A stretch of 47,500 bases of DNA, from contig JACVTC010000152.1 in NCBI GenBank assembly GCA_016946835.1, forward strand, positions 1 through 47,500, read 5' to 3'. This document shows, one piece after another, positions 1 to 47,500 of the stretch. How positions within the stretch are numbered: position 1 is the stretch's first letter; every line of letters starts with the position of its first letter. The translations under genes were made by a program, and so were the position numbers. The notes under the pieces are model-generated. The model searched no databases, was not told the origin of the DNA, and worked only from the letters and a program-made list of their open reading frames with translations. This DNA comes from Neocallimastix lanati (nom. inval.). Its lineage: Eukaryota > Neocallimastigomycota > Neocallimastigomycetes > Neocallimastigales > Neocallimastigaceae.

Positions 1-1090
1 TTTAATCAAGAAATAATTAAATTATATTATTTCTTGGACTTTTAATTAAGATAATTAAAAGAATTAATTATTTAATTATACTTGTGATTAAATATTAATA
101 AAATTAATATATAATTAGTTAATAAGTTTTCTCCCTTATTCGGGTTTTCTTATTAACTAAAGATTGATGTAATTAAACACCAATCGAGATCTATCTAGTT
201 TTTTCTTCTAATCTTTTTCTAGATAGAGATAATTTTCCAAGATTAGAAATCAAATTAATATAAATAGGACTCTTGATTCTTCTAAAATAATCAAGAGTTA
301 TTATAAGAAATTATAATAATTAACACAAATATTTTAAAATTACTTTTAAATAAAAAATTTTTATAATAAAATAATTTCTAAAATTCTCTTAACCTACTTT
401 TAGTGTTGTTTATTATAATCTTATAATAAACTCTAAGTTTTTAAATTTTCGTTTTCAATTTTTATATTATATTTTTTAATTTTATCTCAATTAATAATAT
501 TTTTTATTATTAATTGTAGAAAGAATTAATTATTAATATAATTAAATATTTTTAATTAATTCTTTACAGTGATAAATTTTAGAAATTATCTTAATTTTAA
601 TATAGAATTAAAAAGTGATAATTTCAATTTATTTTAATAATAACTGTATAAGTTATTTATGAATTAAAAATGTTTTTGTAACGGTTTACACCCAATAGGT
701 CTACACTAATAAGTAATTCGTTTTCTTAAAAAATTTGTTTTATTAATATTTTTTATTAAAATATAAAATTTATTATTATTTTTTATTATTAATTAGTTAT
801 TGTAATATTTCGAATTACTTTTAACTAGTTAATAAAAGCACGAAGAAAAATTATTTTTTGTTGAGAAATTCACGCTTATTTATACTTTTTCGGAAAAACA
901 GTTTCGGAAAAAGTTAAGATTAACGAAAGTTCGAAAAATTAAGTTTTCTTTCTAGAAAATGAATCTTATAGAAAAATGATAAAATAATTATTAAAATAGA
1001 ACTTTCTAGTTTCATTTAGTTATATAATATTAACCAAAGAAACTCTAGAACTTTCTACAATAATTTAATTAATTAACTAAAAATAATTTA
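1..1090 (-). mobile_element. LTR-type sequence, minus strand, cut by the window edge
   Basis: No gene is visible. Read on the minus strand, roughly 118-420 is homologous to 18450-18860 of the solo LTR at 17636-19324. The shared parts are a U3-like palindrome near 400-430 (GTTTATTATAA repeated inverted), a TATTTATA promoter-like motif near 265-275, a stem CTATCTAG (191-198 with 219-226), and a larger hairpin (118-126 with 149-157). It therefore looks like an LTR of the same family in opposite orientation, entering from the left. Its 5' boundary on the right was not found; 660-1090 shows no clear match. A second TTATTTATAC motif lies at about 879-889 on the plus strand. Confidence 0.5.
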
Positions 1091-1167
1091 GATTAGGAAA
1101 GGGTGTAAGTCGAACCTAAGAAATTCGGCTTCATTGTCATGGTGTATTACCACCAGACTACAACAAC
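1091..1167 (-). pseudogene. tRNA-like sequence with Pol III A and B boxes, degenerate
   Basis: The minus strand carries an A-box-like TAGTCTGGTGG (1150-1160) and a B-box-like GGTTCGACTTA (1106-1116; 8 of 11 match the GGTTCGANTCC consensus). The spacing, 34 nt start to start, is tRNA-like. The D-arm resembles glycine or glutamate tRNAs. The acceptor stem does not pair, the T stem has mismatches and no clear anticodon stem forms, so I read it as a decayed tRNA gene or tRNA-derived fragment. Its 5' end, taken as 1167, lies 16 bp from the start of the gypsy LTR. That is the place where Ty3-type integrases insert relative to Pol III start sites. Confidence 0.4.
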
Positions 1168-1447
1168 AATTTTACTAACTTTTGATAAAGAATGAAGTAA
1201 TAAATTGATTCTTATTAAAAACCTTTTAATATAGTCAAGGTGAATTTTAAAATATTAATAAATTTATGTATTCTTTACATTAATAATTTTACTATATTAT
1301 TTGATCTGAAAATTTAAGTTTATACATAAAATTTAATTTAAATTTATGTTCATTCCTTATAAAGGTAAATTAAATTTATGAGAGTTTAGCAATAACATAG
1401 TACTAATTACTTTTAGTATTATTTTTCTAAATAAGGAATAATTCCTG

Positions 1448-1455
1448 TATATAAA
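1448..1455 (+). promoter_or_regulatory. TATA-like box in the gypsy 5' LTR
   Basis: TATATAAA lies in the middle of the LTR, followed by ACAACTT. It is the best TATA match in this LTR and recurs at the same place in the 3' LTR and in the split copy. The transcription start, and so the U3/R border, would lie shortly downstream. This is inference from motif and position; the genome is A/T-rich enough for chance matches. Confidence 0.4.
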
Positions 1456-1918
1456 CAACTTAAATAACTTTATCAATATTTCTGTCTTTCGAATTAAGAA
1501 ATAATTGAAATGAAAGAAATAAATAAAATAAAATTTTCTGTATTTAAAATTGTAAAAGATTTTTCATATATTAATAAATGTATTTTATTTTCTATTATGT
1601 CATTCAAATTAATATATAAGATTACATATTAAATTAGTATCAAAATTAAGTTAAAGTATTCAATTTTATTGTAATACTGCTTCTCTTTTTTTTGTTTAAT
1701 TCTTATCTATAATGCATCTTTTATATTATAGATTTATTTTGGTTAATTTGAATATTAGGAAATAATAAAATTTCTATTTATTACAATAAGGAAATAATCA
1801 ATAAGATTTAAAAATCTATTGTTTTTCCATCTCTTCAACTACTTCCAGAGGCTTTGCTACTTTTATATCTTCAAAAAGATATAAATTGACTACCTTGGAA
1901 CCCCTTTTTAGGAGAGAG

Positions 1919-2212
1919 AGAAAAAAAAAAAAAAAGAAAAAAAAAATAGAAATAATAAAAATAAATAAATAAAAAAAAAAAATAAAATAAATAAATAAAA
2001 TAAAATAAATAAATAAATAAAATAATAATAAAAATAAATAAAATAAAATAAATAAATAAAAATAATAATAAAAATAAAATAAAAATAAAATAAATAAATA
2101 AAAATAATAATAAAAATAAAATAAAAATAAAATAAATAAATAAAAATAATAATAAAAATAAAATAAAAATTAAAATAAAAATATAATAAATAAATAAAAA
2201 TTATTGTGAAAG
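1919..2212 (+). repeat. AAATAAAAT minisatellite inside the gypsy LTR
   Basis: A block of A runs separated by single T residues. Its right part is built from a 42-nt unit (blocks AAAT AAAT AAAAAT AAT AAT AAAAAT AAAAT AAAAAT AAAAT). I count about three units here and about four in the 3' LTR (about 9895-10075); the split copy (about 17400-17540) is shorter and rearranged. The minisatellite is therefore part of the LTR and changes length after insertion. Confidence 0.8.
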
Positions 2213-2286
2213 AATAAAATTTTTTTTTTGTGTTTTAATATTATATAATTTTTTTTTTTGAATTCCTCGAACCATAACATAAAGTT

Positions 2287-2303
2287 TGGTGGAGATATCG
2301 GGG
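2287..2303 (+). promoter_or_regulatory. Candidate primer-binding site of the gypsy element
   Basis: TGGTGGAGATATCGGGG starts 7 nt after the 5' LTR. Its reverse complement ends TATCTCC-A-CCA, the form of a tRNA 3' end with discriminator A, so a host tRNA with acceptor 5' strand GGAGATA would prime minus-strand synthesis. I could not name that tRNA: the next bases do not line up with a standard T arm. The seven-base spacing from the LTR is wider than in Ty3. Confidence 0.6.
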
Positions 2304-2930
2304 ATTTCAAAATTAAAAACTAATATTAAAACATACACAATAATTTTATTTAATTAAATAAAAAAAAAAAAAAAAAAAAATTTTTTTTTACAATAATATA
2401 GAAATATAATATATACATAAATAAATATTAATAATTTAAAGTAGCACCTACGTCCTTACTATATTAGTTGGATAAATAATTTCATTCAACAAAGTTGTTA
2501 TATTTCTGTTTGTGCAAGAGAAACAGTGTGATATAAAACTTTGAAATATTTATTCCTGTCAAGTACTAATTAGTAAGAATAATAATTTAATTATATTATA
2601 CATTTATTCATTAATATAAGAATACTTTTATACAATTTATAACTTATTGTAATCGGCGGCTGTTGGATGAAAAACTCCTTAGCTTAAGGCTTTGTTACAA
2701 TTAAGTGTATATAGTAATTCGTATTTATATTATCGACTAAATTATATTATAATTGAAATTATAAATTCAAATTTATAAATATATACATATATATAGTATC
2801 TATATATTGATACCAAGACTGTTGATATATATAGATATAAAAATTAGACGTTTATATTAGAGAATAGGAGAAGGATTGCTTTACACATAGGGAGGTAGTA
2901 GAGCATTATTGAATAAGGTTTAGTGATACA

Positions 2931-3041
2931 AGTGATAACAGAATAGAAAAAGTGGTAAGGTCCCGTGTTCGTACAGGCACACACTACTCTGTTATATTCA
3001 CTATTCTGACGGTTCAATAGTGGAGGTCGAACGGCCCTGTA
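2931..3041 (+). ncRNA. Candidate RNA pseudoknot in the gypsy leader
   Basis: CAGAATAG (2939-2946) is fully complementary to CTATTCTG (3001-3008). An overlapping alternative pairs AGTGA-TAACAG (2931-2941) with CTGTTA and TCACT (2989-3002). TACAGG (2972-2977), inside that loop, is complementary to CCTGTA (3036-3041) outside it, which gives pseudoknot topology. The segment is visibly richer in G and C than its flanks. Pairings were read by eye, and no second copy is available to test covariation. Confidence 0.4.
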
Positions 3042-3291
3042 AAGAATCTGCGGATCCGAAAATAATATAAAGCTAATAATATATATATAAGAAATATTTA
3101 TAAATTTTCCATATTAATTTTTTTTAATTTAGCAATTAATTTATTCCGTGCTACATATAAGAAATTCTAGTGTACTGAATTCCAAAAAAAAAAAAAAAAA
3201 AAAAAATTTTTGTTTACTGTTCTTACTCTGTGGTTAAGTGAAATTGAGCCAAAGAAGAAGGACTACTATATTTTTTTTACTACCTGTTTGA

Positions 3292-3499
3292 TTTGGTTGT
3301 CGAGGTGTATCTTGAACCAAATAATTATCATTATAAGTGGTCGAAGTGTCATTCGAGCTTATAACCTTAATATAATTATATCTTCTATTGGTGATCGAAA
3401 GGTATTCGAACCAATAATATAAAATTTCCTTAGGTGGTCGAGTGTTATTCGAACCTAAAAATATATTTCTTGTAGGTGGTCGAAGTGTATTTCGAACCT
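3292..3499 (+). ncRNA. Array of five tandem covarying RNA hairpins
   Basis: Five hairpins lie at 3292-3321, 3332-3363, 3386-3416, 3430-3458 and 3474-3499, separated by 10-22 nt of A/T-rich spacer. All share one plan: a lower stem, a two-base 5' bulge (GG, TG or GA), a five-pair upper stem TCGAA/TTCGA (or G-U variants), and a 5-6 nt loop, often GTGTAT. The lower stems differ in sequence but stay paired: TTTGGT/ACCAAA, TATAAG/CTTATA, TATTGGT/ACCAATA, TTAGGT/ACCTAA, AGGT/ACCT. Such compensatory change between copies points to selection on RNA structure. The array lies in the transcribed leader upstream of gag. Function is unknown. Confidence 0.8.
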
Positions 3500-3659
3500 C
3501 ATATAAATAACTATAAAGATATAATTTAATAAACAATAATTATAAAATATTTTAATCTTGGATATCAAAATAAAACAAAACAAAAAAAAAAACAAAAAAA
3601 AAAAACAAAAAAAAAACAAAAAAAAAAAAAAAAAAAAATTTTACTTATTTTTTTTTTTT

Positions 3660-3724
3660 ATCTCTGAAGTGTTTGTAAACTTACCTATTTTTTTTTTCTA
3701 ATCTCTGAAGTGTTTGTAAACTTA
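3660..3724 (+). repeat. 24-nt direct repeat in the gypsy leader
   Basis: ATCTCTGAAG followed by TGTTTGTAAACTTA occurs twice, at 3660-3683 and 3701-3724, 41 nt apart and separated by a T run. The TGTTTGTAAAC part resembles a forkhead-type site (TGTTTAC family), but its place in the leader makes a DNA-binding role uncertain. Confidence 0.75.
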
Positions 3725-3774
3725 TAAATTCTAATACTATATTATATATATCTATAACATACTCACACACACAA

Positions 3775-3776
<2 letters not shown>

Positions 3777-3849
<73 letters not shown>
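3777..3849 (+). repeat. 73-nt A tract upstream of gag
   Basis: An uninterrupted run of 73 A residues ends 61 nt before the gag ATG. The copia element at 11131-16925 also has a long A run, there touching its gag ATG. A short A leader before the start codon can help translation in some systems; here that is inference. Copy number in a homopolymer this long may not be exact in the assembly. Confidence 0.85.
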
Positions 3850-3852
<3 letters not shown>

Positions 3853-3910
3853 TATTATTTTTATTTTGAATATTTTACCTATATTACTGTATAATTTCTA
3901 CTCAAGAAAT

Positions 3911-4870
3911 ATGGCTTCAGTTACTAATGATACTACTAATGTTCCTTCATTTAAAGATCTTAAAAAGGAACTAAAATATGTTGATAAATTAAACAAGGAC
4001 CATTTGGATATAAAATCTTGGGCTTCTGAAATTGAGTTATGGATCCAATTACAAAATATCACTGATCCAAAAACTATTTTTGTTGCTTGCCTATTAACGT
4101 CTACTGGTGAACCAAGACAAATTATCCAAGAATTAGAACTACCTGCTACTACAGCAGAAGAAGATGTAGAATTGAATGGTTCCACTGATACTGGTGAGAT
4201 GTCAGGATCTAGCACCAGTAGCTCTACTAGTTCAAGTAGTTCTAGTAATGATAGTGTTAGAACTAACCGTTATCCTTCTTTTGTCGAGATCGTCAACGCT
4301 CTTGAAGTATTCTATGGGGCAAAGGAAGATCAGAATACCTTATTAAGGGAATTGCGTGCTCTTAAAATTGGTAGAAATGAAAAAGTAAGGGATTTTAATA
4401 AAAGATATCGGACATTATATTTAAAATTAGATAAAACTCACAAAAAACAAATCAGTATCTTGGACTATGCTGATGCACTTGAGAATAATATTGAGGCCTG
4501 GAAAAGAGTAACTTTAATTGATGATATACCACTTTCAAAGGCTTATGAAATTGCAGAAAAAGTGGATAGACTTGCTGTGAGGTTACATCGTGTACCAAGT
4601 CCTAATAGAAATGTTTCCAACAATAATAATAATAATTATAATAAGAGTCGTAGTTCACCACCAAGAAATACTTATGAAAACAGGGACAATAGGAAAGTTT
4701 CTGATGAAAGTGAAAGGGAGAACCTTACACGTGGACCAAGAAACTCTACCGTCAAAACCTGTTTCTTCTGTAAGGAACCTGGACATTATCAACAACATTG
4801 TCCCAAACTACAAGCCATTATAGAAGAAAATAAGAAACAGATTTTTTCCAAAGGACCTTTAAACCAGTAG
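3911..4870 (+). CDS. gag: Gag protein of the gypsy element
   Basis: This 319-residue protein would form the cytoplasmic virus-like particle and bind the element RNA. The start chosen is the ATG at 3911 (MASVTND), in good context (AGAAATATGG). The frame stays open upstream to 3866, but only from a TTG codon. The first half is an acidic and helical capsid-like region. Residues near 95-125 form a Ser/Thr-rich stretch. An Asn- and Arg-rich stretch precedes a CCHC zinc knuckle, CFFCKEPGHYQQHC (C-X2-C-X4-H-X4-C), at about residues 282-295. The stop is TAG at 4868-4870. Two codons before it sits the slippery heptamer TTTAAAC, so a fraction of ribosomes should continue into pol. Assignment rests on position, the zinc knuckle and the following pol. 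Confidence 0.92.
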   Translation: MASVTNDTTNVPSFKDLKKELKYVDKLNKDHLDIKSWASEIELWIQLQNITDPKTIFVACLLTSTGEPRQIIQELELPATTAEEDVELNGSTDTGEMSGSSTSSSTSSSSSSNDSVRTNRYPSFVEIVNALEVFYGAKEDQNTLLRELRALKIGRNEKVRDFNKRYRTLYLKLDKTHKKQISILDYADALENNIEAWKRVTLIDDIPLSKAYEIAEKVDRLAVRLHRVPSPNRNVSNNNNNNYNKSRSSPPRNTYENRDNRKVSDESERENLTRGPRNSTVKTCFFCKEPGHYQQHCPKLQAIIEENKKQIFSKGPLNQ

Positions 4871-4907
4871 AAGGGAGAGGAAGCACTCCCATCAAAAAAA
4901 TAGCTTC
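4858..4907 (+). promoter_or_regulatory. Canonical -1 ribosomal frameshift signal with predicted pseudoknot
   Basis: The gag frame reads CCT TTA AAC CAG TAG, giving the heptamer T TTA AAC (4858-4864) in the correct phase for X XXY YYZ tandem slippage. After an 8-nt spacer (which includes the gag TAG) comes stem 1, GGGAG (4873-4877) with CTCCC (4886-4890). Its loop contains GAAGC (4880-4884), complementary to GCTTC (4903-4907), forming stem 2. The connecting loop 4891-4902 is A-rich. This is the layout of retroviral and luteoviral H-type frameshift pseudoknots. Frames agree: gag is in frame 2, pol in frame 1, and the pol frame is open from 4834. Confidence 0.85.
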
Positions 4908-7900
4908 ATTAAAATATACTTCCAATTCTTCTGATGCAGAAAGTAAAGACTACAGAGTGGATTATACTATCAAAAGTCATGATCAGGTAGGAGAATATTT
5001 TGTCGGTGCGGCAAAAAGAAAACTTGATGAAAGTGATGTTGAGTTAGATAATGGAAAAGGAAGGAAAATTCATAAAAGCCTACGTGATAATCCACGACCT
5101 ATAAACACTCCTGCATTAAGAAAAAGAAAAGAAAGAGAATTGGAAACTGAAGAGGTGATACCTCATAAGAAACAGTTGCAAACATCAATAATTATGCAAC
5201 CAAATATCAATAAAGAAAAGAAAATTGAAAAAGCAATACGTGATAAAGAAAGATTTTTGAAATCTAGTACTAATTCTAAAGAATTCGAAACTGCATCATC
5301 CAGTCAGTCTAATGTAAACTTAATTACTAATAAAGAGGAAATAACTTCAAAAGTTGATAATGTAGAAGCTCCAAGGGAAATTAACCAAACTAGAGAAAGA
5401 AAAAAAGACAAAAATAATAATAATAATACTAGTAATCCTAATAATAGTAACAACGGAACTATTAGAAAAACCCCAGTCGTAAATGATATTAATAATAATA
5501 ATACTATTAATATTAATAATAATGAAACTATTATCGATAATAATCATGTAACGAATAATAAAAATATATTAAATAAATTAATTAATACAGATGGTATTAA
5601 TAATAATAATAATAATGATAATAATAATAGTATGAAAATACCTCGGGTAAATCGAATTATTAAAATGCTTTCTAATTATAAGGAATATGATGTATGGGAT
5701 GATTTAAGCAATACCAAGTGTAATATTACCTTTGGACAGCTTTGGAATGCTGCGCCTAAAATAAGAAGTCAAGTTTCCCAAGGTTTAAAACTAGTAAAAG
5801 CCACCACTAATGTTGTTGGCGCTATTAATAATGTAGTTGCTACTACAACATTAGTTAATAATGTTGATCATAACTATAAAAGTAAAAGTACAGAAATAAC
5901 AGAGGAGGATATTGCAATGGTAGATGCCTCTGTTGATGGTGTATCTGGAAAATTACTTATTGATACGTGTAGTAATTTAAATATTATGTCACAAAAATAT
6001 TATAATTCTCTACCATACCAATATACCGTTGTTGGTCATAGTTGTGGTAGAATAATGCTTGCCACTAGAGACGATGAATACTCTGAAGGAATAGTCGTTA
6101 GGATACCTGTGAAAATTAATGAGCTTTCATTGTTAATTGATTTCCGAATTGTAGAAAAAGAGGAACCATTTTATGACATGCTAATTAATTTAAAAACTAT
6201 AGTTGATAATAGATTATTTATTAATCCCTTAAATAATTGCTTATGTAAATATAACATGGATGGTACTATCAGTTCTATTACACCAATAAATAATTCTGCA
6301 ATTGACGAAAAATATATTTGTAGTGTTAACAAATTACTTGAGGATAATAGTAAGGAAAAATATGCTGGTGGGGAATTAAAGAAATTAGAAGGATTACCAC
6401 CTATGGAATATATACATAATACAATATTTATGAATACTCTAAATGAAAAATATAGAACTGATATAATACACCTATTAGAGGACAATATAGAAATTGTTGC
6501 TACGTCGTCTGAGGAATTAACACCATCATTGCTTTCACCACACAAAATAAATCTAAAAGCTGGTACCAAACCTATAAAACAAAGAGCTTATCGGCTAACA
6601 AAATTAAAGACAGATATTTTAAAGGAAGAATTAACTAAGTTAATTAATAAAAAGTTAATTGAGCCTTCAAATTCTGAATGGTCTTCGCCTATTGTTCTAG
6701 TACCAAAGCCTAATGGGAAATGGCGTATGTGTGTAGATTATAGGAAGGTTAATGATTCTACTATAAAGGATTCTTATTCTATACCATACATTGATGAAAT
6801 TTTTGATAGTCTCAATGGTGCAACTATCTTCACTACCATTGACTTATACTCTGGATATCACCAAATTTTAATGGAGGAAGAAAGTATTGGTATAACAACT
6901 TTCACCACTAAGTTTGGTAACTACCAATTTAAAGTTATGCCATTTGGTTTAACCAACGCTCCTGCAACCTTTCAAAGAGAAATGAATAGAATCCTATTTC
7001 CTTTAATAGGAAAGTGTGTTTATAATTTTATCGATGATATACTTATATACTCTAAAACAGTTGAAGAACACCTCCAACATATTCAACAAGTTTTATCCAT
7101 ACTCAAAGAAAATAGATTAAAACTTAATATTGAAAAGTGTCACTTCATGAAAACAGAAGTGAATGTTTTGGGGCATAGATTAACCACTAAAGGCTTAAAA
7201 CCTCTTGATAGTAAAATCGAGGTTATCAGAGATTGGAAACCCCCTCAGGACATCCATGAATTACGTTCATTTTTAGGAGCTGTTGGATACTATAGAAATT
7301 TCATCGATAAATATTCACAAATTACTGCGTGTTTGTGTAAATTATTAAGGAAAGGTGTGAAGTATGTTTGGACTAGTGAACACCAAAAATCGTTTGAAGT
7401 ACTGAAAGAAAAACTAATAAATGCACCCATATTAAGTTTCCCTCAGTTTGATAAAGAATTTATTATACGTACCGATGCTTCTTATGATGGAATAGGAGGT
7501 GTGTTATTACAAAAAGATAATGAAACTGGAAAAGAACACCCTATTCACTTTATTAGTAGAAGTTTGACCAGAGCAGAAAAGCATTATGGTATAACTGACC
7601 TAGAAGGTGCTGCCCTATATTATTGTATAACTAAATTAAAACCGTATATAGATGGAAATCCAATACCAACTATTGTATATACGGACCATAAACCGTTACT
7701 AGGGTTGTTCAAAAATAAGGAACCACATAATGCAAGGCAAACTAGATGGTGTTTGACAGCTAGTATGCTTGGTGTAGACATTAGATATGAAACCGGTAAA
7801 AAGAATGTGCTTGCTGATGCCCTATCCCGAATGAAAAATAATAAAGAAAATGTAGTTTTAGCTACGAAAATAATTAACCATGATATTACGAATGATGAAA

Positions 7901-9066
7901 ATGAAGCCTTATTATCCAAAGTAATACATGATTTTATCAATGAAAAATTCACCACTATTGATGGTATTGACTACTTTATTGATGGTAACAATTATAGAAA
8001 ATTAGTAACCGATCTTAATGAAAGAATAAAATTAATATTAGAGGCTCATAATATTGGACACGATGGTTATTATAAGACTTATCAACGTTTACGTAAGAGT
8101 TATTATTGGAACGACATGGTGAATGATGTTAAACGTGTTGTCAGTAAGTGTGAAAAATGTCAATTAAATCGACCACAACCTTATCCAGAGCCTACAGAAA
8201 ATCTACCTACTAAAGTGGAAGGACCTTTTGTACATCTTGGTTTGGACATTATCGGTCCACTGGTTAAAACTAGAAGTAATAATCAATATATAATAGTAGC
8301 TGTTGATTATTTCACTAAGTGGGTAGAAGCAGAACCGACTGAAAATATCACTTCTAAAGACGTAATTAAGTTCCTTATTAACGTATTTTCTCGTCATGGA
8401 GTTCCCCAAGTAATTACCACCGATAATGGTGCCCAATTTACATCAGATATGACTAAAATATTTTTAGACCTATATGATGTATATATAAAATTTGTTACAA
8501 CATATCATCCCGAATCTAATGGACTTACGGAAAATCGTAATAAAGAAATTGGTAAACTCCTTAGATTGCTTGGGACAAAAAATAAAGATTGGGATGAGGT
8601 ATTACCCTCTGCTCTCTGGGCTTTAAGAACCGTTAAAAATAGTACCACTAACCATTCTAGTTTTGAATTAGTTTATGGTCGTGAAGACCAACAACCTTTT
8701 GATATAGCTGCAAGACCGACTAAAGGTATAAATAAATCTTCTGATGAAATTCTATTGGAAAAGTTTATATCTCATTATAGATGGACCATAGAAGCATCAG
8801 AAAATGTGAAAAATGCAAATAAATATTGGGCTGTTAGACGAGAAGAAAAACAAAGTATGAATCAGGCTAAGGAAATCAAGGAGGGAGATTTAGTCCTAGT
8901 TAGAAACTTTAGTAGAACTAAACTAGAACCTTATTTTAATGGACCTTTAAAAGTAATCAAGAAAAAGTTTAATACAGTTACGTTAGCTGATCCAAATTCA
9001 GGAATATTATTAAATCGGAATGTACACCTCAAAAATATAGTAAAATATAACTCAGCTACAATATAG
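4858..9066 (+). CDS. pol: Pol polyprotein (PR-RT-RNase H-IN) of the gypsy element
   Basis: Expressed as Gag-Pol through the -1 frameshift at 4858-4864. The first possible internal start, at 4957, is a GTG, so independent initiation is unlikely. The first about 240 residues are charged and Asn-rich. The protease motif LLIDTCSN lies near 5950; it has Cys where D-S/T-G enzymes have Gly. RT follows with TIDLYSGYHQ (about 6838), MPFGLTNAPATFQ and FIDD (about 7030), a variant of YxDD. RNase H has RTDASYDG (about 7470) and YTDHKPL. Integrase has an HHCC finger (HNIGH to CEKC, about 8047-8160), then Asp in GLDIIGP, Asp in TTDNGAQF and Glu in GLTENRNKE. It ends in a GPY/F-like module (LEPYFNGPLKV). 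The frame is intact to TAG at 9064-9066, so it is likely functional. Confidence 0.95.
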   Translation, partial: FKPVEGRGSTPIKKIASLKYTSNSSDAESKDYRVDYTIKSHDQVGEYFVGAAKRKLDESDVELDNGKGRKIHKSLRDNPRPINTPALRKRKERELETEEVIPHKKQLQTSIIMQPNINKEKKIEKAIRDKERFLKSSTNSKEFETASSSQSNVNLITNKEEITSKVDNVEAPREINQTRERKKDKNNNNNTSNPNNSNNGTIRKTPVVNDINNNNTININNNETIIDNNHVTNNKNILNKLINTDGINNNNNNDNNNSMKIPRVNRIIKMLSNYKEYDVWDDLSNTKCNITFGQLWNAAPKIRSQVSQGLKLVKATTNVVGAINNVVATTTLVNNVDHNYKSKSTEITEEDIAMVDASVDGVSGKLLIDTCSNLNIMSQKYYNSLPYQYTVVGHSCGRIMLATRDDEYSEGIVVRIPVKINELSLLIDFRIVEKEEPFYDMLINLKTIVDNRLFINPLNNCLCKYNMDGTISSITPINNSAIDEKYICSVNKLLEDNSKEKYAGGELKKLEGLPPMEYIHNTIFMNTLNEKYRTDIIHLLEDNIEIVATSSEELTPSLLSPHKINLKAGTKPIKQRAYRLTKLKTDILKEELTKLINKKLIEPSNSEWSSPIVLVPKPNGKWRMCVDYRKVNDSTIKDSYSIPYIDEIFDSLNGATIFTTIDLYSGYHQILMEEESIGITTFTTKFGNYQFKVMPFGLTNAPATFQREMNRILFPLIGKCVYNFIDDILIYSKTVEEHLQHIQQVLSILKENRLKLNIEKCHFMKTEVNVLGHRLTTKGLKPLDSKIEVIRDWKPPQDIHELRSFLGAVGYYRNFIDKYSQITACLCKLLRKGVKYVWTSEHQKSFEVLKEKLINAPILSFPQFDKEFIIRTDASYDGIGGVLLQKDNETGKEHPIHFISRSLTRAEKHYGITDLEGAALYYCITKLKPYIDGNPIPTIVYTDHKPLLGLFKNKEPHNARQTRWCLTASMLGVDIRYETGKKNVLADALSRMKNNKENVVLATKIINHDITNDENEALLSKVIHDFINEKFTTIDGIDYFIDGNNYRKLVTDLNERIKLILEAHNIGHDGYYKTYQRLRKSYYWNDMVNDVKRVVSKCEKCQLNRPQPYPEPTENLPTKVEGPFVHLGLDIIGPLVKTRSNNQYIIVAVDYFTKWVEAEPTENITSKDVIKFLINVFSRHGVPQVITTDNGAQFTSDMTKIFLDLYDVYIKFVTTYHPESNGLTENRNKEIGKLLRLLGTKNKDWDEVLPSALWALRTVKNSTTNHSSFELVYGREDQQPFDIAARPTKGINKSSDEILLEKFISHYRWTIEASENVKNANKYWAVRREEKQSMNQAKEIKEGDLVLVRNFSRTKLEPYFNGPLKVIKKKFNTVTLADPNSGILLNRNVHLKNIVKYNSATI

Positions 9067-9077
9067 CTTGAGTCTTA

Positions 9078-9089
9078 GCGGGGGCATCG
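9078..9089 (+). promoter_or_regulatory. Polypurine tract of the gypsy element
   Basis: GCGGGGGCATCG directly precedes the 3' LTR start TGATAAAG. The GGGGG run is very unusual in this A/T-rich DNA and fits the plus-strand primer site. It sits 12 nt after the pol stop. The copia element has a similar GGGGG tract at the same place. Confidence 0.8.
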
Positions 9090-10166
9090 TGATAAAGAAT
9101 GAAGTAATAAATTGATTCTTATTAAAAACCTTTTAATATAGTCAAGGTGAATTTTAAAATATTAATAAATTTATGTATTCTTTACATTAATAATTTTACT
9201 ATATTATTTGATCTGAAAATTTAAGTTTATACATAAAATTTAATTTAAATTTATGTTCATTCCTTATAAAGGTAAATTAAATTTATGAGAGTTTAGCAAT
9301 AACATAGTACTAATTACTTTTAGTATTATTTTTCTAAATAAGGAATAATTCCTGTATATAAACAACTTAAATAACTTTATCAATATTTCTGTCTTTCGAA
9401 TTAAGAAATAATTGAAATGAAAGAAATAAATAAAATAAAATTTTCTGTATTTAAAATTGTAAAAGATTTTTCATATATTAATAAATGTATTTTATTTTCT
9501 ATTATGTCATTCAAATTAATATATAAGATTACATATTAAATTAGTATCAAAATTAAGTTAAAGTATTCAATTTTATTGTAATACTGCTTCTCTTTTTTTT
9601 GTTTAATTCTTATCTATAATGCATCTTTTATATTATAGATTTATTTTGGTTAATTTGAATATTAGGAAATAATAAAATTTCTATTTATTACAATAAGGAA
9701 ATAATCAATAAGATTTAAAAATCTATTGTTTTTCCATCTCTTCAACTACTTCCAGAGGCTTTGCTACTTTTATATCTTCAAAAAGATATAAATTGACTAC
9801 CTTGGAACCCCTTTTTAGGAGAGAGAGAAAAAAAAAAAAAAAGAAAAAAAAATAGAAATAATAAAAATAAATAAATAAAAAAAAAAAATAAAATAAATAA
9901 ATAAAAATAATAATAAAAATAAAATAAAAATAAAATAAATAAATAAAAATAATAATAAAAATAAAATAAAAATAAAATAAATAAATAAAAATAATAATAA
10001 AAATAAAATAAAAATAAAATAAATAAATAAAAATAATAATAAAAATAAAATAAAAATTAAAATAAAAATATAATAAATAAATAAAAATTATTGTGAAAGA
10101 ATAAAATTTTTTTTTTGTGTTTTAATATTATATAATTTTTTTTTTTGAATTCCTCGAACCATAACA
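9090..10166 (+). repeat. 3' LTR of the gypsy element
   Basis: 1077 nt, from TGATAAAG to CATAACA. By eye it matches the 5' LTR base for base in the unique parts and differs in the number of 42-nt minisatellite units. It is followed by CTTTTGATAC; CTTT also precedes the 5' LTR. Confidence 0.95.
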
Positions 10167-10811
10167 CTTTTGATACAAGATGAAAAGAAAAATAATGATA
10201 TTTTAAAATTATTATTAAATTATATTAATTATATAAAGTTTGTAAAATATATAAAATTAATTATATAAAAATGATGAATTATATTAATTATAAATCATAT
10301 AAAATAATATTATTATAGTATAAAATTTAATTATTATAATATAAACTTTTATATTAATGTTTATATAAAATATAACAATTATGATTTAATATAGAGATAA
10401 TAATTATAAAAAAAAATATATAAAAATATTATAAAAAAAAAAATGTTTTTGTTAATGAATTATTGATATATGTTAATTAGTAATAGTTGATTTAATATAA
10501 GAAAAATGTTTTAATTAGTTAAGATAGTAGTTTAGTTATTAGTTTTAATAAAATTAGTTGTTTAAGTAATTAATTATAGAATATTATAATTAAATTATAA
10601 TTATTAATAGTTAATTAATATGATAAAAATAAAATAAAATAAAATAAAATAAAAATAAAATATTACAAAACAAATATCCTAAAATAAAAATTTTAAATAA
10701 TTAAATAAAATAATTAATATTATTATTAGAATATATAATTTAGTACAATTCCCCAGTGTAGCGCCCAAAACTATTATAAATACGAATATTTAAAATATAT
10801 CGTATCACTTT
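10167..10811. other. A/T-rich spacer between two gypsy LTR insertions
   Basis: No ORF, RNA gene or repeat boundary was recognised. The only base-composition feature is a short G/C-richer patch, CCCCAGTGTAGCGCCC, at about 10751-10766. The stretch ends in CACTTT, next to the LTR that starts at 10812. Confidence 0.6.
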
Positions 10812-11130
10812 TGATAAAGAATGAAGTAATAAATTGATTCTTATTAAAAACCTTTTAATATAGTCAAGGTGATTTTTAAAATATTAATAAATTTATGTAT
10901 TCTTTACATTAATAATTTTACTATATTATTTGATCTGAAAATTTAAGTTTATACATAAAATTTAATTTAAATTTATGTTCATTCCTTATAAAGGTAAATT
11001 AAATTTATGAGAGTTTAGCAATAACATAGTACTAATTACTTTTAGTATTATTTTTCTAAATAAGGAATAATTCCTGTATATAAACAACTTAAATAACTTT
11101 ATCAATATTTCTGTCTTTCGAATTAAGAAA

Positions 11131-11369
11131 TGTTAGAAATTAAGTTTAATATTACACAAGTATAAATAATATAAATAATATAATGTATATAGTATAAAAT
11201 AGATATATGAGCTAGCGTACGTAATAGTGGCGTAAAATAAGTCATATGATATATGTAATAAATGTATGTGAATCATGTGTAAATGTAATAGTATAAAATA
11301 CATGTAAAATTAAAATTTAATATATGTACACCTTTGATATTTATTAATAAAGTTATATATTTCACAACA
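11131..11369 (+). repeat. 5' LTR of the copia element
   Basis: 239 nt, TG to CA. It contains TATAAAA at 11193-11199 as a possible TATA box, and AATAAA at 11346-11351, 18 nt before its end, as a possible polyadenylation signal. No difference from the copy at 16687-16925 was seen. Confidence 0.95.
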
Positions 11370-11390
11370 GATTAAGAGTCTCAATGACTC
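11370..11390 (+). promoter_or_regulatory. Copia primer-binding site matching a lysine tRNA anticodon arm
   Basis: The LTR is followed at once by GATTAAGAGTCTC. Its reverse complement GAGACTCTTAATC contains CTCTTAA, the anticodon loop of a Lys(CUU) tRNA, flanked by stem-like bases. This suggests priming by an internal tRNA end, as Drosophila copia does with a 5' half of initiator Met tRNA. The 18-nt block TAAGAGTCTCAATGACTC (11373-11390) recurs exactly at 46267-46284, at the equivalent place of a decayed relative. Confidence 0.65.
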
Positions 11391-11450
11391 TAAGTGTACT
11401 AGAAGAGTTATAGTAAAGTTTAAAGAGGTTTTAATTTTGATTAATTTTAA

Positions 11451-11452
<2 letters not shown>

Positions 11453-11485
<33 letters not shown>
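11453..11485 (+). repeat. A tract touching the copia gag start codon
   Basis: A run of 33 A residues leads directly into the gag ATG at 11486, whose A makes the 34th. The leader from LTR end to ATG is only 116 nt. A homopolymeric A leader would be unstructured at the start codon. The gypsy element has a comparable tract upstream of its gag. Confidence 0.85.
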
Positions 11486-11488
<3 letters not shown>

Positions 11489-12475
11489 TCCGAAGTCTTA
11501 AAAACAAAAGATCAGCTAAATAGCTCTAATTTTAAGTTGTGGAAACAACAATTGTATTTATTATTAAGGAGATTTAATTTAACGGATTATCTTAATAGTG
11601 TCAAAATTGAAAAAGTGGATGGTTCCACTTTAAAGGAAGAAGAAAAACAAAATTTAATTCTAGTGGATGACACTATAAACACTTATTATAAAAAAGGAAC
11701 AAAAAGTGAGGTCCTCAAAAATGATGCTAAGGTCAAGGAAATTATTTTAAATAGTATTAATGAAGAACTAGCATCCAGTATAGATTTCATATCTGGTACA
11801 GCATATGAAATCTATAGGATGATAGTAAACCTAAATTTAAGTGATGAAAAGGATAGAATTGAGGAAATTAAAGATTCCCTTAATCACTCAAAATACGACC
11901 CAGAAAGTGATCCATCGTTGTCCATATTTATCTCTAATATGAATTTAAAGTTTAAGGAACTTGAAAATCTCGGAGAAAAACTAGAATTTAAGGAAAAATT
12001 TATTTATCTATTTAATGCTATGCCAGAAGAATTAACTATAAAAACAAATTTAATAGACCTACAAACGGACTGGGAAGATACTACCAAAAAGTTAATTGAA
12101 AGGGTACAGCTACTAAAAAGAGTAAAAGAAAAGAAAGAAAAATCGGAAAATATTGTTTCAAATCTTAATACGCCAAATGTTCAAAGTAATTATACCAATA
12201 AAAACTATAGTAATAATAATAATAAATATAATAATAGAAATTATAAAAATAATATTGAATGTTGGAGTTGTGGTAAAAAAGGTCACTATCAAAGTGAATG
12301 TAATAATAGAAAGAATTTTAATAAAAATAATAATAACAATTATTACAAATATAATAAAAATAAATTTAATAATAATAGAAATAATAATAAAAATTATAAT
12401 AATAATAAATATTACAAAAATGATAAAAACTATGATGGGAGGCGAAACGCGTTGCCTAAACAGCACAGTAAATGA
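11486..12475 (+). CDS. gag: Gag protein of the copia element
   Basis: A 329-residue capsid/nucleocapsid protein. The ATG at 11486 follows the A tract, with A at -3. The N-terminal half (LNSSNFKLWKQQLYLLLRR, residues about 11-29) matches the Gag start of copia-type elements, where a conserved Trp lies in the first helix. Residues about 75-210 are helical and charged, UBN2-like in style. A CCHC zinc knuckle, CWSCGKKGHYQSEC, sits at about residues 259-272. The tail is almost only Asn, Lys and Tyr, then GRRNALPKQHSK and TGA at 12473-12475. Pol lies in the +1 frame and overlaps this low-complexity tail. Rare codons GGG AGG CGA near the end are candidates for the shift. Confidence 0.92.
12437..12443 (+). 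promoter_or_regulatory. Candidate +1 frameshift site between copia gag and pol
   Basis: Gag (frame 2) and pol (frame 3) overlap, so a +1 shift is needed. In a tail written almost only in A/T codons, gag suddenly uses GGG AGG CGA AAC GCG at 12437-12451. GGG AGG C resembles the Ty1 signal CTT AGG C, where a slow AGG codon lets the P-site tRNA slip by one; here GGG could re-pair on GGA. The exact site is inferred; any position up to the TGA at 12473 is possible because the pol frame is open far upstream. Confidence 0.4.
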
Positions 12476-15400
12476 AGTAAATAAACAAGATAAACACAGA
12501 GAATACTTTTTCAAAGACTATAATGATGCGTATAATATTGAAACAGGTAATGCATCAAGAAGTATTCTCCCATTCAACAAACCATCTTATTTTAAAGAAA
12601 ATAAAAATAAACAAAATAAAAAATTAAATGATAATAATAAAAATAAATTAACCAGAAATATTAGTACATGGACACTAGATTCTGGCACCACATACCATAT
12701 GATATGTGATCCAAATCTATTATCAAATTATAAAAAACACAATCGGAGAATTTATTTCGCCAATGGTGAATACGTTAAGTGCAGAGGAATAGGTACTTAC
12801 ATAGGTTATATAAATGACAACAAAATTACTCTTAAAAATGTATTGTATGTTCCCTCATTCAAGAAAAATTTACTCTCAGTAGACTGTTTATCCGAACAAG
12901 GATACAAAACTGTTTTTTGTAAAAGAAATAATAAAAATTGTGTAATATTATTTAATAGTAAAAATAATAGAATCTGTACAACATATTCAAATTATTCCAG
13001 AACTTATATTATTTGGACTTCCAAGAATAAAATAAATTTTTATAATAATGATATCAATTGTAATAATGCCAATAGTGAAGAAGAGGAAAGTCTCTACGTA
13101 TGGCATAGACGTTTGGGACATTATAATCTAGGAACACTTAGGAAAACATTAAAAAGAATATATATAAAATGTAAATGCAAGACGTGTGCGAAAACAAAAT
13201 TAAAAAATTTCCCACATTACCCCTCAGATAGTCGCGCTACTGAACCATTTGAATTGGTTCATATGGACACTGTTACTATTAATAGTAGGTCCATGTATGG
13301 AAATAAATACTTTGTTTCTATTTTAGATGATTACACTCGTTTTGGTTGGGTCTTATTTATCAAATCCAAACGTGATGTTTTTAACGCCTTTTTAAATTGG
13401 TATAATAACATTAAAAACATATTTAATAAAAATATTAAAAGATTACGGACTGACAATGGAACAGAGTTTACTAACAATAAAATTATAGAGTTTTGTAATA
13501 TTAATGGAATTACACATGAGTTTTCTGTCCCTTACGAACCTCAACAAAATGGACGTATCGAAAGGTTACACGGTTCTCTCCTTCCAAATGCTAGAGCGAT
13601 GTTAGAGGATGCCCGCCTTAATCATGTTTTCTGGGAGGATGCCATTAGGACAGCTAACTATATCCACAATAGGATGCCACATAGAGGTATTGATAATAAT
13701 GTTCCGTATGAACTTCTTTATAATGAAAAAGTCGATTATTCAAGGTTTAGAGTCTTTGGTTGTCAAGTCTTTTTCCTTGTCCCTAAACAGTTTAGAAATA
13801 AATTAACTAACTCTTCCCTCCCAGGTATCTTTCTTGGATACGATACCAACCCAACTGCTTATAGGATTTTTGATATCACTAATAATAAAGTTGTTATTTC
13901 TCGTTCTGTTGTATTTTTTGAAGATATTCCTGGTAATGGTTCTGCTCCTCCTTCTCCTCCGGATTTAATAAATTTCACTCCTTATTATGAAATCGGGGGA
14001 AGTAATGATGATGAAGACGTTGTAGACTTTGAGGACAATAACGTAAATGATAAAAGTATAAATGAAAATAATAACAATATGGAAAATAGTACAAACAATA
14101 ATGTAGATAATAATAATAATATGAACAACAACATAAATGATAATATAAATGGGTACACAAACTATTACTACAATAATTTAGATTATCCACCTCCTAATAA
14201 TTTATATTATTATAATCCATATGCATTTGTAAATTATCCAAATAATTTCCAAAATCATTATGCTCCAAATCAATATAATTTAAATCCATATAATAATTTA
14301 AATTATTGTATTCCTCCAAATTATTATAATTATACAGCACAAAACTTTCCCTCTCCTGTTTTAAATTCTCAGAATGGACATCCCATAAATTACCAAAATC
14401 TAAACGTTTCTAATAATTCAAATATTAATCAAAATAATTTAAATCAATTAAATTCAAATGATGTAGACCATTTAAATCAAAATAATTTAAACAATAATTC
14501 AAATCAAAATAATTCAGACAATAATGATCAATTTAACTCGAACAATTTAAATCAAGGTAATTTAAATAATTTAAATCAAGTTATTTCGAACAACAATTTA
14601 AAACAAGGCAGTCCAAATGACAACTTAAATCAAGCAATTCAAAATGATAATGTTAACAAGAATAATAGAAACAACTTAAATGACCAAACTAATTCAATTA
14701 ATAATGTAAACAATATCAATAATGTAAACCAGTTAACTCAAAATAATTCGAAATATAATAATACTAGGGTAGAAGAAATAATCAGTAAAATACCAAGAAT
14801 TACAGATAATGGAGATTATAATAAGCGTGATGGAAAATCAATTGATTTAAATAATTTAACGAATAGAAATAATAATTCAAGCTCAACATCTGGAAATTCT
14901 AATGCGGAAATTAACCAAAATATAAACAAACAAAACATAAATAAACCATATGCAAGTAAATCAAATGTAAGTACTTCGGATAATATGAATAAAGATAAAG
15001 AAAGTATTTTATCTAAAAGAAAACATGTTGAAGAAATGAATGAAGAAGAATTAAATGATAGGAATGAAAGTAATAATTATAAGAAAAGGAGAGCAAGTAA
15101 TTATTATAATTTAGTTGCATTAAATTGTAGTGAAATGGAATTACCGTTACCAAACTCGTATAAAGATATATTTGATAGACCTGATAAAGAGGAATGGTTA
15201 AAGGCAATTGAAACTGAATTAAATAACATGAAGGATATGGAAGTGTACACACTTGTTAAAGAAATTCCAAAAGGAAAGAATATAATTTCAGCTAAGTGGG
15301 TATTTAGCTATAAGAGAAATGACGTAGGTATAATTATAAGATTTAAGGCGAGGTTAGTTGCTCGCGGTTTTACTCAAATTTATGGAATAGACTATATAGA

Positions 15401-16673
15401 AACATTCTCACCTACTTTAAAGCAAGATTCGTTAAGAGTCATTATAGCAATTTCAATTTATTATGGTTTTGAAATTTATCAAATTGATATTAAAGCGGCA
15501 TATTTAAATGCTGACTTAGAGGAAGAATTATATATGGAAATACCTGAAGGTAGTGAAGATTATGGTAAAGGCTATTGGAAGTTGAACAAAGCGATTTATG
15601 GCTTAAAACAAGCTGGTCGTATGTGGAATAATAAATTAGATAGTGTTCTTACTGAAATAGGTTTTGAAAGATTAAAGAGCGAACCATGTGTTTATATATT
15701 GAAAGATAAGAATAAGAATATTATTTGTATAATTGCTATTTATGTTGATGATATCCTAATTTCTGGAAAGAAAAGTGTTATAGATAGAATTAAATTAGAA
15801 ATTAAAGACAAATTCAATTTAAGTGACTTAGGAATGGTTGATTTCATAGTAGGAATCAAATTTATTAAATGCAAGGATGGTTATATTATGCATCAAATAC
15901 AATATTTAAATGATATCTTAGATAGATTTGACATTGATAAATACAATGCGATATCAAATATGATGTATACTGAAAATGAGAAATTAAGAGAAACAAAGTT
16001 TGATAAAACTACATATATGCAGGCTGTAGGATGCTTACTATATTTAGCTATGGGAACAAGACCAGATATTATGTATGCGACAAGTAAAGCTACTAGAAAG
16101 AATCAAGATCCTACTCTCGAAGATTGGATGAATGTTATCAAGATTTTTAGATACTTAAAAGGTACAAAACATTATGGTTTAAAGATTACTAAAGACATTA
16201 ATATAAGAGTATATGTAGACGCAGATCTAGGTGGTGATAGAGAGACAAAAAGATCAACTACTGGTTTCGTAATATTTATGGGTTCAGCTCCTGTGACATG
16301 GTATTCAAAGTTGCAACACTGCGTAGCTATATCTACCGCTGAAAGTGAATATTATAGTCTGAATGAATGTGCTTTGAAATGTATGTGGTTAAGAAATTTA
16401 CTGAATGAATTAGGCATAAAAATTGATTGTATAACAATTAACATTGATAATAGAGCTGCAATTTATAATAGTAAGAATGAAACAATTAATCCAAAATCAA
16501 GACACATAGATTTGAGATATCATAAAATAAGAGAATTGATAAAAGAAGATAAAATAGACCTCAAGTATATCAAATCACAATACAATATTGCAGACGGTTT
16601 TACCAAATACCTTAATGGTACTTTAACGAAAAAATTCAAGAACTCTTTACTATACAAAATTTATGAATATTAA
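12440..16673 (+). CDS. pol: Pol polyprotein (PR-IN-RT-RNase H) of the copia element
   Basis: The frame is open from 12153, but the part overlapping gag is low-complexity shadow; the real product is a Gag-Pol fusion. Protease: WTLDSGTTYHM (about 12670) with D-S-G. Integrase: finger HRRLGH with CKCKTC (about 13105-13185), then catalytic Asp in HMDTV, Asp in RTDNGTEF and Glu in NGRIERLHG. A long Asn-, Gln- and Tyr-rich linker (about 14035-15000) precedes a basic pair, KRK and KKRR (about 15017-15090), like the bipartite nuclear signal of Ty1 integrase. RT: AKWVFSYK, QIDIKAAYLNA, YGLKQAGRMW and YVDDILIS (about 15739). RNase H: YVDADLGGD, STAESEYY and SRHIDLRYHKIRE. The frame is intact to TAA at 16671-16673. 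Confidence 0.95.
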
Positions 16674-16677
16674 ACTT

Positions 16678-16686
16678 ACGGGGGAA
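16678..16686 (+). promoter_or_regulatory. Polypurine tract of the copia element
   Basis: ACGGGGGAA immediately precedes the 3' LTR start TGTTAG, four bases after the pol stop codon. The G run is exceptional for this sequence and fits the plus-strand priming site. Confidence 0.8.
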
Positions 16687-16925
16687 TGTTAGAAATTAAG
16701 TTTAATATTACACAAGTATAAATAATATAAATAATATAATGTATATAGTATAAAATAGATATATGAGCTAGCGTACGTAATAGTGGCGTAAAATAAGTCA
16801 TATGATATATGTAATAAATGTATGTGAATCATGTGTAAATGTAATAGTATAAAATACATGTAAAATTAAAATTTAATATATGTACACCTTTGATATTTAT
16901 TAATAAAGTTATATATTTCACAACA
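16687..16925 (+). repeat. 3' LTR of the copia element
   Basis: 239 nt, matching 11131-11369 at every base compared. It is followed by AGAAA, the target duplication, and then the resumed gypsy LTR (TAATTGAAATG). Confidence 0.95.
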
Positions 16926-17635
16926 AGAAATAATTGAAATGAAAGAAATAAATAAAATAAAATTTTCTGTATTTAAAATTGTAAAAGATTTTTCATATAT
17001 TAATAAATGTATTTTATTTTCTATTATGTCATTCAAATTAATATATAAGATTACATATTAAATTAGTATCAAAATTAAGTTAAAGTATTCAATTTTATTG
17101 TAATACTACTTCTCTTTTTTTTTGTTTAATTCTTATCTATAATGCATCTTTTATATTATAGATTTATTTTGGTTAATTTGAATATTAGGAAATAATAAAA
17201 TTTCTATTTATTACAATAAGGAAATAATCAATAAGATTTAAAAATTTATTGTTTTTCCATCTCTTCAACTACTTCCAGAGGCTTTGCTACTTTTATATCT
17301 TCAAAAAGATATAAATTGACTACCTTGGAACCTCTTTTTAGGGGAGAGAAAAAAAAAAAGAAAAAAAATAGAAATAATAAAAATAAATAAATAAATAAAA
17401 AAAATAAATAAAAATAAATAAAAATAATAATAAAAATAAAATAAAAATAAAATAAATAAATAAAAATAAAATAAAAATAAAATAAATAAATAAAAATAAT
17501 AATAAAAATAAAATAGAAATTAAAATAAAAATATAATAAATAAATAAAAATTATTGTGAAAGAATAAAATTTTTTTTTTTTGTGTTTTAATATTATATAA
17601 TTTTTTTTTTGAATTCCTCGAACCATAACACTTTG

Positions 17636-19324
17636 TGTAAGAAATTACTTATAAAATTAATTATAAATAATTTCTTAACTACAATGTTGAAATTATAACT
17701 GAATTGAAATCTCAATTTCAGTTATTTACATTTCAATAATTAAAAATATTATTTATTTAATTATAAATAATATATATATTTAAATAATTAATAATTAATA
17801 TAAATTCTTGTTTAATATTTAAAGGGTTATCTTAGGCCTAATAATTCTGAGAATATTAATAAATAAGGTTTATATTAATAATTAATTTCAATGATACATT
17901 TGACGTCACGTGTATTTTATTTATATTATGTTTTTATATATGTTTAGAACATATCTATATTAAATTCAATTATTCAAATTAATTATATAATTAAATTTAT
18001 CCTTATATTTTATTATTATTTATATTACTATATTATTACTATCTTATAATTAAATATTATTATTATGTAACTTACAAAGTATAAAAGAAAGATGTAAAAA
18101 TCTATCTTTTATGTTCTTTGTAAGGTTATTGTAAAATTACCTTAATAGTAATATATTATAGATATTTTATTATTAAATAAAATCAATAAATTTAAAATCA
18201 AATTAATTTGATAATTCTAATTATCAAAGTTTATTATAAATAAATTTTTATTAAACTAAACATTTAAATATTTATTATTATTATATATCTATATAGTATA
18301 TTACTATATAGACATATCGACTTAGTGAATATTTTTATTAAAACATATTATTTTATTTAAATTTAAATTATAAATTATATCAAAATCTTAACAAATATTA
18401 GCTCTAACTGCTAATATTAAAGGGTTAGAAAAGAATCATACTTACCTATGGTTCTTTCTAATTTTCGAGTTTATTATAACGAATTATAATAGACGAAACA
18501 CTAAAATTGATAAAGAAAAGTTTTAATTATAAAATCTGTTTTATTAAAATAATTTGTTTTATTATTTATTAGAAATTTTAAATGTTAAAACTATTGTTAT
18601 TATTATTATATTATAATTGTTATAATAATAATTCTTGATTTCTCAAAGAGAACTCAAGAGCCTTATTTATACTTTTTTGTCAAAATAAGGTTAAAATCAA
18701 GAGGGGTTCTAATCTTAACAAATCTCTTATCTAGGAAAAGACTAGAAGAAAAACCTAGATAAGTTTTTTGATCGATATTCTATCCATATCGATCATCGCG
18801 TTAATTAAGTAAAACCGATTACTTTTAAGAAGTAATTGGAAAAACCTTAATTAACCGATTACTTAATCTAATATAATGATCGAAAATAAAAGAATAAAAT
18901 AATGAAAATTATTTCGATCATAAAATTTAAAATTTAATCTATTTAGTTCTATTTTATAGAACTTTACATAAAAAATATAAAACAATACATTAATAATAAA
19001 ATACATGATTAATACAATACGGAATACATGATAGAATACAGAATAGTGTTTTAGTTTATGATTTAATAAGTGAGAGAAAACTAAAACTAATAAATTTAAT
19101 AATTAAGTGAATAATTAAATAAATTTAATATTATTTTAAATGTATAAAAATTATTTAATTAAATAAATTTTTAATATTAAACTAAATAAAATTTTAATAT
19201 ATAATTAAATAAATTATTAATTATAATTAGGTGTATAAATGAAATATGAGTTAAATAAAAGTTAAATTATTTATAACCTAAGAAAATATAATTATTTTGT
19301 TAAAAATAATTATAGATTCTTACA
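17636..19324 (+). mobile_element. Solo LTR of a third family with inverted-repeat ends
   Basis: It begins TGTAAGAA and ends TTCTTACA, an exact 8-bp terminal inverted repeat with TG/CA ends, and spans 1689 nt. Flanks CTTTG and ATTTG are a 4-of-5 imperfect target duplication. Inside are TTATTTATAC (about 18663-18672) as promoter-like motif and three successive hairpins at 18726-18855. The middle shares homology with the minus strand of 118-430, which has the same hairpins in the same order. The orientation (promoter, then hairpins) suggests plus strand. No ORF is present. It lies between the split gypsy LTR and the broken chromovirus, but its orientation is opposite to the latter, so it is probably unrelated to it. 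Confidence 0.6.
18726..18855 (+). ncRNA. Three-hairpin module in the solo LTR
   Basis: Hairpin 1 pairs CTTATCTAG (18726-18734) with CTAGATAAG (18755-18763). Hairpin 2 pairs GATCGATAT (18770-18778) with ATATCGATC (18786-18794). Hairpin 3 pairs GTTAATTAAG (18800-18809) with CTTAATTAAC (18846-18855), enclosing CCGATTACTT/AGTAATTGG. The module starts about 60 nt after the TATTTATA motif, so it would lie near the RNA 5' end. The left-edge LTR has equivalents with changed but still paired stems. Confidence 0.65.
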
Positions 19325-19895
19325 ATTTGAAAAAAAACAAAATAATAATTATTAAATATAACGATAAGGAGGTCAAAATTTTTATTAAAAAATTTTTTGA
19401 AATTTCATAAATTAAAAATTTTATAATTTTTAAAGGAGGAAGGTCACTTGAGTCCTTTTAAATTTTTATAGGAAACCCCATTTCAAGTGACCATTCATTG
19501 AAATTTTGAAATTTCTAAAATTTAGTAAAATTAAAATTTTGATAATAAAATTGATGATTGGAAACATAATGGTACCATTTTTGAATGAATTTGATTTAGA
19601 ATTTTTGAAATTGAAATTTTGAAATTTTAATTTCAATTAACTTCTTAATTTGTTGCATTAAATTTTAAAAATTGAAAATTATAATAATTTATAAATTTTT
19701 GATTATATTGAATTATAAATTGATTGTTAATGGTGAACATAGCTATGTTTTTTGAATTTTTAATTTTTTGAAATTGCAATTTCATGTTGGAAATATTGAA
19801 AAATTAAAATTAAATAAAAAAATAGATAATAATAAATTAAAGTTAAAAAATTAATAATAAAAAATAAAATTTCCAAATTTTTTTTTTTTTTTTTT
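19325..19895 (-). other. A/T-rich stretch downstream of the chromovirus pol
   Basis: No ORF. An A run on the minus strand (19878-19897) begins at the pol stop. An inverted repeat GGTCACTTGA/TCAAGTGACC lies at about 19441-19493, and a palindrome ATGGTACCAT at about 19568-19577. No polypurine tract or matching 3' LTR for the minus-strand chromovirus could be located. Confidence 0.5.
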
Positions 19896-22800
19896 TTAAT
19901 TATATGCTATCGAAGTAAACTTCCTTCCATTCTTTAAATATGATAAATAAATGTCTTGATTTCTTGGGTTATTTTCAACTTCTTCTGAAGGAAAACAATC
20001 ATAGGAATTTTTATATTTATACCTTACACGATATTCATAACATTTTTTCTTATAATTGGTCCTAAATCCTGCGATTTCTATAATATCCTTAATAGATTCA
20101 TTATGGATCTTCTTTTTCTATATTCTGGAGGAGTAGGAATGAAAGGCTCGAGCTCGGAAATATGGAATATTGGATGGTGTTTAGGGAAAGGAGATCTTTT
20201 TAAATCTATTTTATAATTATTATTATCTAAAGCTTCAAGTACTTTATAAGGTCCATACTTACAAGGTGATAATTTAGAATAATCTTCGATATTAAGAGAA
20301 GGAGGAGTTTGAACCCATACTAAGTCACCTTCTTTAAAAACAGGAGGCTCTAATCTTTTCTTATCAGCATGCCTTTTATATAATTCTTTGGAACATAGTA
20401 AGACGTCTTTAATGTGATTAAAATTAGTATTTACATTTTTTATATATTTAAAATTAGTATCCATTTGAGGTAATAAAAAGAATTCGTCCATGGAAGGATG
20501 GAACCCATAATTTATAAAGAAAGGTGTTTCCTTAGTAGATTCATTAACCGAATTATTATATGCAAATTCTGCAAGGTAGATCCAATCTATCCAGTCATCA
20601 TGATAATAAGCTCTTGAATAAGCCCTAAGATATTGTTCAATAAAAGAGTTACATCTTTCAACTTGTCCGACGGTTTCATGATGATCTGTGGTAGCTATAT
20701 TATTTTTAATTTTTAATAAGTGCATAAATTCATTCCAAAGAGCACTTGTAAATTGTGATCCTCTGTCTGTATAAATATCTTGAGGTAAACCATGTAGTTT
20801 AAAGATATTATTCATAAAAGCCTTAGCAGTTTGTTTTGCATCAGGTATTTGTTTAAAGGGAATTAAGTGGATCATTTTAGAAAAACGATCTACAACTACC
20901 ATTATTACTGTATATCCTTTAGAATCAGGAAGACCGCATAAAAAGTTTATTTCAATAGATTTCCAAGGTCTTTCGGGAGTATCCAAAGGTTGTAGAAGAC
21001 CATATTTTCTGTGCCTATTTATTTTGTTTCTTGTACAGGATTGACAAGAGTTTACATATTTGGTTACATCTTCTTTTATTTTAGGCCACCAAAAGTTTCT
21101 TGTTATTAACTCTAAAGTTCTTCTAATTCCTAAATGACCGGCAGCAGGCTTTTCATGATATTTTGTTAATATTTCTAATCGGAGAACTTCAGGAATATAG
21201 ACTAGATTATTATAAAATATTAAATTGTCCTTTAATTTAAACTTTTCCATTTTTCTAAAGGGCTTATAAGACATATCATTTTTTACATTTTGAGGACTAA
21301 AGTAAAGTCGAATATCCTCAGCTGTAGCGTCAGACTTGGTAGCATCAATAATTCTTTCTAAAAGATCACTTACAATACTAACAAAACATGGAATTTCTTT
21401 AACATTTTTAATGTCTAAAATATTTTCAGGTTTTTCTTCAATGTTGTTTTTAATATAGTCAGGTCTTCTAGATAGACTGTCAGGTTTTCCGTTTTTGTTT
21501 CCCTGCCTATACTTTATTATGAAATTGTATTCTTGGAAGAAAAGGTACCATCTGTGTTGTCTTTGATTTGCAACCTTTCCTCCTAACGTGTATATTAAGT
21601 TCCTATGATCCGTATAAACAGTAATTTGGTATTTAGCACCAAGGAGTAGATGTCTCCAAGCAATAAAAGCATCCCTTATAGCGAGTAGTTCTTTGTCAGT
21701 AATTGTATAATTTATTTCGGCGTTTAGTAAACTTCTAGAATAATATGCTACTGGATGTAAATTATTATCTTTATCCCTTTGAGATAGAACAGCACCAATA
21801 GCATAATTACTTGCATCACATTCTACTATAAAAGGTTTTGTAATATCAGGATGAAGTAGAATTGGAGAAGTAATTAATCTTTTCTTTAATTCCTTAAAAG
21901 CATTTTCACATTCATTCGTCCATAAAAATTTAATATTTTTCCTTGTTAAATTATGTAAGGGTTTTGCAATTTTTGCAAAATCTTTAACAAATCTTCTATA
22001 GTAATTACATAGGCCAATAAATCTTTGAACATCTTTTAAATTTTCTGGTCTTGGCCACTCTTCTATAGATTTAATTTTCTTTGGATCAGTAGATACACCA
22101 TCACCAGATAAAATGTAACCTAAAAATTCAACTTTATTCTGGTCAAATTCACATTTTTCTAATTTTGCATATAAATTATTATTAATTAAAGTTTGAAGGA
22201 CGTTTCTGACTTGATTATGATGCTCCTCCAAATCTTTGGATTAAATTAAAATATCATCTAAATATAAGATCACACACTTTTCTAAGTATGGTCTAAGAAT
22301 AGAGTTAATAAATGATTGAAAAGTGGCAGGCGCATTATTTAATCCAAACGGCATAACTAAATATTCATAATGGCCATATTTAGTTCTAAATGCAGTTTTA
22401 TATTCGTCACCCTCTTTTATTCTTATTAAATTATAAGCTGAACGTAAATCCAATTTCGTAAAATATTTTGCTCCCTTTACTTTTTCTATTATATCTGTTA
22501 TTAGAGGGAGAGGATATGAATTTCTTATAGTTACTGCATTTAATTTTTTATAGTCCACACATAACCGAAGGGAACCATCTTTTTTCTTTTGGAAAAGGAC
22601 AGGATATCCAGCAGGAGATTCTGATGGTCTAATAAATCCTTTTTCTAAATTTTCTTTTATATAATCCTTAAGAACTTCTGATTCTTCTTAAGTTAATGGA
22701 TAAATCGGGCCGTAATGAAGTGTAGCGTCTTTTTCCAAAACAATCTTACAGTCGGTTAAACGGTGAGGAGGTAATTTATCTGCCTCTTTTTTGCTAAATA

Positions 22801-23340
22801 CGATTGCTAAATCTTGATATTGATGAGGAATTTCTTCTATTTTTGGATCCTCATTTTCAATTTCAACTTTATCTTTAGTTGAAAGGAAACAATATATTAA
22901 AAAATTATAACTATATTCTTTTTTATTGTTATTCAAATATGAATGATTTTTGTTAAATTTTTTGAAAGAAAATTTACTTTTAGATTTATTTAAATATTTT
23001 ACATATACATAAATTTTAGAATTTTTATTAATAGAATTTTTATATTCACTAATCTTTGAATTTTTATATTTATTAAACTTTGGATTTTTTGAAAATTTTG
23101 AAAAATTTTTTAAATTAAATTTTTTGGAGATATTTTTTGAAAAATTTTTTGATAGATTTTTTGAAAAATTTTTATAATAAAATTTATTTTTTATTTTTCT
23201 TTTAAAAAATTTATTTTTGAAAATTTTTCTTTTTAATGAGTTTAAATAAAAATTATTTCCCTTATTTTTTATAGATTTATTTTTATGACTATTTAAAGAA
23301 TTATAATTTAAATAAGAATATAATGTATTATCTTTATAAT
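19896..23340 (-). pseudogene. pol: Broken chromovirus (Ty3/gypsy) pol with chromodomain
   Basis: One reading frame from about 23340 down to 20078 carries RT, RNase H and integrase, but TAA codons interrupt it in frame at 22688-22690 (before the RT domain) and 22241-22243 (just after YLDDILI). RT motifs: [28 protein letters not shown]. RNase H: ECDASNYAIGAVLSQ. Integrase: finger with CQSC, then WKSIEINF, where family members have Asp instead of this Asn, then YTDRGSQF and GQVERCN. Near 20115-20125 the frame is lost; in another frame 19896-20110 encodes a chromodomain-like end (YEYRVRYK, then NPRNQDIYLSYLKNG). Gag and protease are missing; the N-terminal part is a Lys/Asn/Phe-rich linker. The 5' end is fused to LINE C at about 23341. 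A dead copy. Confidence 0.9.
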
Positions 23341-26111
23341 TATAAATACATATAGGTGAAAAGTACATTTGAAATTAAAAATAAAAAATTAAAAAATAAA
23401 AAAATAAAAAAGCTCGAAAATACTATGTATTTCGGCAAGTTGTACTATGCGTGAATTTTTCCCTTCCTAACAAATAAAAAAGAAATAAAACCTAGAAGTA
23501 ACATCTTTAAAATAGATAGTGTGGTGTCCACTAAACTCTCCCCGGACTCATCATTTATTGAACTACTAGGGCGAGATTCATCCTTCGTAGAAATAGATGC
23601 TGATCCTGTATTATCATTATGCCTTATCAGTACGACGTCGACGCTCTTGGATAAGTTTGGTATTTTGCAATACCTATCAAATAATAGCTCAAACGAACTA
23701 CTAATGATAGGTATTGCACTTGTTAAGAATTCCGCCAAGCCCACAATTTTTGGAACAGGTGACTCAGATGAACCTTTGAAAAGTAGTTCATTTAATTGTC
23801 TCTGTTCCCCACTATCGAAATGTAGCTCATTTAAAAACTAAAGTCCCACCAAGAAGGAACAAGTATATATAATGATTGATATAATCTTCAAAATTAGAAA
23901 TAGAGTCATAGGAAGAAAGAGGATTAAACGCTCTAATCTTCCTAAGAAATAAAACATAGAGATCATCAATGAAATTTAAAGAATTCCATCGAAAAGATGC
24001 AAGAGCATCGCATTTAAAAATCCAATGTTCAAAAGATTGTTTATCTTCGCCACAACAGGGGCAAGACTTGGGACAATCTTCTGAAACTCTACCCATTCTA
24101 ATAGCAATAGTAGTATTGTATTTTTAACCACAGCGTAAACGTATAATCCACGAAAACCCTAAGTTGAATTGGGGATATTTTAAGCTAAGCATAATTATAG
24201 CTTTATTGTTTGAGAACTTATTACAATCGTAATTTTGACCTTTAATACCTTGAAATTTAGCAACTGATTTCCAGTAACGTTCTAAAATATCGTCATATTT
24301 TTCACATTTATATTTTTTGATTTTTTTATACAGTGTTCTAGATTCTTTAGTCCAGGAATAATAATGCATTTTGGGAATAGATTTAATAAGATCCTTTATA
24401 ATACAGTTTGATTTACTCCATTTTGCAAATGATTTAATCTGTAAGGCTGCGCAGACACCAGCAATAGGAGGAATGCTTAGATCTCGAGATAAAGCATAAG
24501 TACTCATAGTAGAATTATGTCTAATATAGTCATTGTCTTCTGAACTTGTTTTACCATTTTTAGAGAATGAGCCGATACACCAAAATAGACCAGTATTAAT
24601 TAATGTTTGAATTCTGGCCGTTTTAGATTTGTTTGAACCAAGTAAAGGAGAATAATAAATTACTTTACTAATAACAAAAGATTGAAGAATTTTTTTCTTG
24701 TATGCAATAGGGATAAGTTTATTTGAGAAGAAATGTGTAAATGAAAGAAGGGATTTTCTAACTTTAAAATGCATGTGAGATATAATGTGTTCTAGTAAGA
24801 GATCATCAGAAAAAGGAATACCAAGATAAATATAACTAGACACTTTAGGAATAGCGTTCATTCCTAAATAGAAGGTTGGGTCACTATAGTTTGGAGGAGA
24901 TTGGAAGTTCATTGGTTTTATAACCATAGTTGCACATTTTTCAATACCAAAAGTTATTTCATTTAAATTAGCCCATCTATGTACCTTTTTAATAATTTTT
25001 CTAAATTTTTTGCACTTGGATCAATGAGAACAACATCATCAGCAAAGAGTCCACCACAACAATATTGAGAATCTAAATATACACCATACTTATCATAATT
25101 ATCCAGTACATCATTAATGAACAAATTGAATAAAATAGGAGATAGAGGGCATCCTTGTCTAACACCACGATTAATCGAAAATTCTTCTGAGAGATTACCA
25201 TTAAAAAAAGCACGAGCTTTAGAGGATAGATAAAGATTCTTTAAAAACAGATGACATTTATCTCTAATTCCTAAGTTATATAATTTGGTCAAAATATTAA
25301 AGATAGGAACTGAATCATAGGCTTTTTTAAGATCGAGAAAAGCAAGATAAGTAAAATTTCCTTTAAATTTTCTTCTTTGACATATCTCTCTAATTGAAAT
25401 ATACAAACTTATGCATTCTTCTTTATTTCTAAATCCAAATTGTTCAGGTCTAACAAATTTATGTTCAAGGGCATATTTAGCAATTCTATTAGTAACAATC
25501 TTTGAAATAATTTTTAAGCCAACATTAATAAGAGAAATACCACGATAATTATTACAATCCGAAAGATCTCCTTTTTTTGGAATTGATATTATAGAAGCCG
25601 AATTCCACTCTTCAGGGAAATCACCATCCCAGATTTTGTTAAATAATGAAAGTAAACATTTAGCACACTTAGAGTAGTGATCATCTGAAGAATCATCTTG
25701 ATTATCGGATAAATCAGATTTACTAAAGAAGGCTTTAAAAATTCAATCGGAATACCATCGGGTCCAGGAGCTTTATTATTTTTCATTTCAAGCACAGTGT
25801 TTTGAATTTCTTCCATAGTAATAGAATCATTAATATCCCAAGTAAGATTATTATTAGGATTAGTTCCAAATAAACTTACCTAGTATTCATTATCCAAACT
25901 GTGTTGAGTAACATCAGAAGCTAGTTCACTGTAATGTTCAGCAAATCGATTTAATTGATCCGAATGAGAAAATAAAAAGTTACCCTGCTTGTCCTTTAAA
26001 ACGCTTGATGAAATAGAATTAGAGTAAATAGGGTGAGATAGCTTCTTTAATTTTAACCAAGCACTCCTAGCATTTTTATTACGAAAATCATTACATGCAG
26101 ATTCTATTGAC

Positions 26112-26147
<36 letters not shown>

Positions 26148-26450
26148 CTAGGAATAAACTTTATTTAATAATATTTTTATAAAAAATACATGAAGTTTAA
26201 ATACATGAAATTTTTTTTTTTTTATATTAATATTAAAAAACTACGTTAGGAGATTCGAGGACGAAATGGCCTCTAACTCTTCCCATTCATCGAAGATAAC
26301 TCCATGTGGATGAAAATTATCATTCGAATCTGTATCAGAATTTCTTCTTTGCCTTATTGACTGATGAAATTGTTTTGATTTAATAGAAAACTTAATTGAC
26401 CTGACTTTACCACATATATTTTTATACTCACGAAGCAAATTTAAAAATTC

Positions 26451-26455
<5 letters not shown>
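23341..26455 (-). pseudogene. LINE copy C, decayed and truncated
   Basis: A minus-strand non-LTR retrotransposon remnant in several frames: C-terminal tail (23445-23744, with KSVDVVLIRH), zinc-finger region CPCCGEDKQSFEHW (about 24030-24070), post-RT region (24124-24927), RT core with LAFLDLKKAYDS, RGVRQGCPLSPILFN and FADD (24963-25406), and RT start NNKAPGPDGIP (about 25760). It is close to LINE D in sequence. At its left end the 3' untranslated part stops near 23341 and runs straight into the chromovirus with no poly(A) tail, so the end was lost. LINE E is inserted at 26116-26354. The right end is cut by the tail of LINE B at 26456. The endonuclease half is absent. Confidence 0.88.
26116..26354 (-). 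mobile_element. LINE copy E, short 3' fragment with poly(A) tail
   Basis: A 239-bp 5'-truncated insertion. A 29-nt T run (26116-26144) is its poly(A) tail on the minus strand; the rest matches the 3' end of LINE A (28190-28400), including the last about 35 codons of the ORF. It is flanked by the 10-bp duplication TATTGACTGA (26106-26115 and 26355-26364), which lies in LINE C, so E inserted into C. Confidence 0.92.
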
Positions 26456-26482
<27 letters not shown>

Positions 26483-28145
26483 AGACTTAGAGAAAACTTT
26501 ATTTAATTTATAATAATAATAAAATTACATGAAATTAAATGAAAAAATAACAAATAAAATACATGAAATAAAATATTATATATTATAAAATTATAAAAGT
26601 GCGTTAGAAGCAATAGCCTCTAACTTTTCCCATTCCTCGATAATAACACCACGTCCATTATTGTGAGTAATAATTTCAGTATTAGTGTTATCAATCGAAT
26701 CTGTATCTGGAGGTGAAAATCCATGCCTTATCATTTCGACGTCGACGCTCTTGGTAACGGTAGATTCAACGGAATACCATTTCATCATCAAACTAAAAGA
26801 TCGACAAATTAATGGTATTACGTTTGTTAGAAACTCCGCAATCCCCACAAAATACGGAACAGTTGACGAAGTTGAACTTTGTTTAAAAATATTGTCAACT
26901 AATTGTCTTTGTTCCCCATCGTTAACTTTAATTTTTGAATATATTGAACGCCCACCAAGAAGTGCACTCAATATATAATAATAAATATTATTATCATAAT
27001 CCTTTTCTGAATCTAAAGAAACATCCAAGGATTTTTGTTCAATTATCAATGCAAACTTCAAAAAGAGATCATCTAGAAAAGGTAAAGATTTATTTCTGTA
27101 ATTTTCCAATTCTTTACAGGCAAAGATCCAGTGAGAAAAGCTGGGTACACTAACACCACAACAAGGGCAACATTTAGGGCAATCTTCTGAGACGATTTTT
27201 CTTTTAATGGAAATACTAATGTCGAATTTAAAACCACACCTAATTCGAGAAATCCAAAAGAATCCCAACTGATACTTAGGATATTGAAATGTTAAGTTTC
27301 TGATTTCTGAAATAAATCCAAAATCATTCTCCTTGTAAATAATTGCTTTTTTAGCTTTTGAGGGTTTGAAGACATCTCTTTCCCAATAAAACTTTTTTAT
27401 TTCACTTGTTTTTTTACCATTTAATTTCTTATCCAAAGTCCTTGATTCTTTAGTCCATGAGTAATGTGACATAGTAGGAATATTATTAGTGAGATGATTA
27501 ATAATACATGATGAGTTTTTCCATTTTCTAAAGCAACGTAATTGAGATATAGCACAGACAGCTGAAAGAGGAGGTATTCTCAATTCACGAGTAATATTAT
27601 AGAGACTAACAGAAGAATTGCGAGATTTAAATCCGTAACTCCAATAAAGTCCTCTATTAATAATTTTTTGAGCTTTAGAACATCTGCTCTTATTTGAACC
27701 AAAGAGAGGGGCATAATATATAACAAGACTAAGAATAAACGAAATTAAAACATATTTCTTCAATGGGAGAGGAACAGATTTATTAATAAGAAATCGAAAG
27801 TACAAATTTAACTTGACATTTAAATTACTGTTTAATTTGGATTGTATAGGTTTCAGTGATAAAGATTCATCAAAAGGAATACCAAGATAGGTATAGTTGT
27901 CAGTTTTAGGTAATTTTTTACTACCAATAAAGAAAGATGGATCTTCATAATTTATCGGTTTAACAAAGTTAATTGGTTTTACAACAAGAGTAGCACACTT
28001 ATTAATTCCAAAAGTCATTTCATTTTTAATAGCCCATTCATGAACTTTATTCAAAATTTTCTTAAGAGCTTGTTTAGATGGAGCAACTAAAACAATATCA
28101 TACGCAAAAAGTCCACCACAACAATATTGAGAATCTAAATATACA

Positions 28146-28148
<3 letters not shown>
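26456..28148 (-). pseudogene. LINE copy B, 3' part, RT active site mutated
   Basis: Poly(A) tail at 26456-26482, 3' untranslated region, then a frame open from 26591 to 28148 covering the RT palm end, thumb and C-terminal zinc-finger region (CPKCCPCCGVSVPSFSHW) and the tail KSVDVEMIRH. The RT catalytic box reads FAYD where A, C and D have FADD, so the first Asp is lost. At 28148 it is interrupted by LINE A; the frame continues at 33093-33129 (NDILDNCDKYGVYL), beyond A. B is therefore older than A. B's tail abuts coding sequence of LINE C, so B inserted into C; no matching duplication was found at its other end. Confidence 0.85.
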
Positions 28149-28192
<44 letters not shown>

Positions 28193-28280
28193 CTAGGAAT
28201 AAACTTTATTTAATAATATTTTTTTTAAAAAATACATGAAATTTAAATACATGAAATTTTTTTATATTAATATTAAAAAA

Positions 28281-31200
28281 CTACGTAATGAGCTTCGAGG
28301 ACGAAAAGGCCTCTAACTCTTCCCATTCATCGAAGATAACCCCATGTGGATGAAAATTATCATTCGAATCTGTATCAGAATTTCTTCTTTGCCTTATCGT
28401 TACGACGTCGACACTCTTGACAACGGTAGGTCTAACACTATACAAATCGATCATGGTGTAAAAATCACCAATCACAATAGGCATAACGTTAGTAAGGAAT
28501 TCCGCAAGCCCCACAAAAAATGAAATCGGGAAAGAAGACTCGTTCGAAGGTGATTGAAAAATATTATTAATAAGTCGCCTTCTTTCCCCCGAGCCGATCT
28601 TTAAGATTTCAAATACTGCATTTCCGCCAAGAAGGATACACAGCACGTAAAAATTGATATTATCATCAAAATCTTCCTCTTTATCATCAGGAATGTTCAA
28701 TGATTTCTCATGAACAATTAGAGAAAAATTAATAAAAATTTCATCAACAAAGGGAATGAAATGTTGCCTAAATTCTTCAAATTTAGGACATAAAAGTATC
28801 CAGTGTGTAAAACTAGGTATGCTGTTACTCTCACCACAACAAGGGCAGTATGTTGGGCAATTTTCTGATACTAGATTACTTTTAACATACGTTTTTACAT
28901 CAAATTTGAATCCACATTTAATTCGTCCAATCCAAAAAAATCCAAGAGAAAATTGTGAATATTTAAGTGATAGACGATGAATAAATTTTTTAAAACCAAA
29001 TTTAAATTTCTTGTATTTTGTAGATCTGATCGCAGGAGTGCTTGAATAATGAATATTTTCCCAGTAAAACTTCCTTATTTCTCCAGGAAGTTTATTACTG
29101 TGCTTGTGTACTGCTAAACTCCGTGCTTTTTTCGTCCAAGAATAGTGAGAAAGTGTAGGTATATTTTTGACTAAATGAGAAATAATACAAGAAGAATCTT
29201 TCCACTTTTTAAAGCATCGAATCATCGCCTTAGCACAAAAACTAGCTATAGGAGGTATAGAAAGTTCCTTAGACATATTGTAAATTGAAATATTGGAGGT
29301 TTTATTTTTAAACCCGAAACTCCAATACAAACCTCGATTAAAAGCAGTTTGAGCTTTTTCAGTATTCTTTTTATTTGAACCAAGTAAGGGAGCATAATAA
29401 AGAACTGAACTAAGGACAAAAGAAACTAGTATACGAGTTTTAAAGTAGAAAGGAACATTCCTATTGGTTAAAAATCTAAAGAAAGAGTTAACTGTATAAT
29501 TAATTTTACTGTTCATCTTAGCAATAATAGGTTTTAAATCCAACGATTCATTAAAAGGTATACCAAGATATGTATATTGATTAGTGCTTGGAATATAGTT
29601 CATACCAAGTCTAAATGTAGGATTTTCATAATGTCTTGAAGGAATAAAATTCTTTGGTTTAACAACTAGTGTAGCGCATTTATTGATTCCAAAGGTCATT
29701 TCATTTTTAATACCCCAATCATGAGCAATATTCAAAAGGTTTTTAAGTGAAGATTTTGTAGGAGCTAATAATACAATATCATCAGCAAATAATCCACCAC
29801 AACACTTTTTCTTTTCAGTAATCACACCATATCTTTTACATTTATCAAAAATATCATTGATAAATATATTGAATAAGATAGGTGAGAGAGGACACCCTTG
29901 GCGAACACCACGGTGTATTGGAAATTCTTTTGAAAGTTTACCATTAAAGTTTGCACGAGCTTTCGAGGTAAGGTATAGATTAGTAATGAATTGAAGGCAT
30001 TTACCACGAATACCAAGATTATCTAGTTTAGTAAGTATATTGTAAATTGGAACTGAATCATAAGCTTTTTTAAGGTCAAGAAAGGCAAGAAAGGTAAATT
30101 TATCCTTAAATTTTCTTCTTTGACAAATTTCACGAATGGATACAAATAAACTAATACATTCTTCTTTATTTCTAAAACCAAACTGTTCTGGTCTAATTAT
30201 TCCATTAGAAAAAGCATAGCCCGATATTCTTTTAGTGACAATTTTTGATAGAATTTTTAAACCTACATTGATGAGTGAAATACCACGATAATTATTACAA
30301 TCTGAAAGATCCCCTTTTTTAGGAATAGAAACAATAGAAGCAGAGTTCCATTCATTAGGAAAGTCACCATCCCAAATTTTATTAAAAAGTAATAACAGAC
30401 ACTTTGCACAATCGGAATAAGTAACCTCTTGATTAGAGTCATCCTGAGAAGAATTTCTACTCTCAGAATTAAAAAATGCTTTAAAAAATTCTGTAGGTAT
30501 ACCATCAGGACCAGGTGCTTTGTTATTTTTCATTGAAAGAACAGTTGAATGAATTTCTGACATGGAAATAGGTTGATTAATATCCCATGATTCCTGAGGA
30601 GTAGAAGAATTATTAAGTATTCTTTTCCAATAATTTTCATTAAGACTGTGACCAGTTATATCAGAAGCAAGTTCTTCATAGTGTTCTGCAAAACGATTGA
30701 GTTGATCTTCTTGGGATACTAGAACATTACCTTCTTTATCTTTAATGTATACAGGTGATTGGGAAGGAGAGTAAGAAGGTTTAGAAATTTTCTTAAGTCC
30801 AGACCAACCACGCTGGGCATCATTTTTTAAGAAACATTCGCCGATGGAATGAATCAAATTTTTAAATCTAATATTTCTAATATTTCTTTTAATACTAATG
30901 ATATAATCAGAAAGAACTCTATATTCTTTTGAGAGATCACAAAATTCTTGAAGATTTGACAAATCATTACGAAGTTTAAAATTTTTAATCCTTTTATAAA
31001 ATAAATGTTTTTCATGTGATAATTTCTTAATATAAGCAGGACAATGGAACGCTGAACCCTGTAAATTTGTAGGAACTCTTGCTTGAATGTCATCGCCTAT
31101 TTTATTTGCTGTGTCAAGAAGTTTTTTAACCATTGTATTAGAGTCTAGATTATCATTATGTTCAAATTCATCCAGTAAACATGTGAATTTATTATGAGAG

Positions 31201-32366
31201 AAGATTGCTTCACGTTTATCCCTACAAATTCGATTAGACCACTTAATTTGTTTATCCCGAGGGGGAGTAACAAAACCATCAGGAGATATTTTTTTACAAG
31301 AAAGAATAAGTGGTAAATGGTCAGAGATGTCATTAAAAGAGTAGCATACAGAAGCAATATTCAGATAATTTCTTAATTTATCGTTCACTACTATAAAATC
31401 AATACAAGAATTCTTTCCACCATTAGACCAAGTAAATTGATGACCAACCATATCCATAACAAACCATTGAGGGGAAATTCTAAGAATAAGATCTTTGAGT
31501 TGTTGCTTAGTCATGTTGAAATCACCAACAATAGCCGAAGGGTTATTCTGATGGTTCTTGAGCCAATTAGCAAAATCAGTTTCCGCTTTTTCTCTAGAGT
31601 CTTTGTGTTTTTTGCTAGGGATGTAAATGTTCCCTAAAGAACATCTGACACCCCAAAAAGAGAATATATTTACTGAGAGTATATATCTATATTCAAAATC
31701 ATCATTAGTGAATTGGCAGGAGGAGTGCACACCTATATAAAGGCCCCTCATACCAGGGATTTTTTTGTCCGCACGTCTCAGTACTGTTCTATAATGATTA
31801 AGGAATGGATATGAGTTAGAAAAGGAGTTAAGGAATGAACTATTACCGACTTCTTGAAGACAAATACAAATAGGATTAAAGATTGAATTAAAATTGGTAA
31901 GTCCGTCACGTTTTTCAGAATTCCAACCATTTATGTTCCAGCTAATACAGAGGTTGAAATATTTAGTATTCGAGAAAGGGTTAGCATACAGGAGGCTTTC
32001 AGAGATGGGGATTGAGGGTTCAGAATAATACCTGGTTCTATTATGATTAACATTACTAAATGTGCGTATCCTTGAAGTAATCTTCCATTTAATTCTTTTA
32101 ACAGGTAAGTGCTTAGTAATCAAATAAATAACCTTCAAATAATCCGTACAATTATTATAGTTAACTCTTAGGATGAAGTAGTTTTCCATATTAATATAGT
32201 GTTTTTTAACGATTCCATGAACAACTTCATTACAATTTGATATCTTTTTGCTTAAAAATTCCCATAGTCTACTTTCAGTCCAAGATTCAAGATCATGAAT
32301 GAAAATTAAAACAAATTTATCATGGTCAGGACCATAAAGTCGCAGACCTCTTCGTATAGTTGACAT
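28281..32366 (-). CDS. LINE endonuclease-reverse transcriptase, intact
   Basis: This 1361-residue protein would nick the target and reverse-transcribe the element RNA in place. The start is the ATG at 32364-32366 (MSTIRRGLRLYG), the first in the frame. Residues about 1-135 form an N-terminal domain of unknown type. The APE-like endonuclease covers about 140-360: SWNINGW, LQEVG, GDFNM (near 283) and SDHLPLIL (near 349). RT follows: APGPDGIP (near 620), SIPKKGD with NNYRGISL, FLDLKKAYDSVP, RGVRQGCPLSPILFN and FADD (near 862). A Cys/His cluster, CPTYCPCCGESN then HW (near 1172), and the tail KSVDVVTIRQ follow. There is no separate ORF1 in the element. The family (single-ORF APE-type LINE) is clear; the clade is not assigned. 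Confidence 0.93.
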   Translation of the reverse strand: MSTIRRGLRLYGPDHDKFVLIFIHDLESWTESRLWEFLSKKISNCNEVVHGIVKKHYINMENYFILRVNYNNCTDYLKVIYLITKHLPVKRIKWKITSRIRTFSNVNHNRTRYYSEPSIPISESLLYANPFSNTKYFNLCISWNINGWNSEKRDGLTNFNSIFNPICICLQEVGNSSFLNSFSNSYPFLNHYRTVLRRADKKIPGMRGLYIGVHSSCQFTNDDFEYRYILSVNIFSFWGVRCSLGNIYIPSKKHKDSREKAETDFANWLKNHQNNPSAIVGDFNMTKQQLKDLILRISPQWFVMDMVGHQFTWSNGGKNSCIDFIVVNDKLRNYLNIASVCYSFNDISDHLPLILSCKKISPDGFVTPPRDKQIKWSNRICRDKREAIFSHNKFTCLLDEFEHNDNLDSNTMVKKLLDTANKIGDDIQARVPTNLQGSAFHCPAYIKKLSHEKHLFYKRIKNFKLRNDLSNLQEFCDLSKEYRVLSDYIISIKRNIRNIRFKNLIHSIGECFLKNDAQRGWSGLKKISKPSYSPSQSPVYIKDKEGNVLVSQEDQLNRFAEHYEELASDITGHSLNENYWKRILNNSSTPQESWDINQPISMSEIHSTVLSMKNNKAPGPDGIPTEFFKAFFNSESRNSSQDDSNQEVTYSDCAKCLLLLFNKIWDGDFPNEWNSASIVSIPKKGDLSDCNNYRGISLINVGLKILSKIVTKRISGYAFSNGIIRPEQFGFRNKEECISLFVSIREICQRRKFKDKFTFLAFLDLKKAYDSVPIYNILTKLDNLGIRGKCLQFITNLYLTSKARANFNGKLSKEFPIHRGVRQGCPLSPILFNIFINDIFDKCKRYGVITEKKKCCGGLFADDIVLLAPTKSSLKNLLNIAHDWGIKNEMTFGINKCATLVVKPKNFIPSRHYENPTFRLGMNYIPSTNQYTYLGIPFNESLDLKPIIAKMNSKINYTVNSFFRFLTNRNVPFYFKTRILVSFVLSSVLYYAPLLGSNKKNTEKAQTAFNRGLYWSFGFKNKTSNISIYNMSKELSIPPIASFCAKAMIRCFKKWKDSSCIISHLVKNIPTLSHYSWTKKARSLAVHKHSNKLPGEIRKFYWENIHYSSTPAIRSTKYKKFKFGFKKFIHRLSLKYSQFSLGFFWIGRIKCGFKFDVKTYVKSNLVSENCPTYCPCCGESNSIPSFTHWILLCPKFEEFRQHFIPFVDEIFINFSLIVHEKSLNIPDDKEEDFDDNINFYVLCILLGGNAVFEILKIGSGERRRLINNIFQSPSNESSFPISFFVGLAEFLTNVMPIVIGDFYTMIDLYSVRPTVVKSVDVVTIRQRRNSDTDSNDNFHPHGVIFDEWEELEAFSSSKLIT

Positions 32367-33092
32367 AATAAAATAAAAAACTTATCTATATTAATAAAAG
32401 GTAAGTGTAATATAAAAATAAAAAATAAAATTAGTAAAAAATTAAAAAATTAAAAAAAAATAAAAATTTATTGCTGTTGTCTTCTCTTTCGTGTATATTG
32501 TTTGCTAAAACTTGTTTGTTTTTCTTTCTTTTTGTGTTGACTAGTTTTAATTAATGATTTTCAATTATAAATTCCTGTTTTATGTAAAAATTTCTGTAAA
32601 ATAATCATATATAATATAAAATTTAAATGTTAATGAAATAATAGTTGTGAAAAACTATAAAAAGATTCCCATCCGTTAAATAATGTCTCAAACACAAGCT
32701 TTGGAGTGAATCAATCTCCTACATTTCCATTTTACAATAGCTACATGAGAGTATAAATAATACTATAGAAAAAAACATATACAAAATAATGCTAAAGTAA
32801 AAAATACAATAGATTCATTACAATGATAATATGTAGAAACTACATGATATTATTAATTGTACAACTCCAATGTTACTACATATCCAGTTTAAGACATTAT
32901 AGAACGTCAAGTTCACTTTCTACAGTCTTCCAGTATTCCAGATTTCTCTCTTCGTACTAGAAGCCACTTTAGAAAGGATAACCATTGATTATCATCAGAA
33001 TCATAGAAAGCTGTAATTAGTACACCTGATATAGGTTATTCCTTTTCCATCAACCCTCCATGGACCTGGAAAAACAGTCCACTTCATTGGGG
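32367..33092 (-). other. 5' untranslated region of LINE A
   Basis: 726 nt between the 5' target duplication and the ORF. Positions 32640-33092 are less A/T-rich than the region on either side. No ORF is evident. A segment (32836-32894) is about 85 percent similar to 35268-35326, right of LINE D in the same orientation. This region should contain the internal promoter of the LINE; no HDV-like ribozyme fold was recognised by eye. Confidence 0.55.
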
Positions 33093-33144
33093 TAAATATA
33101 CACCATACTTATCACAATTATCCAGTATATCATTAGAAACTACA
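33093..33144 (-). pseudogene. LINE copy B, remnant beyond LINE A
   Basis: The reading frame of B resumes after the duplicated TAAATATACACCA and encodes NDILDNCDKYGVYL on the minus strand. Homology to the RT of C and D stops near 33129 at ATCATTA. The next bases GAAACTACA, which also form part of the target duplication of LINE D, belong to a sequence that resumes at 35279 and resembles the 5' untranslated region of LINE A. B therefore looks like an internally deleted or chimeric copy. Confidence 0.7.
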
Positions 33145-35265
33145 TTTTTTTTTTTTTTTTTTTTTTTTTAGACAGGGAAGAGAATACACTTCCAAAAACT
33201 TTATTAAATTTTATTTTAAAAAATACATGTAGGTGAAAAGTACATTAGAAATTAAAAATAAAAAATTAAAAAAATAAAAAAATAAAAAAGCTCGAAAATA
33301 CTATGTATTTCGGCAAGTTGTACTATGCGGGAATTTTACCCTTCCTATCAAATAAAAAAGAAATAAAATTTAGAAGTAACATCCTTAAAATAGATAGTGT
33401 GGTGTCCACTAAACTCTCCCCGGATTCATCATTTATTGAGCTACTAGGGCGAGAATCACCCTTCGTAGTAATAGATGATAATCCTGTATTTTCATTATGC
33501 CTTATCAGTACGACGTCGACGCTCTTGGTTAAGTTTGATATTTTGCAATACCTATCAAATAATAGCTCAAACGAACTACTTATGATAGGTATTGCATTTG
33601 TTAAGAATTCCGCCAAGCCCACAATTTTTGGAACAGGTGACTCAGATGAACCTTTGAAAAGTAGTTCATTTAAATGTCTCTGTTCCCCACTATCGAAATG
33701 TAGTTCATTTAAAACTAAAGTCCCACCAAGAAGGAACAAGTATATATAATGATTGATATAATCTTCAAAATCAGAAATAGAGTCATAGGAAGAAAGAGGA
33801 TTAAACGCTCTAATCTTCCTAAGGAATAAAACATAGAGATCATCGATGAAATTTAAAGAATTCCATCGAAAAGATGCAAGAGCATCGCATTTAAAAATCC
33901 AATGTTCAAAAGATTGATTACCTTCACCACAACATGGGCAGGACTTTGGACAATCTTCTGAAACTCTACCCATTCTAATAGCAATAGTAGTATTGTATTT
34001 ATAACCACAGCGTAAACGTATAATCCACGAAAATCCTAAGTTGAATTGGGGATATTTTAAGCTAAGCATTATTATAGCTTTATTGTTTGAGAACTTGTTA
34101 CTATCGTAGTTTTGACCTTTAATACCTTGAAATCTGGAAACTGATTTCCAGTAACGTTCTATAATATCGTCATATTTTACACATTTATATTTTTTGATTT
34201 TTTTATATAGTGTTCTAGATTCTTTAGTCCAGGAATAATAAGGCATTTTGGGAATAGATTTAATAAGATCCTTTATGATACAGTTTGATTTACTCCATTT
34301 TGCAAATGATTTAATCTGTAAGGCTGCGCAGATACCAGCAATAGGAGGGATGCTTAGATCTCGAGATAAAGCATAAGTACTCATTGTTGAATTATGTCTA
34401 ATATAGTCATTGTTTTCTGTATTTGTTTTACCATTTTTAGAGAAGGAACCGATACACCAAAATAGACCAGTATTAATTAATGTTTGAATTTTAGCCGTTC
34501 TAGATTTGTTTGAACCAAGTAAAGGAGAATAATAAATTACTTTACTAATAACAAAGGATTGAAGAACTTTTTTCTTGTATACAATAGGAATAAGTTTATT
34601 TGAAAAGAAACGTGTAAATGAAAGAAGGGATTTTCTAACTTTAAAATGCATGTGAGATATAATGTGTTCTAGTAGGAGATCATCTGAAAAAGGAATACCA
34701 AGATAGACATAACTAGAAACTTTAGGAATATCATTCTTTCCTAAATAGAAGGTTGGATCACTATAGTTTGGAGGAGGTTGGAAGTTCATTGGTTTTATAA
34801 CCATAGTTGCACACTTTTCAATACCAAAAGTCATTTCATTTAAATTAGCCCATTTATGTACCTTTTTTAATAATTTTTCTAAATTTTTTGCACTTGGAGC
34901 AATGAGAACAACATCATCAGCAAAGAGTCCACCACAACACTTTTTTCTTCCAACATTAACACCATACTTTTCACAGTCATTTAGTATATCATTGATGAAT
35001 AAATTGAATAAGATTGGAGATAAAGGACAACCTTGACGAACACCTCTTTTAATAGGAAATTCATTTGATAACATTGAAGCAAATCGAGCACGTGCTTTAG
35101 ATGAAGTATATAAATTACAAAGAAAATCAAAACATTTACCGCGTACTCCATAGTGATATAATTTAGTAAGAATGTTAAAAATAGGAACTGAATCATAAGC
35201 TTTTTTAAGATCTAAAAAAGCTAAATATGTGAATTTTCCTTGGAAATTATTTATGCAAAATGGGT
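33145..35265 (-). mobile_element. LINE copy D, 5'-truncated insertion
   Basis: Poly(A) tail at 33145-33169, 3' untranslated region to about 33322, then coding sequence to the 5' truncation at 35265. Flanked by the perfect 13-bp duplication ATTAGAAACTACA (33132-33144 and 35266-35278). It is very close to LINE C and clearly distinct from A and B, so two LINE subfamilies are present. Confidence 0.92.
33323..35265 (-). CDS. LINE D partial reverse transcriptase, open frame
   Basis: The frame is open from the truncation point to the stop at 33323. It begins inside RT with LAFLDLKKAYDS (about 35205-35240), followed by RGVRQGCPLSPILFN, FADDVVLIAPS (near 34920), the thumb region, the cluster CPKSCPCCGEGNQSFEHW (about 33910-33965) and the tail KSVDVVLIRH. 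It ends in a hydrophobic stretch (MLLLNFISFLF) that LINE A lacks. An ATG-initiated product would begin only at about 35074 and would lack the first RT motifs. There is no endonuclease, so this is a dead fragment despite the open frame. Confidence 0.88.
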
Positions 35266-35278
35266 ATTAGAAACTACA

Positions 35279-35340
35279 TGATATTATTTATTATACAACT
35301 CCAATATTACTACATATCCAGTTTATAACTTAAATTACTG
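35279..35340 (-). other. Fragment resembling the LINE A 5' untranslated region
   Basis: On the plus strand, TGATATTATTTATTATACAA and the following bases to about 35326 match 32847-32894 in LINE A at most positions. It directly continues the sequence interrupted by LINE D. It may be the 5' end of LINE B after an internal deletion. Confidence 0.5.
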
Positions 35341-35992
35341 TTTAATTTTTTTATTAGGACACGCTTTATCTATCATTTATGAAGCTTTAGCAATTCTATC
35401 ATCTAATCGATATCCTCTTCGAACTCTCAATAGCCATTAATAAAAAAAAAAAAATAAATAAAAAATAAATAATAAAAAATAAAAAAAAAAAAAAAAAAAG
35501 AAAATTTTATTATTTCACATTTACAATCATTAATATCCATAAAATAATAAGTAATATTAATAATATTAATATATATTTCAACATTCTTCATTTCCTCCTT
35601 TGGAAAAAAAAAAAAAACAATATACAATAAACACATATATTTTTCAAAATAACTTTCTTTTTTTTTATTTTTTTTTTATTATTTTTTATTTATTATTTTT
35701 TATTTTTTTTGGTTTAAAACTCTTTTCTTTATGCGTTTTTTTTTTTTTTTTTCAAGATTTACATTTTTCATTTTTTTATTTTTGAATATTTTAAATTATT
35801 TGTTCTTTTATATATTATTTTAATATTATCATTTTACATTTTTTTTTCTTTGTTCAAAAAAAATTTATTAATTGTTGTTCATGTTTTGCTATTATTATTT
35901 TTTAATTTAATATTTTTTTATATTTGAGTTTCCGCTTATTCCTTCAAATCAAAAGGAATAATATATTTTTTATTTTTATTATTTTAAGCAGC
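35341..35992. other. T-rich and A-rich spacer between the LINE cluster and actin
   Basis: Mostly long A and T runs. The only protein-like signal is on the plus strand at 35358-35440, after TTTTTATTAG (a possible 3' splice site): 26 codons reading HALSIIYEALAILSS and so on, ending in TAA. It could be a last exon of a lost gene or chance. The part next to actin is its 3' untranslated region. Confidence 0.4.
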
Positions 35993-37448
<1,456 letters not shown>

Positions 37449-37800
37449 GATTAATAATTATTTTTTTTTAAAGATAAATATTCTATAAAAAAGATTTCTT
37501 TCTAATTACTTAGAATAAAAAATAATAAATATATTTTTATTTCGTTTTAAAATATCAAATAAATTTGATTATTTGAATTTTTATAATCTACAATTTGAAA
37601 GAGGCATTTAGGCCTTTATATACAAATTTGAACTTTGGCTATTATTCGATACTAAAATAGGGTCCTTTTTGAAAAAATAGACTATGTAAATTAATAAAAT
37701 GGGGACTATACAAAAGAATAACGCTAAAATTAATCGAGAAAATTGAAAATGAACCCTATTTTAGAGGACCCTACTAAGTTTAAAATTTAAAATATATATT
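37449..37800 (-). promoter_or_regulatory. Actin promoter with TATA box and two MADS/MEF2-like sites
   Basis: A TATATAAAG box lies at 37614-37622 (minus strand), about 170 nt before the ATG. Upstream are two copies of the MEF2-type consensus: CTAAAATAG at 37652-37660 and CTATTTTAG at 37756-37764. They lie in inverted orientation within a longer inverted repeat (AATAGGGTYC/GRACCCTATT, about 37655-37664 and 37751-37760). They are the least A/T-rich patches of the upstream region. Function is inferred from motif match and position. Confidence 0.55.
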
Positions 37801-39032
37801 TAAATACTCCGAATATAGATTATTACAATAAATATATAAGAAATATAAATATCCATATATAATTAGATATTGGGAATTAATTTTATAATTATTTTTAATA
37901 AAAATCTAAAATTAAATAACTTAAAATAATATATAAAATAATTTAATATATTTGAATTAAATTTAATTCAATTGAAAAAAAAAATATAATTTAATACTAT
38001 AAATATATTATTATTAGTTTTTAACTATAATAAACAATTTTTAATTATATTAAATAATATATTTTTAAAATTTAAAAATTCTTAAAATTAATTTAGTATA
38101 TATCTATAATTAAATTAATGAAAACACAAATATATATCTTATATTTGATATAATTATATAAATTAAAATAAATTAAATGAAATTAAATGAAATTATTTTA
38201 ATATTAATAAATATAAAAGAATATCTAATTTAATTTTTATTATTTATTTTTATAATATTTTATAGCATGTATAATCTTTTATATGGAATAACCATTTTTT
38301 TAATGTTAATAGCACTCTAATGATAGTATTAATTATAATAATAATAATAATATATAATTATCTAATAAAATAATAATTAATGAATTAAAATAAATAGTGA
38401 AAAATCAAAATAATTATATATATATTAAATAAGCTAATAAACTATATGATTTATAGAAACAACATAAATAAAAACTCTAATTATAATAAAATTAAAAATA
38501 TATATATATATTTTTTAATTAAACAATTTTTAATATTTAATATACATTTCAATTCTCAAATTTACTATATATTTATATATCTATTTATTTGTCTACTAAT
38601 AATCTATTAAACTATAGTAACAAAACATAAATATAACTTTTTAATTTGTTTTTTACTCAAAGTTCAGTCATATACTATAAATTAATGAATGAATAATAAA
38701 AGTTTTAAATATATAATATATCATTATTATTAACAATATCAAAACTTTATATTGATATATTAATAAAATATTAAAATAAAAAATAATTTTTAATTATTAT
38801 ATTTATATATTAATAAAATTGTAATTTTTATAATTAAAATAAAAAAAAAAAAAAACTAAAAAACTATAATTATTTATAAAAAAAAAGATATTTTATATTT
38901 TTATGTAATAATAATATTAAATAATTAAATGAAATGAAATTAAATATATAAAAGATTAATATCTAATATTCAATTATGATAAAAATTTAAAGTTTTAAAA
39001 TATATATAGAAATAAGATTAAAGAATGCAAAA

Positions 39033-39077
<45 letters not shown>

Positions 39078-40739
39078 CGATAAATAATAGAAATTTCAAA
39101 ATACTATTTTTTATCGCTTTTTTTCTGATATTAATTGATTATTTAATATCTCAATTCTAAATATAGTTTCAATAGTTTAAATAAAGAATAACAAATGGTT
39201 AGACTTTAATAACTTAAATAAAAGGGAAAGAATAAACCTTTGATATATAATGATAATTATATGTAAATAAGTAAATATATTATGTTATAATAAACAAAAA
39301 TAATAATAAACAAAGTTTAATATACTTTTATAATTATACAAATTTTTATTTATGTATAAAATATTTAATAAGTTTAATAGTTGAAATGATTATTTTATAT
39401 ATACTATTTATTTATCAATAAATAATTAAAATTATTAATCTTAGATCTTAAAATACTTTAAATCTTTAGTTTATTACTTTTGTATTTGTAGAAAGAAAAA
39501 CATTTTTTTTTAATATTAAATAGATATTTTTATTTAAAGGCATTATATATAATTTTCTTCCTTAATTTATATTCATTAATTTTTTTTTATTAAATTGAAA
39601 AAATCTCAAAATTGATTATATTAAATGGAAGTTATATAGATCTTAAATTTTTTTTTAGAAAACAAATTATAAAATATTTTTAAATAATATTAATATAAAT
39701 AATTTCTATATTTATATTTATTTACGTATATTGTATTTAATTTATTTACATTCATAAATGATTTTATTAATAATAAAAAAAAGTATATATATTTATAATA
39801 TATAATATAGAAATTTATATTAAATTTTATATTATTATTTTATTATTTATTTGTTTTCCTATTCTGTTCTATATTATATAGATTATGTTTTAAATATATA
39901 AATTTTATTTTATTATTTTATTATTTATTTATTTGTTTGTTTTCCTATTCTTTTTTGTTTTATGTTGTATATACTTCCACCACTTTTTATTTAATACTTT
40001 ATAATAAGATATTAGATATTATTTAGTATTTTTTTATAGCAAAGTCATATAAAAAAAAATTATTTAAATAAATCCTATAAAAAATAGCAACTCAATAATA
40101 AAACAATAGAATATATAATGAAATAAATGAATGAAGAATAATAAAACAATAGAATATGATAAAATAAATGAAATGAAGAATACATCTTTTTTTATCATTA
40201 TTATTATATAATCAATAAGCCAAATTAATAAACTAATATTCCATAATATTTACATAGAAAAATATAATAAATATATGAAAAATAAATATATTAATTGTAA
40301 CAAATTAATAATCATATTATAAAAAGAATCATGGTAATAATTAATAAATCTAAATAATTTAAATAATAATCCGTTACTAATATTTTAATTTAAATATTAT
40401 ATAAATCACATGATTAATTTATTATATATATGTATTATATTATAATTATATATAATTATAATATAAAAGTGTTAATTATATTGCTAATACATATTTTTAC
40501 GAATTGAATGAACATAAAATAACTATCAAACATATATATTATTTTTATTTTTAAATATATATATTTTTTTTATTTTGTAATTATAATTGAAACTATTATA
40601 GATTTTTTATATTTATATTTAAAACTATATAAAAGAAAAATGAATAAAAGACTTTACAAAAAAATTTAAATAAATAGCTATATGAATTATAGTCTTAATG
40701 ATTATTTTTTTTCATTATTTGAATAAGATAAAAAAAATA
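37801..40739. other. Noncoding A/T-rich region
   Basis: About 2.9 kb without a credible ORF or RNA gene. It holds homopolymers and AT microsatellites, and one foldback at 39077-39117. The sequence is uniformly A/T, with no G/C-richer island until 40753. Confidence 0.7.
39038..39124. repeat. A tract, 14-bp foldback and T run
   Basis: A 39-nt A run (39038-39076) is followed by GCGATAAATAATAG (39077-39090), a 13-nt loop, and CTATTTTTTATCGC (39104-39117), complementary at 13 of 14 positions, then seven T. The flanking A and T runs extend the pairing. It could be a strong transcript hairpin or a cruciform; no gene lies beside it. Confidence 0.6.
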
Positions 40740-40752
40740 TTATTAAAAGAAA

Positions 40753-41205
40753 AAAAAAAAAAACATAGACTTGCACATATGGGTACCCATCTCCCATATG
40801 GCCATACAGTTATTAATTAACTGTAAGGTGATGAGTTATTGGCATACTGTATCAGCTTCGCCGCTCTCAATCGTCGTTACACACTGCCCGGAGATGAATT
40901 CCTAACGTTCCTACATATATCTCTAATGACCACGAGCATCAGAACGGAACCATTAACTCCTCTCTAGTGGGTGTAATCATTGGCGATTGGAAATTTTACA
41001 ATCATCAAGGTCTATGCTTCAATTCAAAGCGTAGTATCAGGGATGGGTGAAATAATCATTTGAGGGAAAGCCTTATGGACATCACGTGTGGTCTCATGAT
41101 ATCCCAGGATAGAAACCTCATCCGATTATTTGGTGCCATGCCGAGGATTCGAACCCCGCCCTTTACAGTGACCTGTATCGTCCTAACCGACTGGACCAAC
41201 ATGGC
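40753..41205 (-). mobile_element. tRNA-headed SINE, full length, with oligo(T) end
   Basis: A 453-bp, G/C-richer unit on the minus strand, flanked by the 13-bp duplication TTATTAAAAGAAA (40740-40752 and 41206-41218). Its 5' end is exactly the first base of a tRNA-like head (41131-41205): acceptor GCCATGT/GCATGGC, D stem GTCC/GGAC, T arm with loop TTCGAAT, then discriminator A and CCA. The Pol III boxes are present: A box TGGTCCAGTCGG (41187-41198) and B box GGTTCGAATCC (41145-41155). A tRNA-unrelated body of about 370 nt follows. Near the 3' end are two hairpins (ACAGTTA/TAACTGT, CATATGGG/CCCATATG) and finally a T run, a Pol III terminator. The anticodon arm is one or two bases short, so it is not a working tRNA. 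Confidence 0.85.
41131..41205 (-). pseudogene. tRNA-like head of the SINE, including CCA
   Basis: 75 nt that fold as a tRNA except for the anticodon arm, which has a four-pair stem TACA/TGTA and a six-base loop GGTCAC. The isotype is therefore uncertain; GTC in the loop would suggest Asp. The encoded CCA (complement of 41131-41133) is notable because nuclear tRNA genes of eukaryotes do not usually encode it. Confidence 0.75.
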
Positions 41206-41501
41206 TTATTAAAAGAAATAAATAAAAATATTTTGAATATATAAATGAATAAATAAATAATGAATATAAATATAAATAAATAAAAAAAATAATTATAAAT
41301 ATAAAAAAATAAATAAATAAATAATAATTATAAATATAAACAAAAAAATAAATAAATAAAAAATAATTATAAATATAATTAAAAAAAATAAATAAATAAA
41401 AATAATTATAAACAAAAAGGTTAAATTATTATTAGTAAATTTTATTGGCCGTCTCTCAATATAATTTATTTTATATTAATATAATATTTAATATTATTAA
41501 A

Positions 41502-41660
41502 GAATTGAATATATACATATTAAATTTTTTTATGAATTGAATAAAAATATATGTACATATTAAATTTTTTTATGAATTGAATAAAAATATATGTACATAT
41601 TAAATTTTATTATGAATTGAATAAAAATATATGTACATATTAAATTTTATTATGAATTGA
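41502..41660. repeat. 40-bp minisatellite, about four units
   Basis: GAATTGAATAAAAATATATG followed by TACATATTAAATTTTTTTAT repeats with a period of 40 bp: GAATTGA begins at 41502, 41534, 41574, 41614 and 41654. The first unit is 8 bp short; later units differ by single bases. Confidence 0.85.
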
Positions 41661-44600
41661 AATTGACAAGTTAATCAATATTTAATATAATAATTATATT
41701 AAGTAATTAAATTAAGTTTTATGGAAATATGGATAATACAACATATTTCATTATTATATAATTATTTATTTTTATTATATTGTATTATAATATTAATAAA
41801 TCTAATATTAAATTTATGTTATATGATTCAATAGAATATGCATATTGAATATTAAAAATTTTTTAAATTTTAAAAGGATAAACAAAACTAATCTATAAAT
41901 TTTCCTTATAAGGAAATTATTACCAAACCTTTGGCTTTTTTTTTTTTCATGATATTTATTATAATTTTATTTACATTATTTATTTATTAATATTTTATTA
42001 TTTTAATAGAATAATTTATTATTATTATTATTATTATTATTATATGAATAAAATATAATATATAATGTGTAATATAAAAAATATTATTAAATATTGAATA
42101 AATAATTTATTTATTTTATTATTATTTATTTGAAATATAATACTACTATAAAGGTGTTTTATTCCTAAATATTATGTGAATTATTTATGTAGATTATATT
42201 AATTTTGACTAGCATTTTTCCTATACTCATTGTATTAACAGTATTATTTACTATTTATAGCTTAGTATATTAACATTAACAACAAATACAGAATTTCTTT
42301 ATATATTATATTATTTTCTATTTAAAAATAAAAAATAAATAGTATTATTTCTAATTATAGAATTTTCTTGTTATTTATTTCATTATTTAATTACTATTAA
42401 TAGGAAATTAATAAAAAAAATGAAAAGAAAGAAAGAAAAAAAAAAAAATTGGCCATTATTTATATTTAATTATTTAAAAAATTCTTTTTTTTATTATTAT
42501 TTTATTTTTTTTTTTTTTAGTTATGGTAATGGGTGTTTAATTTTTTTTTTCTAAATAAATAAATCATTAAATTTAATTATTGCAATTAATTTAAATATCT
42601 TTCTATTAATTTCTAGTCTTAGTAAAAAAAAAAAAAAATTAAAATAATTTGTATTACATAGCAATAAAAAGGATTTTTATAAATAATTAAAAAATATCTT
42701 CTGTAGTTAATTTTCTTTTTTAGTTCAAAACAGTAACAAAAATTATATAATGGTAGTTATAATAAAAATTATATGTTATACATATTTAAAAATAAATCAT
42801 AAATCATATTAAATAATTATAACAATGATAATCTTATTAGTGTTGTTTTTTTGAAAATTTTGTGTCATATTTTGGCATAAGGAAAATATAAAAAAAAAAA
42901 AAAGTTCTATACAAATGCTCTATTAATAATATAATTTTATTATTAATTAAAACAAAAATACTAATTAAATTATTTTATAAATATTCTAACAGTTAAAATT
43001 ACTAAATTATTTTAATTTTAACAATTAAATTTACTAATTAAATTATTTTATATTTTAACAAGTACTATTATTCACTTTTATATATTTTTGTTTATTTGTT
43101 CACTCTTTATTATATATACATATTTAAATTTGTTTTTGTATATAAATAAATATTTATAAATTGTATATTTAATATATACTTTAATAATTTTACTTTTTTA
43201 CTTTTATAATTTATTTTTATGAAAATAAAACTTATTGTGTTGTATGTTATTTAATCAGAAATGAATCAAATTAATTTTTTAAATAATCCTATTAAGTTCT
43301 TCAAGTTAGCAAACATTACTAACAAAAAAAAAAATTACTATATGAAAAATAATAATAACGAACCTTCCTAGGAAGAATTATACTTTTACAATTCATAATA
43401 CTTGGAATGTTAAATAGTCAAAATAAATCCTTGAAATTTTTCATCATCACCTTCTATTACAAATATAATATATATTCAATAATAATAAATAAAATATTGT
43501 AAATATTGTAAATAAAAAAAAAAATAAAATAATGAAGAGAAAATAAAGAAAAATCTTAAATTAAGATTTAAAATATAAATCAAACAAATAAATAGAAATA
43601 TAAAATAATTTTAAATATTTAACAAAAAATGTTTTTAATAGAAAATTCTAAGAAAAAAAATTATTTGGAAATTCAAATTTAAAGTTAATAAAATTTACTA
43701 TGGAATTATTCTTCATAAAAAAAAATTAAGTTTACTTAAATTCTTTGTATTCTAAATTAGTCTAAATTAGACTATTGATGATATATTAACTAATAAATAA
43801 TAATAAAAATAATAAAAATGAAATTCATTGATGTATAAAATTATTTTAAATAATAATTTTTTTCATTTTTAATATGAATTTGTTAATTCAGAAATATATA
43901 TATTTTTTATTTTATTTTATTTTATTTTTTTTTCAATTAAAAACTAAAAAAAAAAAAAAAAAGTACAAAAGGAAAATTGATTTTCATTGTAATAGTAAAA
44001 TTATTTAGAAAATATTTTATATAAAATTGATATAAATAAATATGAAATATCTAATAATAATATTAGAATAATAATAATAAAAAAAAAATTAATAAAAGAA
44101 TGAAGCCATATTAATGTACATTGCTGAAATTTTGACGATCATGAGAAAAATTCTGATTATATAGTAGACACATATTTTTTATTTTTTTTTATTTTTTTTA
44201 GACTCTCATATAATTTGGTAACTAAGTATCGAAAATTAAAAATTGAATTAAATATATTTATCAATATACATCTGTTTAGATTTATTATTCAATACTTAGA
44301 AGAGTTTCATTTAAAGTAATTAAAAAAAAAAAAGCCAATATATAAATGTTGATACAATACACTAAAGAAATTTTAGTAGTTAAAAAGCAAATTTAACTAT
44401 GGTTTGTGATTTACAAAAACATAGATAGAGATGACCATATAAATGAAAAAATTATATATATCAACTCCATGCTCAGAATTTTTTATATGATATTCAAAGT
44501 TTCAGCAATGCAATGCATAATGGTGTATAGCGAATACTATGATATAGAGAATAGATATATATCCAAAAGAATATACATGATATCTAAATATATTTTTATA

Positions 44601-45414
44601 TTTTTATATTTTTATTTTGTATTTTTATAACAACAAATTAATGATAATGTTTTTGAAATTATTTCTTCATAATATAATTAAAATACTGTATACAAAAATA
44701 AATTTATTAATAGTATAAGCTACTGAAATTAATATATATTATATATTTGGAATTTAATAAAAAAAAAAAAAAAAAAAAAAAAAAGTAATTTATATAAATA
44801 AAATAGTATTTGCATAAAAAACGGTCAAATTTTAGTTAAAAAAAGTAAAAACTTTTGGATAATCTTATTAACTTTTTAAAGTTATCCAAAATATTATAAA
44901 TAAAAATGGAATACAAGTTAAAAAAAAAAAAAAAAAAAAAAACATTTAATATATATAGTTGTATTAATCAATATAATAATTTTACAACTATAATAATTTT
45001 TATTAAATTATGTCACTTAATCTTAATTGGTTGAGTACATCTATCAAAAAAGTTTAATTAAAATATATAAAATTTAAAATATATAACATTATTTTATTTT
45101 CTTTATAATTAGTTTTCATGTTTTTTCATTAATATATATATATAGCAAAAAATTAACTTATATTTACATATTTATTAAATAAGTAAATAATTGCTTAATT
45201 TATATATTAAAAAATAAAAATAAAATTATAATTAAATAAAATATTATAAATATTAGAATATTAAATAAGAAAAGTACAGATTGAATAAAATAAAATAAAT
45301 AATAGAAATATAAATATAAAGTATAGATTGAATAAAATAAAATAGAATAGAATAAAATAAAATAAAAAGAAATTAATTCCAATTACATTTTTATATTTAA
45401 GTAAAATATAATTA

Positions 45415-45456
<42 letters not shown>

Positions 45457-45743
45457 TGTTTAAATCATAATTTATTTATATATCTAATTTATTAATTTAT
45501 TTATAATATTTATTAACATTTATGTGAATTTATTTATTTATATTTAATGATTACTTAAATGTATATAATATATTATGTCTCTCGTCTTGTATAAATCTAT
45601 GTTAGTTATCTTTTAATACTTATTTAATTAATTTTTAATTTATTCTATGTTATGAAAAACGCATGTTGTAGCATGTGACTTAATCACTTCTTTTTCTTGT
45701 ATACCATATTCCATTAGGAATATTATTATATATTTAATAAAGC

Positions 45744-45925
<182 letters not shown>

Positions 45926-46266
45926 TGTTTAATAAATAATTAAATAATTTAAAAATTAATAATTAATTTATTTATTATTTTATATTATAATATAAATATA
46001 TTTTGTATTATTTAAAAATATATTCAATATTTCAATATTTGAATATGTAAAATTTTACATTAAAAAACTAGTTAATTGTTAAATATTACAGTTACCAATA
46101 ATGTTAGACTACTATAGAAAATAATTATAAATAACATGTAATGACATATTCTTAAATGAAGTAGATTTTTTTTAATGTAAAAAGCAATAAATTAAATAAA
46201 TAAACATATAATAAAATGTTAATATCATTTCTGATTTTAAGTGTTATAGTGTTATATTTAATAGAA

Positions 46267-46763
46267 TAAGAGTCTCAATGACTCAGTAATTCAATTAGCA
46301 ATTGTTAATATCAAATTTCAATATATTATAATAAAGAAATATTAACTGTTACATTAAAATGACCAAATCAGAAAATTCAACAAATACAACCAACAAGAGT
46401 ACTTTACCATTACAAATTGTGGATTCTGATATCGTCAGACCTCTTAAAGTCTATCCCATCATATAATGGATACAAATTATTATATAACATTTATCGATGA
46501 CTACAGTAGAAAATGTTGAATTTATTGACTTAAACATAAATCTGAAGCAGTACTGAAAATTTTATTAAGTTTCATAAACTTATCAGATCTTACTTGTAAA
46601 GTATTTAATTATATTCTAAAAATACTTGCAATTAATGAAGCTTATAGTAATGAAAAATCAAATATTAGTTGAAAATCAAGAGGAAAACACTTAAAAATTC
46701 AAATATTGAAGAAATTATAAAAAATGCCATCAAATAAAATTCATGTCAAAATACTACATGATG

Positions 46764-46799
<36 letters not shown>

Positions 46800-46962
46800 G
46801 TAATAATAATAATAATAATAATAAGAATAAGAATAAGAATAATAATAATGAAAATAATGGTATTATTAATAGAAATAACGATAAATAACATAAAGGATAT
46901 GAAAAATCACAAAAAAATATATATAATTTTTTTGAACAAAAGTGTGAAAAGAAAAAGAAAAG

Positions 46963-46993
<31 letters not shown>

Positions 46994-47500
46994 AATTAAT
47001 AAAAATATTAGAATAAAAATTTCAAAAATTTCAAAAAGTAATAAATTACAAAAATTTCAAATCCTAATAATAATTATAAAAATTTATCTAAAAATCAAAC
47101 CTTACTAATTATGAAATTTTACACCAGAAACTTAGATTGAAAATAAAATTGAAAGTAATCATAAAAATCTGGTTAATCATAACGAAGGTGAAGATGAATA
47201 AAATATATTAAATTTGGAAAATTATAATAAAATATATGAAAGTATTAAAATTAAAGACTATAATTCAGGAAATGAATCTGAAGACAACTTTAGGGATATG
47301 GAAACTTTTAGATAAAAGAAAAATAAAGGAAAAGCCATAGAATAGGATATTAAATTTAATATTAAAAGGAATAACAAAAATTTTTAGAAAAACAAATAAA
47401 CAAAAAAAAATAGTAAAATTGATAATGAAAAAAAAAAATAAATAAATAAAAATAAAAACTACAAAAAAGAAGAAAGGAAATATACTAATCCATCGAATGA
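46267..47500 (+). pseudogene. Decayed copia-type element at the right edge
   Basis: TAAGAGTCTCAATGACTC at 46267-46284 is identical to the primer-site block of the complete copia element. A gag-like start follows at 46359 (MTKSENSTNTTNKS), stopping after 35 codons. At 46466 the sequence MDTNYYITFIDDYSRKC, then a stop, IY, a stop, and LKHKSEAV on the plus strand matches the copia integrase core around its first catalytic region. Beyond about 46620 only low-complexity Asn/Lys-rich remnants remain, with many stops, A runs and an AAT tract (46764-46850). The gag-to-integrase jump shows a large deletion. No LTR was recognised upstream. Confidence 0.65.

Follow-up and report, generated by a model that had tools for sequence, protein, structure and literature searches.

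The array and its host element

The stretch of DNA analysed here, hereafter the window, comprises 47,500 nucleotides of a Neocallimastix lanati contig (JACVTC010000152.1; 76.7% A+T) from a genome assembly of 199 Mb in 762 contigs. The hairpin array lies in a Ty3/gypsy LTR retrotransposon that reads on the forward strand and is bounded by two LTRs and a target-site duplication. The 5' LTR (TGATAAAG...ATAACA) occupies positions 1183-2279 and the 3' LTR positions 9090-10166; a comparison of the two revealed no mismatches, only indels, and the tetranucleotide CTTT was read from the sequence on the 5' side (1179-1182) and the 3' side (10167-10170). A primer-binding site (PBS), TGGTGGAGATATCGGGGA, complementary to the 3' end of tRNA-Ala(UGC), is found at 2287-2304. 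It is followed by a gag ORF with one C-x2-C-x4-H-x4-C zinc knuckle (3911-4870), by a pol ORF with domain matches in the order RT, RNase H and integrase (4957-9066), and by the tract AGCGGGGGCATCG (9077-9089), which abuts the 3' LTR and was named the polypurine tract (PPT) from its position. The Ty3_capsid match in gag (E 6.2e-05) is under the curated cut-off, and a homologue named Orpsp1 is among the Pol relatives listed. The genome has 54 candidate copies of the array region, and the 40 that were scored, a lower bound, are 99-100% identical. The array-bearing copy is a young Ty3/gypsy element, and its family is referred to below as W.

The tRNA 3' end that matches the PBS occurs at 34 genomic sites, and ARAGORN called a tRNA-Ala at two of the three sites checked. 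One place, L136 (C2:1651990-1652085), carries the tRNA-Ala 3' end followed by a genomic CCA, with the 5' half replaced and no ARAGORN call, and is possibly a reverse-transcribed primer fragment. Elsewhere in the window, an LTR of the W gypsy family (10807-11131 and 16925-17630) is split by a Ty1/copia element with ORFs at 11486-12475 and 12153-16673, and three ORFs on the reverse strand (26591-35074), judged by eye to be non-LTR (LINE-like) in look, adjoin an actin-like ORF at 35993-37075.

An earlier note on this DNA had described five tandem hairpins of one plan in the leader, at 3292-3499. Five such hairpins were indeed found, at 3291-3502, so that the coordinates were right within a few bases, and each consists of a lower stem, a 2-nt bulge on the 5' side, a TCGAA/TTCGA-like upper stem and a loop of 5-7 nt. 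All five are on the forward strand: hairpin 1 at 3291-3322 (ATTTGGT-TG-TCGAG-loop-CTTGA-ACCAAAT), hairpin 2 at 3331-3364 (ATAAGT-GG-TCGAA-loop-TTCGA-GCTTAT), hairpin 3 at 3385-3416 (TATTGGT-GA-TCGAA-loop-TTCGA-ACCAATA), hairpin 4 at 3429-3459 (TTAGGT-GG-TCGAG-loop-TTCGA-ACCTAA) and hairpin 5, with an imperfect lower stem, at 3471-3502 ((TG)TAGGT-GG-TCGAA-loop-TTCGA-ACCTCAT). Some details of that description needed amendment. Lower stems had been said to be paired in every copy, which holds for hairpins 1-4; in hairpin 5 two outer pairs are broken and re-form only if a bulge is allowed. The GTGTAT-like loop is seen in four of the five hairpins, and hairpin 3 has the loop AGGTA instead. The upper stem is nearly constant, as described, inside the window; across families it varies with compensation.

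A scan for the plan (at least 5 lower pairs, a 2-nt 5' bulge, at least 4 upper pairs, a loop of 3-8 nt and at most -6 kcal/mol) revealed four hairpins in the 1624-nt PBS-to-gag leader of W, whereas 100 dinucleotide shuffles gave 0.04 on average and never more than 1; the fifth hairpin is omitted because it has only 4 unbroken lower pairs and the cut-off is 5. The fold of the array region has a z of -3.61, and 1 of 200 shuffles folded equally well. In the minimum-energy fold of the whole region, hairpins 1, 3 and 4 form locally, and the sequence of hairpin 2 pairs with that of hairpin 5 because their upper stems are alike. Of the 55 stem cells in the five window hairpins by themselves, 96.4% are paired, with two-sided changes in 4 of the 11 pairs. 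This level of pairing was attained in 2 of 500 arm-shuffling trials, fell to 48-56% when the arms were slid by one column, and was attained by 2 of 120 permutations (true order included) when the lower 3' arms were permuted among the copies.

Three copies of a W subfamily (C30, C57 and C423; 89% identity) show how single hairpins change. The upper stem of hairpin 1 is TCGAA/TTCGA in these copies and TCGAG/CTTGA in the window, a difference that comprises one two-sided change from G-C to A-U and one change from G.U to G-C. Broken pairs occur as well. In C57 and C423, the lower stem of hairpin 1 is interrupted by an A.C mismatch, and hairpin 2 has T instead of G in its upper 3' arm; in all three copies, hairpin 3 has lost one of its lower pairs.

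One hairpin plan in five families

A pattern match resembling hairpin 5 led beyond W to a different element on C63 (L039), which shares the PBS and has four to five hairpins of its own. In the genome, 705 places have the PBS TGGTGGAGATATCGGGGA with A, C or G as the next letter, and 68 of them were read (30 + 20 + 18). At least 10 element families, the window's own included, carry this tRNA-Ala(UGC) PBS; a family N (L112) was also seen. The first 30 loci fall into families A (6), B (7), C (9), D (1), E (5) and F (2, with L072 grouped by its interior). Family D (L045) was dropped because of a reversed foreign pol downstream, C755 was dropped because its 5' part comes from another element (L073), and L135, entered as family F, proved to have the sequence of family B.

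Covariance model R1, built from the window, subfamily and C63 hairpins, matched in all 9 C loci and in both F loci, and in none of the 19 other PBS loci up to E 10; the array of the E loci is situated past the 1.5 kb covered. Across 26 sources (142 kb), model R2 gave 64 matches up to E 5, and outside the arrays it matched only at window position 27645 (E 0.016) and L040 1010 (E 0.46), besides a sixth hairpin in the W subfamily copy L041. R2 was built including these families, so this result speaks for specificity and is not an independent discovery. The sixth hairpin, degenerate and marginal, may lie just before the array at about 3225-3256 (forward strand), as judged from the sequence of subfamily copies; its match in L041 is weak (18.4 bits, E 0.027 with R1; 13.3 bits, E 1.6 with R2), and neither model matches it in the window itself.

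The plan recurs upstream of gag in the diverged families C, E and G of the same genome, and in all four families, W included, the array sits between PBS and gag. The C leaders L046, L058 and L082 carry 6, 7 and 8 units with a period of about 40 nt, and in L046 and L082 the array ends 144-174 nt before gag. In family E, four units span L075 653-823, with gag at 945; three of the four E places read have the array (L075 and L138 with four units, L137 with three in the stretch covered), and no array was found in the fourth, L133. R2 finds four units in L074 and three in L134 of family G, with a period of about 60 nt, and a degenerate last unit was read by eye besides. A comparison of the two G arrays revealed a difference of one unit of about 60 nt, which indicates that the number of units shifts by tandem duplication or slippage; overall, a leader holds 3 to 8 units. 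Searches of the E and G arrays against the window array by blastn gave nothing better than E 0.01, so the plan has been retained without the sequence. The plan scan found 4 hairpins in W, 6 in C, 4 in E, 4 in G and 2 in F, against shuffle means of 0.02-0.09 and a maximum of 2 (for E and G, means of 0.05 and 0.08 and maxima of 1); in G, three of the four hairpins lie in the array and one, at 329, lies outside it.

A second structured leader domain, common to families B, C and E and 75-83% identical among them, was also observed. Numbered from after the PBS, it spans L044 122-407, L046 630-946 and L048 39-316, and a short stretch of it was read by eye in family G (L074, about 1395-1445). Its hairpins include CCTACATAG...CTAGTAGG (B, C and E) and ATGACACC...GGTAAGCTG (B and G), and it gave no Rfam match.

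When 21 hairpins from W, F, C, E and G were compared, 95.2% of 231 cells were found to pair, with two-sided changes in 8 of the 11 pairs (40 cells), and pairing was at most 55% with slid arms. The covariation score was 0.616, compared with 0.296 +/- 0.025 after shuffling, and 0 of 500 shuffles reached it; the number of two-sided pairs by itself was matched by 41 of 500 shuffles. Covariation in this set is overstated for E, G and F2-F4, because the E and G hairpins came from a scan that demands pairing and hairpins F2-F4 were selected by eye and folding. Less biased counts are given by the window's five hairpins alone and by the 11 hairpins that remain without these, of which 93.4% of cells pair, with 5 two-sided pairs and a score of 0.354 against 0.174 +/- 0.027; the shuffle-controlled plan scan is the fair test of the presence of the array in E and G.

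The upper stems seen include TCGAA/TTCGA, TCAGC/GCTGA, TCAGA/TCTGA, TCAAA/TTTGG and TTAAA/TTTGA. Three positions are invariant in 21 of 21 hairpins: the last U of the lower arm on the 5' side, the U that opens the upper stem, and the G across from the second upper-stem position. That second position is C in 20 of 21, an A closes the upper 3' arm in 19 of 21, and the purine after this A is divided between A (10) and G (11). F3, F4 and G1 have a bulge of 1 nt and the other hairpins one of 2 nt, with G as the second bulge letter in 17 of 21. Every one of the 21 loops contains G (49 of 137 loop letters), and the loops follow no strict sequence motif. Taken together, these comparisons show the unit to be a predicted RNA hairpin with a U-[1-2 nt bulge]-UC...GA-R junction and a G-bearing loop, kept by compensatory change in five families.

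A plain tandem duplication of DNA, or palindromes at the DNA level, could produce repeated hairpins with no RNA function, and the near-identical tandem units of C (about 40 nt) and G (about 60 nt), one G copy having one unit fewer, clearly do duplicate as DNA. As an account of the array, however, this is highly improbable, given the two-sided changes in 8 of 11 pairs, the bulge that stays on one side (with the bulge moved to the 3' side, the sense-strand scan finds one hairpin in W and none in C, E, G or F), and the G.U cells, which outnumber A.C cells by 22 to 2 of 231, or by 11 to 2 with the closing pair left out. This excess of G.U over A.C points to sense-strand RNA; averaged over 20 plan hairpins, the folding energy is -8.4 for the sense and -6.6 for the antisense strand.

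In the window alone, a link to the primer tRNA was attractive. The 3' arms (TCGAACC) could pair with the T arm of tRNA-Ala (GGTTCGA) and serve as an extra primer-recognition site: TTCGAACC is present in three of the five W arms and is complementary to the T arm of tRNA-Ala genes, and PMC4974528 describes the use of T-arm-complementary sequences by Ty1. However, the complementarity is lost in C, E and G, which alter this stretch (e.g., TCGAACT, TCGAGTC and TTTGGAA) with an unchanged PBS, and we regard such a site as barely credible.

A non-coding carrier and families without the array

Family F carries the array in an element that appears to code for no protein. The copy at C7, the one F element read end to end, is complete, with 533-nt LTRs that start with TGATAAAGAAT, as in W, and are 97.2% identical to each other, a 4-bp duplication (ACTG), the same PBS as W, the PPT AGCGGGGGCATCA and an interior of 2116 nt. 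Two overlapping stretches of this interior contain no ATG-started ORF of at least 45 aa, and they gave no match to the Gag or Pol of W, nor to the Gag proteins of families A, B, C and G. The array lies 230-500 nt past the PBS, and its region is 93-100% identical at the 40 places scored out of 49 candidates for F. From one F copy to another, hairpin F3 has T-A or G-C as its outer pair, a two-sided change. In L039, an F copy in which a LINE-like insertion was read by eye, one lower pair of hairpin F2 is broken, and the hairpins are barely better conserved than the spacers when L059 is compared with L039 (182/195 against 333/377).

The position of the array upstream of gag, with gaps of about 410 nt in W, 120 nt in E, 145-175 nt in C and 285 nt in G, would suit a control of gag translation by ribosome shunt, a scanning barrier or start-site choice. 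This is rather improbable, since F has the array and no ATG-started ORF of at least 45 aa after it in the stretches read. Retention of the array in a non-coding element argues for a role in cis, in packaging, dimerisation or reverse transcription, and we infer that the array acts in cis on the genomic RNA. The proposal of the earlier note that the hairpins are a selected RNA element is thus supported by the compensation in both stems across five families, by the bias of G.U over A.C, and by the retention of the array in F.

A chimera, L072 (C13:1158876, within C13:1157376-1160394), has an A-type LTR (96.5% identical over 1041 nt) that is joined at the PBS with the interior of an F element (97.2% over 1406 nt), the structure that template switching between co-packaged RNAs would be expected to leave. 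It suggests that F-like RNA is able to travel or be copied with family A, which is without the array.

The condition under which the earlier note would give up its claim (relatives without the hairpins, or with stems no more often intact than broken) yielded a mixed picture: among nine autonomous families with a complete PBS-to-gag leader, four (W, C, E and G) have the array, and some close copies have broken pairs, so that the array is patchy and not universal. The complete leaders of families A, B, J, H and K showed no array with R2 or the plan scan, and none was found in families L and M, in which no PBS was recognised. Within the group of W-like Gags, four of seven families have the array. 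Gag identity to W is 44-48% for A, B and J and 26-28% for K and H; the PBS of A, B, J and K is the same as in W, and that of H agrees in its first 14 nt only. CCHC knuckles are present in the Gags of W, A, B, J and H, and none was found in the searched stretches of K and of E (a copy with a broken gag). The Gag tree has no starred branch, so it gives no order of gain and loss. Two scans revealed no relatives among viral contigs, and a scan of genome contigs revealed seven more distant ones binned in rumen MAGs, with Gag identities of 24-39% by local matches in six; the array was found in none of the seven, a weak result, since the sequence before gag is just 17-812 nt long in six of them and gag is missing from one.

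Proposed function and known systems

The array is probably a cis-acting RNA element in the genomic RNA of a Ty3/gypsy group that marks the RNA for packaging or copying. Our best guess, which we give an even chance, is that it would be a signal for the packaging of genomic RNA through Gag. The zinc knuckle of Gag would bind the exposed guanosines of loops and bulges, several units together would nucleate Gag and select the genomic RNA, and packaging might be coupled to dimerisation. By sequence, the array has Psi-like features, namely a leader position between PBS and gag and conserved hairpins with G in their loops. In HIV-1, NC knuckles bind exposed loop guanosines, according to PMC7599994, and a purine loop of MMTV is implicated in packaging in PMC8096270; Gag recognition through exposed G would be the most economical reading.

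Several observations stand against packaging through Gag. The array is absent from A, B and J, families that share the PBS and have related Gags with zinc knuckles, and hence is not needed for packaging in general; the loop motif is loose, no CCHC was found in the E copy, the L072 chimera joins F to a family without the array, and hairpins 2 and 5 cross-pair in the whole-region fold. Furthermore, PMC7599994 reports that packaging changed very little when the GGAG loop of HIV-1 was replaced, and that the NC of MoMuLV, which has one knuckle like W, bound a linker and not its isolated hairpins.

A role in dimerisation or reverse transcription (genome-genome contact, primer annealing or strand transfer), and not in Gag selection, would be cis-acting too and would fit the retention of the array in F. 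The TCGAA/TTCGA upper stems are near self-complementary, so cross-pairing within or between RNAs is conceivable, as for hairpins 2 and 5, and PMC11381356 proposes that the dimerisation of Ty3 is driven by a palindrome within a hairpin. However, the G-bearing loops of the 21 hairpins are not palindromic by eye, which makes classic kissing unlikely, and the upper stem differs among units and families, although cross-pairing would favour identity; we therefore hold this role to be unlikely, if still worth weighing. Binding of a host protein that exports the RNA from the nucleus, stabilises it or localises it would fit the same evidence for RNA structure, and retention in non-coding F would be expected under it too. 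It is made doubtful by the patchy occurrence of the array among element families within one host and by the fact that no Rfam family matched (no matches in the window at the gathering score, and none in eight loci at E up to 0.5), and we consider it a distinctly minor prospect.

In its fullest form, the packaging reading would make the array a modular set of Gag-recognition hairpins, that is, a new RNA motif that provides a multivalent packaging signal in a fungal gypsy clade, that families acquire and lose, and that a non-coding element exploits as a parasite; we advance this tentatively, as somewhat short of an even bet. Among the titles and abstract openings listed from the openly accessible literature on retrotransposon leaders, hairpins, packaging signals and gut-fungus retrotransposons, none describes such an array. 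Leader hairpins for packaging and dimerisation are already known; a repeated array of a single plan across retrotransposon families looks new.

A close likeness is to SL2 and SL3 of HIV-1 Psi (GGUG and GGAG loops), likewise short leader hairpins between PBS and gag with exposed loop guanosines that are candidate knuckle targets. The HIV-1 leader hairpins differ from one another, whereas the present arrays consist of 3 to 8 repeats of a single plan that includes a bulge of 1-2 nt. Like the elements of the LARD, TRIM or VL30 type, class names that we presume to be apt for F, this family keeps LTR, PBS, PPT and leader signals without gag and pol; it differs from them in bearing the hairpin array. 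Some F and E loops (CAGAGAGA, GAGAGAT) resemble the single-stranded purine loop GGAGAAGAG of MMTV SL4, with the difference that there one retroviral loop is concerned and here an array in fungal gypsy elements.

Among yeast elements, Ty1 (copia) also uses structured RNA 3' of the PBS in replication, with a pseudoknot and T-arm and D-arm boxes after the PBS; its pseudoknot is long-range, the sections of PMC4974528 covered mention no repeated hairpins, and tRNA complementarity is not conserved in the array described here. Ty3 of Saccharomyces belongs to the same Ty3/gypsy superfamily and has cis signals toward the 5' end of its genomic RNA and a palindromic dimerisation hairpin, and the word 'tandem' is absent from the main text of the 2024 structure paper, so far as its text was available (PMC11381356). 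Packaging sequences are described as not precisely defined in the papers on Ty1 (PMC4974528) and Ty3 (PMC11381356). From comparative analysis alone, the array would be a discrete, repeated and structurally conserved packaging candidate, and it comes with natural controls, F as a minimal element and A, B and J as families without the array, so that the choice of its own RNA by a retrotransposon becomes directly testable. If the reading is true, the array would constitute a comparatively defined packaging signal in LTR retrotransposons.
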